Origin: Chitinophagaceae bacterium
GTDB taxonomy: Bacteria > Bacteroidota > Bacteroidia > Chitinophagales > Chitinophagaceae
Direction: 5' to 3'
Assembly (NCBI GenBank): GCA_027486835.1
Contig: JAIXOJ010000029.1
Location: 1-64,000, forward strand
Length of the DNA stretch: 64,000 nucleotides
Shown: positions 1 to 64,000 of the stretch, piece after piece
Numbering within the stretch: the first letter of the stretch is position 1
Layout: the number at the start of each line of letters is the position of its first letter
Notes under the pieces: generated by a model
Told to the model about the DNA's origin: nothing
Seen by the model: the letters and a program-made list of their open reading frames with translations, nothing else
The model's database searches: none
Made by a program: the position numbers and the translations under genes

Positions 1-777
1 ACTTGGGCAGACCCAGCCCACCAAACACTGCCCACTGCCTGGAATAACTTGCCGCTTGCCGCCCTCCAAGATTCGGTGTACAACTATACTAGCAATGTGC
101 TGAACTATTTGAAAACCAAAGGTTTGACACCTGAGTTGGTGCAGATAGGCAACGAAACCAACCAAGGGATGTTGTGGCCAATAGGCAAAATCACCAATAA
201 TGACTTTACGCCGTTCTGCAAATTGCTGAACAGCGGCATCAAAGCAGTGCGTGATTTTTCGACTACTTCCCCAATAAAGCCTTTGGTCATATTACATGTG
301 GCTCAATTGCAACATGCCGATTATTTTGCTGATGGGGTCATGAACAAAGGGGGCGTTACCGATTTCGATATTCTGGGCATATCCCATTACGTGGATTATA
401 CCACGCTTACTAACATGACAGCCGTTAGTGATAACATCAATATGCTGATTAAAAAATACCATAAACAAGTGATGTTGGCCGAAACCTCCTATCCCTGGAC
501 TACCCAGAATGCGGACACTTATCCCAACATTGCCAATAAAGGGTTTGCTGGATACCCAATTACACCTGCTGGTCAGTTTGCTTATATGAAAGACCTAACA
601 CAGGCCGTTATTAAAGGTGGCGGTACTGGAATCATGTATTGGGAACCGGCTTGGATTAGCTCCTCCCTCAAAGATTTTTGGGGTACAGGATCTAGTTGGG
701 ACAACAATACTTTTTTCGATTTTAATGGGAATATACTTCCTGCAATAGATTTTATGTCTGTGCGGTATAATTTTTAA
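1..777 (+). CDS. Arabinogalactan endo-beta-1,4-galactanase (GH53), 3' part
   Basis: This is the C-terminal part of a GH53 endo-galactanase, which hydrolyses beta-1,4-galactan in pectin side chains. The frame is open from base 1, where it reads TWADPAHQTLPTAW, the typical GH53 'WADPG.Q..P..W' stretch, so the gene starts upstream of the window; the in-frame TTG at 49 is not the real start. The acid/base motif VQIGNETNQGMLWP and the nucleophile motif VMLAETSYPW are both present, followed by GIMYWEPAW near the C-terminus. No type IX sorting domain follows; the protein ends soon after the catalytic domain. A secreted location is normal for the family, but the N-terminus is not visible here. Family assignment is firm. 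Confidence 0.93.
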   Translation, partial: TWADPAHQTLPTAWNNLPLAALQDSVYNYTSNVLNYLKTKGLTPELVQIGNETNQGMLWPIGKITNNDFTPFCKLLNSGIKAVRDFSTTSPIKPLVILHVAQLQHADYFADGVMNKGGVTDFDILGISHYVDYTTLTNMTAVSDNINMLIKKYHKQVMLAETSYPWTTQNADTYPNIANKGFAGYPITPAGQFAYMKDLTQAVIKGGGTGIMYWEPAWISSSLKDFWGTGSSWDNNTFFDFNGNILPAIDFMSVRYNF

Positions 778-805
778 GATTGGGAGTAGAAAGCGTTCAG
801 GATAT

Positions 806-1020
806 GGGTGCAAAAAAGTTTTTCGCTCCCATAATTTAAACCTCACCCCAACCCCTCTCCAAAAGAGAGGGAACTGGAATGTTAACCTGGTAATGATTAC
901 AAGATATTTTTTGCTTTGTTTATTTTACGCATGTAACCTGTTTTCCGGTAGTTTGCATTTATCAATCATCAACAGTGTTGCAGTTTGGCATAGTAAAAGC
1001 GAAAAACTTTTATGCGCCCC
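806..1020. repeat. MITE-like dispersed repeat, family A, copy 1 (interrupted)
   Basis: The left end (806-828, GGGTGCAAAAAAGTTTTTCG) and the core CCTCACCCCAACCCCTCTCC with its hairpin GAGAGG (841-878) match the other family A copies in the window. The matching right end, CGAAAAACTTTTATGCGCCC, lies at 1000-1019, over 110 bases further away than in intact copies, so this copy seems split by inserted or unrelated sequence. No gene is visible in 778-1065. Confidence 0.7.
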
Positions 1021-1065
1021 AGGATATCCTGTAATAAAGTTGATTGAATCAATCGTTACTGTTTT

Positions 1066-1371
1066 TTAGAATTTTATATTTAGTTCAAGTTGTCCACCAA
1101 ATCCAAGTTCGACGATTTTTTGAAGTGTAGAAATACGAACTTCCTTTACATTATTTTCAATTTTAGAAATGTAGGATTTTGTTGTCCCAACTTTTTCAGC
1201 AAGCTGCTCTTGTGTCATTCCCATTTCTAAACGAGTATCATGAATCAACACACCTATTTTAAATGCTTCATAACCCGCTTCAAGTTCTTCACGGTCATTT
1301 GTACCACGTTTACCGTAGTTTTTTTCTTTAAACGCTTCTAGCGTTGTTAAGTTCTTATTTTTCATTTTCAT
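1066..1371 (-). CDS. XRE-family HTH antitoxin (HigA-like)
   Basis: A 101-residue DNA-binding protein with a C-terminal helix-turn-helix of the XRE/Cro type (residues about 40-95: LIHDTRLEMGMTQEQLAEKV, then GTTKSYISKIENN). The N-terminal part is charged and is likely to contact the toxin. Size and gene order (toxin first, overlapping antitoxin second) fit a HigBA-type toxin-antitoxin operon, in which the antitoxin neutralises the toxin and represses the operon. The ATG lies inside the last codons of the toxin reading frame (17-base overlap), implying translational coupling. The toxin gene is interrupted by a stop codon (see 1355-1705), so this may be an orphan antitoxin. Confidence 0.9.
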   Translation of the reverse strand: MKMKNKNLTTLEAFKEKNYGKRGTNDREELEAGYEAFKIGVLIHDTRLEMGMTQEQLAEKVGTTKSYISKIENNVKEVRISTLQKIVELGFGGQLELNIKF

Positions 1372-1705
1372 ATTCTAGCTTTATTTTAAGCGCAATTTCA
1401 ATTTCTTTCATTGGTGTCTTTTGCGTTTTCTTTTGAAAACCATTTGCTAAAACTACCAATTGTCCATGATCAAAAAAACAGAAAATTCTAAAAATGTCGC
1501 TTCCAAATTGTACTCGGATTTCATATAGTCCATCCGTATTTTCAATGTGTTTAAGATAAGTTTCAGGAACTTATTGCAGGTCTTCAATCAATTCAAAAGT
1601 CCAAACAATTTTCGCTTTTACCTTTTTATTTTGTTTATCGAAGAAAGCCTGAAAGTAGTTTTTATAAAACGTTATCTTTCTATACTTATGATTTTTGTCA
1701 GCCAT
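1355..1705 (-). pseudogene. HigB/RelE-like (phage Gp49-like) toxin, interrupted by an in-frame stop
   Basis: The minus strand from the ATG at 1705 reads MADKNHKYRKITFYKNYFQ and continues for 44 codons to LIEDLQ. There is a TAA at 1571-1573, after which the same frame continues VPETYLKHIENTDGLYEIRV, QFGSDIFRIFCFFDHGQLVV and LANGFQKKTQKTP to a TAA at 1355-1357. The second half carries the signature of the Gp49-like/HigB family (EIRV..GS..FRIF.FFD...LVVL.NGF.KKTQKTP). Without the stop it would be a normal 116-residue mRNA-cleaving toxin. One base change (for example CAA or AAA to TAA) explains the break. It overlaps the antitoxin gene by 17 bases. A sequencing error is possible. Confidence 0.88.
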
Positions 1706-1863
1706 GCGAATATAAGTGTGTTTTACTTAAGTGAAACTCTATAAGTCAAATTAATCTGTTGCGCTGAAGATAGTTACAATTAGTTATAATCGAATAACAA
1801 AGGTTTTTCTAGGGGGATAGATTTTTATTTTAAAGCATGTATTTAATATATCGAATAACGTTG

Positions 1864-2232
1864 TTACTTTTGTTTTATATTGAATCCCTGTCTAACAAAA
1901 AACATTAAAAGGAATAAATTGAACAGCTCAAATAGCCCCAAATAAACAACAGCTTCCTTTATAAAAGTAAAAAAACAATAAGACCAAATAATTAAAGAAA
2001 TGGCTGAAAATATAATTGGTTTAGTAAAGTTCGTCTTTGCTGAAAATGTTAACCAGGGGAAGGTGCTATATAATAACAAGCTACAAACCAAAGCAGATGG
2101 CCACAAAACAAGTAATGCAAGACCAGCATTACAAGGTCCACCATGTTTTCCTAATTGGAAAATTCCATAGACTGTAACAATTACTGTTAGGATAAACACT
2201 ATTACAAGTATGTACTGATTATTTTGTTTCAC
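1864..2232 (-). CDS. Small integral membrane protein of unknown function
   Basis: A 122-residue protein that is mostly hydrophobic, with four predicted transmembrane helices: about residues 7-27 (YILVIVFILTVIVTVYGIF), 38-57 (GLALLVLWPSALVCSLLLY), 71-90 (PIIFSAISLIIWSYCFFTF) and 95-112. Only short charged segments (GKHGGPCN, SAKTNFTK) separate them, and the C-terminus is basic. I recognise no family. It stands alone, with noncoding sequence on both sides. The reading frame is long for a chance frame in A/T-rich DNA and starts with MKQNNQ, so it is probably real. Confidence 0.6.
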   Translation of the reverse strand: MKQNNQYILVIVFILTVIVTVYGIFQLGKHGGPCNAGLALLVLWPSALVCSLLLYSTFPWLTFSAKTNFTKPIIFSAISLIIWSYCFFTFIKEAVVYLGLFELFNLFLLMFFVRQGFNIKQK

Positions 2233-2431
2233 TCTAGTCTTATTATTATTTTTTCTTCTTAAAAGGCTTTATCCATTTCATCCAATGATCTTAGTATTAC
2301 AGATTATTTTTAACTTATTTAGCTAAAGAACTACTTAGTGACTAATAAATATTTGCCAATGTTAAAACAATCTCGCTACTAACACTGTATTTTGCCATTG
2401 CTACCCCTTCAACGAAACAAAGTAGCTTACC

Positions 2432-4291
2432 ATGCGTAAATGGATTTTATTAGCGGTTTTTATTGTTTTCTTATTGAGTTTTATTACCAATCATCTCGCT
2501 GCACAGTGTATCCAAACATTCCCCTATAAAGAAGATTTTGAGGGCTCAGACGGCAATTGGGTAGCTGGCGGCGATAATAGCGACTGGGCTTGGGGTACTC
2601 CCAAAAAGCAGGTAATCAACAAAGCAGCTAGAGGACTTAAATGTTGGATAACAGGAGGTTTAACAGGTTCTACCTACAGCAGCAATGCAAAAGCCTACTT
2701 ACAAAGCCCTTGTTTTAATCTCTCCAGCCTGGTACATCCCTATTTTTCTTGCAAAATATTTTGGGAAACGGAGAAACGATACGATGGTGCTACGCTGCAG
2801 TATTCTATAAACGGCGGTGTAAGTTGGCAAACTTTAGGCACTTACGCGGATGGGGTAAATTGCCCAAACGACCACTGGTTTAACACCGCTTCTATCAATA
2901 CCATTGGAGGAACAGGTTGGTCAGGAAATGTACAATCGGCCAATGGTGGCGGCTCGGGTAAATGGGTTTCATCCAAGCATGATTTGCAAAACCTAGTGGG
3001 CAAACCCAACGTTATGTTTCGATTTCTTTTTGGGGCTGGCTCTATTTTGAATGACTTTGACGGATTTGCGGTGGATGATATATATATTGGAGAAACACCC
3101 GCCAATGTGGCTATCATCCAATACAATTGTGCAAAAAACAAAGCAGTAGATTTCTCGGCTAACGATGCCATTTGCCCATCTGTATATCTCTGGGATTTTG
3201 GTGATCCTACTACTGGCACAGCAAATAGTTCTACCGATCAAAATCCACAGCACCAATTCTCCCAAAACGGGTTATTTACCGTTACGCTTACCATAACTAA
3301 CCCTAGTGCTCCCACTGTAAGCACCAACATTACCCTCCAAATTACGGATGCCAATATTCAAGTAATTAAATCCATTTCCTGCCACGGCGATTCCACAGGC
3401 ATCCTCTCGGCCACCGTAAATGGAATACCTGATACTTACACTTATCTATGGAATGGCCAATCTACATGGAATACGCCAACCATTAGCAAGTTACCCGCCA
3501 ATACCTATCAAGTGGACATAAAAGGACTAACTACATGTGTTTATACCACACCGTTCATACTTACAGAACCCACACCAGTACAACATAGTAACCTCAAATC
3601 TACCCAACCTATCTGCTTAACAAAAGGCGAAATTTCATTTACTGCAACAGGGGGCAATAGTCCTTACCGTTATGCATGGATTCCGAAAGCAAGTACAACT
3701 GATTTTGCAACTGGATTAAGGGCAGGTACTTACGCCATAAAGATTCAAGATGCCAATGGATGCAAGGATAGTTTTTCAGTAGTACTTCAAGAGAAACCAT
3801 CCCCTTTATCTGTTTCTTTAGGTGCAGATACCCTTATTTGTCCTGGGGAGCCTTTGGTATTATCGGTAGCCAGCCAACCCTTCATTCAATGGCAGGACGG
3901 GACTCGCTCCACAGACTTTAATGTGGTAAAATCGGGCAAATACAGTGTTTTGATAAAAGACAACAATGGATGTGAAGCCAGAGACACCATGAACGTAACC
4001 GTAAAATGCGATGAAGTATATTTTCCCTCCGCATTCTCACCCAATTTCGATGGAAAGAATGATGCATTTGGGCCTGCACCCATCGGTGCACTTGCTGCTT
4101 TGAATAACTATGAGCTAAATATCTATAGCCGTACTGGTCAATTGGTATTTTCATCTCACAATCCTTACGAGCGTTGGTATGGCTATGCTAACGGATTGCG
4201 TAATGCGGGTTCGTATGTTTGGTTGGCCACTTATTCAATAGCCAATAAAAAAAGGGTACAAAAAACTGGGGTTCTTACGTTGTTTTGGTAA
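2432..4291 (+). CDS. Secreted PKD-domain protein with gliding-motility-type (type B) T9SS C-terminal domain
   Basis: A 619-residue cell-surface protein. It has an N-terminal signal peptide (residues 1-24, ending near LAAQ) and a MAM/jelly-roll-like domain at about 30-220 (FPYKEDFEGSDGNW, later GFAVDDIYIGE). A PKD-like domain follows at about 228-305 (YLWDFGDPTTG, FSQNGLFTVTLTITNP), then SprB-like repeats at about 310-455 (GLRAGTYAIKIQDANGC). The C-terminal gliding-motility-associated CHU_C domain starts at VYFPSAFSPNFDGKNDAF (about 530) and ends GVLTLFW. In Bacteroidota this C-terminus directs export by the type IX secretion system and attachment to SprB-type adhesin machinery. It is a single gene with no operon partner. 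Likely an adhesin; the ligand is unknown. Confidence 0.9.
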   Translation: MRKWILLAVFIVFLLSFITNHLAAQCIQTFPYKEDFEGSDGNWVAGGDNSDWAWGTPKKQVINKAARGLKCWITGGLTGSTYSSNAKAYLQSPCFNLSSLVHPYFSCKIFWETEKRYDGATLQYSINGGVSWQTLGTYADGVNCPNDHWFNTASINTIGGTGWSGNVQSANGGGSGKWVSSKHDLQNLVGKPNVMFRFLFGAGSILNDFDGFAVDDIYIGETPANVAIIQYNCAKNKAVDFSANDAICPSVYLWDFGDPTTGTANSSTDQNPQHQFSQNGLFTVTLTITNPSAPTVSTNITLQITDANIQVIKSISCHGDSTGILSATVNGIPDTYTYLWNGQSTWNTPTISKLPANTYQVDIKGLTTCVYTTPFILTEPTPVQHSNLKSTQPICLTKGEISFTATGGNSPYRYAWIPKASTTDFATGLRAGTYAIKIQDANGCKDSFSVVLQEKPSPLSVSLGADTLICPGEPLVLSVASQPFIQWQDGTRSTDFNVVKSGKYSVLIKDNNGCEARDTMNVTVKCDEVYFPSAFSPNFDGKNDAFGPAPIGALAALNNYELNIYSRTGQLVFSSHNPYERWYGYANGLRNAGSYVWLATYSIANKKRVQKTGVLTLFW

Positions 4292-4316
4292 TCGAAGGGT
4301 GTTTATTTATCTGACA

Positions 4317-4342
4317 AATAGGAAAAGAAGGGCAATCCTATT
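4317..4342. terminator. Hairpin between convergent genes
   Basis: AATAGGA at 4317-4323 pairs with TCCTATT at 4336-4342, just after the stop codon of the upstream secreted protein and before the convergent GT2 gene. There is no long T-run, so its role as a terminator is an inference from position. Confidence 0.35.
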
Positions 4343-4427
4343 CTTTCAAAACAATTAATCTTTCCTTTAGATATACATTGATTAAGTGGGAGAACCCAGA
4401 ATGGTTCACCAATTAGTGAAATTGGGG

Positions 4428-4453
4428 TAGAGACGTTGCGTGCAACGTCTCTA
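4428..4453. repeat. Perfect 26-bp palindrome (AGAGACGTTGC type)
   Basis: TAGAGACGTTGC and GCAACGTCTCTA flank a 2-base centre (GT): 12-bp arms that match perfectly. The unit resembles the short AGAGACGTTGC..GCAACGTCTCT repeat seen in many Bacteroidota genomes. It lies between two convergent genes, where it could end transcription on either strand, although no T-run follows. Confidence 0.75.
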
Positions 4454-4504
4454 TAATTGAAATTTAATGGGTTGTAATAACCAAAGTGAATATTTACCAA
4501 AAGC

Positions 4505-5446
4505 CTAAACGCCTAACTTTTCTTCAATCAAATAGACATTACGTTCAGGGCTATTCCGCATAAGGAGTTCAGCAATAAAGCCAGACAAAAACAATTGTAT
4601 TCCAATTACCATTACGGTTAATCCGAGGTAAAAAGCCGGTTTGTTTGTTAGGGAAAACTCTTTATCCATGAGTTTATTCACGGTTAAATACACACTTACT
4701 GTAAAGCCTATTAGAAAACAAAGCGTACCATACAATCCAAAAAAGTGCATTGGTCGTTTGCCGAATTTGTTTAAAAAAGTAATGGTGGTTAGGTCGAGAA
4801 ACCCATTAATAAATCGCTCCCACCCAAACTTGGTAGTACCATATTTTCTTGCTCGGTGTTCCACCACCTTCTCTCCTATTTTTCTAAATCCTGCCCATTT
4901 AGCCAACACTGGAATATAGCGATGCATTTCGCCAAATACCTCTATGCTTTTTACCACTTTTTTCCGGTAAGCCTTCAGTCCGCAATTAAAATCATTCAAT
5001 TGAATACCAGAACTGCTTCTTGCTGCGGCATTAAATAGTTTAGAGGGTATGTTTTTAGTAAATGTATTGTCAAATCGTTTTTGTTTCCAACCGCTAACCA
5101 AATCATAGCCTTCTTCCACAATCATTTTTCTAAGACCCGGAATTTCGTCTGGACTGTCTTGCATATCAGCATCCATGGTGATAACCACATCACCCAAAGC
5201 CGCTTTAAAACCTTCATTTAGTGCTGCACTTTTGCCATAGTTTCGTTGAAATTTTATACCCTTTATGTGGTTATTTTTTTCCGCTAATTGCTTAATGATG
5301 TCCCAACTATTATCGTTGCTGCCATCATCCACCAAAATCACTTCGTAGGAATACTGGTGTTGGTTTACTACCCTTTCTATCCATGCACACAACTCGGGTA
5401 GTGATTCATCTTCGTTAAATAAAGGGATTACTATTGAAATATCCAT
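4505..5446 (-). CDS. Family 2 glycosyltransferase, DPM1/GtrB-like, membrane-anchored
   Basis: A 313-residue polyprenyl-phosphate sugar transferase-like protein. The GT-A domain (residues 1-230) opens with DISIVIPLFNEDESLPELCA, carries the nucleotide-sugar/metal motif DADMQDSPDEI (about 94-104) and NCGLKAYRK, and is followed by two transmembrane helices (about 238-260 and 275-300), the layout of DPM1/GtrB/ArnC enzymes. These move a sugar from a nucleotide donor to undecaprenyl phosphate on the inner membrane. It is downstream of the DUF4199 gene on the same strand with a 36-base gap, probably one operon with that gene and the dihydroorotase-like gene. The donor sugar cannot be told. Confidence 0.93.
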   Translation of the reverse strand: MDISIVIPLFNEDESLPELCAWIERVVNQHQYSYEVILVDDGSNDNSWDIIKQLAEKNNHIKGIKFQRNYGKSAALNEGFKAALGDVVITMDADMQDSPDEIPGLRKMIVEEGYDLVSGWKQKRFDNTFTKNIPSKLFNAAARSSSGIQLNDFNCGLKAYRKKVVKSIEVFGEMHRYIPVLAKWAGFRKIGEKVVEHRARKYGTTKFGWERFINGFLDLTTITFLNKFGKRPMHFFGLYGTLCFLIGFTVSVYLTVNKLMDKEFSLTNKPAFYLGLTVMVIGIQLFLSGFIAELLMRNSPERNVYLIEEKLGV

Positions 5447-5482
5447 TGAACTCGTTGCTTTAAAAATAATTTTTACTATTGA

Positions 5483-5992
5483 TTATTTGCCAGTTTTTGC
5501 AAAAATGCCCGCCAGAACTGAACCTACCAAACTAGCTAAAATACCCACAGCTAAATTGGCCATTACTAACATCGACATAGAGGTAATCTTAAGCACTTTT
5601 ATGGCCAGTGCTTTGTCCTTATCGGCCTTATTCGCATCAAAACCCGTTACGTGCAGCTTTGCATCTGCAATATTACTTTCATAAATGGCGTTGATGCTTT
5701 CTGGGAAAACAATGTAAACGGAAAGTGCGGTATAAATAAAAAGAATACAAACGGTAGCACCTGTTACTTGAAAACCAAAACCAAAACGTTGGCTAAAAGG
5801 GAGTATTTCACCTTCTTTCTTATCTATTAAAATGATGGAAGCCACTACCCCCACTGCAAGAATCCCACTATTAAGGCCAAGCACCCAAGATGCTGATTTT
5901 AAATGGGCTAATTGCAAAATAATGTCCTCAATAATAAGAATTGCTGCAATGATGAGTCCGAATTGAACATTTGGTTTTTGCGATACAGTCAT
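5483..5992 (-). CDS. DUF4199 family membrane protein
   Basis: A 169-residue protein with four transmembrane helices (about 10-30, 38-56, 74-96 and 138-164) and a short charged segment after helix 3 (AIYESNIADAKLHVTGFDAN). Layout and the motif LPFSQRFGFGFQVTGA fit DUF4199, a family of unknown function that in Bacteroidota commonly lies next to a GT2 gene and a dihydroorotase-like gene, exactly as here. Function is unknown; a role in membrane lipid or envelope assembly can only be guessed from the neighbours. Confidence 0.85.
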   Translation of the reverse strand: MTVSQKPNVQFGLIIAAILIIEDIILQLAHLKSASWVLGLNSGILAVGVVASIILIDKKEGEILPFSQRFGFGFQVTGATVCILFIYTALSVYIVFPESINAIYESNIADAKLHVTGFDANKADKDKALAIKVLKITSMSMLVMANLAVGILASLVGSVLAGIFAKTGK

Positions 5993-6121
5993 GTTTACTT
6001 TTAAAATTAATACAGTAAAATAATTCCACTCATTTATCTGTTTACCAGAGATGGTGGGAAGGTGTTGAACCAGCAGATTAACCTACTAAACATTTGTCAT
6101 CCGAACCAACTCCGTTCAAAT

Positions 6122-7396
6122 TCAATTACCAAATTCATTTTTATTCCATTTTCCTTTAGCATACACTCCTAGAACATTCCCCTTTAATGGTAAGCCCATA
6201 AACGCTGAGTTGGCTGATTTACTTTGATTGCGCTTCTTTGAAAAACTGAAATTGCCCTTTGTTTCAAAGATGGTTATGTCAGCATCAGCTCCTATTGCTA
6301 TACTTTCTTGAGGTAAATTAAATATGCTTCTTGCACGATTACCCATTAAGTTAGCTACTTCTGTTTTGGATAAGGATGGAAATAAGGAATTAAGCACTGC
6401 AAAACTGGTTTGCAAACCAATCATTCCATTGGAGGCATATTCAAACTCGCAGGTTTTATTATCCCAAGACTGAGGGCTATGGTGGCTACTAATACAGTCG
6501 ATAGTACCTTCAAGAACTGCTTGCCTTAAAGCCATCATGTCTGCCCGCGTACGAAGGGGTGGGTTTACTTTAAGATTCGTATCATAACTATGCAAATCTT
6601 CATCGCAAAAAAACAAATGGTAGGGAGTTACGCTACAGGTAAGATTCAATCCCTTCGATTTTGCTTGCGCAATTAATGCCACGGATTCTGCTGTGGAAAC
6701 CCCTGTTATATGGAGTCTGCTTTGTGTATATTGAAGCAAATCAATGTCTCGTTTAATAATGGCTGTTTCTGCCAAAGTGGGGCTACCTGGCAATCCCATT
6801 TGTGTGGAGATAATGCCCTCCGTCATAAGCCCAAAAACACCTAAGCTTTTGTCCATTGGCAATTGGATGATGGTACCGTCAAAAGCTTTTATATACTGTA
6901 AGGCTTTTACTAATAAACCAGCAGATTGCACTGGGTTAATACCGTCAGAAAAAGCAACAGCACCAGCTTGCTGCATTTCATACATTTCAGCTAAGTCTTT
7001 TCCTTCACAGTTTTTGGAAACAGCACCTATGGGATGTATGTAAATGGGTAGTTTTTCTGATTGACCAATCAGGTAATTGACCTCTGGTTTTCTTTGGATT
7101 ACTGGTTTCGTATTGGGAATGAGGAAAACATGTGAAAAACCGCCAATAACAGCAGCAGCAGCACCAGTAGCGATGGTTTCTCTATGTTCATAACCAGGTT
7201 CTGCAAAGTCTGAAAATACATCCACCCAACCCGAGGAAACGACTAACTCTTCGCCAGAAATTGTTTCATCTGCCTCTGTTTCTATGTGGTTATTAATATT
7301 TGTAAACCGACCGTTTTCAATTAAGATGTCTTGGATTTTACCAAAATCAGGAGCTTTATTATCTGCAATAAGTACCTTTTTTAATAATAATTTCAT
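6122..7396 (-). CDS. Dihydroorotase-like protein, probably catalytically inactive
   Basis: A 424-residue member of the dihydroorotase/amidohydrolase family. The start is set at 7396 (MKLLLKKVLIADNKAPD); the same frame is open further upstream, but there it runs antisense through the tRNA-Pro gene. Family landmarks are clear: EELVVSSGWVDVFSDFAEPG, PIGAVSKNCEGKDL, TCSVTPYHLFF, NLKVNPPLR and NGMIGLQTSFAVL. Key metal ligands are missing: the usual D-x-H-x-H-x-R-E-P-G reads DVFSDFAEPG, and the usual T-D-H-A-P-H near residue 340 reads SSHHSPQ. It may be a non-catalytic pyrimidine-pathway partner like the pseudo-dihydroorotases that assemble with aspartate transcarbamoylase, or may have a different activity. 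Divergent from the tRNA. Confidence 0.85.
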   Translation of the reverse strand: MKLLLKKVLIADNKAPDFGKIQDILIENGRFTNINNHIETEADETISGEELVVSSGWVDVFSDFAEPGYEHRETIATGAAAAVIGGFSHVFLIPNTKPVIQRKPEVNYLIGQSEKLPIYIHPIGAVSKNCEGKDLAEMYEMQQAGAVAFSDGINPVQSAGLLVKALQYIKAFDGTIIQLPMDKSLGVFGLMTEGIISTQMGLPGSPTLAETAIIKRDIDLLQYTQSRLHITGVSTAESVALIAQAKSKGLNLTCSVTPYHLFFCDEDLHSYDTNLKVNPPLRTRADMMALRQAVLEGTIDCISSHHSPQSWDNKTCEFEYASNGMIGLQTSFAVLNSLFPSLSKTEVANLMGNRARSIFNLPQESIAIGADADITIFETKGNFSFSKKRNQSKSANSAFMGLPLKGNVLGVYAKGKWNKNEFGN

Positions 7397-7476
7397 TGAA
7401 GGCTCAAAAAATTTTATGCAATATAAACGTAAAAAGCTGATACACCCCCTATATTTGCCCTCCCTCAATAACCATT

Positions 7477-7551
7477 CGGGATGTAGCGCAGCCCGGTTAG
7501 CGTACACGTCTGGGGGGCGTGAGGTCGCTGGTTCGAATCCAGTCATCCCGA
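7477..7551 (+). tRNA. tRNA-Pro (anticodon GGG)
   Basis: A full cloverleaf can be folded: acceptor stem CGGGATG/CATCCCG with discriminator A, D-stem GCGC/GCGT, anticodon stem CACGT/GCGTG with loop CTGGGGG (anticodon GGG), and T-arm GCTGG-TTCGAAT-CCAGT. The 3' CCA is not encoded. A rho-independent terminator follows directly. Confidence 0.96.
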
Positions 7552-7555
7552 CATC

Positions 7556-7600
7556 AAAAAAGCTGTAACCCTTTACCAGTAAGGATTACAGCTTTTTTCT
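7556..7600 (+). terminator. Rho-independent terminator after tRNA-Pro
   Basis: AAAAAGCTGTAACCC pairs with GGATTACAGCTTTTTT around a short loop, ending in a T-run, four bases after the tRNA. Bases 7601-7879 hold no gene that I can see. Confidence 0.88.
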
Positions 7601-7879
7601 TTTGATACCATTATGCGTTTGTTGGTTGAAGGATTTTATCTGTAGTCTACACTCCTAGGTAACTTAATTTCTGCTAAAAATTTAACTACTTATTTGTTGG
7701 TAAATCCTGTGGTTAAACACCAAAACGATAATATGACTTAAAACATGATTTTATTGTAGCAAAAACAAAACAAATAATAAGCGAATAACTCCAATCAAAA
7801 CATTATGCTTCTAGGCTTTGCAAAACGAATAAGCAATATTCTGCTTAACCCATTTTTATATGAAAGCCCTAATGCATAC

Positions 7880-10186
7880 TTATCTTTTAATTTCTAACTG
7901 CTTATGCTCACCGGGCAAAAGGTGGATAGATTGTGCGCCATACAGCGCATTTTCTCCCAACACTTGTTGTTGTTTAGTGGCACTTTCTGCCAAGATGGTA
8001 ACAGTTGCTTCTACTGGTGTTGGGTTGGTAATCTCGATGGTCAGGCTTTTTTTAGTTGCTTTAACTAAAGTTGCTTTCACATTGTCAAAAGCAGTTACTG
8101 TTGCTTTATCGGTTTCCACATAAATGCCTGGTACTTCAATGGTTGTAAGCATTAACGATGTTTCTGCCCAAGTGGACAAGGGTAATACATAACCTATGCT
8201 TTCCACGCCTTCCCAGTCGCTCATATTTACCCGTTCGCTCACATATCCTACTGGTGTAGTGCCGAGTGGTTTTTGGGGGTGACCGATGTATTGGGTAATA
8301 TTATGGGCTATATCCTGCAATAATTCCAGATAAAATTGATTGCCGGTATAGCGATATAGCTTGAGTAACCCCACACCAGAAGCGGTGCAAAGACCAGGAG
8401 CAGTATGTTTGTTTTGTGTATTCGCATACACAGATCCGTTTGTTTTTACATTAGCTTTTCCATAGGCAGAGGTGTCGGAAAAATGGTAATTATAACTGAC
8501 CACCCAGGTTGACAACTGTTTGGCCGCGGCTTCGGCAATTGGCAACCATTTTTTATTTCCCGTTATCTCGTAAAGTGTAACATAGCTTTCTAATAAACCG
8601 AGTGCAGATTCAGAATCGAAATTTTGCACAGCGTCTCCTGGACCTCCGCAACTAATGCCCTTCAAGATAAAATTTTGGTAATAGTAATCTGCAATGGCTT
8701 CGGCAGTAGATAAATATTGTGGCTGCTGGTAGTATTGTGAAGCTAAGGCCAAACCAGCGGGTACAATACCCCCACTACTGGATCCTCCTACCATTATTTC
8801 CCCAGTAAGACTATTCACAAATTGTCCTAATTGATGGTTGGTATTCCACAGATGTACAAAGGCATCCAATACCCTTTTGTTGCCTGATTTCCAGCTTTCT
8901 TTAACGGGTAAGTGCATTTTATCCATCAACATAAATTGCTTTAAAATGTACCAAACCGCATCACCACTTTTCCTTACTAAATGCCAGTTTTTTGTGTGCG
9001 GTTTTCTTATGTCGCCTCCTAGCCACTCGTTGCCATTCCTGCCCGCATCCCAATAAAAACCAGATGGTGCAATGCCATTAGGGAACAACCAATCAAAATT
9101 TTGGATTACCCTTTGCTTAGTTGCTTCACTTCCTGAAAATAGTAACGGGTAAGTAGTAATCATGCCACCCGTCCAACCGATTTGCCAATCTTGCAAAAAG
9201 TTTTCCCTAAAACCAATGGCATAGTAGCCAAAAGCAGGTACAAAATTCTTTTCGTTGTATTTTTTCTCCAACAGATTCATGCAGGCTGCATACGGTAATA
9301 CATCAGCATGGAGCTTGGTACCTGAATAATCTTTTCTAATTGTGGCATATTTATCAAAAATGCTTTGATTCTGGGGCGCATCAAAACCATATAGCCTGAA
9401 TTTGATGGTAGCTTCATCTCCTGCTTGCATGTCTTTGGGTATATCCCAACTAGGATAATGTGCATCACAAATCTTATACACAAATTGCTCCCTCACTATT
9501 GGTGAGGTAATGGATACAACCGCCTTTTTGCGATCTCTAGTTTCTGCTATGTCCATACCATAATCACCCCATTGATTGCCTTGCTCTGTTAGTAGCCACA
9601 TCCCTTTCTTTGAATCATCTGCAATAAATCCTATGGAGGGTACCGACATACTACCACTTCGTTCTTGTATGCGCGAAAAAGCACCATTGCCATTGAGTTT
9701 TGGTACGTCTGTTAGAATAATAGGTTTATCAATGCCTATATCCTGTACTTCATACAACTTGGGCGAATACCGCAATCGCCTCCATTCATACCGATTGCCA
9801 TTGTACACAGCGGCTGGCATCAAAACATAATTCTTTTCGCTCCAGTTGTCCCAATCCATATCAACAGATACGCTTGCAGCAGCCAATTTGCCTGTTATAC
9901 ATTTAAAATGAACGACTACTTCTATGGCATCTGATTTATCTGCCACCATCGAAGCAGTGGTATTGATTTCCCAAGTAGATTGTTGGAATTGTTGGGTTTG
10001 TTTACCCAATCCAATGGCAAACTTTTGTTGGTTTGTCAATAGGTTATATTGTTCCTTGTTGTACTGATTGATTCTAGCAGAGAGCATCCCTTTGTGCTGA
10101 TTCATCCAATCAACTAAGTTCAAAGCGTTTTGGGCTTGGGCGTAATAACTGCAAAACAGAACAGATAGTAATAGTATTTTTTTCAT
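7880..10186 (-). CDS. Secreted protein, putative (alpha/alpha)6-barrel glycoside hydrolase
   Basis: A 768-residue protein with a signal peptide (MKKILLLSVLFCSYYAQAQ). The N-terminal part (to about 270) looks like a beta-sandwich; residues about 290-680 have the helical, aromatic-rich pattern of (alpha/alpha)6 toroid enzymes: WQIGWTGGMITTYPLL, FYWDAGRNGNEWLGG, GDAVWYILKQFMLMDK, FDSESALGLLESYVTLYEIT and HTAPGLCTASGVGLLKLYR. The C-terminal part (about 690-768) is beta-rich. I cannot assign a GH family; D/E residues in WDAGRNGNEW and NFDSESAL are candidates for catalysis. It is followed on the same strand side by the esterase gene upstream, suggesting a polysaccharide-degrading set together with the GH53 enzyme. 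Substrate unknown. Confidence 0.7.
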   Translation of the reverse strand: MKKILLLSVLFCSYYAQAQNALNLVDWMNQHKGMLSARINQYNKEQYNLLTNQQKFAIGLGKQTQQFQQSTWEINTTASMVADKSDAIEVVVHFKCITGKLAAASVSVDMDWDNWSEKNYVLMPAAVYNGNRYEWRRLRYSPKLYEVQDIGIDKPIILTDVPKLNGNGAFSRIQERSGSMSVPSIGFIADDSKKGMWLLTEQGNQWGDYGMDIAETRDRKKAVVSITSPIVREQFVYKICDAHYPSWDIPKDMQAGDEATIKFRLYGFDAPQNQSIFDKYATIRKDYSGTKLHADVLPYAACMNLLEKKYNEKNFVPAFGYYAIGFRENFLQDWQIGWTGGMITTYPLLFSGSEATKQRVIQNFDWLFPNGIAPSGFYWDAGRNGNEWLGGDIRKPHTKNWHLVRKSGDAVWYILKQFMLMDKMHLPVKESWKSGNKRVLDAFVHLWNTNHQLGQFVNSLTGEIMVGGSSSGGIVPAGLALASQYYQQPQYLSTAEAIADYYYQNFILKGISCGGPGDAVQNFDSESALGLLESYVTLYEITGNKKWLPIAEAAAKQLSTWVVSYNYHFSDTSAYGKANVKTNGSVYANTQNKHTAPGLCTASGVGLLKLYRYTGNQFYLELLQDIAHNITQYIGHPQKPLGTTPVGYVSERVNMSDWEGVESIGYVLPLSTWAETSLMLTTIEVPGIYVETDKATVTAFDNVKATLVKATKKSLTIEITNPTPVEATVTILAESATKQQQVLGENALYGAQSIHLLPGEHKQLEIKR

Positions 10187-10303
10187 ACACTTTTATTCAA
10201 GAGGTTAGCAAGGTTTGTTAAATGTTGTAAATGGAATAGGGGAAGCGCAAAAGTTGAGTTCCTCACAAGCTTAAAATCACTTAATTGTTTAAGAATACAA
10301 TAA

Positions 10304-11311
10304 TTATTTTCTTGGAGGCCAAGCTGGAGCAGCAGAAACCCTCAGCAATGGAGAGCCGTTTAGATAACCCAACTTGGTTAGGAAAATATCCGCATCGGTA
10401 ATGGCTTGTACCACGACATGTTCGGGTGCTTTGTACTTTGGTATAGCAAATGCATGACCTAAATCGGGGAGTAAGATTAATTCGCAGGTGTTACCTGCTT
10501 TTTTCATTGCATCGTAAAACCTTTGCGACTGTTGCCAAGGGATGACTTTATCGGCAGTACCGTGGATGAGCAAGCAGGGTGGTTGGTTGGCCTTCACGTG
10601 GTTGATGGGTGAAATTTGCTTGGCTAAATTCCAATCTTCCGCAGCAATAGACGCGGAATCGAGTCTTTTGACATCCGCAATTTTATCTTTTAAAATGTTT
10701 TTCATTAATGGATACAAGGTCATGTCAATGCACGGATTGTAGAGAATCATAGCATTTGGGATGGCACTGATGCCAAGATTATCTTTAGGATCATCATACC
10801 CTTCGATTGTACCTAAACATGCCGCCAAGTGGCCACCAGCAGACTCGCCCAATACAATTAGCTTGTTAGGGTCTATACTAAATAATTGTGCATTCTCACG
10901 GATGAATCTAATAGCGGATTTACAATCTGCCATACAATCTTTTACACCAGCAGCATGAAATTTAACCAATCGATATTCGATACTAAATCCTACCGCATTT
11001 CTGTAGCTGAAATATTGGGCATTGGGAAACAAGGTTCTGGCATCCCCTCCCGTCCATCCTCCCCCATGAATCCATACGATGGCGGGGTATTTCTTCCCTT
11101 TTTCAGCATGAATGGGTTTGCTGTAATAAATTTTTAAAGCAGTGTCTTTGGTTTGTTTATACACCACTTCTTCTAGCTTTGGTGGTGACTCCAATAATGA
11201 TTTGAGGGTTATGGTATCGCTGATTGCAGTCGTATTTTTTTGCAAACTTTTATTGGTGGTGCAAGCCAACATCCCAACCAATAATGCGGTAATAAAAATT
11301 GTATGCTTCAT
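10304..11311 (-). CDS. Alpha/beta-hydrolase lipoprotein (HSL/BD-FAE-type carbohydrate esterase-like)
   Basis: A 335-residue hydrolase of the hormone-sensitive-lipase type. The N-terminus is a lipoprotein signal (MKHTIFITALLVGMLACTT, Cys after LVGMLA), so the protein should be tethered to the envelope. HGGGWTGG is the oxyanion motif, GESAGGHLAA the nucleophile elbow, and DKVIPW plus GHAFAIPK supply Asp and His. Similar Bacteroidota enzymes remove acetyl or feruloyl groups from plant polysaccharides. It lies 117 bases upstream of the putative glycosidase on the same strand, so the two may be co-transcribed. The second Met is chosen as start; the first is only one codon earlier. Confidence 0.88.
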   Translation of the reverse strand: MKHTIFITALLVGMLACTTNKSLQKNTTAISDTITLKSLLESPPKLEEVVYKQTKDTALKIYYSKPIHAEKGKKYPAIVWIHGGGWTGGDARTLFPNAQYFSYRNAVGFSIEYRLVKFHAAGVKDCMADCKSAIRFIRENAQLFSIDPNKLIVLGESAGGHLAACLGTIEGYDDPKDNLGISAIPNAMILYNPCIDMTLYPLMKNILKDKIADVKRLDSASIAAEDWNLAKQISPINHVKANQPPCLLIHGTADKVIPWQQSQRFYDAMKKAGNTCELILLPDLGHAFAIPKYKAPEHVVVQAITDADIFLTKLGYLNGSPLLRVSAAPAWPPRK

Positions 11312-11469
11312 CATGGCAAAACTTCATTTATCTATTTTTTATCCAAGAAAAGCTTGAACAAAAAACGAGGTCGGTAAAACTAAAGGAAGTATCTAATACG
11401 ATACCGTCATGCGTGCCTTTTATTGGTTTGGGGGTTGAAAATGAATTTGGGAACGAATTGTTGGAAGGC

Positions 11470-12168
11470 TTATTGTTCGCTTTTGGCAGCCAACAATTGG
11501 TGCAGTAAATCCAGTTGGGTTTGTTGCATGATGATGATTTTTTCTTGCTGGTGGATGATGATGTTGTCTATTTTTTCGTGAAGCAGACTAATTTCTAATT
11601 CACTTTTTAGGTTAATGGCGTAGTCATTTTTAGAGCGTTCCCTGTCTTTTTCTTCTTGCCTATTTTGGCTCATCATAATTACTGGGGCTTGCAAAGCGGC
11701 AATACAAGACAAAATGAGGTTGAGCAAAATAAACGGATAAGGGTCAAAGGCATTGGTTGACAATGCAAAAACATTAATTAGTATCCAAATGCTTAAGAAT
11801 CCAAAAAAGGAAAGGATAAACGTCCAGCTTCCGCCAAAACTGGCTACTTTGTCAGCCAATCGCTGACCAAAGCTTAATTCGTCTTGGCCAGACTCCTCCA
11901 ATAATTTATCACTAATGGTTTTGTTGGCATCAAATGAGCGAACGGCTGCTGCATTAGCGTTCAAGGCCATCATATCTGTCGCAATATTTTTACGGATAAA
12001 GCTACTGTATAAGTCATTGTATTCCGACATGGACAGCCATTTTCCTTTTTCAAATTGTGGATAGCTCAGTTGGATAAAAGCTATTAATTCTGGGGAAAAC
12101 GTTTCACTATTTACTTTCTCGGCATCAGGGAAAGCCAAATTAGAGATGCTACTAACAAATGTGCTCAT
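11470..12168 (-). CDS. DUF1003 membrane protein
   Basis: A 232-residue protein. The DUF1003 core lies at about 100-190: QRLADKVASFGGSWTFILSF, WILINVFALSTNAFDPYPFI, then LNLILSCIAALQAPVIMMSQNRQ, with two transmembrane helices and the Asn-rich motif that ends in SQNRQEEKDRERS. The soluble C-terminus is helical and probably coiled coil, ending Q-rich. Function of DUF1003 is unknown. The frame is open upstream to a TTG at 12204, but the ATG at 12168 (MSTFVSSISN) is preferred because it follows an A/T-rich start region typical of the phylum. Confidence 0.85.
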   Translation of the reverse strand: MSTFVSSISNLAFPDAEKVNSETFSPELIAFIQLSYPQFEKGKWLSMSEYNDLYSSFIRKNIATDMMALNANAAAVRSFDANKTISDKLLEESGQDELSFGQRLADKVASFGGSWTFILSFFGFLSIWILINVFALSTNAFDPYPFILLNLILSCIAALQAPVIMMSQNRQEEKDRERSKNDYAINLKSELEISLLHEKIDNIIIHQQEKIIIMQQTQLDLLHQLLAAKSEQ

Positions 12169-12376
12169 TATATTTTGTATAAATTCTGTTGAAGAAAGCT
12201 GCAAGGTAGGTCTTAAAATTTCCGATAATTAAACATGCAGCCCTTATTGGGTTTGTAATAATTCTTAATGGCTTATAGAAAAGAGATTTACAGAGTTTAT
12301 TCTGATAATCTGAAAATTATCGGAATTTCAAGTGAAAGATTAAAGCGTCCGTTTGGATTGAGTAAACCAATACATT

Positions 12377-12391
12377 TGCAACCCTGTTGCA
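12377..12391. promoter_or_regulatory. Perfect palindrome TGCAAC-N3-GTTGCA, candidate operator
   Basis: TGCAACCCTGTTGCA is a perfect 6-bp inverted repeat with a 3-base centre, ending 9 bases before the ATG of the Cys/His-rich protein gene. The size and position fit an operator for a dimeric regulator; for a gene next to a TonB receptor a Fur-family metal sensor is a reasonable guess. I saw no second copy in the window. Confidence 0.5.
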
Positions 12392-12400
12392 TAAACAACC

Positions 12401-12781
12401 TTGAAGAAATGCTATAAAATATCGTGGAGTGCCTTACTGCTGTTGCTGATTTACACTTTCAGCAATGGTCTGTCTGTGCTGTATCACCAACATCATTCAT
12501 CAATTAGGAATTATGAACTAGCGAATCCCTGCGAAAGAGCTGTACATTTTCTTAGTAAAGCAGATAATTGCCAACACAAAGCCCACCTAACAAAAGCAAC
12601 TGAAAAATGCAGCCTATGTGATCAGCAGTGCGCTACACCGCATGTATTACCGCAAGGGTTATCCAATATCTATCCTAATACATTTATATGCTACTATGCA
12701 ACAAGGTTTAGGAACTACACGCCATTTAAGATTACCCATTTATCCAATAAAGGACCACCCAAAACACTTCTTTTAGTTTAA
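12401..12781 (+). CDS. Small secreted Cys/His-rich protein, probably metal-related
   Basis: A 126-residue protein with an N-terminal hydrophobic segment (SWSALLLLLIYTFSNGLSVL) that acts as a signal peptide or anchor. The rest is rich in Cys and His: YHQHHSS, NPCERAVHF, NCQHKAH, EKCSLCDQQC. The C-terminus reads SNKGPPKTLLLV. The plan (hydrophobic start, Cys pairs, late Pro-Pro, TonB receptor gene downstream) is like that of the HYC_CC_PP protein at 61074, although overall similarity is low. It precedes a TonB-dependent receptor gene by 467 bases. A metal-binding periplasmic role is inferred from composition and context only. Confidence 0.7.
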   Translation: MKKCYKISWSALLLLLIYTFSNGLSVLYHQHHSSIRNYELANPCERAVHFLSKADNCQHKAHLTKATEKCSLCDQQCATPHVLPQGLSNIYPNTFICYYATRFRNYTPFKITHLSNKGPPKTLLLV

Positions 12782-12816
12782 GAAGGAAGAAATGGCAATT
12801 GTTGCTCGTTAATGTT

Positions 12817-12907
12817 GGATGCATAAAGTTTTTTCGAAGTTATTAGCTTAACCTCACCCCAACCCCACTCTAAGGGGCGAGCGGCAAAACGAAAAACTTA
12901 TATGCAA
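12817..12907. repeat. MITE-like dispersed repeat, family A, copy 2
   Basis: Left end GGATGCATAAAGTTTTTTCG, core CCTCACCCCAACCCCACTCT, right end CGAAAAACTTATATGCA. The ends form an imperfect terminal inverted repeat. It lies in the 467-base gap between the Cys/His-rich gene and the TonB receptor. The rest of that gap (12908-13248) shows no gene. Confidence 0.75.
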
Positions 12908-13248
12908 CAGTTGAGGTTTTACTATTTATAGTTAACTTTTATTAACGGTAGTGTTAGCAGTTAATTAATATGATTCAACGAGAAATAGTTTTCTAGTATT
13001 AATTGTAGTAAACACTTATTGCATTGTGCTATATCTGTTGTAATGCGCAAAAGTTTAGCGACACTAAACATGCAATACAAATCTTAAACTGAAGTTTTCT
13101 TAGCCCAAAAAAGTCAAAAATTTATCACCTCATTTAAGTTAAATGGAGGTAAAGAGGGTAGCTAGAAACTGCCAATCCCAATTTATTTGGATTCCTTAAG
13201 TGCAGCAGTAGCTTAAGTCAGCCGTTTTTCTCACCAAAAAAATTAAAA

Positions 13249-15663
13249 ATGAAATTAAAACTGATTCAACTAATTATATTTTTAGGCTTATACAGCCAAA
13301 TGGTTTCAGCACAATACTTGGTAAGTGGTACCATAACCGACGCCAAAACAAAGAAAGCAATACCCGGGGCTTCTGTTTATGTAAATGAATTAAAAATGGG
13401 GGCGAATACCAACAAGGATGGTCGCTTCGAACTTCCGCGATTAAAGGCAGGGAGTTTATTATTGGAAATAAGCAGTGGTGGGTTTAAAAAACAATTACAA
13501 AGGGTTATAATCCATCAGGACACCGCACTCCACTTTTCCTTAATGGCCTCCGTATCAGAACTAGAAGAAGTGGTGGTTACGGCAGTGTCCCGATCCACTG
13601 CTTTAAACCTGAGTCCCATTATCATTAAGCCTGTGGATGCTACCACATTGTTACAAAACAGTGCTACCAATTTGATTGATGGACTGAAAAATGTGCCCGG
13701 CGTAAGTCAGATAACTACTGGTGCAGGTATATCTAAACCAACGATTAGAGGATTGGGGTACAATAGGGTAATATCGTTGTACAATGGTATTCGCCAAGAA
13801 GGGCAACAATGGGGGGATGAACACGGAATCGAAATAGACGAATATTCCATAGATCGGGTTGAAATTGTGAAAGGACCGGGAAGTTTAATGTATGGTTCTG
13901 ATGGAATTGCTGGTGTTATTAATTTTCTTACCCCAAAAGCGCCCGCTTTGGGGCAAATTAAAACCCAATTCACTTCCAATTTTCAGACCAATAACCAACT
14001 TATGGGCTACTCACTGAGCAATGCAGGAAATAAAGGGGGTATTCAATGGTTGGGAAGAATGAGTTATAAGTTAGCCGGTAATTATAAGAACAGTAATGAC
14101 GGAAAAGTGTACAACTCCGGCTTGAGAGAACATGACGGCAATCTGTTTATAGGGGTAAATAGAAAATGGGGGTATGCGCATGTTACCGTAAGTTCATTTA
14201 ACACTACTTTGAATATGCCCGAAGGCGACAGGGACAGTTTAGGCAACTTTGTTTATGCAACACCAGATGGTTCTGGTGGAACAAGAGAGGTAACCGCAAA
14301 TAATGCTGATTTACAGGGGTATTTCATTGGTTTCCCACATCAGAAGGTGAGCCATTTTAGGGTGTTAAGCAACCAATATTTTTTGCTTAAAAACGGCACT
14401 TTACACCTAGACCTTGGTTTTCAAAACAACCAACGAAAGGAATTTGGGGATGTGTTACACCCCAATGATATGGCCTTGTTTTTTGACTTAAATACGTACA
14501 ATTACCAGCTTCGCTACAATTTAAAAGAACACAAAGGTTGGGAAACGTCGGTGGGTAGTAGCGGTATGTATCAGACGAATAAAAACAGGGGTCTTGAGTT
14601 CTTGATTCCTGAATATCAATTGCTAGACATGGGTGGTTTTGCCTGTACACAAAAAAGCTTTGGCCAACTAACGCTTGCAGGCGGTATACGAATAGATAAT
14701 CGCCGCATTACTTCCAAAAAATTAATCTTAAATAACCAAGACGAACCTGTTGAGTTGGAAAATGATAGCACTTCTGTCAAGTTTGCTGGATTTACCAAAA
14801 ATTACAGCAGTTATGCTGGAAGTGTGGGTTTGTCCTACCAATTGAACAAACAATCTACCCTCAAATTCAATTTATCGCGAGGGTTTAGGGCACCGAATAT
14901 TGGCGAAATAGCATCGAATGGTAAGCATGAAGGCACGCTTAGATACGAGTATGGAACGGTGAATTTACAACCAGAAACCAGCCACCAAATAGACCTTGCG
15001 TATTTTTTACATTCGGATCACCTCAGCATTGAGGTATCTCCCTTTGTTAATTTCATCCGCAATTATATCTATTCAGAGAAAATGAAAAATGCTACTGGTG
15101 GTGACTCCATACCTGACCCCAACGATCCTACACCTGCTTTTCAATTTACTCAAGGGAATGCCACTTTGCTGGGTGGGGAAATTTATGTGGATTTACACCC
15201 CCACCCTTTGGATTGGTTGCATCTGGAAAATACTTTTTCGTATGTGCAAGCTACCCAGCAACATCAACCCGACAGTACTCGATACCTGCCTTTTATTCCC
15301 GCACCAAAGTATAGAGGGGAACTAAAAGCACAGTTCAACAAAGTGGGCAAACGCCTTTCTAATTGGTATGCGAAAGTGGCCATTGACCATTACTTTGAAC
15401 AGAACCGTTATTTTAAAGCGTATGAAACTGAAACGGCCACTCCTGCCTATACTTTATTAAGTGCTGGAGTAGGTACCAGTATCCAAGCCTTTGGTGTGGA
15501 CAAATTGCTGAGCCTATACATTAGCGCAGATAATTTGACCGACTTGGCCTTTCAAAGTAATTTGAGCCGCCTTAAATACGCCCCACAGAACCCAGCCACT
15601 GGCCGTACAGGCATATTTAATATGGGCAGGAATTTGAGCGTGAAAATGGTGTTGAATTTTTAG
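13249..15663 (+). CDS. TonB-dependent receptor with carboxypeptidase-regulatory-like domain
   Basis: An 804-residue outer-membrane transporter. Signal peptide 1-21 (ending MVSAQ); CarboxypepD_reg-like domain at about 24-105 (SGTITDAKTKKAIPGASVYV); plug domain at about 120-235 (TNLIDGLKNVPGVSQITTG, TIRGLGYNRV, DRVEIVKGPGSLMYGSDGIA, GVINFLTP); then a 22-strand barrel with a TonB-dependent C-terminus (GRNLSVKMVLNF). The sequence GQQWGDEHGIEIDEYSIDRV in the plug is Asp/Glu/His-rich. Size and lack of a SusD partner argue for a metal, siderophore or small-substrate receptor rather than a SusC. The Cys/His-rich gene upstream supports metal uptake. Substrate not determined. Confidence 0.93.
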   Translation: MKLKLIQLIIFLGLYSQMVSAQYLVSGTITDAKTKKAIPGASVYVNELKMGANTNKDGRFELPRLKAGSLLLEISSGGFKKQLQRVIIHQDTALHFSLMASVSELEEVVVTAVSRSTALNLSPIIIKPVDATTLLQNSATNLIDGLKNVPGVSQITTGAGISKPTIRGLGYNRVISLYNGIRQEGQQWGDEHGIEIDEYSIDRVEIVKGPGSLMYGSDGIAGVINFLTPKAPALGQIKTQFTSNFQTNNQLMGYSLSNAGNKGGIQWLGRMSYKLAGNYKNSNDGKVYNSGLREHDGNLFIGVNRKWGYAHVTVSSFNTTLNMPEGDRDSLGNFVYATPDGSGGTREVTANNADLQGYFIGFPHQKVSHFRVLSNQYFLLKNGTLHLDLGFQNNQRKEFGDVLHPNDMALFFDLNTYNYQLRYNLKEHKGWETSVGSSGMYQTNKNRGLEFLIPEYQLLDMGGFACTQKSFGQLTLAGGIRIDNRRITSKKLILNNQDEPVELENDSTSVKFAGFTKNYSSYAGSVGLSYQLNKQSTLKFNLSRGFRAPNIGEIASNGKHEGTLRYEYGTVNLQPETSHQIDLAYFLHSDHLSIEVSPFVNFIRNYIYSEKMKNATGGDSIPDPNDPTPAFQFTQGNATLLGGEIYVDLHPHPLDWLHLENTFSYVQATQQHQPDSTRYLPFIPAPKYRGELKAQFNKVGKRLSNWYAKVAIDHYFEQNRYFKAYETETATPAYTLLSAGVGTSIQAFGVDKLLSLYISADNLTDLAFQSNLSRLKYAPQNPATGRTGIFNMGRNLSVKMVLNF

Positions 15664-15906
15664 GGGGGGATAAATTTGAGGAAGTAAATATTTAGTGGGA
15701 GATGTGGAGCAATCTATCATTCAGTAAAATAAACTTGGGCAACACAAAAGTTATGTGCCTTCTTCGTTCTAACCAAACTAGGGTTACAAATTCTATTTTG
15801 GCTAGAACGAAGCCTTACAGTAAAAATCATACCTCCATGATATTAGTATTTCATCCAACAAAAAATATTTGATTTACTTTACCCCCCTTAAAAAGGGTTA
15901 TACAAA

Positions 15907-17268
15907 ATGATGGATAATAGTTTTTACAAGAAAGCAACTAAATTTTCGGAGATAGACAATGCTGTAAAGCTTGAAATCCCGATTGGGCCTGACCACGAAT
16001 TTTATACGGATTTTTCAGAAGTAAGAGGCGATTTTGAGGAGAAATCGCTGTATAAAGCATTGCATGTAAACCCAACAACCAAGGAATTCGAACCCAATTT
16101 TAATCAAGCCAATAAGACCCTTTTGTTTTTGGCGGGTATGCGGGGTTCGGGCAAAACTTCCGAATTGGCAAAGATTGCTTTTAAGATGTGTAAACCTGAT
16201 GGTTATTTTCCCGTAGTGTGCAATTTGGACGATGGGTTGGATTTGAATAACATGGAGTATATGGATATCTTGATTTTTCAATTGGAATGTCTCTTCCAAA
16301 AACTGGGAGACTGCCATTTGGAATTAGAGGAAACCATTGTATTGAGCATGCATAAATGGTTCACACAAAGGATTGAAGAGGTGAATAAGGCCATCAAGGC
16401 AGATAGTGGTTTTGAACTGTCCATTGATGCAAGCACACCTAGTTTTTGGAGTTTTTTTAAATTGGCTGGCAAATTAAAAGCAAGCCTTACAGGTGGAATA
16501 GAGAATGCCACCAAGGTAAGAACGGTATTCAAAAACAATTTTACCGACTTTGCCCTTCAGTTCAATACGTTCATCGAACAGGTGAACCTCATTTTAAGAA
16601 AAGAGAAAATTGCCAGGGAAATCCTTTTTATCGTGGATGGCTTGGAGAAGACGGGCAGTTTGGAGATACGCAAAAAAATCATCTTTGAAGAAACCAACCG
16701 CATCAGACAAATCAAGGTAAACACCATTTTTACCTTACCAATTGAATTGATGGCGCAGCAACAAAGCCTCCGAACATTTAGTGAGGTCATTTCTTTTCCT
16801 TGCGTAAAAATCAGGGAAAAAGATGGCAGCATTGTGGAGAAAGCCGTGGAACGCTTTGTTGAGTTTACTTATAAACGCATCGATGAGCGGCTGTTTGATA
16901 GTACCGATACGCTTCGCAGGGCCATATTGCTGGGCGGTGGTTCGCCACGGGAATATTTGAGGCTCTTGCATTATGCCTATTTGTACGGAGACGATGATAA
17001 AGGCATCATTGACGCCGCCACGCTCGACAAAGCTATTAAGAAGCTTGCTGCACAGACTGCCCAATACATCACCAAGCCACAGTTGGATACGTTGAAAATA
17101 TTAAAAGAAGCCAACGACAACCACACGCCCATCCCTTTTGGTGTGGATTGGCAAGAATTGTTGGAAAAAATTATTGTGCTGGAATACAACGACGGTAGCT
17201 ATAAACGAGTGAACCCCATTGTGGAGGAATCCGAACTATATAAATATTATGTCGTTGGCGGAAAATAA
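15907..17268 (+). CDS. P-loop NTPase (AAA/STAND-like), first gene of an NTPase-TPR pair
   Basis: A 453-residue cytoplasmic NTPase. Walker A is GMRGSGKTS (residues 77-85); Walker B is ILFIVDGLEKTG (about 238-249), so both hydrolysis motifs are intact. A region at about 335-350 (LLGGGSPREYLRLLHYAY) resembles the sensor-2/GxP motif of Orc/STAND ATPases, and the last 70 residues, ending VNPIVEESELYKYY, look like a winged helix. There is no membrane segment. It overlaps the following TPR gene by 20 bases, so the two are translated together. The pair looks like a STAND protein split in two: signalling ATPase plus TPR sensor. A role in defence or signalling is inference. Confidence 0.8.
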   Translation: MMDNSFYKKATKFSEIDNAVKLEIPIGPDHEFYTDFSEVRGDFEEKSLYKALHVNPTTKEFEPNFNQANKTLLFLAGMRGSGKTSELAKIAFKMCKPDGYFPVVCNLDDGLDLNNMEYMDILIFQLECLFQKLGDCHLELEETIVLSMHKWFTQRIEEVNKAIKADSGFELSIDASTPSFWSFFKLAGKLKASLTGGIENATKVRTVFKNNFTDFALQFNTFIEQVNLILRKEKIAREILFIVDGLEKTGSLEIRKKIIFEETNRIRQIKVNTIFTLPIELMAQQQSLRTFSEVISFPCVKIREKDGSIVEKAVERFVEFTYKRIDERLFDSTDTLRRAILLGGGSPREYLRLLHYAYLYGDDDKGIIDAATLDKAIKKLAAQTAQYITKPQLDTLKILKEANDNHTPIPFGVDWQELLEKIIVLEYNDGSYKRVNPIVEESELYKYYVVGGK

Positions 17269-19255
17269 TTATACCGAAGAGACTAGGCCACTGTTCCGTA
17301 TGTTGGAAACAGAGGCCTTTCGCTTTGTGTTGGTGCGTTACAACCATTATGCTTTGCTTACTCAATTGCAGCAGGATTTACAGCAACGCTATCCCGATCG
17401 CACCTGTACTACAATAGACGGGGGCAACACTACCTACCGCAACCTAGTAGATAGCTATTACAACACAAAAAGGGGTTTCTTTTTCATTCATAATTTCCGA
17501 GCATTGCTCAACAACCCGGACATATACCCTGGATTGAACCAACGCAGGGACAAACTGGCACAATACCCCATTGCCATGATTGCCTTTATGGAACCGCCCG
17601 CCACCGAACATTTTGCAGCGGAGGTAATGGAAAAAATACCCGACCTGTTTTCCTTCCGTTCCTTAATTATGGATTTGAAAACAGAAATTGCTCCTGTTAT
17701 TCTTCCTATCAACATAGAAGAAAAACCAGTAACGATGAGTACGCTTGGAGGCAATACCCAAGAAAGCAAACAAGCAGAACTAGACAGGCTTTTGGCTACT
17801 ATAGCCCAAACCGATGAAAAGGAAATTGCCTATTTAGGGACTTTGTATGAACAAGTGGCTGTGTTGCAGAAAGATTTGGGTCTTTACAAAGCTGCAATCG
17901 AAACTTACACAAAACTACTTTCATTCACATCTGATAAAGATGAAAAAGCAAGGCTGCTAATTGATAGGGGCGATGTTCAAACAACTATTGGTTTGTTACA
18001 TGAATCTTTGAAAGATTATGAGGATTCAAAAACTATTGCAGAAGAATGCAATAACCAAAACCGCCTTGGATTAGCACTTAGCCGAATAGGCGAGACCTAT
18101 ACCAGTTTGGGAGACCTGCACAAGGCCTTGGGTTATTATGAGCAATATGAAAAACTCGAAAAGGAATTATTTGAAAGCTATCCTGATAATGAATGGTATA
18201 AGAATAGTTTGGCTATTGCCAATCAATATTTTGGAATTACCTATACTAATTTGGGTGACTTACCAAAGGCATTGGGTTATTATGAGCAGTATAAAAATTT
18301 AGAAAAGGAATTGTTTAACACCTATCCTGATAATTTAGAGTTCAAGTATCAATTGGCTATTGCCTATCAACATCTTGGAAATACCTATACCAGCTTAGGA
18401 GACCTGCCCAAGGCATTGTGGTATTATGAGCATTTAGAAGAACTCGAAAAGGAATTGTTTGAAAGCTATCCAGATAATGTATCCTTCAAGAATGGTTTGG
18501 CTATCGCCAATCAACATCTTGGAAATACCTATACCAGTTTGGGAGACCTACCAAAGGCATTGGGTTATTATAAGCAATATGAAAATTTAGAAAAGGAATT
18601 GTTTGAAAGCTATCCAGATAATGTAGAGTTCAAGAATCAATTGGCAATTGCCAATCAATTTCTAGGTAATACCTACTCCAGTATGGGAAACCTACCCAAG
18701 GCATTGGGTTATCATGAGCAATATAAAAAACTCGAAAAGGAATTGTTTGACAGCTATCCTGATAATGTAGAGTTCAATAAAGGATTGGCAATTGCCAATC
18801 AAAATCTTGGAAATACCTATACCAGTTTGGGAGACTTACCCAAGGCATTGGGTTACTATGAGCAATATGAAAAACTTGTAAAGAAATTGTTTAACAGCCA
18901 TCCAGATAATGTAGATTTTAAGAATGGGTTGGCAATTGCCAATCAACATCTTGGAAATACCTATACCATTTTGGGAGACCTTCCCAAGGCATTGGGTTAT
19001 TATGAGCAATATGAAAAACTCGAAAAGGAATTATTTGACAGCTATCCCGATAATGTTGAGTTCAAGAATCTATTGGCTATTGCTTACCTAAATCTTGGAG
19101 TTCATTTTGAAAAGGAATCTACAGAAAAAGCCATTAGTTATTATCAGCAATCTAAAATTTTGTATGATCAATTGGTTGAGGCGGCTCCTGGGTATGTTGA
19201 TTTTAAAAAGAACCTTGATTGGGTAAATGAGCGGTTGGCTAGTTTGGGTGGGTAA
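17249..19255 (+). CDS. TPR-repeat protein with N-terminal P-loop-like domain lacking Walker A
   Basis: A 668-residue protein; the start is set at the ATG at 17249 (MSLAENNYTEETRPLF), which overlaps the ATPase gene by 20 bases. Residues 1-150 form an alpha/beta domain (AFRFVLVRYNHYALLTQLQQ, KRGFFFIHNFRALLN, YPIAMIAFMEPP, IPDLFSFRSLIMDL) resembling the inactive NTPase-like domain that precedes TPRs in some STAND-type proteins; no GxxxxGK is present. A linker and degenerate TPRs follow to about 275. Eight repeats of about 48 residues (consensus LGNTYTSLGDLPKALGYYEQ, then YEKLEKELFESYPDN) fill most of the remainder. Such superhelices usually bind peptides or proteins. Function unknown. Confidence 0.85.
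   Translation: MSLAENNYTEETRPLFRMLETEAFRFVLVRYNHYALLTQLQQDLQQRYPDRTCTTIDGGNTTYRNLVDSYYNTKRGFFFIHNFRALLNNPDIYPGLNQRRDKLAQYPIAMIAFMEPPATEHFAAEVMEKIPDLFSFRSLIMDLKTEIAPVILPINIEEKPVTMSTLGGNTQESKQAELDRLLATIAQTDEKEIAYLGTLYEQVAVLQKDLGLYKAAIETYTKLLSFTSDKDEKARLLIDRGDVQTTIGLLHESLKDYEDSKTIAEECNNQNRLGLALSRIGETYTSLGDLHKALGYYEQYEKLEKELFESYPDNEWYKNSLAIANQYFGITYTNLGDLPKALGYYEQYKNLEKELFNTYPDNLEFKYQLAIAYQHLGNTYTSLGDLPKALWYYEHLEELEKELFESYPDNVSFKNGLAIANQHLGNTYTSLGDLPKALGYYKQYENLEKELFESYPDNVEFKNQLAIANQFLGNTYSSMGNLPKALGYHEQYKKLEKELFDSYPDNVEFNKGLAIANQNLGNTYTSLGDLPKALGYYEQYEKLVKKLFNSHPDNVDFKNGLAIANQHLGNTYTILGDLPKALGYYEQYEKLEKELFDSYPDNVEFKNLLAIAYLNLGVHFEKESTEKAISYYQQSKILYDQLVEAAPGYVDFKKNLDWVNERLASLGG
18071..19219 (+). 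repeat. Eight tandem 144-bp coding repeats in the TPR gene
   Basis: The TPR gene contains eight head-to-tail units of 144 bp (48 codons); the final one is 141 bp and the most divergent. Units 2-7 share long identical runs, e.g. repeated GACCTACCAAAGGCATTGGG-like stretches and AAGGAATTGTTTGA. This degree of DNA identity suggests recent duplication or ongoing recombination. Confidence 0.9.
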
Positions 19256-19354
19256 GGTTTTAATTTATTGAAAGAAAAAAATTGAATAAAACATGTCAAT
19301 TTCTATTCACTTGCATAAGATGTAACTCGATTAAACTATTCAAACTGACTCATC

Positions 19355-19795
19355 ATGATTCAAATGCTGGCTTATGATTTAGAATTAATTACACTATTAG
19401 CAAAAGCCATCCGTGACAGGCAAGTGATTCTACACAATATATCAAACTTTTATTTTGATGTTTTAGAACAATTTTATCCAATTGGGTTCAATAGAATAAG
19501 TTGGAACAGGATTGATCATGTTTATGAAAATTTAGCTGGCTTAGAAACCGAAAAAAAGCGAGTACTTATCAATAGCTTTTTTGAAAATATTCTGAAGAAT
19601 TATCCTCAACTTCTGAATGCTAGGGTATTTGTTTTTGGAGATGGTGAAATGGGGTTAACTTATGAAATGAATTTTACTTTATTCAAAGATCTAGCTATTG
19701 AATTTTTTGAATTTCCACAACACACTTATGCCTATTTCAAAGAATTGAATAAGTGTATCAATTATACATTTGAAGATGAATTATATTTTGGCTAA
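19355..19795 (+). CDS. Hypothetical protein downstream of the NTPase-TPR pair
   Basis: A 146-residue soluble protein with no signal peptide or membrane segment. It is acidic and aromatic-rich: helical N-terminus (YDLELITLLAKAIRDRQVIL), central WNRIDHVYENLAG, and a C-terminal half with VFVFGDGEMGLTYEMNFTLF and YFKELNKCINYTFEDELYFG. I do not recognise the family. It follows the TPR gene by about 100 bases on the same strand and could be part of the same module, but it might equally be an unrelated small gene. Base composition is more A/T-rich than that of the NTPase gene. Confidence 0.6.
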   Translation: MIQMLAYDLELITLLAKAIRDRQVILHNISNFYFDVLEQFYPIGFNRISWNRIDHVYENLAGLETEKKRVLINSFFENILKNYPQLLNARVFVFGDGEMGLTYEMNFTLFKDLAIEFFEFPQHTYAYFKELNKCINYTFEDELYFG

Positions 19796-19980
19796 TGATT
19801 AAGCTCTAATACTCCGTAAATTTTGGTTGGGCTTGATTTTACAATTGCCAAAGTTGTTGCATTCATTACATTATACTCTTCCCAATAGTAAATGGTAATA
19901 GAAGAATTGAGGAAGATTTGGCAGTTTATGCTAAGAGGAAAAGACTTGGGGTAATAATTGGCTTTAGTGGATTTGGAAGA

Positions 19981-20050
19981 TTGCATAAAGGGTTTTCGCT
20001 CCCCAAATATAAACCTCACCCCAACCCATCTCCTAGGGTGAGGGAACTGG
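19981..20050. repeat. MITE-like dispersed repeat, family A, copy 3 (right end lost)
   Basis: TTGCATAAAGGGTTTTCGCT, then CCTCACCCCAACCCATCTCC, a short hairpin and GAGGGAACTGG. It matches copy 1, including the GGGAACTGGAAT tail, but the terminal CGAAAA...TGCACCC end is absent. The gene-free stretch 19796-20660 holds this copy and the hairpin cluster at 20259; nothing else is visible. Confidence 0.65.
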
Positions 20051-20258
20051 AATTTTTTACTGGTATAGATTACAAGACATTTTCAACCTATGATTATTTG
20101 ATTCATGGAACACCACATTTTGTAATCAACGTTTTTCAAACACCAACTGTATGAAGAATGGGGTTGCTATCATTAGCATCTTCGTATTTCTAATTTACCT
20201 CCTTTTATTATAAATACTCTCGACTAAAAACTCTTGACCTGTACGATTCATTTCAATT

Positions 20259-20375
20259 AATCCCTTCGGGATTTGATGTTTATAGAAAAATGGTGGAACG
20301 TGATTGATACGACCCCATCGGGGTCGTATGTAATGCTTGCGTTTTTTGGTATAAACATTTGAACCCCTTGGGTTC
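20259..20375. repeat. Cluster of three short hairpin palindromes
   Basis: Three palindromes lie within 117 bases: AATCCCTTCGGGATT (20259-20273), ATACGACCCCATCGGGGTCGT (core 20307-20329) and GAACCCCTTGGGTTC (20361-20375). Each has a GC-rich stem and a 2-4 base loop. They resemble REP-type extragenic palindromes. No reading frame across them is convincing. Confidence 0.6.
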
Positions 20376-20660
20376 TCGATTCAATTCGTAGTAGTGTTAT
20401 TTTATGATCTTTAAAGAAAGATGAAAAATTTCTTCTGATATTCTTTTCTGCTTGGTCAATAGGTGAATAAGGACGAAAAGGCAACTTAATAGAATGATTC
20501 TTAACTTATTAACATTGAAATGGAATTCATAAATCCAAATGATCTGTTCAGGCGACACGCCTTTTGGATAATGGCGTCCAGCTAAAGGTCATAGGATAGG
20601 CAATGTAATTGGTTTAATATTTGTATATCATGTTTGATTTTTGGTTCTTAACGCCCAGAA

Positions 20661-20889
20661 AAGCCTCATAGACATCAATCAGACCTCCATAGACATCAAT
20701 CAGACCTCGATAGACATCAATCAGACCTTCATAGACATCAATCAGACCTCCATAAACATCAATCAGACCTCGATAGACATCAATCAGACCTCGATAGACA
20801 TCAATCAGACCTCCATAGACATCAATCAGACCTCCATAGACATCAATCAGACCTCCATAGACATCAATCAGACCTCGATAGACATCAAC
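20661..20889. repeat. Tandem array, about 11 copies of a 21-bp unit
   Basis: The unit CAGACCTCCATAGACATCAAT is repeated head to tail with only scattered changes (CCTCCA/CCTCGA/CTTCA, TAGACA/TAAACA). There are no unique spacers, so it is not CRISPR. The period is a multiple of three, so the plus strand stays open and would encode a 7-residue repeat (TSIDINQ) in a frame running 20641-21012; whether that is translated is unknown. Confidence 0.9.
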
Positions 20890-20932
20890 CGAAGAAATTC
20901 AAGTCTATCGAAGCAACTTCAAAGTTTATTCC

Positions 20933-20999
20933 GGTCACTTACACCTGTACAAAGGTCGTTTACACTTGTATCAAGGTCGCATACACGTGTATCAAGGTC
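20933..20999. repeat. Second tandem array, three copies of another 21-bp unit
   Basis: GGTCACTTACACCTGTACAA, GGTCGTTTACACTTGTATCA and GGTCGCATACACGTGTATCA follow one another, each 21 bp, with the start of a fourth. The sequence differs from the array at 20661 but the period is the same. Each unit carries a small palindrome around TACAC.TGTA. Confidence 0.85.
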
Positions 21000-21056
21000 G
21001 GCTGCTATTTAGGTACTAATCTTAACCACTCACCGCTCTCCTATTTTGCCTCCAAT

Positions 21057-21092
21057 AAAAAAGGGGAGATAGTGTGAAACTACTCCCCTTTT
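21057..21092 (-). terminator. Rho-independent terminator of the giant secreted-protein gene
   Basis: On the minus strand AAAAGGGGAGTAGT pairs with ACTATCTCCCCTTTT around a 5-base loop, followed by a T-run. It begins about 25 bases after the stop codon at 21117. Confidence 0.88.
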
Positions 21093-21116
21093 GTGGATTT
21101 GAAATAATTGGTCCTG

Positions 21117-24100
21117 CTATTCTTTTACCAGTTTGCTGATTGTTTGTTGGCCATTGCTGTTGGTTAAGAACAACGAATAAGTGCCAGCGGCTAATTGGTG
21201 TACATCTATTTGCAAGATGCCAGCTTCTGCGGCAATGCCAGATTTGCTCCAAACGGCTTTGCCATCCATTGATTTTATCTGAACACTGTACTTATCAGCA
21301 GATGCATGGTTTAGGGCAATTTGTAGCTGCGCTTTTACGGGCATAGGGTATAAGCTTACGGTGTATTCAGCAACTGCTGGGTTGTTGGTGATGGTAGCCG
21401 TTTTACTGTAGGCAATAGTACCATCTTGATCAACTGCTTTGATGCGGTAATAGATGGTTTTGGCAACAGTGCGAGCAATATCGTTGCTGCTGTAGCTAGC
21501 GGCATTGGTGGCTTTTACGGTGGCGATGCTCACATAATGAACACCATCGGTACTTTTTTCCACTTCATACGATTGAAGGTTCTTTTCATTAGCAACAGTC
21601 CAACTGATGTGGTTTTGAGTCGCTTCTTTGGTTGCTTTGATGGCTACAAATTGTACGGGTAAAGTGGTGGTTTGTTTGAACACTAGTTCAAACCTGTTTA
21701 TTCCTTTGCTTAGTGAATCGTTGGTTACTGAGAAAGCATAAGCAGGATTGGCCACAACGTCTTGTGTAGTACCTAAGAATTTATCCCTAAGGGTGATAAC
21801 AGTGCTACCATCAAAACCATCGATGCTGTTCATGTTTAACACAAAATCACCAGTTGCGTTGCTCATTACCGCCAATTGCACCGTGTCGATAGAGAAGTTT
21901 GCGGGTCTTGTGGCAATGGCTAATTTGTAAGCAGGCTTAATGGTTTGTAGGTATTGGTTACCACCACCGAAAGACACCGCATCTACATCGGCTAGATAGT
22001 TTTTACTACCCGTGTTGGCAAAACGCACTACCACTTCGTCAATCGCCTCTAAATTGGTGTTCTTGAGGCCAACTCTAATTATTTGGCTGTTCAATAAACC
22101 AAAGTATTGGTTGTTAGGAATGGTACCAACGGTTTTGTGACTTTCTTTAAATAGAACGGTGCTACCAGTATTGTTAGCCTCTACAAAGAATGCTTGACCA
22201 CTTGCAATGTAATCGCCATTGGTGTTGTTGTAACCGGTGGCAGCATTGGCAATGATACCTGCTGCGTAAGTGGTGTAATTACCATTACCGTTAGGGCTAT
22301 AGCTCCATAACTTATTGCTGATAGTAGTATTATCCGTTTTGAATGCAGTGAAGCTAATGGCACTTGGGTAAGGATTACCTACCAAGGTATATAAGTGTGT
22401 AGCCGGAGCATTCAGGTTTACGGTAAGATCTCCCGTTGTAACTGTACCCGATGCGCTCAAGGTAACATCAGTAGGAGCCGCAGGTGAATTAGACAATAAT
22501 TGATCGTTACAAGTGCCTAGATTTCTATCGCCTCTAATGTTTGTACGGTAACCTTTACCAGGAGTTAAGCTAGTGCTAATGGTATTGCTGATGGTAGTCC
22601 ATCTCGTACCGTTTACAGGAGATACATTATAGTAGTAGAAGCTTGGGGTGTTGGTTATTGTTTTGTCAAATCCATTACTGTTGTACTTGTCAGTTCCCGC
22701 AACACCGTTACCAGTAGTTGTTCCGCAAGTAGTACCGCCTGTTCCAGCACCAGTAATGTACATCTGCTGTTGCCAACCGTTACGAATCAATTGGGTAACT
22801 GGTGATGTGATGAAACTGTATTTTCTGGTTGCTTTTGCAGGAATAAAACGTTCTACGGTTACATCACCACTAATATAAGAACCTGAACCTTGGGCAATTC
22901 TTCCAGTACCTGTTGAAGTGGAACGAATCACTAAATAGCCACCTGTGGTAAGGACTCCAGCAGTTGGGGTTAAGGTACCCGTAATATTTAGTGTTCCACC
23001 AAGTGTAACGCCTGCGGCGTTGTTGATGGTTAGGTTTTGAACGTTGCCAGTGAAAGTACCAGCAGGAATGGATTGAGCAGATGAACCGCTATAAACCACG
23101 GTAGCAGTACTTGCATTGATGTTGCCACTTGTTGCACTGGTACTGCCATTTACTGTAAGCGTGCCAGTTGTTGAAAGTGTACCAGCAGAAAGGGTTAAAG
23201 AACCAGAGTTTGTGAGGTTTCCAGTAATACTTACTCCATTGGAATTATTCACTACCAAAGCATTAATGGTGCTTGAAGTGTAGTTAGCCGTGGTTAATGT
23301 TTGCGCAGCCGTACCATTATAAGTAACCGTACCAGCAGTTGCATTGATATTTCCAGATGTAACACTCACATCGGCTTTTAAGGTTAAGTTACCACCAAGC
23401 GTAAGTGTTCCAGCAGTCAACGTAAGCGTGTTGTCCACTGTTGCATCTGCATTTAGGGTTACACCACCTGAATTATTGATGGTCAATGCATTTATGTTAG
23501 CAGCGAATGTAGATGCTGGAATTGTTCTAGCGCTAGAGCCAGTAAATGCTAAAGTGGCATTTGCATTACTTGCATCGATAGAACCACTTGTGCGGGTAAT
23601 GGTACAAGGTAGCGAGTAGGTAGTGGCAGTGGCAGGTGCTAAACTAAATACACCATTATTTAATGCTAACGTACCAGTGCTAGCAACAGAAACGGCTGCT
23701 GTGGCAGTAACGCCTGCTGCATTGTTAATAGTGAGGTTAGCAGGGAAAGTGGTGGCGCCGATGTTTTGGTTAGAAGAACCATTGAAAGCAACATTGGTAC
23801 TGGTAGAAGTGAAAGTGCCAGAATTAGTCCAATTGCCAGTTAAACTTACTGTGGTAGCACTAACAGTTGTTAGAGTGCCGTTACTGCCAATGTTAATGTC
23901 CCCATTTACTTGAGTAGCCAGGCCAGTGGTGGAGGCTAGAGCGAAAGAAGCAGCCGTGGCATTAATAACACTACCATTAAAGGATAAGCTACCGCCTACT
24001 TGTAAACCGCCTAACGATAAGTTGGTGGCTGAATTTCTAATTGAACCAGTATTGGTATTTAAGATATAGAGCGTTCCTGCAACGTTGGCTAGGTTTTGCG

Positions 24101-27100
24101 TAGATATGTTTGAAGTTTGTGCCACACTATTGATAATCACATTACCAAAAGTAGGTGTGGTTGCACTATCAGTAATATTGATACTGGTAATGTTAGTAGG
24201 TGAGGATAAATACACGTATGAGTTGGCAGCATAAGTAGCTCCCGTATTCACCATTTTAGGTGCAGAACCACCACAATCGTACACTGCATAAGGACGAACA
24301 TTCACCGTACCGGTTGCAGTTGAAATTGCATTGAAGAAATATTGAAAATATCCGTAAATATTCAAGGTACCTGCGTTTGTCATAGAAGAAAGCGAGCCAC
24401 TAATAGCGGTTGCATTTGCTGCATTTCCTAAAATCGCCATGCTTGATATGTCGGCAGTACCTACGTTTAATGTACCAGAATTGCCAATTTTTCCTGCATT
24501 TAATACAGCACCGTTGTTTACGGTAATTGAGTAGGTACTATTTGTGGATACGGTTCCTAAAGCCTTCATGTAGGAGCCAATGGTTAATGAAGTACTACTA
24601 TTCAAAGTACCAGTTTGCACTTTACCCACTTGCACATTGTATGGAATGCCTGCATCTCCGATGGCAGATGAGCTTGTTCCTGTTTGCCATTCTGCACCAG
24701 ATCCAACTGTATTTGAAGTACCTGTGTTGTAATATAAGTTGGAATTGGAAGCATATACAATGCCATTTCCAGAAATAGAACCACCAGCATTGAGTTGAAC
24801 AATTGCATTATTGGTAATTGTACCATTGTTTACTAAAGCACCTCCTACCATTAATGTAGCACTGGTGCTTCCGTTATCTATCAATATTGTTCCAGTATTG
24901 GTGCTGCTACCGTTTAAGGTTAAATATCCATACTGATTTAATCCAGATGCGACTGTAGAACCTACAGTGAATGTGCCACTATTGGTGAATGTACCACCGC
25001 AAGTAAACTGTCCACTTTTGTTTACAGTGCCTAAGTTAATAGTACCACTATTAGTAACGGAAGACGTAACAGTGATTACGGAAGAAACAGTTGTGCCAAG
25101 GGTTAAGCTTCCAGTTGAAACTACTGTTAAGTTAGCTGGTGAAGATGGGGTTGTATTTAAGGTTACTGCATGTCTAATGATTACTGTAGAAGCAGAACCA
25201 GGAACAGCATTGGTAAACCAAGTTGATGCTGTACTCCAATCACCCGCTTGAGTTGATAAAATACCAGTGAGATAAGTACCTGTTGTGTTGTCTGACCCTC
25301 CTGAGTTAGATACTGCAATTGTATTTCCAGATACGCCAGTAGGCACGGTTACCGTTAATTGCGTAGAAGTGAAAGCACTCACCGTTGCAGATGCACCTCC
25401 TATTGCTACAGAGGTAGTTGCACCGAAATTGGTACCAGTAATCGTAAGCACTGAACCAGAATAATAACTAGTACTAGTAGGGAAGTCTGATGTAAATGAA
25501 GTAATAGTAGGAGCAGGTAAAGAGGAAGATGCTACTACAAAATAAGCGTAATTACCAGTTGTGGGTATTGAAGTGGAAGAGGAGACTAAGATGCTATTCG
25601 TACCGAGATTCAAAGCACCTCCAATTGAGCTGTAAGTACCCGTTGGAACGGAACCTACGGAAGTACCAATTACTTCATAAGAACCAATCATGGCAGTAGT
25701 AACCGAAATTTTTGCAGTGATGGCAGAACTAGCAACCACTTGCCAATATTCATTGGCACTAATGTCTGAAAGGGTGGTATTATCAGCAGCCCCGCCACCA
25801 GTACTGCCATTAAATGCAGCAACCGTAACATTGGCCGTTCCGCTAAGATTGCTCAAAGTGAGCGGGTAGTAATAATCTGTTCCGCTTACATTTTGACCCA
25901 CAGGAAATACATAACCTGAGAAGGCATTAGACACTGTGCGAATCAAATTACCATTAACATAATTAGTACTACTTGGTGTACCACTTAATGCAGCAGTGGC
26001 ACTACTATTATTGGTTAAGGTAAGCGTATTAGAACCAGTGGTTACTACTCCAGTTGTAAAGGTGAGTACTCCGCTTGCAGTCACATTACCTGATAAAGTA
26101 ACCCCAGTTGCATTATTGATGGTTAAGTTGTTGAAAGTGGCAGCAGCAATGGTTTGTGCGCTTGCGCCATTAAAATTGATGGTAGAACTAGTACCAGTAA
26201 AAGTACCCGTATTAGAAAAGTTACCACCCACATTTACTGTGAATGCACCAGGTGCAAACGTACCACTGGTAATAGTAAGGTCATTCGCCACATCTGTGGT
26301 CGCGTTTACTTTCCAAGTACCAGTTGTGTTGAAAATCAATTTGTAGAAACCACCGTTTGTAGCAGATGTAAGATTTCCACCGAGGGTCAAAAATGCAGAT
26401 GTTCCAGCCAAATTAATTGTACCATTATTATGGATGAAGGTGCCATTGTTAGTAAAAGACCCAATGAAAGTTACATTGTTGCTAGCAGTTGACGTTAAAG
26501 AACAGCTTGCATTTATGGTAGTAGTATTGAATGAATATAAACCAGTACCACTTAATACACTCGTTCCTACAAAAGTAGAAGAAGCCACCATTGACAATGT
26601 TCCGCTGTTGCTGATGTTGCCCGCATAGCTAATGGAAGATCCAGAACCAATTGTAACAGTTACCCCACTGTTTATAGTAACATTTTTAAAAGTGCAGGTT
26701 GAATTACCAAAAGTGGAAGATCCAGTAAACTGAATAGTGCCATTATTGTGATTAAAAGTAGCAGAAGAAACTGAAGTAAATGAACCACCTACTTTCAAAT
26801 TGCCGCTAGGAGCTGTTAAATTACCCGCAGATAAATTGAAAGCGCTATTAACATCTACATCACTAGGAAGCACCCAAACGCCACCAACTCCGTTAAATGT
26901 TAGGTTGTTAAAAGCATTCGTACCAGTGAAAGTTCCAGTAATGGTTCTAGTAGTAGTAGCACTAAACGTGATGATAGAAGATGATACCCCAGTCATAATT
27001 CCTGTTGCTGCCAATGTGAAATTGCCTTGAAGAGATATTGCTGCACTTGCTCCAGATATATTCAAAGTAGCCCCGCTATTGATATTAAAATCTCCAGCAA

Positions 27101-30100
27101 AAACCTTTGTTCCTGTAGAACTAGAAATAATCAAAGAACCTGAAGTTCCTGCTCCAACATTGGTGGTACCAGTTACATTAATATGGGTATTAGAAATCGT
27201 TAAGCTAGTACCATCCCCAATAGACAAATTACCAAGTACATTAAATGTAGAAGTACCAGAAGAAATAGTAGCAGTACCTGAAGTGCTTAGGTTATAAAAG
27301 TTAGTAGTAGTTGAACCTGTTGTTGAAGTTATGAATCTACTGGTTCCTGTGAAATTCACCGTGCCACTGTTATGGTTGTATGTTCCTGAATTCGTAAAAT
27401 TGCTAGCCAAATTCATCGTTCCTGATGTATTTGTGAATGTAGCAGCATTGGAAAAAGCGCCAGTTACATTAATTGTTCCATTACCAGCGGTTACTGTTCC
27501 ATTGGTTACGGTAAATGTTCCACCTAAATCAACGTTGTTTGGCAAAGTCCAAGCTCCACCTACTCCGTTAAATACGATATTATAAAAACCTCCAGTTAGA
27601 TTGTAAGAGCCAGCAGTACCTGTAAAAGTTCCTGTAATGGTTTTGCCAGTACTGGTCGAATTGAAAGTAAAAGTTCCAATACCTGCTGTAAAGCTTCCTA
27701 CTTGTGTAAAGTTTCCTGCAATACTGATAGCATGGGCACTTGTACTACCTGCCAAGAAAATACCGTTGTTGGTCAAATCACCACCAAAAATGATAACCGG
27801 ATTATTTGTAATTGAAAATGTTGCGTTGTTAGCAAGCGTCACATTTCCAGTAAATGTTTTTGTGCCGGTAGAAGAGTTAATTATCAAGCTAGAAGCTGCT
27901 CCGCCTGTTGTTCCTACTGTAGTAGTTCCTGATACTGTGAAGGTAAAAGCACCAATACTGAAAGTTGTACCATCTGCAATAGTTAAATTATTAGCAACTG
28001 TACTATTTGCAGCAATTGTTACTGCAGTTGTATTTGCGGTAGTTAGATTATAAAATTGAGTTGTTGAAGTACCTGAAATAGATTGAGTTGTTCCAAGAAA
28101 GGTTACTGTACCACTATTATGTGTAAAAGTACCACTGTTGGCAAAGTTTACAGTTAGATTCAAATTTGTGCTTGGAGCAGTTACAGCTCCGTTTGTAATC
28201 GTAAATGTACCAGTTACATCAGTAGTTGATGGCAATGTCCATGCACCACCAACACCATTAAATGTGAGACCAAAAAATGCATTAGCTCCGGTAAAAGTAC
28301 CCGTAATGGATTTTCCAGTTGTTGTAGAAGTCATGCTTACAGTTGCTCCATTCGCAGTAAATGTGCCATTATTAGTAAAGTTACCACCTACTGAATAGGT
28401 ACCACTTGCTCCAAGAATCAGCGTTCCATTATTGGTTAAATCACCACCAACTGTTGGGCTGTGAGCTCTTGCAGGATTATTCCAAGTTCCACCTGCATAT
28501 ATGGTAAAATTGCCACTAAATACCCTAGTTCCAGTACTAGAACTATACGATAATGTACCAGAAGTTCCTAATCCATTACTGTTTCCGATAAATGTATTAC
28601 CACTAACAGTAAAGTTGTTAGCATTGACAGTAAAAGAAGTCCCTTCGCTAATAGTAAAATCCCCGCCTATAGCTAAAGGTATCCCTGTTGAAGTTACTGA
28701 TGCAGTTCCACTAAGGGTTAAATTACCAGAAATAGTTGCGGTTGGAGAAGAAAAAGTTTTAGCACTTGTACCAGATAAAGTTAGATTAACATAATTACAT
28801 CCAAAAATTGTTTGTGTACCTGAACGATTGTAATTAACAGTGTTACCAGTTGCAGTTGCAGTCATTGCTGTTATACCGGGCAAACCACTCATTCCCAAAT
28901 TCACTGTACTATTATTTCCTTGAGTAAATGTTCCAGTACCAGCCAAAGCAGTAGTTATAGTTAGATTGCCATTATTAGTAAGAGTTATTGCAGTCACTGT
29001 TACACTTGGCAGACTTAAAGTGCCTGACAGGGCTTGTGCATTGGTGCTGAAAGTATGCACTCCAGAACCTGCTGTAAAAGTACCGCTATTGCTGATGCCT
29101 CCTTGGAAAGTGATGGGAAAGTTTCCAGAACTATTGTTCCAGGTACCTCCATTTGCAACGGTAACCAATCCTGTAAATGAATTAGTACCAGAAGAAGTGG
29201 CAACTGTAAATGTTCCTGATGTTCCACCTCCAACTGTAGTTGTTCCAGTTACAGATACAGTATAGGCACTGGTAGTATTTAAAGTTGCTCCATTGTCTAT
29301 AAATAAATTACCCAAAACAACTAAATTGGCTGATAAAGTTTTAGTAGGGCCAGTGGATAAAGTAAGATTTGAATAGTCAGTAGCTAAAACCGTTTGGTTA
29401 TTATTTCGATTATAATTTACCGTATTGGGAGTATTAGTAGAGGCTACAAACGTAAAGTTTGAAGTAGGCAATGTAGTACTACCATAATAGAATGTACTAT
29501 TTACTTGTTGAACCCAAGAACATCCTGCACCGCCAGCAGATAAACCAGCTCCAGAACTAAATGAAGTGTAGTTATTTATTGTTACACCTGTTGATAAATT
29601 GGTAGTATTAAAATAAATGGTAGTAGCCAGTGTACCAGCACCTCTCATATCTTGGTTTGCAGTAAAATTGAAAGTGCCTGAAGAGATACTGCTTGAATTA
29701 AAAGTACCATTATTTGTAATCCCACCTGCAAAATTTACGGTAGTTGTTTGATTAGCTGTGGAAAAAGTACCTCCCGCATATACTGTCACCAATCCAGTGA
29801 AAGTTTTGCTACTAGTTCCAGATGTAAAAATCAATGACCCAGTTGTTCCAGATCCAAGTGCGTTTCCAATGGAAGTGGTTCCTCCAACTGAAAAAGTAAA
29901 TCCAGCTAAAGAAAGTGTGGTTCCTTCGCCAACAACTAAGTTATTTGTAACTGTCAAAGCGAACCCAGTAGTAGCACTTGAACTACCAGAAGTTGATAAA
30001 TTATAGAATGAAGTTGTTGCAGTTCCTCCTATTGTTTGGGTAGTTCCGTTGAAAGTAACCGTTCCGCTCCTAGCAGTGAAAGTGCCTCCATTATTAGCAT

Positions 30101-32468
30101 AATTACCGCCAATGTTCAGATCAAAGTTTGAAGCCGATACATCAAAAGTACCGGAGGTTAATGTCAAATTTTTTGGAATAGTCAAAGCTGCGTTCAAAGT
30201 AATACCGCCAGAACCATTCAAGGTAATGCTATTTATATTTCCATTAAAGCAAGTAGCTGAAGGTAAGCTTACTGCACTACTCGTATTGGTAAATACTACC
30301 GTTGCACTTGAGTTAGTGGCATCAATGATACCCGTACTTACAGTTGGCAATCCAGCAATGGTTAACGTATTTGCGCCAACAGTCAAAGTTCCATTTGTTA
30401 AGGTAAGTGTGTTGGCAATGCTTGCTGAAGCACTCATACTTATGCCCGTACTTTTATTTAAGGTAACACTATTAAAAGATAATGTTCCTGCTGTTATTGT
30501 GCTTGAAGATGCATTGTTAAAGGTTACATCTACAGCTTTAGTAGTACCTGAACCAGTCATATTGAAAGTACCCGTTCCACTAATATTTCCACCAATGTTC
30601 AATGTGTGAAGAACAGCATTGGTTTGAGTACCAGCAGTAAATGATGCGCCTGCATTTACGGTAACATCATTATTAATGGTTACTGTCAAAGCAGCGGAAT
30701 TATTTGGAAAACTTACTATTCCAGAGGTGCCGCTACCTATAGTGAGTGCATCCATTGTGAGTGTATTCGGACTATTATAGGTTGCAGTGGCAGTGGCTGT
30801 TGAAACCGCAGATCCTATATATTTCCAGGTAACTGAATTACCAGTTGAGTTAAGATCTACAATAGATGTTCCAGTTCCTGTTGGGCCACCCGAACCAGCA
30901 GATCGGGCAGTTCCAGCTGTACTAATAGAAACATATATTTTACCTCCATCATTAGTTACAATTGCATTTGTTGCATAGACTGTATTAGGAGCCCAAGCTG
31001 CTGCTGTAGGCGGGGCGGCAATAGTAATAGTTGGCGTACTTGTATAACCAGAACCTGGGTTGGTAATATAAATAGTAGTAAGTACCCCTGCAGAAACTAA
31101 AGCAACACCAGTTGCAGTGGTACCATTTGTAGGTGAAGAAAATGTAACAGTTGGTGCGGATGCATACCCTACCCCAGCAGATGTAATGGCAGTACCCGTA
31201 GCTCCACATGCATTTAAGGTATATGTAAAGGCATTATTAACTGTCAATGTACCTATGCTTCCAGTTGATCCTAGCAACTCACTTCCGGCAGTAAGAGTAC
31301 CACCAATAGTTACATTAGCTTTACCGGCAAACACAGGTGGTGCTGTAATTATTGCAGTGGAGGCTGAACGGGTAATTGTACCGCCATCAGCAATTGTTAT
31401 ATTATTTGCATTGCTGCTTGCTGTACTATTAATAATGGTTCCATTAGTAAGCGTAAGATTTGTAACTGTCAATCCCTGTGACCAGGTTAACGGGGCAGTT
31501 TTATTAATAATTAGATTATTGATACTGTATGGTGTGCTTGTTTTAAAAAGTATTTTTCCAGTTAAATCCAAAGATCCACTTGCAGAGAACGTGAATGAAC
31601 TTGTCGGATTCGTAAATGCATCTATTAAAGTTCCAGTAGTAGTCGTATTTGTTGCAAATGTGCTTGTTCCTCCAGTTGCCAAATTTAAATTAACACCTGC
31701 AGCAAGGGTAGTTGTACCAGCACTTGATGCATTACTAAGTGCTAACCTAGAAGTATTTATTGAAGACCCTAAGGTGACTAACCCTCTTAATAATGAATAA
31801 TGATACATTGAATATGTGCCATTTGCATATTTTGGGTCAAAAAATAAAGTACCGATATTGTCGGTATTATTTTTTGTAATAAATGTAAATGGGGTACCTG
31901 TTGCATTTGCTGTAAAATAGTTGTTCGCATCCATACCAGTGATTGAAACAACCACTGTACCAGTTCCACCAATTTTTATTCCTTTACCAGAAGTAGTACC
32001 AGCTCCACTTAACCTACTTTGGAATGTTGAATTCCCATTTTGAAATGCCAAACTGGTATTGATGGCTAAAAATTCAGGCATGATTACATAAGCAGCATTG
32101 ATTGTCATGCTTGTACAAGTAGTGGTAAAAGCACCTGTATAGGTAACTGTTAATCCAACACTAGTAACGCCATTGTAAGTAATTGAATTAATGGTACCAG
32201 CTGATGGTATGTTGTTAGCCAATGTAACACTGATAGCAGCAATTGCACCAGCATAGTTAAAATTGAAAAAAACATCGTCGGAAACTGCAGCAGTACCTCC
32301 TGGAACTGAAGCCACAGCAGTTACAGACACTTGAGGGTCAGTACTGCTCCAACTACCAGTACTGTTCCAAGTACCAGAAGCACCCCCATTCCAGTAATAG
32401 GTTGCGGCATTGAGGCAAGATGTAGTTCCAAAAACAAAAAAGGCGAGGAAAACAATCAATCGTTTCAT
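21117..32468 (-). CDS. Giant repetitive secreted protein with T9SS type A sorting domain
   Basis: A 3783-residue surface or secreted protein; the start is set at 32468 (MKRLIVFLAFFVFGTTSCLN), a clear signal peptide, rather than an upstream in-frame codon. After ATYYWNGGASGTWNSTGSWS come some 3000 residues of Ser/Thr/Asn/Gly-rich parallel-beta repeats (e.g. SGTFTHNSGTVTFLGTTQSI and FNGVGGAWTLP-type units of about 110 residues, four or five times). An IPT/TIG-like domain sits near 2320-2405 (PTITSFTSDF, LTITGTNFGATTSVAIGG). A carbohydrate-binding-like insert (AWAPNTVYATNAIVTNDGGK) lies near 480-540. After about 3200 the fold changes, and a Por-secretion tail (VSLYPMPVKAQLQIALN to ISKLVKE) ends the protein. 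Likely an adhesin or matrix protein; function not shown. Confidence 0.92.
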   Translation of the reverse strand: MKRLIVFLAFFVFGTTSCLNAATYYWNGGASGTWNSTGSWSSTDPQVSVTAVASVPGGTAAVSDDVFFNFNYAGAIAAISVTLANNIPSAGTINSITYNGVTSVGLTVTYTGAFTTTCTSMTINAAYVIMPEFLAINTSLAFQNGNSTFQSRLSGAGTTSGKGIKIGGTGTVVVSITGMDANNYFTANATGTPFTFITKNNTDNIGTLFFDPKYANGTYSMYHYSLLRGLVTLGSSINTSRLALSNASSAGTTTLAAGVNLNLATGGTSTFATNTTTTGTLIDAFTNPTSSFTFSASGSLDLTGKILFKTSTPYSINNLIINKTAPLTWSQGLTVTNLTLTNGTIINSTASSNANNITIADGGTITRSASTAIITAPPVFAGKANVTIGGTLTAGSELLGSTGSIGTLTVNNAFTYTLNACGATGTAITSAGVGYASAPTVTFSSPTNGTTATGVALVSAGVLTTIYITNPGSGYTSTPTITIAAPPTAAAWAPNTVYATNAIVTNDGGKIYVSISTAGTARSAGSGGPTGTGTSIVDLNSTGNSVTWKYIGSAVSTATATATYNSPNTLTMDALTIGSGTSGIVSFPNNSAALTVTINNDVTVNAGASFTAGTQTNAVLHTLNIGGNISGTGTFNMTGSGTTKAVDVTFNNASSSTITAGTLSFNSVTLNKSTGISMSASASIANTLTLTNGTLTVGANTLTIAGLPTVSTGIIDATNSSATVVFTNTSSAVSLPSATCFNGNINSITLNGSGGITLNAALTIPKNLTLTSGTFDVSASNFDLNIGGNYANNGGTFTARSGTVTFNGTTQTIGGTATTSFYNLSTSGSSSATTGFALTVTNNLVVGEGTTLSLAGFTFSVGGTTSIGNALGSGTTGSLIFTSGTSSKTFTGLVTVYAGGTFSTANQTTTVNFAGGITNNGTFNSSSISSGTFNFTANQDMRGAGTLATTIYFNTTNLSTGVTINNYTSFSSGAGLSAGGAGCSWVQQVNSTFYYGSTTLPTSNFTFVASTNTPNTVNYNRNNNQTVLATDYSNLTLSTGPTKTLSANLVVLGNLFIDNGATLNTTSAYTVSVTGTTTVGGGTSGTFTVATSSGTNSFTGLVTVANGGTWNNSSGNFPITFQGGISNSGTFTAGSGVHTFSTNAQALSGTLSLPSVTVTAITLTNNGNLTITTALAGTGTFTQGNNSTVNLGMSGLPGITAMTATATGNTVNYNRSGTQTIFGCNYVNLTLSGTSAKTFSSPTATISGNLTLSGTASVTSTGIPLAIGGDFTISEGTSFTVNANNFTVSGNTFIGNSNGLGTSGTLSYSSSTGTRVFSGNFTIYAGGTWNNPARAHSPTVGGDLTNNGTLILGASGTYSVGGNFTNNGTFTANGATVSMTSTTTGKSITGTFTGANAFFGLTFNGVGGAWTLPSTTDVTGTFTITNGAVTAPSTNLNLTVNFANSGTFTHNSGTVTFLGTTQSISGTSTTQFYNLTTANTTAVTIAANSTVANNLTIADGTTFSIGAFTFTVSGTTTVGTTGGAASSLIINSSTGTKTFTGNVTLANNATFSITNNPVIIFGGDLTNNGIFLAGSTSAHAISIAGNFTQVGSFTAGIGTFTFNSTSTGKTITGTFTGTAGSYNLTGGFYNIVFNGVGGAWTLPNNVDLGGTFTVTNGTVTAGNGTINVTGAFSNAATFTNTSGTMNLASNFTNSGTYNHNSGTVNFTGTSRFITSTTGSTTTNFYNLSTSGTATISSGTSTFNVLGNLSIGDGTSLTISNTHINVTGTTNVGAGTSGSLIISSSTGTKVFAGDFNINSGATLNISGASAAISLQGNFTLAATGIMTGVSSSIITFSATTTRTITGTFTGTNAFNNLTFNGVGGVWVLPSDVDVNSAFNLSAGNLTAPSGNLKVGGSFTSVSSATFNHNNGTIQFTGSSTFGNSTCTFKNVTINSGVTVTIGSGSSISYAGNISNSGTLSMVASSTFVGTSVLSGTGLYSFNTTTINASCSLTSTASNNVTFIGSFTNNGTFIHNNGTINLAGTSAFLTLGGNLTSATNGGFYKLIFNTTGTWKVNATTDVANDLTITSGTFAPGAFTVNVGGNFSNTGTFTGTSSTINFNGASAQTIAAATFNNLTINNATGVTLSGNVTASGVLTFTTGVVTTGSNTLTLTNNSSATAALSGTPSSTNYVNGNLIRTVSNAFSGYVFPVGQNVSGTDYYYPLTLSNLSGTANVTVAAFNGSTGGGAADNTTLSDISANEYWQVVASSAITAKISVTTAMIGSYEVIGTSVGSVPTGTYSSIGGALNLGTNSILVSSSTSIPTTGNYAYFVVASSSLPAPTITSFTSDFPTSTSYYSGSVLTITGTNFGATTSVAIGGASATVSAFTSTQLTVTVPTGVSGNTIAVSNSGGSDNTTGTYLTGILSTQAGDWSTASTWFTNAVPGSASTVIIRHAVTLNTTPSSPANLTVVSTGSLTLGTTVSSVITVTSSVTNSGTINLGTVNKSGQFTCGGTFTNSGTFTVGSTVASGLNQYGYLTLNGSSTNTGTILIDNGSTSATLMVGGALVNNGTITNNAIVQLNAGGSISGNGIVYASNSNLYYNTGTSNTVGSGAEWQTGTSSSAIGDAGIPYNVQVGKVQTGTLNSSTSLTIGSYMKALGTVSTNSTYSITVNNGAVLNAGKIGNSGTLNVGTADISSMAILGNAANATAISGSLSSMTNAGTLNIYGYFQYFFNAISTATGTVNVRPYAVYDCGGSAPKMVNTGATYAANSYVYLSSPTNITSINITDSATTPTFGNVIINSVAQTSNISTQNLANVAGTLYILNTNTGSIRNSATNLSLGGLQVGGSLSFNGSVINATAASFALASTTGLATQVNGDINIGSNGTLTTVSATTVSLTGNWTNSGTFTSTSTNVAFNGSSNQNIGATTFPANLTINNAAGVTATAAVSVASTGTLALNNGVFSLAPATATTYSLPCTITRTSGSIDASNANATLAFTGSSARTIPASTFAANINALTINNSGGVTLNADATVDNTLTLTAGTLTLGGNLTLKADVSVTSGNINATAGTVTYNGTAAQTLTTANYTSSTINALVVNNSNGVSITGNLTNSGSLTLSAGTLSTTGTLTVNGSTSATSGNINASTATVVYSGSSAQSIPAGTFTGNVQNLTINNAAGVTLGGTLNITGTLTPTAGVLTTGGYLVIRSTSTGTGRIAQGSGSYISGDVTVERFIPAKATRKYSFITSPVTQLIRNGWQQQMYITGAGTGGTTCGTTTGNGVAGTDKYNSNGFDKTITNTPSFYYYNVSPVNGTRWTTISNTISTSLTPGKGYRTNIRGDRNLGTCNDQLLSNSPAAPTDVTLSASGTVTTGDLTVNLNAPATHLYTLVGNPYPSAISFTAFKTDNTTISNKLWSYSPNGNGNYTTYAAGIIANAATGYNNTNGDYIASGQAFFVEANNTGSTVLFKESHKTVGTIPNNQYFGLLNSQIIRVGLKNTNLEAIDEVVVRFANTGSKNYLADVDAVSFGGGNQYLQTIKPAYKLAIATRPANFSIDTVQLAVMSNATGDFVLNMNSIDGFDGSTVITLRDKFLGTTQDVVANPAYAFSVTNDSLSKGINRFELVFKQTTTLPVQFVAIKATKEATQNHISWTVANEKNLQSYEVEKSTDGVHYVSIATVKATNAASYSSNDIARTVAKTIYYRIKAVDQDGTIAYSKTATITNNPAVAEYTVSLYPMPVKAQLQIALNHASADKYSVQIKSMDGKAVWSKSGIAAEAGILQIDVHQLAAGTYSLFLTNSNGQQTISKLVKE

Positions 32469-32516
32469 AATAGCGAAATTTAAAAGCTTAAAAGGGGTAT
32501 GTAAAGAAGTTAGCAA

Positions 32517-33992
32517 TCGTTACAATGGATAGTAATCCATTGTATAATAAGTTGAAACTTTAAAAAGCGAAAATTATTTTGGTAAAACAAAAAAGTTGTA
32601 ATTGTAATCAGCAAAAAAGAGGTTATTTAGGGATTAACGTCATTTACTAACTATAAAACAACAGCAAGTGAAATATTTTAATAAATAATCACTAACCAAC
32701 TTCCATCTTAAGTGGTTAATTAGGTAATTACTTAATGATATGAAACTATTAAAACACCATTCGGCATTATAGCTTCGAAAGAATTTGTAGGTTTCGGTTG
32801 ATGAGTTTTGGTTTTGGTTTCAACTTCGAAACTTCTAATTATTTATGATTTTGGTGGTTAAAAATGAAGGGCAAGCAAAAGGTGAAATGATTTATTTTCT
32901 TCTATACCGCTAGTATTTACAAATTAAAAAAAATCAGGCTTAAATTGTGGTATTATAATTTGAGCACACAATCTTAGCCTACAAATAAAAAGCCTAAAAT
33001 TAAGTTTTCGTTAAGTTTTTTAGTATTGGTGGATAAGTTTTTTTTCGGGTTCGTTGCCGCTTTGAAAATAAGCAAACTACTACACAGCATTATTTATATC
33101 AGAGGTGTATTTTGCCTTAGGAATAAAAATGAATCCTCTTTTTTTGCTTCAGTTTTTTTGACAATTGAGTTAACCTTCAACGTGTGCATGAATGAAATTT
33201 TGTTTGCTTAAATAGTGCTTTTTTGTTTTTTACCCTTGAAATGTATTGATTAGGTCCTTTAGCTTATTGAGGGGCTTGCTATTTTAAATAATCCAAAAAT
33301 TGAATTAACTCTTTGCGGGTGCATAATAGGTTTTCGCAGTTATAAGTTAAACCTCACCCCATCCCCTCTCCGAAAGGCAAGGGGCAAAACGAAAAACTTT
33401 TATGCCCCCCTCTTTGCTAATCTAAAGGTTGTTTATCAGGTGAATATCCTTACTTATTCCCTCACTCTAGAAAATAGAAGTTCCGAATTAAAACCACAAA
33501 GTTTAATTTTCAACCATCCTATTTGCATTTTTGGATTATCGCACAATCTATCATTAAACCAGAACCCAATATCTAGAGCCATAAGCATCTTACGGCAAAT
33601 TCATCCAAAAAAATGCTCATTTTTTAATGACTAGATGACTTAGACACGAAAAATGATTTAAACATCATCCCATATCAATTCGGTTGGGCAAGATTTTAAA
33701 CGATAAATTCAGTTGATAATTTAGTTGAGTTAGTCAATGAAATATGTTACCGTTTAAAATACAAATAGGAACCACTAGCAATGATTATGTAAATTAGAAT
33801 AATGTAGAAAATATTTTTAACTGCACGGTCTATCTTAGCACCGTTATTTTTTGGGATGAATCTTATTTGATGCATGGAATTGAAACTAATTGGAAAGTAT
33901 TTAATGGTTAAGTTTACTATTGTACGCATTATATAAACGGAGAAAATTCCAAAAAATTGTGTTGGCTGAAAAAAAAGTAGAGAAATTAAGAA
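32517..33992. other. Gene-poor intergenic region, 1.5 kb
   Basis: Between the giant gene and the exonuclease gene no reading frame looks coding; the short frames present have no family features. The stretch is A/T-rich, holds the divergent promoters by position, and one MITE-like element (33317-33410). Confidence 0.6.
33317..33410. repeat. MITE-like dispersed repeat, family A, copy 4 (complete)
   Basis: Left end GGGTGCATAATAGGTTTTCG and right end CGAAAAACTTTTATGCCCCC are inverted repeats of about 20 bp. The core reads AAACCTCACCCCATCCCCTC, then TCCGAAAGGCAAGGGGC. At 94 bp it is nearly the same length as copy 61519-61610, which is in the opposite orientation. Confidence 0.85.
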
Positions 33993-35309
33993 ATGTTTGC
34001 GATTGTAGATATAGAAACGACCGGTGGTCATGCGGGGGCTAATAACATTACGGAAATTGCCATAGTGCTGCACAATGGTTATGAAGTAGAAGGTAAGTAC
34101 AGTACTTTGGTAAACCCATGTATGCCCATACAGAAGTACGTTCAAGGGCTTACTGGAATTACGGATGCCATGGTGGCCAATGCCCCAAGGTTTGAACATT
34201 TAGCCGACAATATTTACAACCTACTTAAAGACCGAATTTTTGTTGCCCACAATGTAAACTTCGATTACAGCTTTGTGAAACACCAGTTGTCGCTTGCTGG
34301 ATATGAACTCAATACCCATAAACTCTGCACCATCCGGTTGGCAAAAAAAATATTTCCCAATCTGCCAAAATATGGTTTGGGTACGGTGTGCCGTGAGCTA
34401 AACATTTCTATGAACGATCGCCACCGTGCATCTGGGGATGCATTGGCTACTGCTGAACTATTTAGTTTGCTCATTCAGCATGACACGAGTGGGGAATTGG
34501 ACAATATGGTAAAAAAAAACGCTAATCGATACCTTCCCCCCCATGTAAGTATAGATATACTCGAACAAATGCCTGCAAAGCCAGGGGTTTATTATTTTCA
34601 CAACAAGGCAGGGAAAGTGGTGTATGTAGGTAAAGCCAAGAACATAAAGAAAAGGGTAATCAGCCATTTCTCTAACAACAAACCCAGCAAACAAAAACAA
34701 GATTTTATGCGCGAGGTACACCAAATATCTTTCACACCATGCAGTAGTGAATTTGTTGCCAGTGTATTGGAAAGTGTAGAAATAAAAAGGCTATGGCCCG
34801 CTTTTAACAAAAGCCAAAAACATGTAGAACACCAGTTTGGCATTTTTACGTATGAGGATGTAAAAGGCTACCTACGCCTTGGTATTGACAAAAAGAAAAA
34901 AATACTACAACCCATTCTGTCCTTTGGGCAATATGCCGAAGCCCATAGCACCCTTTGGAAATGGGTGAACGAGCGAAGCCTCCACCCTGCCCTTTGCGCC
35001 CTTGATCGTAGCAAGACCAGTTTTCCCGATTTGCCATCCGTGGCCACACATAACGAGCAGATAAAAGAATTAATTACCAATATTCGATCTACTAAACCTT
35101 CATTTCTAATTCAGGAGCCTGACCATTATTATATATTGGTATTGGAAGGTCGATTTTACGGAATGGGTCACTTAACCACCACTCAGATAACCGATAATGC
35201 CAATTTATTACAAGAGTTGTTAACCCCTTATGCAGAAAATGAAGTGGTAAAATCGCTCATAAGCAATTATGTAGAAAAGAATCCACACAAATTAATTATG
35301 CTGAATTGA
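33993..35309 (+). CDS. DnaQ-like 3'-5' exonuclease fused to GIY-YIG nuclease domain
   Basis: A 438-residue two-nuclease protein. Residues 1-165 are a DEDDh exonuclease of the DNA polymerase III epsilon type: FAIVDIETTGGHAG (ExoI, D and E), FVAHNVNFDYSFVK (ExoII) and HRASGDALATAELF (ExoIII, H..D). Residues about 195-275 are a UvrC/Cho-like GIY-YIG domain (PGVYYFHNKAGKVVYVGKAK, then NIKKRVISHF). The C-terminal 160 residues are of unknown fold. The arrangement is known in actinobacterial and Bacteroidota proteins and suggests a role in DNA repair, with the endonuclease cutting and the exonuclease trimming. It is monocistronic. Confidence 0.93.
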   Translation: MFAIVDIETTGGHAGANNITEIAIVLHNGYEVEGKYSTLVNPCMPIQKYVQGLTGITDAMVANAPRFEHLADNIYNLLKDRIFVAHNVNFDYSFVKHQLSLAGYELNTHKLCTIRLAKKIFPNLPKYGLGTVCRELNISMNDRHRASGDALATAELFSLLIQHDTSGELDNMVKKNANRYLPPHVSIDILEQMPAKPGVYYFHNKAGKVVYVGKAKNIKKRVISHFSNNKPSKQKQDFMREVHQISFTPCSSEFVASVLESVEIKRLWPAFNKSQKHVEHQFGIFTYEDVKGYLRLGIDKKKKILQPILSFGQYAEAHSTLWKWVNERSLHPALCALDRSKTSFPDLPSVATHNEQIKELITNIRSTKPSFLIQEPDHYYILVLEGRFYGMGHLTTTQITDNANLLQELLTPYAENEVVKSLISNYVEKNPHKLIMLN

Positions 35310-36474
35310 TTTTCATAAATAAGTCTCAACTGGTATAGTATGGGGCTAAAAACTGAAAAACAAAGCAAATTCACCGATTTATACCCCCTTTTTTAAGGGG
35401 AATCTTATGTGGAAAAAAATATTTTGCATCATTTGATTATTTTTAGAACGAACCCCCTTATTTTTGAAACGTCAACGGTAGATGTAGTAGTTCATTGATA
35501 AAGTGGTTTAAAGTTGTTTAATTCAATTACTGCTTGTGTGGTATCGAAATAACTTTTCAAAAATCATTACATAATACAAACTCTATCGGAACATAGGAAC
35601 TGGGTAAATAAGATTATTTTTTGCGGAACTATTAATTTTAAAACAGAAGTTATTATGAAATTGAACGGGAAGAAACAGGGAGGTAAACCAACAAGGCGAA
35701 AGTGTTTATCCGAAAAAAGGGAAGGAGAATTTAGGTTAGATGTATTTGCAATCGTTAATCGAAGTTGTTGTTAAACAGGAAAGAACATTGTTGTACAAAC
35801 ACAGTTTTATCATTTATTAATTTAAAAATATCATCACAGGGCGTCAAGGTCAAATACTTACTAGTATGTTCCGCTAACACGAACAGGTTAAAAGCTGTTC
35901 AGATGCGCTAACATATCCATGAACAGGTTACTAGAGGAAGACAAGAATACTATTAACGTATCAAGAGAGCAGGAACGGAAGTAGTAACCATCAGTAGCAA
36001 CGGTACAGTGAGGCCGCCCAATCAACACCCTCTATATATTTTTTTAAACAAAAATTTCCCACCACTCTTAAAAAACATTGAATGGTTAAATCAAAAAACG
36101 AAATACCAAACTAACAGCCCACTCACCCACAGCTTGCCACCTGCAAGAATCAACCTTGGTATAGCCAAAGGGAATTGCTATTCCCCTACCCTACCCCTAG
36201 TTGTTGAGTAGTTACTTTATTGTCTATTTTTATTATGTGTACTATTATAGTAATAGTAGCCGTTGCTAGATGTATGTCTGGAGGTGATTGTTAGCATTGA
36301 TTTTTCAAGTCAATGTTATCATTACGTTATCAATTGATTGTGTGGCGATCATGGGCAAATCAATTTAAGCTATCCCTTAAATTCTTGTGATGCTTATGGA
36401 TAGTTAGGAACAATTGAAAAGGGTTTTAATAAGGACTTTTAAACAATAGATAGGAAGAAAATAAAAATAAAACG
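35310..36474. other. Intergenic region with an imperfect repeat pair, possible structured RNA
   Basis: No convincing gene lies here. A 39-codon frame at 35655-35774 (starting MKLNGKKQGGKPTRRKC) is possible but unsupported. At 35872-35934 the motif CGCTAACA..GAACAGGTTA occurs twice, and GAACAG (35881) can pair with CTGTTC (35895). Short homopurine/homopyrimidine stretches (CCCCCTTTTTTAAGGGG at 35384) are also present. Confidence 0.4.
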
Positions 36475-36909
36475 ATGATGATGAAGAAAATAATGGTGTG
36501 TATGTTGTCTATTTGTTTGCTTACCACAGCCTGTAAGAAGGATGATGCTGCACCTACACCAAATTATACGAATTTATTAGTGGGCAAATGGTCCTATATC
36601 AATCAAATTGGCTTAACAACGGCACCCAATGGAAGCACGTCCAAGGATACCCTTAAATACAACAATGGCTCTTACTTTGATTTTAAAGCAACTAATAAGT
36701 TTTCAGTTTACGTAAACGATAAGGGACGTATTACCCGAGATTCTGGCATCTACAGTCTGGCAGGGAATCAATTGTACATGAACCTTTATACTGGTTTAAA
36801 GGATACTGGAACGATTCTAACTATTGACACCGCTAACCTTACCTTATATAGTAAGAGTACCCCTGCTCCGGGATATACGATGGAAGTTTGGAATAATTTT
36901 AAAAAGTAA
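36475..36909 (+). CDS. Lipocalin-like lipoprotein
   Basis: A 144-residue lipoprotein. The signal MKKIMVCMLSICLLTTAC ends in a lipobox (LTTAC) followed by KKDD, the usual Bacteroidota surface-lipoprotein style. The mature part is a small beta-barrel of the lipocalin-like kind: LLVGKWSYINQI, then YFDFKATNKFSVYVNDKGR, DSGIYSLAGNQLYMNLY and TILTIDTANLTLYSK. Function of these proteins is unknown. Three in-frame Met codons (ATGATGATGAAG) make the exact start unsure by one or two codons. It is followed after 50 bases by the protease gene on the same strand, but there is no other sign of co-function. Confidence 0.8.
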   Translation: MMMKKIMVCMLSICLLTTACKKDDAAPTPNYTNLLVGKWSYINQIGLTTAPNGSTSKDTLKYNNGSYFDFKATNKFSVYVNDKGRITRDSGIYSLAGNQLYMNLYTGLKDTGTILTIDTANLTLYSKSTPAPGYTMEVWNNFKK

Positions 36910-36959
36910 ATTTGAAAGGAAGTAGATAAAAAATCAATACAAATCAAGTAAATGTATTT

Positions 36960-38312
36960 ATGAATATAAAGTGGATTAAAAAATTTGAAACTGACATATC
37001 GGTGCTGCAAGGAATAGGTTTAATCTTAATTCTTTTGGGTATTATTACTTTATGTATTTCGGCCTTTTTCCATGGGGGGGATAATTCTAATGTGCCTTCC
37101 ATCATTGCTGCTTCGTTTTTCATAACTATGTTAGGTGTTTCATTTGCTTTTCCTACTTTATTAGAAGGGAATGAGGGATTAAGTACCATGCGCATAGTAG
37201 TATTTATGGTAACGAATGTAATATGTATGCTTTTGCTAAAAATTGGCTGGGCTAAAGGTATTTCTTCATTAGAAGGTATAGGTCTTGATCAAAACTGGAT
37301 GGGAGTAATAGCCTTTGTATTTGGAGCTAAGGCTACTCAAAGTTTTTTTGAAAGTAGAGTGGCTGTACCAAAAGAAACACCAAAGCAAGGAATGGCGGCA
37401 TTAGAATATACAAATGCCGATGTAGCTAAATTAGCGGTTGCTCAAAACGAAGAAATCTTAAAAACTAAGTTTCCGAATATTATATCTGTAAGTGATGCTG
37501 TTCAAGACTTAAACAGTACCGATTCACACGTAATTGCAATTTATTTGAAAGACAATGAAACAACTGGAATCCCTGATAAATTAGAAGTTAAGATGCCCAA
37601 CAATGGCATTAAATTAATTAGCACAGAAATAATACGAAGCCTCGGAAAAAGTAAAATTCAAATTCACCAAGGCAACGATATTAGAACACTTAATTCTAGT
37701 TCTTTTGGCTCAGTTGGTTGTTTTATAGGGTCTGAAAATGACAATAATTTTATTGCCATTGCAACAGCTGGGCATGTTTGTACCCAAGGTCGATGTATTA
37801 ATAAAGGAGGTGCATTATCAGGGTCTGATAGAGATAATACATCAATAGGCAATTTATCTAAGGGTGAATGGCATTTTCAATTACTTACCAGTAATATTGA
37901 TATAGCATTTGCCCAGATTCATGACTTTGATTTAAATTCGGATAATCAAATTATCAGGTTTAATAATCTACATTATTTAGTTTCGGATAGCGACAGCAAA
38001 AAGACAGCTGTTAAACTAGAAGTAAAAAGTGGAATTAAAACTGGATATATATTAGATAGTAGAATTGGTATTGAATTAGAATATAATGATGGAAATAGTA
38101 AGATTATCAAAAATATCATACTTATTGGGGACACGACAGATAGAGATAAATCTACGTCTCTAACAGTAGGTGGCGACTCAGGAGGATGCGTATATGTAAC
38201 TGAAAATAATAGAAAGAAACTTTTAGGATTGGTTCTAGGAGGCGATAAAAAATTTACTTATGTACTCTCCATAAAAGAAACCCTAGACAGTTGGGGGTAC
38301 AAAATAATATAA
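36960..38312 (+). CDS. Membrane-anchored trypsin-like serine protease
   Basis: A 450-residue protein with an N-terminal membrane domain and a C-terminal chymotrypsin-fold protease. Four hydrophobic segments occupy about residues 15-140 (GIGLILILLGIITLCISAFF; IIAASFFITMLGVSFAFP; IVVFMVTNVICMLLLKIGW; WMGVIAFVFGAKA). The protease triad can be read directly: His in IAIATAGHVC (about 272), Asp in NIDIAFAQIHDF (about 314) and Ser in VGGDSGGCVYV (about 407). The orientation suggests either cytoplasmic or periplasmic proteolysis. It is 13 bases upstream of a secreted protein gene, so they form an operon. Trypsin-like domains with membrane or sensor parts are common in bacterial conflict systems; that role here is inference. 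Confidence 0.85.
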   Translation: MNIKWIKKFETDISVLQGIGLILILLGIITLCISAFFHGGDNSNVPSIIAASFFITMLGVSFAFPTLLEGNEGLSTMRIVVFMVTNVICMLLLKIGWAKGISSLEGIGLDQNWMGVIAFVFGAKATQSFFESRVAVPKETPKQGMAALEYTNADVAKLAVAQNEEILKTKFPNIISVSDAVQDLNSTDSHVIAIYLKDNETTGIPDKLEVKMPNNGIKLISTEIIRSLGKSKIQIHQGNDIRTLNSSSFGSVGCFIGSENDNNFIAIATAGHVCTQGRCINKGGALSGSDRDNTSIGNLSKGEWHFQLLTSNIDIAFAQIHDFDLNSDNQIIRFNNLHYLVSDSDSKKTAVKLEVKSGIKTGYILDSRIGIELEYNDGNSKIIKNIILIGDTTDRDKSTSLTVGGDSGGCVYVTENNRKKLLGLVLGGDKKFTYVLSIKETLDSWGYKII

Positions 38313-38325
38313 AAATAAAACTATA

Positions 38326-40689
38326 ATGAAAAAAATTATTTATTACATTGCTACTATATTTATTTTCAGCAATATTTTAAAAGCTCAAACCACAATAGAG
38401 TTTAATAATTTTGGCAATAGCAAGAGTCCTGGTATAGATATGTCTAAAGGGATGCCACTAACTTTACTGTTTGATGAAAGCTATAAAAGCCATAAAGTGC
38501 AACTATTTTCTGATAGTGAATGTAAAAATCAGATTTCTAAAAAACTACAGGTAGGAACCGACATATCAGATAAAATAGAAAATAAGTATAGTTTAATTTT
38601 CAAAAAAGATGGTAGTGTAGCCGGACAGGAATTTAATATCAAAACAACTTTTTACTTAAAAGTTGATGAAGTCATAAAAAGTGGTCCTTTCAAAATAGAT
38701 ATAGATTCTAATATCCCGATCCCAGATACGGATTTAAAAAAACAATACAAAGCCAGTAGTACTCCTGGGTACCTGCTTTATGATGCTATTGAGTTAAAAC
38801 AATTATCCACTAAAGCTGATGATTGTGATGCAAGAAAAAGAGCCCAAAAAATTCTTGACTTTTATCAAATAAAGGACGCTAATGCTGTAAATCTTTTTTT
38901 AAATACAGATAATATAAAAAAATTACTAAGTCCATGTGACGGTATTCCTAAAGTTACTGCTCAAAGTGGAAGAGATAAATCCAACCCGATATTACCAAAT
39001 TCTCTTGCCAGTTTAGATGTTACCAACCTTGCAGACGGTTTCGCAAAATTTATTGTAGATCGTACAAAGAAAGAATTGCAAGCTGCCTTTTTCGACCAAT
39101 TTATTGAAGAGCTAAAAAATGATAAGTATGAAGACTTATGGACACTATTTCCTAATACATTAAGGGTAATTAAACAATTGCCCGAAAAAGTGTATAGCTA
39201 CGAACCTTATTTGCAGAGCTTGAGAGATGCTTTTGGTAAAGACCTAGACGGCATTATCCCCAATATTGAAACTGTGGTTAAAAACGGACACTTCGCAAGT
39301 TTCTTTGAAAGCCACAAAGAACTAAAATCTGTTTCTCTTATTGGTTTATATTACGCAAATTCTCTTAAAAAGGGAACGCATATAGGAAAAGTGCTGGAAG
39401 ACTTTAACCCAACAAATTCAGACTATTCGTTTGGAAATGCAGAAGCAGATTCCATACGTATCAATGCTATGCAATTTATTAGGGAAGTTTCCGCGTCTCT
39501 TCGTACAATAAATTCTTCAGCAAATGAAAAAGAATATTATGTGCCCTATGATAGTATAGAACGTTTGCTAATAAACGACCCAATAACACTTAATATTTAT
39601 TTTGGATTATTATATCAAAAAGTAAATAAATTAAACATTAGCCCTACAAATAGCTTAACTTATGGTGGATTAATGGCTCAAATAAAAAGTAATGGAGACG
39701 AACTAAAATCATTTATTGATAACATTGCTACGAATGTCGATTTAATACAAACTAGTATAAAAGACTTTGAAGCGAAAGCCAAAAAAGACAGAACCATAGA
39801 CGATTATATTGCCATATTTAATAGTAGCACTAGGTTAATTGAAAGTTTTAAAAATGATAAAATTTTAGATAAACTTTACACCATAATTCCAGCAGAGCAA
39901 TCTAAAATTGAAACTTTTTGGACCTATTTTCAAACGACAAAAGAAGTAACTGAGTCAAGCTTATCCTTATATAGCAATGTAAAGCAAAAACAATATTGTC
40001 TAGCTTTAAACGATGCTAAAAATTTATATAATATTCGTTATAATCCAGACAAGTTGGCTGATGGTGAAAATAAAAAAGATGTGAAATTCGTACTGAGCTT
40101 TTTATTAAATAAAGGTGCGATGATTTGTGGTGTTGCTCAAGCCAAAACCTCTCAAGAGGTTTACGAAGCTATTGAGAAGGTTGCAATGCCAGTGGGAAGT
40201 TCAAGAGTTAAACGAATGGCAAAATACAATATAGCAGTAAACGCTTATAGTGGATTGTTTTTAGGGAATGAATATACTACACTAGATTTTAATAATAATA
40301 AACCTAGAATTAATTCTTATGGGGTTACTGCTCCTATTGGTTTAAGCTTTAGTAGAGGAAACATAGGTTGTCGAGATAACCATAAAAACAAATCAGTATC
40401 ATTATTTATTTCAATAGTGGATTTAGGGGCTATTACTACGTTCAGGTTTCAAAATGACACTGCACAAACTCTTAAAAAAATTGAATTAAAAGATATTATT
40501 TCTCCTGGGATATTCTTTTCTTATGGCCTAGGAAAATGTCCAATCTCTTTAAATTTTGGTTATCAAGTTACCCCATTATTAAAAGAGGTAAGTGAGAATA
40601 ATAACACATTTAAGCCAAGCTATGGAAGGTTAAGTTTATCAATATTAGTAGATATTCCTCTATTTAACCTTTTCACCAAAACCGAATAA
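38326..40689 (+). CDS. Large secreted protein, probable outer-membrane C-terminus, partner of the protease
   Basis: A 787-residue protein with a signal peptide (MKKIIYYIATIFIFSNILKA). Residues about 20-130 look beta-rich (EFNNFGNSKSPGIDMSKG); about 150-600 are mainly helical and charged (RTKKELQAAFFDQFIEELKN, FEAKAKKDRTIDDYIAIFNS). The last 170 residues have alternating amphipathic strands typical of an outer-membrane barrel: YGVTAPIGLSFSRG, LFISIVDLGAITTFRFQ, ISPGIFFSYGLGKCPISLNF, GRLSLSILVDIPLFNLF. I recognise no family. Being 13 bases behind the protease gene, it may be its substrate, activator or anchor. Low G+C compared with the first 35 kb. Confidence 0.7.
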   Translation: MKKIIYYIATIFIFSNILKAQTTIEFNNFGNSKSPGIDMSKGMPLTLLFDESYKSHKVQLFSDSECKNQISKKLQVGTDISDKIENKYSLIFKKDGSVAGQEFNIKTTFYLKVDEVIKSGPFKIDIDSNIPIPDTDLKKQYKASSTPGYLLYDAIELKQLSTKADDCDARKRAQKILDFYQIKDANAVNLFLNTDNIKKLLSPCDGIPKVTAQSGRDKSNPILPNSLASLDVTNLADGFAKFIVDRTKKELQAAFFDQFIEELKNDKYEDLWTLFPNTLRVIKQLPEKVYSYEPYLQSLRDAFGKDLDGIIPNIETVVKNGHFASFFESHKELKSVSLIGLYYANSLKKGTHIGKVLEDFNPTNSDYSFGNAEADSIRINAMQFIREVSASLRTINSSANEKEYYVPYDSIERLLINDPITLNIYFGLLYQKVNKLNISPTNSLTYGGLMAQIKSNGDELKSFIDNIATNVDLIQTSIKDFEAKAKKDRTIDDYIAIFNSSTRLIESFKNDKILDKLYTIIPAEQSKIETFWTYFQTTKEVTESSLSLYSNVKQKQYCLALNDAKNLYNIRYNPDKLADGENKKDVKFVLSFLLNKGAMICGVAQAKTSQEVYEAIEKVAMPVGSSRVKRMAKYNIAVNAYSGLFLGNEYTTLDFNNNKPRINSYGVTAPIGLSFSRGNIGCRDNHKNKSVSLFISIVDLGAITTFRFQNDTAQTLKKIELKDIISPGIFFSYGLGKCPISLNFGYQVTPLLKEVSENNNTFKPSYGRLSLSILVDIPLFNLFTKTE

Positions 40690-40935
40690 TAAAAATTATT
40701 CAATCCTAAACTATTTTCTAAATCCTAAAATATTTTGTAGCAATAAAAAAGTAAAATATGTAAGGCGTCAAAACCAAGTTGATTTATTCACCAAACCCAT
40801 CTGTCCAGATAAATCGCTAGAATTAGCTACCGATAAATTAAGTGCCTGATTAGTCAATACCAAAAATTTGTACTACCTTAAAAATTATCATTATAACAAC
40901 ATTCTTTTTTTAATAACCATTTAAATTTTAGAACC

Positions 40936-41407
40936 ATGAGTTTAACGAACAATCGTTTGAGTGTGGCTCCGACAGCAGCCCAAATTACCGCAGTGAAAGG
41001 TGCCTTTGCCACTATTTTCACTAACCTTCCTTTTTTAATTGGACTTACACCCGATGAAAGAGAAAAATTGCCAAAAATTGATGTTACAAACAAGGTCTTT
41101 ACAGAAGATGCTATAAAGGCTATCAATAACAATGGTAATTTTTTTGCCTTCTTATTTTTCTGGTGCGGAGACACAGAAAGATTTAGATCTGTTTGATGTT
41201 TTAGATGAGTTTGTATTGTTAGCTGCTCAGCTATTTGAAAGATTGAGGGATACGCAAATATTGGCTGGTAGTGAAGCTTATGTTTCTGCATTAACTGCCT
41301 ATAGATTAATTGCTGCTGCTGCTGCAGCGGGTCTTCCTGGTGCTGACTCTGTTTATCAGTCACTTAAAAAACGTTTTACGGATAATGGTAGCAACCCACC
41401 TGTATAG
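40936..41407 (+). pseudogene. Small conserved-looking protein split by a frameshift in a T7 run
   Basis: The first frame (40936-41196) reads MSLTNNRLSVAPTAAQITAV, then TNLPFLIGLTPDEREKLPKI, and ends in unrelated residues. From about 41144 another frame continues FLPSYFSGAETQKDLDLFDV to AGSEAYVSALTAYRLIAAAA and ends at 41407. Joining them needs a net +1 shift (skip of one T) at the run TTTTTTT at 41139-41145; six T would restore one 156-codon gene. The joined protein is helical, soluble, has no signal peptide and is similar in plan to small hypothetical proteins of Bacteroidota with LPFL.GL.PEER and GSEAY. Mutation, sequence error or recoding are all possible. Confidence 0.75.
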
Positions 41408-41529
41408 CAATTGCATCCCCCTTTTTCTTATTGCCACTAACAGTAATAAAAAATGGTGAAGTAGTTGGTGAAAACCCTTCACCATCCGAGGCAAAAGCTG
41501 GGCTGGTCACTATTAGAACTATACTAAGT

Positions 41530-41910
41530 GATGTGCAACCTTGGTCGGCGGAGGTTAAACCTGCGTCAGCCGAGGTTTAAGGTGGGGCTCCCCACCTACT
41601 AACCCCAGTGGGGGGAGGTGAAACCTCGGTCGGCGGAGGTAAAACCTGCGCCAGCCGAGGTTTGAGGTGGGGTCCCCCACCTACTAACCTCCGTGGGGGG
41701 AGGTGCAACCTCGGTCGGCGGAGGTCAAACCTGCGCCAGCCGAGGTTTGAGGTGGCTCCCCCCACCTACTTACCTCCGTGGGGGGAGGTGCAACCTCGGT
41801 CGGCGGAGGTTAAACCTGCGCCAGCCGAGGTTTGAGGTGGCTCCCCCCACCTACTAACCCCCGTCGGGGGAGGTTTGAGGTGGGGGCCCCCACCCCTATC
41901 CCCCCCCCTT
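41530..41910. repeat. GC-rich tandem array, four 85-bp units
   Basis: Units begin at 41545, 41630, 41715 and 41800 (TCGGCGGAGGTNAAACCTGC), spacing exactly 85 bp. Each unit contains two palindromic modules of the form AACCT..G..AGGTT and a hairpin GAGGTGG..CCCCCACCT. The array is very G/C-rich inside A/T-rich DNA. Frames across it on both strands are simple products of the repeat. It fills the gene-free stretch 41408-41946 and ends in a C8-T8 tract just before the next gene. Confidence 0.92.
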
Positions 41911-41946
41911 TTTTTACTTTTTTGAACTAATTTCTTTTTTGAGTTT

Positions 41947-42477
41947 ATGGGTACTACCAATAATATTCCCACAAAATACAAGTGGCTGGAAAAAGAGAAT
42001 GGCCCAGTGCACCTTACGGAAGCCATTCAATTTTTGGGTAAAGACAAAGTACCTGCAAGTGCCAACCGCATATTGCAAACTTGGAATACAGAAATAGGCA
42101 CAAACGCATTTAAAGATTACGATGCAGATGCCGTTTCGTGGAATGGATTATTTCTAGCCGTTCTTGCCACCCGAAGTGGTTGGCAACTGCCGAAAGATTT
42201 TTTATGGGCACTCAGTTGGAACAGTTTTGGCACCGCATCGCCACAACCCATGCTAGGTGATGTGCTCACTTTTATCCGCCCTTCGGGCGGAGCAGTGGGC
42301 ATTTATGTGGGTGAGGACAAATCTAGCTACCACATTATTGGTGCGCGAGATGCCGATGCCGTAACCCTCCACCGCCTCGACAAACGCAAATGCTACCGCT
42401 TTCGTAGGCCGCCTTACACTACCCTGCCTTTAAATGTGCGTGTGGTGAAGTTGACTGTTGGGGGTGGGTTGGTGTAG
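41947..42477 (+). CDS. CHAP/NlpC-like (TIGR02594-type) protein with catalytic residues replaced
   Basis: A 176-residue protein that follows the TIGR02594 peptidoglycan-hydrolase plan: N-terminal KYKWLEKENG...RILQTW, then a WC-saF-type motif, a pGD motif and GHVG-type motif. In this copy the Cys position reads SWNGLFLAVL (Cys to Asn), the His position reads GGAVGIYVGEDKS (His to Ala) and the usual LGGNQ-like stretch reads IIGARDADAV. With both catalytic residues gone, amidase activity is unlikely; it may bind cell-wall peptides or act as an inhibitor or structural protein. No signal peptide is present. The start ATG lies just after the GC-rich repeat array and a T8 tract. Confidence 0.8.
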   Translation: MGTTNNIPTKYKWLEKENGPVHLTEAIQFLGKDKVPASANRILQTWNTEIGTNAFKDYDADAVSWNGLFLAVLATRSGWQLPKDFLWALSWNSFGTASPQPMLGDVLTFIRPSGGAVGIYVGEDKSSYHIIGARDADAVTLHRLDKRKCYRFRRPPYTTLPLNVRVVKLTVGGGLV

Positions 42478-42581
42478 GAAAATTATAAAACTGGGAATGC
42501 CGAAAACTGATTTAGACTAGGCGTTAGTAAAGGTGTGCATGTGCTTGCAAATATTCTTATATTAAATAATGATATTAAATT

Positions 42582-43022
42582 ATGATTGCAATTTTAAAAG
42601 ATATAATATTCGCATTTAAGGAATTATGGATAAATTCTAATACTAAATTGAAAAAAATAATCTTATTTATAAGCTCACTAATTATAATTGGTTCTGGGTG
42701 TTTAGTTTATACAAAACATATTTGCTTTTCAAAAGAGAGTGGGTTAGAAATACCTTGTAAAAAATGTTGTGTTAGAATTGATACCACAGGTGAAGTAATT
42801 CAAAATAATTCAAAATATGAATTATATAGCATTTTAGATACTTATATTGATAGTCTTAATGATTTATCTAAATCTGAAAACCATGAAATTGACATAGATA
42901 AACGATTATTTAAAGCCCGTTTAAGCAGAATCCAAATACATAATGAATATGATTCAATTAAAACTTTGAATGAAAAACAAAGAATAGAGTTAATAAATAA
43001 AATTTCAATATTGAAAAATTAA
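42582..43022 (+). CDS. Single-pass membrane protein of unknown function
   Basis: A 146-residue protein with one transmembrane helix at about residues 25-43 (IILFISSLIIIGSGCLVYT), a short cytoplasmic N-terminus and a soluble C-terminal part that starts with a Cys cluster (IPCKKCCVRIDTTGEV) and continues as charged helices. Very A/T-rich. It precedes the coiled-coil protein gene by 19 bases and is likely to be in one operon with it. I do not recognise the family. Confidence 0.65.
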   Translation: MIAILKDIIFAFKELWINSNTKLKKIILFISSLIIIGSGCLVYTKHICFSKESGLEIPCKKCCVRIDTTGEVIQNNSKYELYSILDTYIDSLNDLSKSENHEIDIDKRLFKARLSRIQIHNEYDSIKTLNEKQRIELINKISILKN

Positions 43023-43041
43023 ATCTACTAAAAGATTAAGA

Positions 43042-43959
43042 ATGATAAATAGAAAATTAAAGCAAATGCTTGTATTATGTTGTATGTGTATATCGTTTAC
43101 AAGTTATTCTCAGAATCAATCGAAAAGATACAACCCAAATGTAGATTTTGAGTATTTGTTCAAATCTTATGATAAGGTATATGACAAAATGGTATACTAT
43201 AAAAAACAATTTCTTTCAAAGAAAAAAAGATATAATTATGTAATTTCTGAATTGGATTCAATAAAAGTTTCAACTAGAAAAATTCAACAAATTAATGATG
43301 AACTAGTAATTGATAATAAATCGAAAGAAGGAGAAATTGAGAATTTAAAAACATTACTAGGAGATTCAAAAAAAATATGTTTATATGATTTAAAACAGTT
43401 AACAAAACGAAATAATGAATTAATGAGTGAATTAAATGAGTGTAATGAAGTTCTTCATTCCAACAACGCCTTAGAAAATGCATTGAAGAAATTGGAAGAA
43501 AAAAATCGATTAATAGGAATCCAAAACGAAGTCTTATGCTCAGGAAAAATCAACAATAATGCGGTTGATATTTACCATTATATTACCCTACTTCCGAATG
43601 TAAATGGTTTGCCTTTCGCTAGAATAAAAATTGATATACACAAATTTCCTAGTTTAATTGATTCTCTAGCTTTTACTTGTCTCGAAAAAACAATTAGACA
43701 GAATCTAGATAGAAGAATACACATGATAGTTAATGTGTATAATTATGAGGAATCTAATGCCCAATTAGGAATAAATGATAGAACAAATACACCATTTTCT
43801 CAAGTTAATGATCCAAAGGATTTTGGTGAATTTGTAAAGAACAGACTTCAAAAAAAGTTTGGGATTAATGAAGAAAAAATAAAACTAGTTTATACTCATA
43901 AAAATTCTACTGATTTTGACGTCGAACTTGTATTATTTGAAAAATTAAATAATCCATAA
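43042..43959 (+). CDS. Exported coiled-coil protein of unknown function
   Basis: A 305-residue protein with a signal peptide (KQMLVLCCMCISFTSYSQ, cut near residue 23). Residues about 45-160 form a long coiled coil (YVISELDSIKVSTRKIQQIN, NNELMSELNECNEVLHSNNA). The C-terminal 140 residues are a mixed alpha/beta domain (PFARIKIDIHKFPSLIDSLA, FTCLEKTIRQNLDRRIHMIV, DFDVELVLFEK). That domain could be of the OmpA/MotB-like kind, but the usual peptidoglycan-binding residues are not evident. Pairs with the upstream single-pass protein. Located in the periplasm by its signal; function unknown. Confidence 0.65.
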   Translation: MINRKLKQMLVLCCMCISFTSYSQNQSKRYNPNVDFEYLFKSYDKVYDKMVYYKKQFLSKKKRYNYVISELDSIKVSTRKIQQINDELVIDNKSKEGEIENLKTLLGDSKKICLYDLKQLTKRNNELMSELNECNEVLHSNNALENALKKLEEKNRLIGIQNEVLCSGKINNNAVDIYHYITLLPNVNGLPFARIKIDIHKFPSLIDSLAFTCLEKTIRQNLDRRIHMIVNVYNYEESNAQLGINDRTNTPFSQVNDPKDFGEFVKNRLQKKFGINEEKIKLVYTHKNSTDFDVELVLFEKLNNP

Positions 43960-44061
43960 AGCGATATTGAAGATTTAGTTTTTTTAGTGAAACCCATTGA
44001 TTATTTAAGCAAGCTACTATTATATAATACGTTTTAATTTATTCATGCTAAATTTAAAGCT

Positions 44062-45648
44062 ATGATATCAAAACTTTCTTTAAAAAATTATAAAGCATTT
44101 GAAAACGCTACCGTTGTAATAAAGCCGATTACTATATTAATTGGTGCAAATAGTGTTGGTAAAAGTTCTATTAACCAACTTTTATTAATGCTTCAACAAA
44201 CAGGAAAAGCGGGTTTAAAATCTTATAAATCTGCTTTGAAGTTATATGGAGGATATGTAAATCTAGGAGAGCCTCAAAATCTTTTTAGAAAAAAAGATTT
44301 TACTAAACCCGTGAGTATAACATTTGAAATTAGAAATAGTAAAATCAAACATTTTTTAAAAAATGATTATTTTGAAGCTTTCTTAAAAATCTTTACTGAA
44401 TTACCAATATATATTCCAATTATAGGATTCTCAGAAATTAGAGGAAAAATGATAAAAAATAAGGAAGAATTTAAAGAATTGCTCGAAAAAGTGATTGAAA
44501 CAATATCAAAAAGAACAATAAAAGAAGATTATAAAAATGCAATTAATTGGTATCTTAGCAATCGAAATAATTTGTTTATTCCATTAGTTTCAAAAAAAAA
44601 TATAAATGACTTTGTTGATGTATATCAAAGTTTAACAGAATTATCAAAAAAAATAACTAATGATATTTTCGAGGTTTCATATGATATAAAACTTAGTGCC
44701 AACAATAATCTTGAAATTTCAAAATTTATTATTCGAAATAACGAATTATTAATTTTGGAAATGAATAATGAAACAGATAATGGATTTTATATTAAGTCGG
44801 ATTTAATTAAAACTGATACCATTGTAGAAGAAGAAGTTAAAAAGTTATTCATACCTGGAAATACAATATTTAATTCATTTATGCCAATTCAGAATGACAT
44901 TAATGATGTATCATTAAAAGCGAGTGTAATTATTCAAATAATTAATTTGTTTCAAACAGAAATTAAAACTGAATTTTCAGAAGATGCTATAAATTATGTT
45001 AGCCCATTGAGAGCTCATCCAAAAAGATACTATATGTTAGATAAAGCAAAACTTAATCTTACTTTAGATACTTTAGATGGTGATGCAATTGCAGAAGTTT
45101 TAAAAGATAATAAACAAATAACAAAAAGTGTTAACTCATGGTTAAAAAACTTTGGAGTAGAGGTTGATGTGCAGGGTTTTAAAGAAGTTATTCACCATCT
45201 AATAGTCAAGCAAAATAATGTTGATTTAGATATTACTGATGTCGGTTTTGGGATTTCACAAATTCTCCCAGTTATTATTCAAGGGTTTTTATCTTCAAAA
45301 TATTCAACTACGATTATTGAACAACCTGAAATTCATCTTCACCCAAAAATGCAAGCTGATTTAGCTGATTTATTTATTGATATAGTAAAAAAAACAAAAG
45401 GGAAAAAACTTATAATCGAAACTCATAGTGAATACCTACTTAAAAGATTGAGACGAAGAATTTCTGAAGGAGAAATATCCCCAGATGATGTTTCTATTTG
45501 CTTGTTTAATCCTCAAACTAAAGATTATGGAGCTACTATTGATAATCTTGGTATTGCTCAAAAAGGTTTTTTTGAATGGCCACTTGATTTCTATGGAGGT
45601 GAAATATTAAAGGACACAACTGAATTTCTAAAAAACCAAAATAATTAA
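44062..45648 (+). CDS. OLD/ABC-type AAA ATPase with DUF3696-like C-terminus (candidate defence ATPase)
   Basis: A 528-residue ATPase of the OLD/RecF-like group. The N-terminus MISKLSLKNYKAFENATVVI leads into Walker A GANSVGKSS (about 28-36). A large helical insert runs to about 330, followed by SPLRAHPKRYY, a signature-like DVGFGISQILPVI (about 393-405), Walker B IIEQPEIHLHPKMQADLADL (about 421) and a His switch, ETHSEYLLKRLRRRI. The end (FFEWPLDFYGGEILKDTTEF) matches the DUF3696 style. Such ATPases commonly work with a nuclease or toxin in anti-phage modules. Here two small genes follow with gaps of 3 and 2 bases. Strongly A/T-rich, suggesting recent acquisition. Confidence 0.9.
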   Translation: MISKLSLKNYKAFENATVVIKPITILIGANSVGKSSINQLLLMLQQTGKAGLKSYKSALKLYGGYVNLGEPQNLFRKKDFTKPVSITFEIRNSKIKHFLKNDYFEAFLKIFTELPIYIPIIGFSEIRGKMIKNKEEFKELLEKVIETISKRTIKEDYKNAINWYLSNRNNLFIPLVSKKNINDFVDVYQSLTELSKKITNDIFEVSYDIKLSANNNLEISKFIIRNNELLILEMNNETDNGFYIKSDLIKTDTIVEEEVKKLFIPGNTIFNSFMPIQNDINDVSLKASVIIQIINLFQTEIKTEFSEDAINYVSPLRAHPKRYYMLDKAKLNLTLDTLDGDAIAEVLKDNKQITKSVNSWLKNFGVEVDVQGFKEVIHHLIVKQNNVDLDITDVGFGISQILPVIIQGFLSSKYSTTIIEQPEIHLHPKMQADLADLFIDIVKKTKGKKLIIETHSEYLLKRLRRRISEGEISPDDVSICLFNPQTKDYGATIDNLGIAQKGFFEWPLDFYGGEILKDTTEFLKNQNN

Positions 45649-45651
45649 AAT

Positions 45652-46167
45652 ATGAGTGTGTACACAATATCACCTGATTTATTGCGAAATATTGAAAAAG
45701 GAGAGGAGAGTTATTTAAGAGACATACTTTTTATTTTCACGTACGGCAAAAATCCTTTTAAAGTATCAAATGATAAATTTGGTGAAGTAATTAATTCATA
45801 TTTATCCGTTGAAAGAAATCAGGAAATAATTAAAACTTGGTTAGATTTAATGTCTTACAAACCTAGTCCTTTTGAATATATTAATGTAGACTTACGAAAT
45901 ATAGATTGTGAAGAAACTAAATTTTTAAAACTATGTAAAGAAACAAAATCTCAAAATAAACTTATCGTTTATACAACACAAAATATCAATAAGTACACTT
46001 GTGAAAATAAAATTGTATTTTTTGAAAGTAAAGCGATTTATATTTTAGATAGAGATGAAGCTACAATTGAATTGGAACATTTAAGTACTTCTAATAGTGG
46101 TGACACATTTATAAATTCACAAGTAGCAATAGGTTCGTCACAAATTTCAAAATCTCAAAATAAATAA
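45652..46167 (+). CDS. Partner protein of the OLD-like ATPase, unknown family
   Basis: A 171-residue soluble protein that starts 3 bases after the ATPase stop. Residues 1-135 are an alpha/beta domain: SYLRDILFIFTYGKNPF, VINSYLSVERNQEIIKTWLD, then DCEETKFLKLCKETKSQNKL, IVYTTQNINKY, and KIVFFESKAIYILDRDEA. The pattern (E-E near a helix, then a hydrophobic strand) is faintly PIN-like, but the usual Asp residues are not complete, so I leave it unassigned. The tail (NSGDTFINSQVAIGSSQISK) is a short beta-repeat-like segment also seen in the next protein. In an anti-phage reading this would be the effector or sensor. Confidence 0.75.
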   Translation: MSVYTISPDLLRNIEKGEESYLRDILFIFTYGKNPFKVSNDKFGEVINSYLSVERNQEIIKTWLDLMSYKPSPFEYINVDLRNIDCEETKFLKLCKETKSQNKLIVYTTQNINKYTCENKIVFFESKAIYILDRDEATIELEHLSTSNSGDTFINSQVAIGSSQISKSQNK

Positions 46168-46169
46168 TA

Positions 46170-46349
46170 ATGGAAAAGATTGTTAAAAATTCAATCGTAG
46201 CGGATCGCGGCAGTATTGTTTCAAATTCAAAGAATGAAACGAAAATTTCGATTAATAAGATAAGAAGCGAATCGGCTATTATTAGTTTTATAGTTGGCAC
46301 ACTATCGTCTATAATAGCATCTTATGTTTTTGAACATTGGCTCAAATAA
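46170..46349 (+). CDS. 59-residue single-TM protein, third gene of the ATPase module
   Basis: The ATG at 46170 is 2 bases after the previous stop and gives MEKIVKNSIVADRGSIVSNS, a basic middle part and a C-terminal transmembrane helix (SAIISFIVGTLSSIIASYVF) ending EHWLK. The N-terminal NSIVADRGSIVSNSKNETKI has the same N/S/I/G beta-repeat style as the tail of the preceding protein. Tight spacing argues for translation as part of the operon. A tiny membrane protein next to a defence ATPase could be a membrane-disrupting effector or an anchor; this is inference. Confidence 0.7.
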   Translation: MEKIVKNSIVADRGSIVSNSKNETKISINKIRSESAIISFIVGTLSSIIASYVFEHWLK

Positions 46350-46406
46350 AAAAAATCCCCTGCTCGAAGTAACCTCAATACTACTTCGATACAATCACAA
46401 ATCCTA

Positions 46407-46477
46407 GCTTTGGCGTAGTCTCTGACTATGTCAAAGCTCAATATTTGCATATCTCCTAATTTGCAAATATTGAGCTT
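46407..46477 (+). terminator. Overlapping hairpins ending the ATPase operon
   Basis: AGCTCAATATTTGCA (46436-46450) and TGCAAATATTGAGCT (46463-46477) form a perfect 15-bp stem followed by TTTT, a good terminator. A second stem, AGCTTTGGCGTAG with CTATGTCAAAGCT (46407-46439), shares the AGCT at 46436-46439, so the two cannot both form fully. No gene is visible in 46350-46672. Confidence 0.75.
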
Positions 46478-46672
46478 TTCGCTAACTCATGTTAAGTATA
46501 AAACCTACTAGAATTTATCCAATTTAAACTTATATACATGTATAAATAACAATATTTTTTTCCTGATGGAAAAAGTAATTATTTTTATTAATATCACATA
46601 CTGTTGTTATTTCTCTTCACATTACGTCGATTCCCCTTTTCAACCTCTACACCAAACTAAATAATTACCACA

Positions 46673-47611
46673 ATGCCCAAAAATCTCACCATTGCTACCT
46701 TTAATTGCGAGAATCTATTTAAGCGTTTTAAGTTTAGTAGTAAAGTCAGTCAAGCCAAAAAAGATGCTGCCATAGCAAATGGTTTTATTATGGATGATGG
46801 CTTGTTTGTAACCTTAATAGATGAAGAAAAAGAACTGACGGCGCAGGCTATTAAAGCCACTGATGCCGATATCATTTGCTTGCAAGAAGTAGAAAATTTA
46901 GATACCCTTAAAAGTTTTCAAAGCCAGTTTTTAGCAGGAAAATATCCTTACAAGTATTTAATAGATGGCAACGACCCCAGGTTGATAGATGTAGCCGTAT
47001 TAAGTAAAGTAGAAGCTACGCACTTAATTACCCATCAGTTTGACAAAAAAGGAAATTCATTAGTGTTTAGCAGAGACTGTTTAGAGATTGAGTTTAACAT
47101 CGAGGGTACACCACTCACACTATTTGTAAATCATTTTAAAAGTATGCTAGATAAGTCCGACCCAAAGGCTGGCCTTGAAAACACGATGGCAAAGCGGAAA
47201 ATTCAAAGCGAAAGACTGGTGGAGATTATCACCAACAAATTTGGCAACGACCCGAGTAAAGAGCATTTTATAGTTCTTGGCGATTTAAATGATTTTATGC
47301 CATCTGCAGGACTTGAACCATTGCTATGTCAGCCTTGGCTAGAAAATGTAGTGGCAAGATTAGACCCCGCAGAGCAATGGACACATTATTGGGATGGGGC
47401 GCCTAAATCCGAAGACCCATACAAACAAATAGATTATTTGCTACTAAGTAAAAAACTGGCAACCCAAAACCCCAATGCATTGCCTAACATTATTCGCCAG
47501 GGGCTATGCCTTAATGCAAAGAAATATAGAGGCGAAAGATTTGAAGGTGTGGGCAAAAAAAATCCTGCTGCGAGTGACCATTGCCCCGTAGCCATAACCA
47601 TAACAATTTAA
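46673..47611 (+). CDS. Endonuclease/exonuclease/phosphatase family protein without signal peptide
   Basis: A 312-residue metal-dependent phosphodiesterase/nuclease of the EEP (DNase I-like) superfamily. All core motifs are present: TIATFNCENLF (Asn), ICLQEVENLD (Glu, about 71), VNHFKSM (His), VLGDLNDFMPS (Asp/Asn, about 204-206) and the terminal SDHCPVAI (Asp-His). Substrates in the family range from DNA to phosphoinositides and sphingomyelin, and cannot be told here. Relatives are often exported, yet this protein begins directly with MPKNLTIATFN and has no signal sequence. Monocistronic by spacing. Confidence 0.9.
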   Translation: MPKNLTIATFNCENLFKRFKFSSKVSQAKKDAAIANGFIMDDGLFVTLIDEEKELTAQAIKATDADIICLQEVENLDTLKSFQSQFLAGKYPYKYLIDGNDPRLIDVAVLSKVEATHLITHQFDKKGNSLVFSRDCLEIEFNIEGTPLTLFVNHFKSMLDKSDPKAGLENTMAKRKIQSERLVEIITNKFGNDPSKEHFIVLGDLNDFMPSAGLEPLLCQPWLENVVARLDPAEQWTHYWDGAPKSEDPYKQIDYLLLSKKLATQNPNALPNIIRQGLCLNAKKYRGERFEGVGKKNPAASDHCPVAITITI

Positions 47612-47758
47612 AATAGCTAACAACCGTACAATTTATTGACCTAATTAAAAATTCGTTGGTGGGGGTAAAACTTTTAAAAAGTGTAGTAAAGCTTAGTGAC
47701 AACTATTAAAACGATTTTTACATATACCATAATTTTAAAACTTAAATAAAATACGCGC

Positions 47759-48577
47759 ATGAAAAAAACTGCTTTTAAAGCTGAATTGACGATTAGTGAC
47801 ACACAACAACGTGGTTCTAAGAACAAAAAGGATGTGTATAAAATTCAGTCTTGGTTAAATTTATATGCCAATAAACATCCTGCATCTGGCACTGCAACCG
47901 GTATTGATGGCGATTTTGGTCCATCAACCGAAACAGCGGTCAAGAAATTTCAGGCAGCTAATAATTTACCCCAAACAGGTGTTGTATCCGTTGAGCTTTT
48001 TAAAAAAATGAGCAACCCTATAGATATTGCCTTTAACACACCAGTTACAGGTAATGGTTTAAGGCAATTAGTAGTGAATGTGGCTGTACAACACTTAGCC
48101 AATAGCCCTTTTGAATTAACTATTAACAAACAAACCAATAGTGGCCCATGGGTAAGGGCATATATGGATGGCAAAGAAGGTAGTGATATGCTGTGGTGTA
48201 TGGGCTTTGTGCAAACCATACTAGACCAAGCTGCCAGCCAACTAGGTAAAAATTTTACAAGTATTATAAAGCCAAGTTATAGCTGCGATGCTGTCGCCAC
48301 CGATGGAAAAGCTAGAGGCTATTTTATAGCCAACGCAAAAGTTAGAGCAAATCCATCATTGGTAAAGCCAGGCGATATTTTTTTAGTAGCCAGCAGCAAT
48401 AATAGTTCCGACTGGATTCACACCGGCGTAGTTATAGGTATAAATGGTGATATTTTTGAAACCATAGAAGGGAATACCAATACTGATGGTAGTAACAACG
48501 GTAATGGTGTATACCGCCGTAGCCGCAACTATAAAAAAGCTATCCTTGATGTTTACAGTATAGAGAAACTAGTATAA
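47759..48577 (+). CDS. Peptidoglycan-binding domain + CHAP amidase, no signal peptide
   Basis: A 272-residue cell-wall hydrolase. Residues about 20-95 are a PG_binding_1 domain (KKDVYKIQSWLNLYANKHP, GIDGDFGPSTETAVKKFQAA). Residues about 115-270 are a CHAP/NlpC-type domain with catalytic Cys in MLWCMGFVQTI (about 146), the PGDIFLV motif, and His in WIHTGVVIGINGD (about 221). Such enzymes cut amide or peptide bonds in peptidoglycan. There is no signal peptide, so export would need another route (lysis or a contractile or other specialised system). It contrasts with the inactive relative at 41947. Confidence 0.88.
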   Translation: MKKTAFKAELTISDTQQRGSKNKKDVYKIQSWLNLYANKHPASGTATGIDGDFGPSTETAVKKFQAANNLPQTGVVSVELFKKMSNPIDIAFNTPVTGNGLRQLVVNVAVQHLANSPFELTINKQTNSGPWVRAYMDGKEGSDMLWCMGFVQTILDQAASQLGKNFTSIIKPSYSCDAVATDGKARGYFIANAKVRANPSLVKPGDIFLVASSNNSSDWIHTGVVIGINGDIFETIEGNTNTDGSNNGNGVYRRSRNYKKAILDVYSIEKLV

Positions 48578-48807
48578 GCATTTTAATCTTTCTTCAAGAC
48601 TATGCAACGAGACTAAACATAATAGATATGCTATTACTCTATTTTGGAAATAACCCGATTACATAATAGTGTTTGCATACCTCCTGATTTGTTTACGATG
48701 AGATTTGCGCAAACTTCATTTTAGGATATCAAGGCAAAAATTAAGATTAGCACTATATTATCGTTTTTAAACTCATTTCATCAATTTATAATTAAGAATT
48801 CACCACC

Positions 48808-49668
48808 ATGCCCACACCTTATTTAGACACCATCATACCCAATGGGGTAAACTTACAACCCTCCTATTACAACAATGGGTCGGTCAACTTTGGATGGAAC
48901 TTAATGCAACAGTTTCCCAGTATCCAAACAGTTCGGATTGAGATTGAACCAGACAAAGTAGCCCAAGCAGCAAGGTGGATAGCCGAAGCAAGCAACAATG
49001 GCTATGTGGTAATTGCTACCTACCATAAACATACGGTTCTCGGTACGGATAATGCTGGAGAACTCATTGCCGCAGCCAATTGGTGGAAAGCTAATTATCA
49101 AACCTTGGGTACTGGTTTCGTCGTCAACCTAATGAACGAATGGGGTAGTCACAATATCTCTGCGCAGGATTATGCTGATGCCTATAACCAAGCACTCAAC
49201 ATTGTTCGTGATGTGTATGATGGCCCAGTTATCATCGATATTCCAGGTTGGGGTCAAGAAACAGATACGGCTGCACTAGCTGCTGGCGGTTTTTCGCCAT
49301 TAATCACTGACCCTTTAATCATCTTATCGGTACACATCTACCAAAGCAGTTGGAATAGTGGCACTGGAAAATTTCTTACTCCGTCTGATATTGACACTTT
49401 AGTCAACACAGGTTTACCATGTATAGTAGGTGAGTTTGGGCCTAGTGGTAGTGGGGATTGCGATTGGTCAGCCTGTGTAGATTATGCCATCAATCAAGGG
49501 CTTTCCGTTCTTGGTTGGTGTTGGAATGGAGATGGTGAGGGGAACAACATGGTTTCGCCATCATGGAAGAATCAACCCACAGCAACATCGTTCACCGTTC
49601 ATAATCCTTACTTCCAAACAATTTATGAAAAATTAGGATTAGGTGGAGTGAGTATCCCTAATGTATAA
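48808..49668 (+). CDS. GH5-like glycoside hydrolase without signal peptide
   Basis: A 286-residue TIM-barrel enzyme of clan GH-A, closest in look to GH5 endoglucanases/mannanases. The start PNGVNLQPSYYNNGSVNFGW is the usual first strand; VNLMNEWGSHN holds the acid/base Glu (about 110); ILSVHIYQSSW matches the barrel-strand His/Tyr motif; and CIVGEFGPSGSG has the nucleophile Glu (about 209); LGWCWNGDGEGN is the last strand. It is a compact catalytic domain without carbohydrate-binding or sorting domains. Glycanases of this family are normally secreted, but this one starts MPTPYLDTIIP with no signal peptide. Confidence 0.87.
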   Translation: MPTPYLDTIIPNGVNLQPSYYNNGSVNFGWNLMQQFPSIQTVRIEIEPDKVAQAARWIAEASNNGYVVIATYHKHTVLGTDNAGELIAAANWWKANYQTLGTGFVVNLMNEWGSHNISAQDYADAYNQALNIVRDVYDGPVIIDIPGWGQETDTAALAAGGFSPLITDPLIILSVHIYQSSWNSGTGKFLTPSDIDTLVNTGLPCIVGEFGPSGSGDCDWSACVDYAINQGLSVLGWCWNGDGEGNNMVSPSWKNQPTATSFTVHNPYFQTIYEKLGLGGVSIPNV

Positions 49669-49760
49669 TTGGGCAAATTGCTTTTCTAATTTTTAAAATG
49701 CTTAACCAAACCTTGTTAAGTATTTATTGCATCTATATATTAATCAAAAAAAATAATATA

Positions 49761-50666
49761 ATGGCATTCGATTTTAAATTAAGAAGTCAAGTAACAGAAA
49801 AAGGCAAAACTGCCTTTTATGCAAAACTTGCAAATTCAACAGAAGGGGAGTTTTTTGTAGGTTATAGAACAAAATACAAAGACCGGTTTGGCTTATACAA
49901 TGCCAACCAATCGAGCAAACTTGTTTACAAGGGTGTTGATTATGAAGCAGAATTTGGGTTTTGGGCTTATTTTATTGAACCCACTGCTATTGCAGAAAGC
50001 AACGGCTCTTTTATTTGTTTGAATACCTACGACAGGGCCTATTTCACTTTCGGATTCATGCAATTTGCCGCACATGTGGCGAATGGTGATTTCATTCATT
50101 TCCTCAAAAACCTATTAGCATTGCCAAATGCAAAGGACTATTTTCCAAGGCTTGAAATATTTAACAACAGGATATTTTATGTGGCCGACAGTGGAAAACA
50201 AACCCAGTTAGAATCCAATGAATCGTCAAAGGGTTTAATGGAATATTTTAATCCCTCTACTAACGAGGTTGAAAACCAAGAACTAATCTGCGCTGCAAGA
50301 ATGATTCATTGGGCTACAAATGACCTCAATAATCGAAAAATACAAGTAAGCGAATCAATAAATTTATATAATAACAATCTAAAGAAATACCATAAAAGAT
50401 TCAATCTTGAGGGCTATCCTGCAAAAGTCTGTTTTATGATCTGCGATATTTTGCATCAAGGCAGGGGTGATTATGATAGAATAGGCTACGCTTTAGATAC
50501 GAATGGAAATTTTGAGGAGGCTTACGATAATTTGTGTTCGGTGGGTGAAAAAAATTATGCGGAACGAATTAGGACTGTTAAAAAAAGGATTAATGAATTA
50601 GAAAGTAATAATACTTTTAAAAAAGTGTATCAATCAGAAACGAATACTTTTATTGAACAAGCATAG
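49761..50666 (+). CDS. Unknown protein, possibly lysozyme-like
   Basis: A 301-residue protein; the ATG at 49761 (MAFDFKLRSQVTEKGKTAFY) is preferred over an in-frame codon 63 bases upstream that would add a short hydrophobic stretch. The centre, IAESNGSFICLNTYDRAYFT followed by FGFMQFAAHVANGDFI, recalls the E-S-N-G...G.MQF pattern of goose-type/GH23-like lysozymes, with a candidate Glu near residue 79. LNNRKIQVSESINLYNNNLK and a C-terminal helical tail follow. Lack of a signal peptide and the position among cell-wall enzymes support a peptidoglycan-active role, but the family is not established. Confidence 0.6.
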   Translation: MAFDFKLRSQVTEKGKTAFYAKLANSTEGEFFVGYRTKYKDRFGLYNANQSSKLVYKGVDYEAEFGFWAYFIEPTAIAESNGSFICLNTYDRAYFTFGFMQFAAHVANGDFIHFLKNLLALPNAKDYFPRLEIFNNRIFYVADSGKQTQLESNESSKGLMEYFNPSTNEVENQELICAARMIHWATNDLNNRKIQVSESINLYNNNLKKYHKRFNLEGYPAKVCFMICDILHQGRGDYDRIGYALDTNGNFEEAYDNLCSVGEKNYAERIRTVKKRINELESNNTFKKVYQSETNTFIEQA

Positions 50667-50831
50667 GTAATGGATGGTGGATTACTCTTTTGTTAATGAA
50701 GATGTTTGTTTTCAATTTTTGTCTATGGCTTTGGCTACTCTGCTATAACTCAAAGAGCATGAATCCACATTTCTTAGTCTAAAATTACTTACAAAAAATA
50801 GTAGAAAAGCGCTTTAAATTAATCTCAAACG

Positions 50832-51515
50832 ATGGATAAAAATAAAGTTTTTTTAATTTTAATTACAATTATCGTAGTTGGCCTTTTGTGTTTCTTTTTT
50901 GTACCAGATTTAATTTCTGAAACTACTACCCTTTATTGTGGGGTTAATAAATCAAGTCCCACGAGGGTGTTTAAAAACCCAAGCAAGGCTTACCCAGCTT
51001 TTGCCCAAAATTATCAGTTTAATTACAAGGTGGGGCTAGAATCACTTGGTGCATTAACAGATAGTAGCAATGGTGGCAACATTAGTTCCGATGCAAAAAA
51101 GGAGGTAATCCATCTCCGAGAAAAATTGAACCAAGACAATATTCAATTTGAAAACTTGTTAAAAAGTGCCTTTTATGCCTATAACGCAAATCCATGTGAT
51201 GTTCAGACCAGTAAAAATTATTGGGAAATAGTTGCAAAAATGGCTAATCGAATTTCTGTATTGCAAGAATTAACCACCCTACCACAAAAAAAAGAGGAAG
51301 AGCTGACAAAAAAGGAAGCGGTGCCAAAATTAGATTCATTAAAAATGGCGGACTCAGCTAAATTAGTCGATACAGTTAAGGTAAGTCATAGACCTAATTT
51401 TAGATTAAAGCCCAACCGAAAGCCAGTTTTTACGATGGATAAAGAAATCATTATTAAAAAAGACACAGTTCTCATGAAAATAAAAAAACTTGACAATCTT
51501 TTTTTCAATAATTAA
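50832..51515 (+). CDS. Membrane-anchored protein upstream of the patatin gene
   Basis: A 227-residue protein with one N-terminal transmembrane helix (VFLILITIIVVGLLCFFFVP) and a soluble helical domain outside (ISSDAKKEVIHLREKLNQDN, YAYNANPCDVQTSKNYWEIV). The C-terminal 70 residues are Lys/Val-rich and low-complexity (KKEEELTKKEAVPKLDSLKM). No family recognised. It ends 21 bases before the patatin-like gene, so they are co-transcribed; a role as immunity or anchoring partner of the lipase is possible. Confidence 0.7.
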   Translation: MDKNKVFLILITIIVVGLLCFFFVPDLISETTTLYCGVNKSSPTRVFKNPSKAYPAFAQNYQFNYKVGLESLGALTDSSNGGNISSDAKKEVIHLREKLNQDNIQFENLLKSAFYAYNANPCDVQTSKNYWEIVAKMANRISVLQELTTLPQKKEEELTKKEAVPKLDSLKMADSAKLVDTVKVSHRPNFRLKPNRKPVFTMDKEIIIKKDTVLMKIKKLDNLFFNN

Positions 51516-51536
51516 TAAAATTAAAAACAAAAATTT

Positions 51537-53306
51537 ATGGGTACATTTTATTTGGGTCTTTCTATGGCTGGTACCGTGTCAACAGGCACTTACACTGGCG
51601 GAACTTTGGTAGAATTGGATGCTAGATTAGCAGCATGGCAAAAAGTTAGGCAAGCGGGCGTAAGTCTCCGAGCAATTAAAGCAGTTGGCAATATCAGTAT
51701 TGGGGACATCGTACATATTGCACCCGAGGAAATGCCAGAACATTTGGTAAAAATTAAAACAATGACTGGTGCATCTGGCGGTGGAGTGAGTGCGGGCTTG
51801 TATGCAATCGGTTTATCAGTGGGTAACCAACAACAATTGTTGAAGGAAATTTGGGAATCATTTGACGTAAAAGATTTCTTGGATACTAATGATTTAAGTG
51901 AAGGCAGTCCTGTTTATTCGCTATTAAATGTAAAGCCGATTGAAAACTTAACAAAAACAGTACGTAATCAAAAGTGGACAGATACCAACCATTTAAAAGA
52001 TATTGAATACATAGATGAAAATGTTGAAATTTTTATGACTTTGGCTTCTTTGGAAGGTATTCCATACGATGTATCCCCTGCAAGAGGTGGAAAAATAAGT
52101 TACGGAAAATTAAAAACCCATCTAGATTATATAAAGTTTAATTTATCGAAAAACGGTACAATCGCCCCGCAAAAAGAAAACCGACCATATGCCCACAACT
52201 TAGTTTTTAGAAACAATCACTTTGTAAATGAAGATTTAAGCTGGCGCCAACTAATTGACAGTTGCCCTGCTACAGCAGCTTTTCCTTTTGGTTTTAAACC
52301 GAGGTCATTAAGAAGATTTAGAAATGAATATGTTGGAAAGCTCTTCTATCACAATTATACCAACTATGCTAATAAATTGGATTATTCTAGTCTCATTCCT
52401 ACTTGGCCTGATTTGGGGGGTGTTAATAATTCATTTGAGATGGAATATGTTGATGGTGGAACTTTTAACAATGATCCTAATGATTTGGCTAGAGCTTCAT
52501 TAATTGACACCATTGGTAATTCAGGTGATTTGTCATTGCCAAGTGATGGTGTTCGTACAAACGCATCTGTTATTTTAATTGATCCATTGCCAAGCATCTC
52601 TGATACTAGAACCTTACCAGGCGATGGAATTAAGGGAGTTCCAAGTATTCCACAATTAATTTTTCCATTAGTAGGAGCATTGATTGATCAAGGACGCTTT
52701 AGACCAGATTGGATCGAACGTGCAACTGACAATGCCTATTATTCTCGATTTATCATTTCCCCTATTAGAAGGGATAAGAATAACGTTAACCAAGAGGTTG
52801 CACTTGCAGGCAGTTTACTAGGTGCTTTCTCCGGATTTTTGGATAGCAGTTTTAGAGAGCATGATTACAATCTTGGTAGGTATAATACTTACCAATTTTT
52901 GAATGACCATTTTATTATTCCGGTTGATAATCAAACTGTTAACTATTGTAACGGAAAGTCAAAAGAGGTATTAGAAAAATATGAAGCCATTGGGTGGTAC
53001 AAACCCTCAACAAAAGCGGGTGAAAAAGCTCATTGCCAAATTATTCCTAGAACGGAAGAGCCCAACCTTATAAATTCATTACAACAACCAGCTTGGCCTA
53101 CAATTTCTAAAGACATTTGGGAGAAATTAGAAGGATTAGCTATTGAAAGAGCCAAAGAGTTGTTAGATACCTTCACTAATTTCAACAGATTAATTGATAA
53201 ACCAACCGACTTTCTCATTTGGAAGTATTTTGGAAAAGATAAAGTTGAAGATGCCCTTGAATCAATAGCAAAAGATTTAGTGGCTAATGGGTTGTTACGG
53301 AAATAA
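51537..53306 (+). CDS. Patatin-like phospholipase without signal peptide
   Basis: A 589-residue protein with a patatin-type serine hydrolase fold. The nucleophile elbow is MTGASGGGVSAGLYAIGL (Ser about 79) and the Asp of the catalytic dyad is in VDGGTFNNDPNDLA (about 306). SMAGTVSTGTYTGG at the N-terminus is a Gly-rich strand where the oxyanion loop is expected. The C-terminal 200 residues (from about 390) are mainly helical and of unknown fold. Such enzymes cut membrane phospholipids and are used as effectors in CBASS and in secretion-system toxins. No signal peptide; it stands behind a membrane-anchored partner. Confidence 0.9.
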   Translation: MGTFYLGLSMAGTVSTGTYTGGTLVELDARLAAWQKVRQAGVSLRAIKAVGNISIGDIVHIAPEEMPEHLVKIKTMTGASGGGVSAGLYAIGLSVGNQQQLLKEIWESFDVKDFLDTNDLSEGSPVYSLLNVKPIENLTKTVRNQKWTDTNHLKDIEYIDENVEIFMTLASLEGIPYDVSPARGGKISYGKLKTHLDYIKFNLSKNGTIAPQKENRPYAHNLVFRNNHFVNEDLSWRQLIDSCPATAAFPFGFKPRSLRRFRNEYVGKLFYHNYTNYANKLDYSSLIPTWPDLGGVNNSFEMEYVDGGTFNNDPNDLARASLIDTIGNSGDLSLPSDGVRTNASVILIDPLPSISDTRTLPGDGIKGVPSIPQLIFPLVGALIDQGRFRPDWIERATDNAYYSRFIISPIRRDKNNVNQEVALAGSLLGAFSGFLDSSFREHDYNLGRYNTYQFLNDHFIIPVDNQTVNYCNGKSKEVLEKYEAIGWYKPSTKAGEKAHCQIIPRTEEPNLINSLQQPAWPTISKDIWEKLEGLAIERAKELLDTFTNFNRLIDKPTDFLIWKYFGKDKVEDALESIAKDLVANGLLRK

Positions 53307-53460
53307 ATTCCAGAATTGCTTATTTAGAAAATCATTGAATAGAGGATATGAATTCTAACAGCATTTTTAAAAGCAGAATAATGATGCCAAATAAACAATT
53401 TTTTTAGACTTTTAGACTTCCTTAAATTTTATATTGTTAAACATTTAAATTAATTTATTC

Positions 53461-54237
53461 ATGTTACCAGTAATTAGAATTAACAGTAATGGCGATGCAG
53501 TAACTGCATGGCAATATTTCTTGATTGGACAAGGCTTGTATCAAGGAGAAGCCGATGGTGATTTCGGTGAAAAAACACTAGAAGCGAGTAAAGCTTTCCA
53601 ATTAAAACATGGTATTCAACCAGATGGTATCATCGGAAATAAGAGTTATGGTGTTGCAATGCAGTTAGGCTTCACTGGCACTATTGACATTGATGAAAAT
53701 AAGGCCAGTATCAATTGGCCAAAAAAGCCAAATTTTTCGCCATTAACTAGTAATGAAGAAAGAGCAAATATTTTTGGTAGGTATTCATACATCCACAAAC
53801 CGGTGCCAGGTAATAAAGAAAATATTAAAATAACTGACGATTGGGAAGAAAAAAACATAATAACAGTCAAAATTCCTCAGTTAATACCGATTAAGGGAAG
53901 TGATAAGGTACGTTTCCATAAATTAGCAGCACCACAATTAACTACTTTATGGAGCGAATGGGAAAGTGCTGGGCTGATTCATCTGGTATTAACATGGGAA
54001 GGTTCATTTGTACCCCGTTTTATTAGGGGCAGCAAAATAATCTTGAGTAACCATGCTTTTGGTTCTGCTTTCGATATCAACTATAATTGGAATCAACTAG
54101 GTGCAATTCCAGCGATAGTGGGTCAAAAAGGTAGTGTTCGGGAGTTGGTGTCAATAGCTAATAAAAACGGTTTTTATTGGGGCGGCCATTTCAGCAGACT
54201 AGATGGAATGCACTTTGAAATTGCAAAAATATTATAG
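53461..54237 (+). CDS. Peptidoglycan-binding + M15 peptidase (endolysin-like), no signal peptide
   Basis: A 258-residue endolysin-like protein. Residues 3-65 are a PG_binding_1 domain (NSNGDAVTAWQYFLIGQGLY, GDFGEKTLEASKAFQLKHGI). Residues about 150-258 are an M15 VanY/L-alanyl-D-glutamate-peptidase domain with the zinc ligands in SNHAFGSAFDINYNW (His about 198, Asp about 205) and LDGMHFEIAK (His about 254), plus GFYWGGHFSR. It should cut peptide stems of peptidoglycan. No signal peptide. Downstream lie two small genes that may belong to the same unit. Confidence 0.9.
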   Translation: MLPVIRINSNGDAVTAWQYFLIGQGLYQGEADGDFGEKTLEASKAFQLKHGIQPDGIIGNKSYGVAMQLGFTGTIDIDENKASINWPKKPNFSPLTSNEERANIFGRYSYIHKPVPGNKENIKITDDWEEKNIITVKIPQLIPIKGSDKVRFHKLAAPQLTTLWSEWESAGLIHLVLTWEGSFVPRFIRGSKIILSNHAFGSAFDINYNWNQLGAIPAIVGQKGSVRELVSIANKNGFYWGGHFSRLDGMHFEIAKIL

Positions 54238-54472
54238 GCACTAATGAACTTGCATTTATTGGTTACTATCAAAATGTAAATTACCAATAATTTTTTTCAC
54301 TTGTAATTTCATTTGTTTAGTTTTCAATTTAAACCAGTTTTATTTTTTAAAGCTGGTTTATTTTTGTTTAGTCTATACCATAAAGAATATATGATTATTA
54401 AATTGCTATAATCATTTATATTTTATCAATCAAATTACAATACACCTCTATTTGTTATTTACAATTATTTTT

Positions 54473-55156
54473 ATGAACAACACAGAATGGTTAAATGCTT
54501 TGATGTGTGGCCTGATTGGATTTAGTGTGGGAATGGCCGAACTTGCTAATAGGTATCGGACTTTCAATAGAATTTTCGGCGATTTCTACAGTTGGTTGTA
54601 TATGTTAATTAACTTTCTGGCTTCAGTTTTAACCTATGTTCTTGCAGCGGAAAATCAAATAAAGTTTGACTCTTTTATTGATAAACCTCTAGGTAAAGTT
54701 CTTTTTTGTGGATTAAGTGCGATGGCATTTTTACGCAGCTCATTCTTCAATCTTAAAGATGCAAAGGGCAATACATTTCAAGTTGGGCCTGCAGCAATTC
54801 TATCCATCTTTACCAAAGTGGCCGAAACACAATTTGATCAAACTTCATCGGGAAAGGATATTAAAGAAATAGAACCAATTATGAAAGGATTAAATTTTAT
54901 AAGTGCTTCTAAGGATTTGCCGCTATTGATACTTTCCAGCATGAAAGTATTGAACGCAGAAGAACAAAAATTATTGTCCGATGAAATTACCAAACTGGTC
55001 AATGATAGTACGATAACAAAAGAAGTTAAAAATATTACGTTGGGGTTGATATTGCATAAATATACTGGCATTGATTTATTGCGGATTGCAGCCAACCAAC
55101 TCAGGGTAATTTACAGTAGTAATAACGAACTGGTTTTACCTAAACTCGTTTTGTAA
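54473..55156 (+). CDS. Membrane protein with cytoplasmic helical domain, unknown
   Basis: A 227-residue protein; the ATG at 54473 (MNNTEWLNALMCGLIGFSVG) is preferred to a start 7 codons earlier. Three hydrophobic helices lie at about 8-25, 41-63 (WLYMLINFLASVLTYVLA) and 79-96. The rest is a soluble helical domain (LPLLILSSMKVLNAEEQKLL, LGLILHKYTGIDLLRIAANQ). No family recognised. It starts 235 bases after the M15 peptidase gene and precedes another small gene by 56 bases. Confidence 0.7.
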   Translation: MNNTEWLNALMCGLIGFSVGMAELANRYRTFNRIFGDFYSWLYMLINFLASVLTYVLAAENQIKFDSFIDKPLGKVLFCGLSAMAFLRSSFFNLKDAKGNTFQVGPAAILSIFTKVAETQFDQTSSGKDIKEIEPIMKGLNFISASKDLPLLILSSMKVLNAEEQKLLSDEITKLVNDSTITKEVKNITLGLILHKYTGIDLLRIAANQLRVIYSSNNELVLPKLVL

Positions 55157-55212
55157 AGTACATTAATGAATAAATTCGCTTAAAGAAAATTGAAAAAACT
55201 ACTTTTACCCAA

Positions 55213-55617
55213 ATGATTAGCGATATGAATGTTGATAATTCGAAATACGGTGTTTTTATGGAAAATTACAACCGTGGGATGAACCAATTTTTAGAGGAGG
55301 TTTCAGCAAGATATTTTTCAAGAATTAATTTTGATACAGAGGTAATTATAAATAAAATCAACGATGATTATGTAAAAGGTAAACTTTCACAAATAGAGCA
55401 GATAAAAGTAAACACTAGCGATAATTTCAATAAATTAAAGATTACTGGAAAAATTTTATTGGACATTGCGCCAATTATTTGGAACAATGTTGACCCAGAA
55501 ATTAAACGTAGTACCGCTAGCATTATTAATGGCTTTTATGATGTAGCAAGAGAGACAGAAGATGAAGAATTGCTTAAAACTGCTGGTGAAATTTCAAACA
55601 CACTCGTTAAAGAATAA
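55213..55617 (+). CDS. Small helical hypothetical protein
   Basis: A 134-residue soluble, acidic, mostly helical protein (YNRGMNQFLEEVSARYFSRI, KITGKILLDIAPIIWNNVDP, ASIINGFYDVARETEDEELL). No signal peptide and no recognised family. It follows the membrane protein gene closely on the same strand. The first Met or the fifth codon (MNVDNSK) could be the start. Confidence 0.6.
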   Translation: MISDMNVDNSKYGVFMENYNRGMNQFLEEVSARYFSRINFDTEVIINKINDDYVKGKLSQIEQIKVNTSDNFNKLKITGKILLDIAPIIWNNVDPEIKRSTASIINGFYDVARETEDEELLKTAGEISNTLVKE

Positions 55618-55703
55618 TTCCTGCTTTTGATATGATTATCTCACTTACATCAAAGTCAAAGAATTTTTTTTCAAGTGAATAAGCAAAAGAATGCCCACCC
55701 GTC

Positions 55704-58001
55704 TTGCTAAATTCTTCCTTTAGCGGAAAAGATGCCATTAATTTCTCCCCCCTCAAAAGACCAAATGCTACATTCGCAGAAAATCATTTTTATTTGAAAG
55801 CAACGGTCTTATTGATTACGCCCCCGTTTACCCAACTCAACACCCCCTACCCTGCTACTGCTTACTTAAAGGGCTTTTTAAACACTAAAAAAATCACTTC
55901 CTTTCAGGCTGATTTGGGTATTGAAATCACCCTAAAATTATTTTCAAAAAAGGGTTTACAACAGCTTTTTGAAACAGCCTCTAAACAGTTGGAACTATCA
56001 ACACTTTCCGATTCTGTCCTGCGAATGATGGCGTTGAAAGAGGACTATATTCATACCATTGATGCCGTAATTGCTTTTTTACAAGGCAGAAATCCAAGCA
56101 TAGCACAGCGTATTTGCGCTAGAGGCTTTTTACCAGAGGGTACACGCTTTCAACAATTAGATGATTTGGCTTGGGCTTTTGGTAGCATGGGCTTTGTGGA
56201 CAAAGCCAAGCACTTGGCCACGATGTATTTGGAAGATTTGGCTGATTTTATTTCCACGTGTATAGATCCGCATTTTGGATTCAGTAGATATGCGGAAAAA
56301 CTTGGCCGCTCGGCTAATAGTTTCGATGAATTGGCCCACGCATTGGAACTTCCTCATACTTATGTGGATGCCTTATTGGTTGCTCGTTTGGATGAGTTGA
56401 TTGCTTTGGTTAATCCATTAGTTGTGGCTTTATCCGTACCATTTCCGGGTAACTTGTACACGTCCCTTCGCTGTGGTCAGTGGATAAAAAAGCACCATCC
56501 GCACATAAAAGTGGCAATGGGTGGTGGGTTTGCCAATACCGAATTGCGTTCTGTTTCTGACCCCCGTGTTTTTCAATTTTACAACTTCATCACACTAGAT
56601 GATGGTGAAGCACCTTTTGAGCATTTGATTGCACATGTGCTAGGCCATACGCCATTAAGTCAACTAAAGCGAACGTTCACTTTGGTAGATAATCAAGTTG
56701 TTTATATAGACAACAAGGAAATCCCAGATTATAAACAAGGTCAGGTGGGTACGCCTGATTACAGCGACCTTTTGCTACATGATTATATTGATGCCATAGA
56801 AATTGCCAACCCAATGCATAGTTTGTGGAGTAATGGCCGGTGGGCAAAACTCACCATGGCACACGGTTGCTATTGGGGTAAATGTACTTTTTGCGATCTT
56901 TCGCTGGATTATATCCAACGCTACGAACCGCTCACCGCTCAAATATTATGCGATCGAATGGAAACCGTTATTAGCCAAACTGGTTTGAATGGTTTTCATT
57001 TTGTAGATGAAGCTGCCCCTCCTGCTTTAATGCGCGCATTGTCCTTAGAAATAATCCGCAGAAAACTGGTAGTTAACTGGTGGACGAACATCCGATTTGA
57101 AAAGAGTTTCACCTTGGATCTTTGTTTGTTACTAAAATCAGCGGGTTGTATTGCCGTCTCAGGGGGACTGGAAGTGGCATCTGATAGATTGCTGCAGTTG
57201 ATTGATAAGGGTATTAGTGTGTCGCAAGTGGCGAGGGTAAACAGAAATTTCACGGAGGCAGGCATCATGGTACATGCTTATTTGATGTATGGATTTCCCA
57301 CCCAAACTGCTCAAGAAACCATTGATTCGCTAGAAATGGTTCGGCAAATGTTTAAATCGGGGGTTTTGCAGTCGGCTTTTTGGCATCAATTTGCACTTAC
57401 TGCGCATAGCCCTGTAGGAATGAATCCCGAAAAATATGGTATTAAAAAAACGACAGAAAGTATTGGCAGCTTTGCCAATAATGATATTGAATTTATCCAT
57501 GAATCGGGCGTTGACCATGATGCATTTGGGTTCGGATTAAAGAAAGCACTACTTAATTTTATGCACCAGATTGGGTTAGAAGAGCCTATCCAAAAATGGT
57601 TTGACTTTAAAGTGCCCAAAACCAAGATAACACCAGATTTTATCGTAAATGCTTTACTGGATCCAGAACAAGTGCAAAGCAAACCCAATTCTAAGATTGT
57701 GTTCATTGGACAGCAACCAACCATTACCCCATTTACCAAATCTAAAAAAGGTCAGCAATGGGAAATGGCTACCCTTACTTTTCACACAAAGCAGGCACCA
57801 GTGGAAATAAAGCTGGATTTGGATGCTGCTAAATGGTTAGTGAAACTGTTATCCACCGTTTCTGTTAATCATGAAAAAATTTACACCTTACAGGATGTAA
57901 AAACCGATTATGAATCGGCAGGATTGGCTGATGATTTTGAACTTTTTTGGGACAATAAACCAATCAACCAATTAAATAAAGTGGGGCTATTGCGATTATA
58001 A
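55704..58001 (+). CDS. B12-binding-type radical SAM protein
   Basis: A protein of up to 765 residues. The N-terminal cobalamin-binding-like domain carries LLITPPFTQLNTPYPATAYL and a later Rossmann segment (IALVNPLVVALSVPFPGNLY, VAMGGGFANTELRS). The radical SAM domain follows, with the cluster motif MAHGCYWGKCTFCDLSLDYI (C-x4-C-x2-C, about 394-402), GFHFVDEAAPP, SGGLEVASDRLLQ and MYGFPTQTAQETID. Such proteins usually carry out methylation or rearrangement chemistry; the substrate is unknown. No ATG fits the frame near the start: 55704 is a TTG, and another TTG at 55794 lies where relatives usually begin, so the true start is unsure. Confidence 0.88.
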   Translation: MLNSSFSGKDAINFSPLKRPNATFAENHFYLKATVLLITPPFTQLNTPYPATAYLKGFLNTKKITSFQADLGIEITLKLFSKKGLQQLFETASKQLELSTLSDSVLRMMALKEDYIHTIDAVIAFLQGRNPSIAQRICARGFLPEGTRFQQLDDLAWAFGSMGFVDKAKHLATMYLEDLADFISTCIDPHFGFSRYAEKLGRSANSFDELAHALELPHTYVDALLVARLDELIALVNPLVVALSVPFPGNLYTSLRCGQWIKKHHPHIKVAMGGGFANTELRSVSDPRVFQFYNFITLDDGEAPFEHLIAHVLGHTPLSQLKRTFTLVDNQVVYIDNKEIPDYKQGQVGTPDYSDLLLHDYIDAIEIANPMHSLWSNGRWAKLTMAHGCYWGKCTFCDLSLDYIQRYEPLTAQILCDRMETVISQTGLNGFHFVDEAAPPALMRALSLEIIRRKLVVNWWTNIRFEKSFTLDLCLLLKSAGCIAVSGGLEVASDRLLQLIDKGISVSQVARVNRNFTEAGIMVHAYLMYGFPTQTAQETIDSLEMVRQMFKSGVLQSAFWHQFALTAHSPVGMNPEKYGIKKTTESIGSFANNDIEFIHESGVDHDAFGFGLKKALLNFMHQIGLEEPIQKWFDFKVPKTKITPDFIVNALLDPEQVQSKPNSKIVFIGQQPTITPFTKSKKGQQWEMATLTFHTKQAPVEIKLDLDAAKWLVKLLSTVSVNHEKIYTLQDVKTDYESAGLADDFELFWDNKPINQLNKVGLLRL

Positions 58002-58033
58002 ATGAGCAACTTTTAGAACCAATAAGGATACCA

Positions 58034-58149
58034 TTATACTCATAAGAAAATGGTTTGCAAAAAAAGTCGCTATAATCTTCGTGGTTCCCTCTCTTTTGGA
58101 GAGGGTTAGGGTGAGGTTTAAATCGCAAATTATTTTCTATTTAGTATAA
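58034..58149. repeat. MITE-like dispersed repeat, family B, copy 1
   Basis: Left end TTATACTCATAAGAAAATGG and right end ATTTTCTATTTAGTATAA are imperfect terminal inverted repeats of about 28 bp; the centre carries CCTCTCTTTTGGAGAGGGTT then AGGGTGAGGTTTA, the same core as family A in reverse. The right end overlaps the last codons of the GT4 gene. Confidence 0.88.
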
Positions 58150-59297
58150 ATAATTTCTGCCCCAGATAATTTAATAATGGTATTGACTAGAACAGACCAA
58201 CTGTATTTTTTCTTTTCTTCCTTAATGTTGGGTAGATAATGTTGCTCGCCTTTTTGGTAGAGTTCCCTAATTTTTTCAGCAATGGCCGCAGGGTTTGGTT
58301 CTGCCACCACGCCCACAATGTCATCAGGCACTAAAGCCGGGAGGCCACCAACATTAGTTACTAACATGGGTTTCTCAAAATGATACGCCAATGGGGTTAC
58401 GCCACTTTGGGTGGCATTTCGATAAGGTTGAATCACAAAATCGGCGGCGCTGAGGTAAAATCGTACTTCGCTGTCTGAAATAAAATCGGTTCTTAAAATA
58501 AGTTGGTCGGCAATGTCTAAGGACTGAATAAGGTCATCGTATGGCTTTCGGTCTTCATAAAATTCACCAGCAATGAGCAATTTACAACCTTCAAACTCAT
58601 GCGCTAAGGTTGCTTTTTTTAAGATTTGGATGGCTTCCAGTAGCACATCTAGTCCTTTGTATTTCCGGATGAACCCAAAAAATAGAATGACGTTTTGCTG
58701 TTGAGGGATGCCAATTTTTTCTCTTGCCATTGCCTTTGGGAGGGCTTCGCCAAAGTTATCGTACAAAGGATGAATAATGGGTTGGGCTGGTTTTTGTGTA
58801 AATTGTTTTAAATCGGCAAACACTTTTTCACTCATGGTTACAAAAGCATCTATTGGCTTAAAGCAATATTTTGTAAAAAGCTGATCACCAGGGCGTTTTT
58901 CATGGGGAATTACATTGTCAGCAATACAAACAAGTCGGGTGTACCCGTTTGTTTTGGCGAATCGGAGAATGGTACCTAAACAAGGCCCCATGAAGGGCAA
59001 CCAATAACGAATCACGATTAATACTGGCTTCAACTGTCGTAACTCCCACCCTACGGAAAGCCAATTGAATGGGTTTACCGAATTGATGCGAACTTTTATC
59101 TGGAGGTCTGTTGGTTTGGGTTCGGAGGAATATTGAGTTGTACCAGGAAACAAGAAATTGGGATACTGTAGGGAGAAGGTGTAGATAGTAGTATCAAAAC
59201 CTTGCGACTGAAATTGACGGGCTAAACGCTCGTCAAAAGATGCTAAACCGCCTCTAAGTGGGTGGGCAGGCCCTATGATTACAACTTTTTGTTTCAA
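58137..59297 (-). CDS. Glycosyltransferase family 4/1 (GT-B)
   Basis: A 386-residue GT-B glycosyltransferase. The N-terminal Rossmann lobe begins KQKVVIIGPAHPLRGGLASF; the C-terminal lobe has NVILFFGFIRKYKGLDVLLE and the donor-binding SDSEVRFYLSAADFVIQPYR with QSGVTPLAYHFEKPMLVTNV. It transfers a sugar from a nucleotide donor, probably in polysaccharide or glycolipid assembly. The last residues (IIYTK) and stop lie inside a MITE end, so its natural C-terminus has been replaced. It starts about 100 bases after, and in the same direction as, the amidotransferase gene, with a terminator in between. Confidence 0.92.
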   Translation of the reverse strand: MKQKVVIIGPAHPLRGGLASFDERLARQFQSQGFDTTIYTFSLQYPNFLFPGTTQYSSEPKPTDLQIKVRINSVNPFNWLSVGWELRQLKPVLIVIRYWLPFMGPCLGTILRFAKTNGYTRLVCIADNVIPHEKRPGDQLFTKYCFKPIDAFVTMSEKVFADLKQFTQKPAQPIIHPLYDNFGEALPKAMAREKIGIPQQQNVILFFGFIRKYKGLDVLLEAIQILKKATLAHEFEGCKLLIAGEFYEDRKPYDDLIQSLDIADQLILRTDFISDSEVRFYLSAADFVIQPYRNATQSGVTPLAYHFEKPMLVTNVGGLPALVPDDIVGVVAEPNPAAIAEKIRELYQKGEQHYLPNIKEEKKKYSWSVLVNTIIKLSGAEIIYTK

Positions 59298-59331
59298 CAG
59301 TAACTGTAGTTTAAGATATATGTATAAGAAA

Positions 59332-59369
59332 TAAAAACCCGCCAGATTGTAGTAACTGACGGGTTATTT
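59332..59369 (-). terminator. Rho-independent terminator after the amidotransferase gene
   Basis: On the minus strand AACCCGTCAG (59365-59356) pairs with CTGGCGGGTT (59345-59336), followed by TTTATTT. It sits 26 bases beyond the stop at 59395. Confidence 0.87.
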
Positions 59370-59394
59370 AAAAGATGCTATTCAATCAAAAGTT

Positions 59395-60225
59395 TTAGTT
59401 GGCACTGCCGCCATTAACTACCTGATGTAGAAAATTGGGAATGATATGATTATACGTCCACACTATTTTATCTGGGTCTTGGAGGTGTTCTACCATACTT
59501 TCCCATTTAGCTTCGCCGTGTTCATCAATCACTGCCTTTTTCTTTTCTTCTGTTTGCAGGTACATGCTCATGCCAATGGGGTCTGCTTCTGGGTGGAATT
59601 GAGTGCCAAGGAAATGTTCATTAAAGCGAATAGCCATCACAGCACGGTCATAAGGAACATGGGGGCGTTCTTTTTCTATGGATAAGACCTTCCCCCCTAT
59701 TTTATCCAATTGTTCGTAGTTGGGTTGAATCACTTGGTAGTCCCGGCTATCAACAGCAAAAAACGGATTTCTTAACCCTTCAAATAGTGGTTCGTCCACC
59801 ACTTCTTCTATCATGTGTACGGGGAAAACGCCGAATGAAGTACTTTTTCGCTTACATACCAATCCAGCATTGTAGTACCTACAAGCCAATTGGAAACTGT
59901 GGCAAATAAACAACACTTGTTTCTTTGATAGGTTATCATGGCTATTGTTCCACTCTTCTATCTGACTAAGCCAATTGAAATATTTGTTTTCCCATTCCGT
60001 GTCCACTGAATCTAACGGCGACCCTGGCCCCCCACTTGAAATGTAGGCATCAAACTGTGTATCGGGAATTTGTAGCTCTTTACGCACATCAAATTCATAA
60101 AACTCTATGGCAACTGCCTGTTCGGTTGCAAATTTTTTAATCAACTCTCTAATACAACGCATCCCTTGATTCGGAAAGCCATCATATAAATCTAAAATAG
60201 CGATTCGGAAAATTCGTTCATTCAT
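59395..60225 (-). CDS. Class I glutamine amidotransferase-like protein
   Basis: A 276-residue protein with a GATase1 fold as in GMP synthase. The nucleophile Cys is in VLFICHSFQLACRYYNAG and the His-Glu pair in FLGTQFHPEADPIGM, with YISSGGPGSPLDSV as the oxyanion region. The start is placed at 60225 (MNERIFRIAILDLYDGFPNQ), because the residues of the frame upstream of it are not conserved-looking. Ammonia from glutamine would be handed to a synthetase partner; none lies next to it. Related stand-alone proteins act on small gamma-glutamyl substrates or are of unknown role. Confidence 0.87.
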   Translation of the reverse strand: MNERIFRIAILDLYDGFPNQGMRCIRELIKKFATEQAVAIEFYEFDVRKELQIPDTQFDAYISSGGPGSPLDSVDTEWENKYFNWLSQIEEWNNSHDNLSKKQVLFICHSFQLACRYYNAGLVCKRKSTSFGVFPVHMIEEVVDEPLFEGLRNPFFAVDSRDYQVIQPNYEQLDKIGGKVLSIEKERPHVPYDRAVMAIRFNEHFLGTQFHPEADPIGMSMYLQTEEKKKAVIDEHGEAKWESMVEHLQDPDKIVWTYNHIIPNFLHQVVNGGSAN

Positions 60226-60590
60226 AACGTACATATTGTTACGAAAATAAGGGAAACAAGAATTTATAAGGATAGTTTGGGCTAAATTTTTACAATTTTC
60301 GGGTGAATAGCTCACTTACTAACTTTAATTGTTGTAACCTCCACCCTTTTCATAAATGGTGAAAGAAGGTGGTTATCGTACACGATTATTGAATGAATGA
60401 CAAACAATTTTCCACAATCATTTGAATAAATGACCTTGCTTTCTTTCTTACCAATGATGCAGGACTATATTTGTCCGAGTTGGTCGAGAAATTATTTAAA
60501 CTATCTCCTTATTTTTTGGCCAGTTAACTACAATTGTTGTAAACCATTCTTTTCTTGTTTCCTTATAATAAAAATTAAAAATTGTACAGT
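60226..60590. promoter_or_regulatory. Divergent promoter region of the amidotransferase and HMA genes
   Basis: No gene lies here. The 11-mer AATTGTTGTAA occurs twice (60327-60337 and 60532-60542); the second copy is part of TACAATTGTTGTA (60529-60541), a perfect inverted repeat TACAA-N3-TTGTA about 50 bases before the HMA gene start, where an operator could be. Confidence 0.35.
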
Positions 60591-60935
60591 ATGAAAAAGT
60601 TAAGTGTTTTATTAGGGGTAATATTTAGTTTCATTCTTAGTAATGGACATGCCCAATCGACAACATCTGCCAACGTAAAAGTGTATGGCAATTGCGAAAA
60701 ATGCAAGAAAAGCATTCAGAAAGCAGCAAAAGATGCGGGCGCAACAGAAGCCAAATGGAATGTGGACACTAAAATGCTATCCCTCACTTTCGACACAACC
60801 GTAACCTCCTCCAAAAAAATTCAAGCCAAAATAGCTGCTGTGGGTTATGATACCGAAGAAACTACTGCTACCTCTGCTGCTTACAAAAAACTAGACGAGT
60901 GTTGCCAATACGATAGAAAAAAGAAAAAAGGATAG
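60591..60935 (+). CDS. Exported HMA-domain metal-binding protein
   Basis: A 114-residue periplasmic protein with a signal peptide (MKKLSVLLGVIFSFILSNGHA) and a heavy-metal-associated domain: VKVYGNCEKCKKSIQKAAKD has the GxCxxC metal motif, followed by AKWNVDTKMLSLTFD and IAAVGYDTEE. After the fold comes YKKLDECCQYDRKKKK with a second Cys pair. Such domains bind Cu(I) or similar soft metals and pass them on. The same domain plus CCQY tail is fused to the receptor at 62391. The ATG at 60591 is the clear start. Confidence 0.92.
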   Translation: MKKLSVLLGVIFSFILSNGHAQSTTSANVKVYGNCEKCKKSIQKAAKDAGATEAKWNVDTKMLSLTFDTTVTSSKKIQAKIAAVGYDTEETTATSAAYKKLDECCQYDRKKKKG

Positions 60936-61073
60936 TCCCATTTTCGATTATTGCCACAAATGCACGAATAAGCTATTGAATGGTGTCTTTCAATTTTTAT
61001 TACACACCTCATAACCATTCGTGCATTCGTGGTAAACTCAATTGAGCTCATATTCATTTTGTAATTTCAAGTT

Positions 61074-61466
61074 ATGAAAAAGATTGCGTTACTCCTTTTT
61101 ACCGCCATTTATGCAGTGGCTGTATTGGGCGTAACTGTGCATTTTTTTTATTGCTGCCATCGGCTTGCTGCTGTTTCTATTACCCAAAGTGAACCTGAAG
61201 TACCATATACTAAAATGGAAAAGAAAGGCTGTTGCAGCAACCACAGCCTCACCATTAAAATAACAAGCGATCAACACCTAAACGATGGAGATTTTCATCT
61301 GCCCACCGTACCTATTTTTCAGGCATTGCCACAAGTATCTTATAGCTTTATTCCCCAAAGGGAAAGTATAATTCCCATAATTACTACTACTTGTAGGTTT
61401 GATTACCAACATCCCCCACCTCTAGGCAGACGAAGACAAGCACTTTTTTGCCTTTTTAGAATTTGA
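61074..61466 (+). CDS. HYC_CC_PP family protein
   Basis: A 130-residue protein with an N-terminal hydrophobic segment (KKIALLLFTAIYAVAVLGVT) and the features that name the family: the VHFFYCCHRL motif, the pair KKGCCSNHSL and the late Pro cluster YQHPPPLGRR. In Bacteroidota these small proteins accompany TonB-dependent receptors and HMA proteins in metal-handling loci, as here (HMA gene upstream, HMA-receptor downstream). It is likely a periplasmic metal-binding or chaperone protein; no biochemical role is established. Confidence 0.88.
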   Translation: MKKIALLLFTAIYAVAVLGVTVHFFYCCHRLAAVSITQSEPEVPYTKMEKKGCCSNHSLTIKITSDQHLNDGDFHLPTVPIFQALPQVSYSFIPQRESIIPIITTTCRFDYQHPPPLGRRRQALFCLFRI

Positions 61467-61518
61467 TACTGATTACAACGTACCAACTTTTTTCGGGTTG
61501 TTGAGCCCCAACCTATGC

Positions 61519-61610
61519 GGGTGTATAAAAGTTTTTCGTTTTGCCCCTCGCCTTCGGAGAGGGGTTGGGGTGAGGTTTAACTGATAAGTGCGAAAACCTT
61601 TTATGCACCC
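61519..61610. repeat. MITE-like dispersed repeat, family A, copy 5 (complete, reversed)
   Basis: GGGTGTATAAAAGTTTTTCG and CGAAAACCTTTTATGCACCC bound a 92-bp element with the reversed core GAGAGGGGTTGGGGTGAGGT. This is the cleanest copy for defining the terminal inverted repeat. Confidence 0.9.
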
Positions 61611-61926
61611 AATATTGCCCATTAATTTTTCAACAATTAGGGCGATACGAAAAAGTAGGTACACAATTAAGTAGCTTGATTATCAAAGCAGTTACTCTTT
61701 TTGTTTTCTTTATTTTAGTGTATAGCTTTTGCATTGGTTGTAAACCATTTATAAGAGGCAACCTGTTATTTCTTGATGCCAGCATTTCCTTAAAAGGATA
61801 AAAGAAGCTAATGGAATACGCACTAGTTATACTTCCCGAAAGTTTAAAACTTTCTGGATGTTGATGCACGATTTTGTCTCCTGTTGAGTGAATACACTTA
61901 AGAGAATTGAAAAGTAAATTAACTGC

Positions 61927-62041
61927 TTATACTCATAAGAAAATGGTTTGCAAAAAAGACGCTATAATCTTCGTGGTTCCCTCTCTTTTGGAGAGGGTTA
62001 GGGTGAGGTCTAATTCGCAAACTATTTTCTATTCAGTATAA
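61927..62041. repeat. MITE-like dispersed repeat, family B, copy 2
   Basis: A 115-bp element with TTATACTCATAAGAAAATGG at the left and CTATTCAGTATAA at the right; nearly identical to the copy at 62078 and to the one at 58034. The rest of 61611-61926 holds no gene that I can support. Confidence 0.92.
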
Positions 62042-62077
62042 TCAATCTATTACCTACTACCTACTTTATAAATTCTT

Positions 62078-62192
62078 TTATCCTCATAAGAAAATGGTTT
62101 GCAAAAAAGACGCTATAGTCTTCGTGGTTCCCTCTCTGTTGGAGAGGGTTAGGGTGAGGTCTAATTCGCAAGCTATTATCTATTCAGTATAA
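62078..62192. repeat. MITE-like dispersed repeat, family B, copy 3
   Basis: Also 115 bp, same orientation as the copy at 61927 and 36 bases after it; they differ at only a few positions. Two adjacent copies suggest local duplication or repeated insertion. Confidence 0.92.
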
Positions 62193-62221
62193 AAAAGTTG
62201 GTTTCTGGATACCCTGGCTAC

Positions 62222-62263
62222 AATTCCCCTCTCGAGGGGTGCCCGCAGGGCGGGGTGGTAATT
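62222..62263. repeat. Short GC-rich dispersed palindrome
   Basis: AATTCCCCTCTCGAGGGGTG followed by CCCGCAGGGCGGGGTGGT contains CCCCTCTCGAGGGG and CCCGCAGGGCGGGG hairpins. It has the look of a second dispersed repeat class of Bacteroidota; I see only this copy here. It lies upstream of the HMA-receptor gene. Confidence 0.6.
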
Positions 62264-62390
62264 CTGCACAAGTTATACAACTAGGAAACTTTGGCCGCCT
62301 CATAATCACGCTAAGTATTAATACTGAAAATTACGCCGATTCTCAAGGCCGTAAATGTTCAGCATGGTGTCAAATTCTAAATAAATTATC

Positions 62391-64000
62391 ATGAAAATTA
62401 TATGCTTGCTATCCATTCTTATTATCGGATGGTTAACAACTCCCCTCTTTGCCCAATCATTTAAAACAGATACCGTTCATGTTTGGGGCGATTGCATTCA
62501 GTGCAGAAACAGAATTGAAAAAGCCTTGAAAATCAAGGGAGTTTCAAAGGCTGATTGGAATAAAACTACCCAATTGCTTACCGTCACTTTTGACTCGACT
62601 AAGTACACCCTATTAGCACTAGAAAACCGAATTGCCTCCGTGGGTCACGATACCCGTCATGCTACGGCACTCGTGGCTACCTATGATAAATTGCCCGGTT
62701 GCTGTCAATACACACGTACGAAAAAAGAAGGTGGCATTACCAACGCCAACACTTCTATAAGTACGTTATTTAACGTTACGGGGGTGGTGCTGGAAGAAAC
62801 CGCAAAGGGTGGATTTTTACCCATTGCCAATGCTACCATTACCAATTTGCATTCTGGAAAAGTAATCCTCTCCGACAGTTTGGGTGTGTTTACCATGCCG
62901 GTGAAAAACCTGGAAGAACAAATTGCCGTGGGTTATGTGGGCTATATCCCTGATACCTTGTCCATTAGTACTACACCGGCACTAAGAATTGTACTAAGGA
63001 ATAGCAAAACCAACACTTTGCAGGAAGTGACCGTGCAATCCAGAAAATTGTTTTCCGCCTCTATTGCCACTCAAAGCGTAAGCAATACCCTCACTTTGGG
63101 ATCGAAGGAAATACAAAAAGCGGCTTGCTGCAACCTTTCTGAAAGTTTTGAAACCACGCCTTCTGTAGATGTAGCCTACAGCGATGCGGTAACGGGAATT
63201 AAGCAGATTCAGTTGCTTGGATTGTCTGGCAATTATACCCTTATCACCACAGAAAATATTCCCGATATGAAAGGGCTATCTGGCAGTTATGGAATGGCGT
63301 TTGTGCCAGGGCCTTGGTTAGAATCTATACAGATTTCTAAGGGTACAGGTTCGGTGGCCAACGGATACGAAAGCATTACTGGTCAAATAAATATTGAAGA
63401 GAAAAAGCCCGATAATGGCGAAAAACTATTGGTAAATGCTTACGCCAATATGTTTGGTCGATTGGAGGCGAATGTAAACACTACCCATCACCTGAATCCA
63501 CGTTTAGGTACCACCCTTTTGGCGCATCTGGACAATACTGCTACCAAAAGAGATGAAAACAAAGATGGTTTTATGGACATGCCAAAAGGCCACCAATGGA
63601 ACTTCATTAATAGATGGAAATATACCGGTACTAACGGTTTGTTTGCCCAATGGGGCGTGAAGGCATTGAATGATGCTAGGCAGGCGGGTGCCATTGATTT
63701 TAACCCTGCAACTGACAAGCTCACCAACCACCACTACGGCGTGGGCTTTAATACGGAACAGTACGGGTTATTTGGAAAAATTGGCTATTTATTCCCACAG
63801 AAAAAATACAAAAGCATTGGTTTAATACTTTCTGCAAAAAGCTATGCTAACCAATCTTATTATGGCTTAAACAGCTATGACGGGCGACAAACCTCTTTGT
63901 ACGCACAGATGATTTTTCAATCTATTTTGGGCAATACCAACCACAAATACCGCATCGGCTGGAGTGTTGCTAACGATGATTATGTGGAAAATTTTAGCGG
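62391..64000 (+). CDS. TonB-dependent receptor with N-terminal HMA domain (5' part)
   Basis: The gene runs off the right edge; 536 codons are visible. Signal peptide MKIICLLSILIIGWLTTPLF ends near FAQS. Residues about 24-95 are an HMA domain (VWGDCIQCRNRIEKALK, then ASVGHDTRHA), ending YDKLPGCCQYTRTKK as in the free HMA protein. A CarboxypepD_reg-like domain follows (TGVVLEETAKGGFLPIANAT), then a plug (VTVQSRKLFSASIATQSVSN, IKQIQLLGLSGNYTLITTEN, ESIQISKGTGSVANGYESIT, GQINIEEKKP) and the first barrel strands. AACCNLSESFETTPSVD lies in the plug. It is likely to carry copper or a related metal across the outer membrane. Confidence 0.93.
   Translation, partial: MKIICLLSILIIGWLTTPLFAQSFKTDTVHVWGDCIQCRNRIEKALKIKGVSKADWNKTTQLLTVTFDSTKYTLLALENRIASVGHDTRHATALVATYDKLPGCCQYTRTKKEGGITNANTSISTLFNVTGVVLEETAKGGFLPIANATITNLHSGKVILSDSLGVFTMPVKNLEEQIAVGYVGYIPDTLSISTTPALRIVLRNSKTNTLQEVTVQSRKLFSASIATQSVSNTLTLGSKEIQKAACCNLSESFETTPSVDVAYSDAVTGIKQIQLLGLSGNYTLITTENIPDMKGLSGSYGMAFVPGPWLESIQISKGTGSVANGYESITGQINIEEKKPDNGEKLLVNAYANMFGRLEANVNTTHHLNPRLGTTLLAHLDNTATKRDENKDGFMDMPKGHQWNFINRWKYTGTNGLFAQWGVKALNDARQAGAIDFNPATDKLTNHHYGVGFNTEQYGLFGKIGYLFPQKKYKSIGLILSAKSYANQSYYGLNSYDGRQTSLYAQMIFQSILGNTNHKYRIGWSVANDDYVENFS

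Follow-up and report, generated by a model that had tools for sequence, protein, structure and literature searches.

A conserved two-gene unit that joins an active-type STAND/ORC ATPase to a predicted inactive AAA+ protein with a TPR arm and may act as a counter-invader switch

RESULTS

Organization of the Locus

The window, i.e. the whole 64,000-nucleotide stretch of DNA that was analysed, carries at positions 15907 to 19255 two overlapping genes of the same strand, whose features are listed below with the evidence for each.

15907..17268, + strand: gene 1, ORC/Cdc6-STAND-type AAA+ ATPase of the active type, 453 aa, with a C-terminal winged helix (model, motifs, and structural matches)
16135..16158, + strand: Walker A, GMRGSGKT, residues 77-84 (G80, G82, and K83 invariant in 67 homologues)
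16624..16650, + strand: Walker B, LFIVDGLEK, residues 240-248 (alignment of 67 homologues)
16936..16950, + strand: sensor 2-like GGSPR, residues 344-348 (G345 in 67/67, R348 in 61/67)
17074..17265, + strand: winged-helix domain, about residues 390-453 (model and Cdc6/CED-4 alignments)
17249..17268, + strand: overlap of genes 1 and 2, 20 nt (ORF coordinates; overlap or near-contact recurs in homologues)
17249..19255, + strand: gene 2, predicted inactive AAA+ (iSTAND-like) and TPR partner, 668 aa (model and Pfam)
17249..17698, + strand: predicted inactive AAA+ core, about residues 1-150, without Walker A/B and without a lid (model and alignment)
17639..17659, + strand: PDLFSFR, residues 131-137, whose Arg immediately precedes strand 5, as an arginine finger/SRC would (assigned from the predicted secondary structure)
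17759..19252, + strand: TPR superhelix, about residues 171-668, a putative sensor or scaffold arm (Pfam TPR_12, 3.4e-28; model)
18095..19083, + strand: tandem TPR array, 144-bp (48-aa) unit, 6.9 copies, 82% matches (repeat analysis)

The ATG of gene 2 at 17249 precedes the end of gene 1 at 17268, in accordance with the 20-base overlap described in an earlier interpretation made from the DNA alone (the sequence-only reading). That interpretation had also considered the ORF at 19355 as a possible output protein, but neither 101 genomes nor the related loci yielded a homologue; this candidate was rejected, and the ORF is an orphan.

Gene 1 Encodes an ATPase of the STAND/ORC-Cdc6 Clade

The AlphaFold2 model of the gene 1 product (pLDDT 91.9, pTM 0.90) consists of an AAA+ core followed by a helical lid with sensor 2 and then by a winged helix, which together with intact Walker A and B motifs are the features of the STAND/ORC-Cdc6 clade. 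The intactness of both Walker motifs, already recognized in the sequence-only reading, was borne out by the homologues: GxxGxGK[ST] is kept in 66 of 67 and K83 is invariant in all 67, and the Walker B positions are occupied by Asp (51/67) or Glu (16/67) at residue 244 and by Glu (49/67) or Asp (18/67) at residue 247. The GGSPR motif lies at what we take to be the sensor 2 position of ORC/Cdc6 proteins, and strand 4 ends with a conserved T276/P278. The winged-helix end expected for this NTPase was seen in the model, in a helix-helix-strand-strand order, and the structural alignments to Cdc6 and CED-4 reach residue 453.

Comparison of the model with solved structures gave Z scores of 14.4 for the archaeal STAND ATPase 2qen, 14.3 for TnsC, 13.7 for Cdc6, 12.8 for CED-4, and 12.7 for the NRC4 resistosome, and Foldseek had RADAR RdrA among its matches (1.6e-5). 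The Pfam and NCBIfam searches with the ATPase returned sub-threshold P-loop matches only. In the span between sensor 1 and strand 5, where an arginine would precede strand 5, the best column of the aligned ATPases holds Arg in 16 of 67 sequences, this loop being rich in indels and hard to align; position 287 is Arg or Lys in 29 of 67.

Gene 2 Encodes a Predicted Inactive AAA+ Domain with a TPR Arm

The model of the N-terminal domain of the gene 2 product (mean pLDDT 90 for residues 1-246) shows the order b1-a-b2-a-b3-a-b4-a-b5, and residues 1-145 are clearly predicted to adopt an AAA+ fold. Foldseek placed ORC2, ORC4, and Cdc6 on top and also retrieved RFC (probability 1.00), and VIA gave p97 D1 as the top match (Z 13.9, 2.3 A over 130 residues), so that the two methods favour ORC and p97, respectively, as the clade, the fold being AAA+ in both. 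At the P-loop position the sequence reads RYNHYALL and at the Walker B position FFFIHNF, and a Walker A motif was found in none of 57 homologous dead domains. These results agree with the proposal of the sequence-only reading that the TPR protein carries a P-loop-like domain lacking Walker A, and the combination of an AAA+ P-loop fold with eroded Walker A/B motifs is the one that characterizes iSTAND-type modules. There is no AAA+ lid in the model, and the TPR-type helices start at residue 171. In the window protein these helices include the TPR array, which is a recent tandem expansion.

In the dead domain, N97, R100, and D132 are invariant in 57 of 57 homologues and R137 is present in 48 of 57, this arginine lying in a PDxWSxR-S pattern. 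The PDB profile search with the gene 2 partner gave no meaningful match, and hhalign detected no signal between the dead-domain and active-ATPase profiles (probability 0.6%). As judged by sequence comparison, the active and dead AAA+ domains thus appear to have only the fold in common, as far as shown, and a shared origin is not supported.

The sequence-only reading had likened the two proteins together to a STAND protein split into halves. With an AAA+ module in each product, the pair is not one STAND cut in two: the ATPase is complete (core, lid, sensor 2, and winged helix), and the modelled partner has a second, lidless AAA+ core. None of the libraries searched has a name for the family, since no Pfam family covering the dead domain was found and the pair has no defence-database entry; when the window proteins were compared with PADLOC, the ATPase was unmatched and the partner matched a generic TPR model only.

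The Pair Is a Conserved Unit Moving between Bacteria

One scan of genome contigs yielded 78 related loci in public genomes, about 42 of which are close (42-66% identity) and the remainder distant (22-31%). The close loci belong mostly to Bacteroidota and also to Chlorobiota, Ignavibacteria, two methanotrophic Gammaproteobacteria, and deltaproteobacterial bins; the distant ones include archaea, a Lachnospiraceae bin, and a cyanobacterium. Wherever a close locus includes downstream sequence (41 of 41), the ATPase gene is followed by a dead-domain ORF that overlaps it or lies within a few bases, a recurrence of gene order far beyond chance, and most distant loci show the same order. No third gene recurs beside the pair in the close family.

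The pair is absent from 12 of 12 other genomes of the same genus and present in 5 of 151 relatives overall. In the ATPase tree, the two gammaproteobacterial sequences are nested in a mostly Bacteroidota clade (SH-aLRT 99), which is consistent with cross-phylum transfer of the pair; one of them, from a Methylobacter bin, may be a binning error, and the other comes from a Crenothrix isolate record. The ATPase and its dead-domain partner are a conserved unit of sporadic occurrence that moves between bacteria. Neither phage records nor viral contigs contained relatives of the pair, and the matches on cyanobacterial plasmids were all distant; carriage by phages or viruses was rejected. An empty site in the genus was sought via the upstream TonB receptor and was not located, there being too many TonB receptor paralogues.

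A second pair was observed in the genome under study (contig C16, L010:7692-10782), with an ATPase 26% identical to that of the window and a 593-aa dead-domain/TPR partner. At another locus (L013:6555-7804) the ATPase frame is split into two overlapping ORFs, by a frameshift or an assembly error, next to an intact partner.

The Partner Arm Is the Most Variable Part and Is Replaced or Extended in Relatives

Mean identity in 40 close pairs fell from 53% in the ATPase to 33% in the dead domain and about 28% in the TPR part, and the same order was observed in near pairs (for example 0.91/0.63/0.52 and 0.81/0.77/0.47 for ATPase, dead domain, and TPR, respectively). The TPR arm being the most variable part supports a sensor role without proving it, as TPR arrays evolve fast in general. 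The distances of the ATPase correlated with those of the dead domain (r 0.88, reached in 0 of 2000 permutations), as would also be expected from plain co-inheritance, and with those of the TPR arm at r 0.39.

No effector domain was found in the window pair, as the sequence-only reading had stated. Relatives bearing effectors are distant (22-31% identity), with the exception of a locus in which NB-ARC lies behind the dead domain (L023, identical in sequence to the genome hit L016). Among the others, the dead domain is followed by an AAA/NB-ARC-like module and TPRs (L087), by nSTAND1 and WD40 on a cyanobacterial plasmid (L129), or, in a single chain, by TPRs, a calcineurin-like phosphoesterase, NACHT, and FGE-sulfatase (L071 and L095); chains about 1,570-1,590 aa long were seen repeatedly in the f104 family. 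The domain types attached here and at L130 and L064 (see below) are of the kinds listed in conflict systems by Kaur et al. (PMC7159879, PMC8195603).

Three further arrangements were recorded. A Calothrix plasmid (L130:5929-13218) carries two tandem ATPases of this family, the second fused to TIR, and then a dead domain with nSTAND1 annotated as WD-40. At L064:8953-12245 the ATPase is fused to a PADLOC candidate PDC-M38A-type protein and followed by PDC-M38B. Near a distant pair (L012:4572-6664) there are a small protein judged by eye to be DUF4062-like and an NB-ARC-like ATPase, without a PADLOC match.

The Pair Lies among Housekeeping Genes

Most of the genes flanking the pair have housekeeping functions, and they vary from locus to locus. 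Among 95 flanking ORFs there were few methylase- or restriction-like matches, MoxR/vWA was not among the leading families, and no transposase or integrase recurred beside the pair. The sequence-only reading had proposed that the neighbourhoods of homologues be surveyed for defence genes, and had counted mainly housekeeping surroundings against its interpretation. By this yardstick the flanks speak against a defence-island setting, which was rejected, and what speaks for a link with defence is instead the sporadic occurrence and transfer of the pair and the conflict-system domains of its relatives.

DISCUSSION

A Two-protein Switch as the Favoured Interpretation

We consider it rather probable that the pair is a self-contained, hetero-oligomeric, two-protein switch of the STAND type, probably directed against invaders, in which the dead subunit completes the ATP site. 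Gene 1 would provide an ATP-driven oligomerising engine, and gene 2 an obligate dead AAA+ subunit of the same ring or stack whose fast-changing TPR arm would serve for sensing. When the arm bound a ligand, which would probably come from the invader, the dead subunit would be released and assembly driven by ATP could proceed. The most likely role is counter-invader signalling, as suggested by the mobility of the pair, its variable arm, and the modules of its relatives, some of which have effectors or another STAND switch attached to the core. The missing defence-database match, the housekeeping neighbours, and the lack of an effector in the TPR-only form speak against this role. Because the window pair has no effector, its output most likely lies in the assembly of the complex as such or in a host protein to which the TPR arm binds.

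The arginine finger of an AAA+ ring subunit immediately precedes strand 5 and acts on the subunit next to it, and in the E. coli clamp loader delta-prime completes the ATP site of gamma. The dead subunit of the pair may likewise donate an arginine finger and complete the ATP site across the interface. Because the partner has an arginine at the predicted position before strand 5 and the ATPase has no conserved one, the most economical reading is that the two proteins probably share an ATP site to which the dead subunit contributes this residue. In the nine of 57 partners without R137, no clear compensating arginine was seen in the cognate ATPases.

STAND switches are as a rule single proteins in which engine and sensor are joined, and here the two would be separated, with the sensor on a dead AAA+ subunit. 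Such a separation would allow direct tests of the roles of inactive STAND modules in sensing, in donation of a catalytic residue, and in ring capping. A bolder proposal, which we put forward as doubtful, is that the pair represents a separate STAND architecture of two proteins: the catalytic subunit would have no conserved finger of its own, the dead subunit would supply it along with a swappable arm (TPR, WD40, or another STAND), and ATP hydrolysis and assembly would thus be licensed directly by the sensor protein.

Relation to nSTAND2 and Other Interpretations

A search of the literature for split STAND-TPR anti-phage pairs retrieved only the papers of Kaur et al. as relevant. The closest described system, likened here by description and not by alignment, is nSTAND2, a predicted two-gene system (Kaur et al. 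2021, eLife 10:e70394, Figure 6C; PMC8195603). With somewhat less than an even chance, the pair is this known system with TPR replacing GT4/HEPN, an interpretation that overlaps the favoured switch mechanism and would make it one already described. The plan is the same, a mobile two-gene operon coding for an active and an eroded, inactive STAND module, the latter carrying the variable module, with a predicted hetero-multimer and a predicted counter-invader role (PMC8195603), and one ATPase homologue weakly matches DAP3, which is named as near nSTAND2. However, both nSTAND2 proteins are reported to have an arginine finger, whereas in the pair a finger at the canonical position appears to be conserved only in the dead subunit (R137, 48/57) and not in the window-type ATPase, as far as its indel-rich loop can be aligned. 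The inactive nSTAND2 module is most commonly fused to GT4 or HEPN, which is a matter of frequency and no absolute requirement; such fusions were found in none of the subset of partners read or scanned, and the arm of the pair is TPR, relatives having WD40 or another STAND module instead.

If the ATPase and its TPR partner served regulation or housekeeping and not immunity, in the manner of a MalT-like regulator or of an assembly factor, this would account for the housekeeping flanks and the lack of defence-island enrichment; the winged helix could bind DNA, and MalT-type STAND regulators use TPRs too. We nevertheless regard this alternative as unlikely, in view of the absence of the pair from 12 of 12 same-genus genomes, the lack of a conserved neighbour, the cross-phylum transfer, and the conflict-type domains of relatives. 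With TnsC and Cdc6/ORC as top structural matches, gene 1 might also be an ATPase for DNA loading or for TnsC-like transposition, and gene 2 its targeting partner. This is very improbable, since no transposase or integrase recurs at the loci and the whole ORC/STAND clade has the winged helix and lid.

Returning to the two-protein switch that we favour, several described systems resemble one or other of its subunits. MoxR-vWA iSTAND systems (Kaur et al. 2020, eLife 9:e52696) share an inactive STAND-type module proposed as a sensor, but neither MoxR nor vWA genes recur next to the pair, in which the companion is a STAND/ORC-type ATPase; assignment of the pair to these systems was rejected on account of the lack of a recurring third gene. 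The inactive STAND proteins BrxB and BrxF of BREX (PMC12839542) likewise have a compact AAA+ core of five strands that lacks Walker motifs and a C-terminal helical bundle, whereas the BrxB cap, a three-stranded insert between strands 4 and 5, is missing from the model of the pair, no BREX genes were noted beside it, and its dead domain bears a TPR arm. E. coli delta-prime would be an analogous case, an inactive AAA+ protein with an arginine before strand 5, although it belongs to a different family and has a collar instead of a TPR arm. In RADAR, RdrA resembles gene 1 as a STAND/ORC-like ATPase working with a second protein, but that protein, RdrB, is a deaminase, unlike the dead AAA+ partner of the pair.

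Other Features of the Window

Just downstream of the pair (20200-20520) lies an intergenic repeat that is dispersed over the genome in 14 degenerate copies, another of which is located just upstream of the second pair (C16:60299-60516). The copy beside the pair is followed in the window by a short-unit repeat ORF, (IDINQTS)n, at 20641-21012, probably a non-coding repeat, and by a gene for a giant, repetitive, secreted protein of 3799 aa with an apparent C-terminal sorting domain (21117-32516). Further downstream (36960-40689), a 450-aa membrane protein with a trypsin-like GGDSGG segment is encoded 13 bases ahead of a secreted-looking protein of 787 aa.
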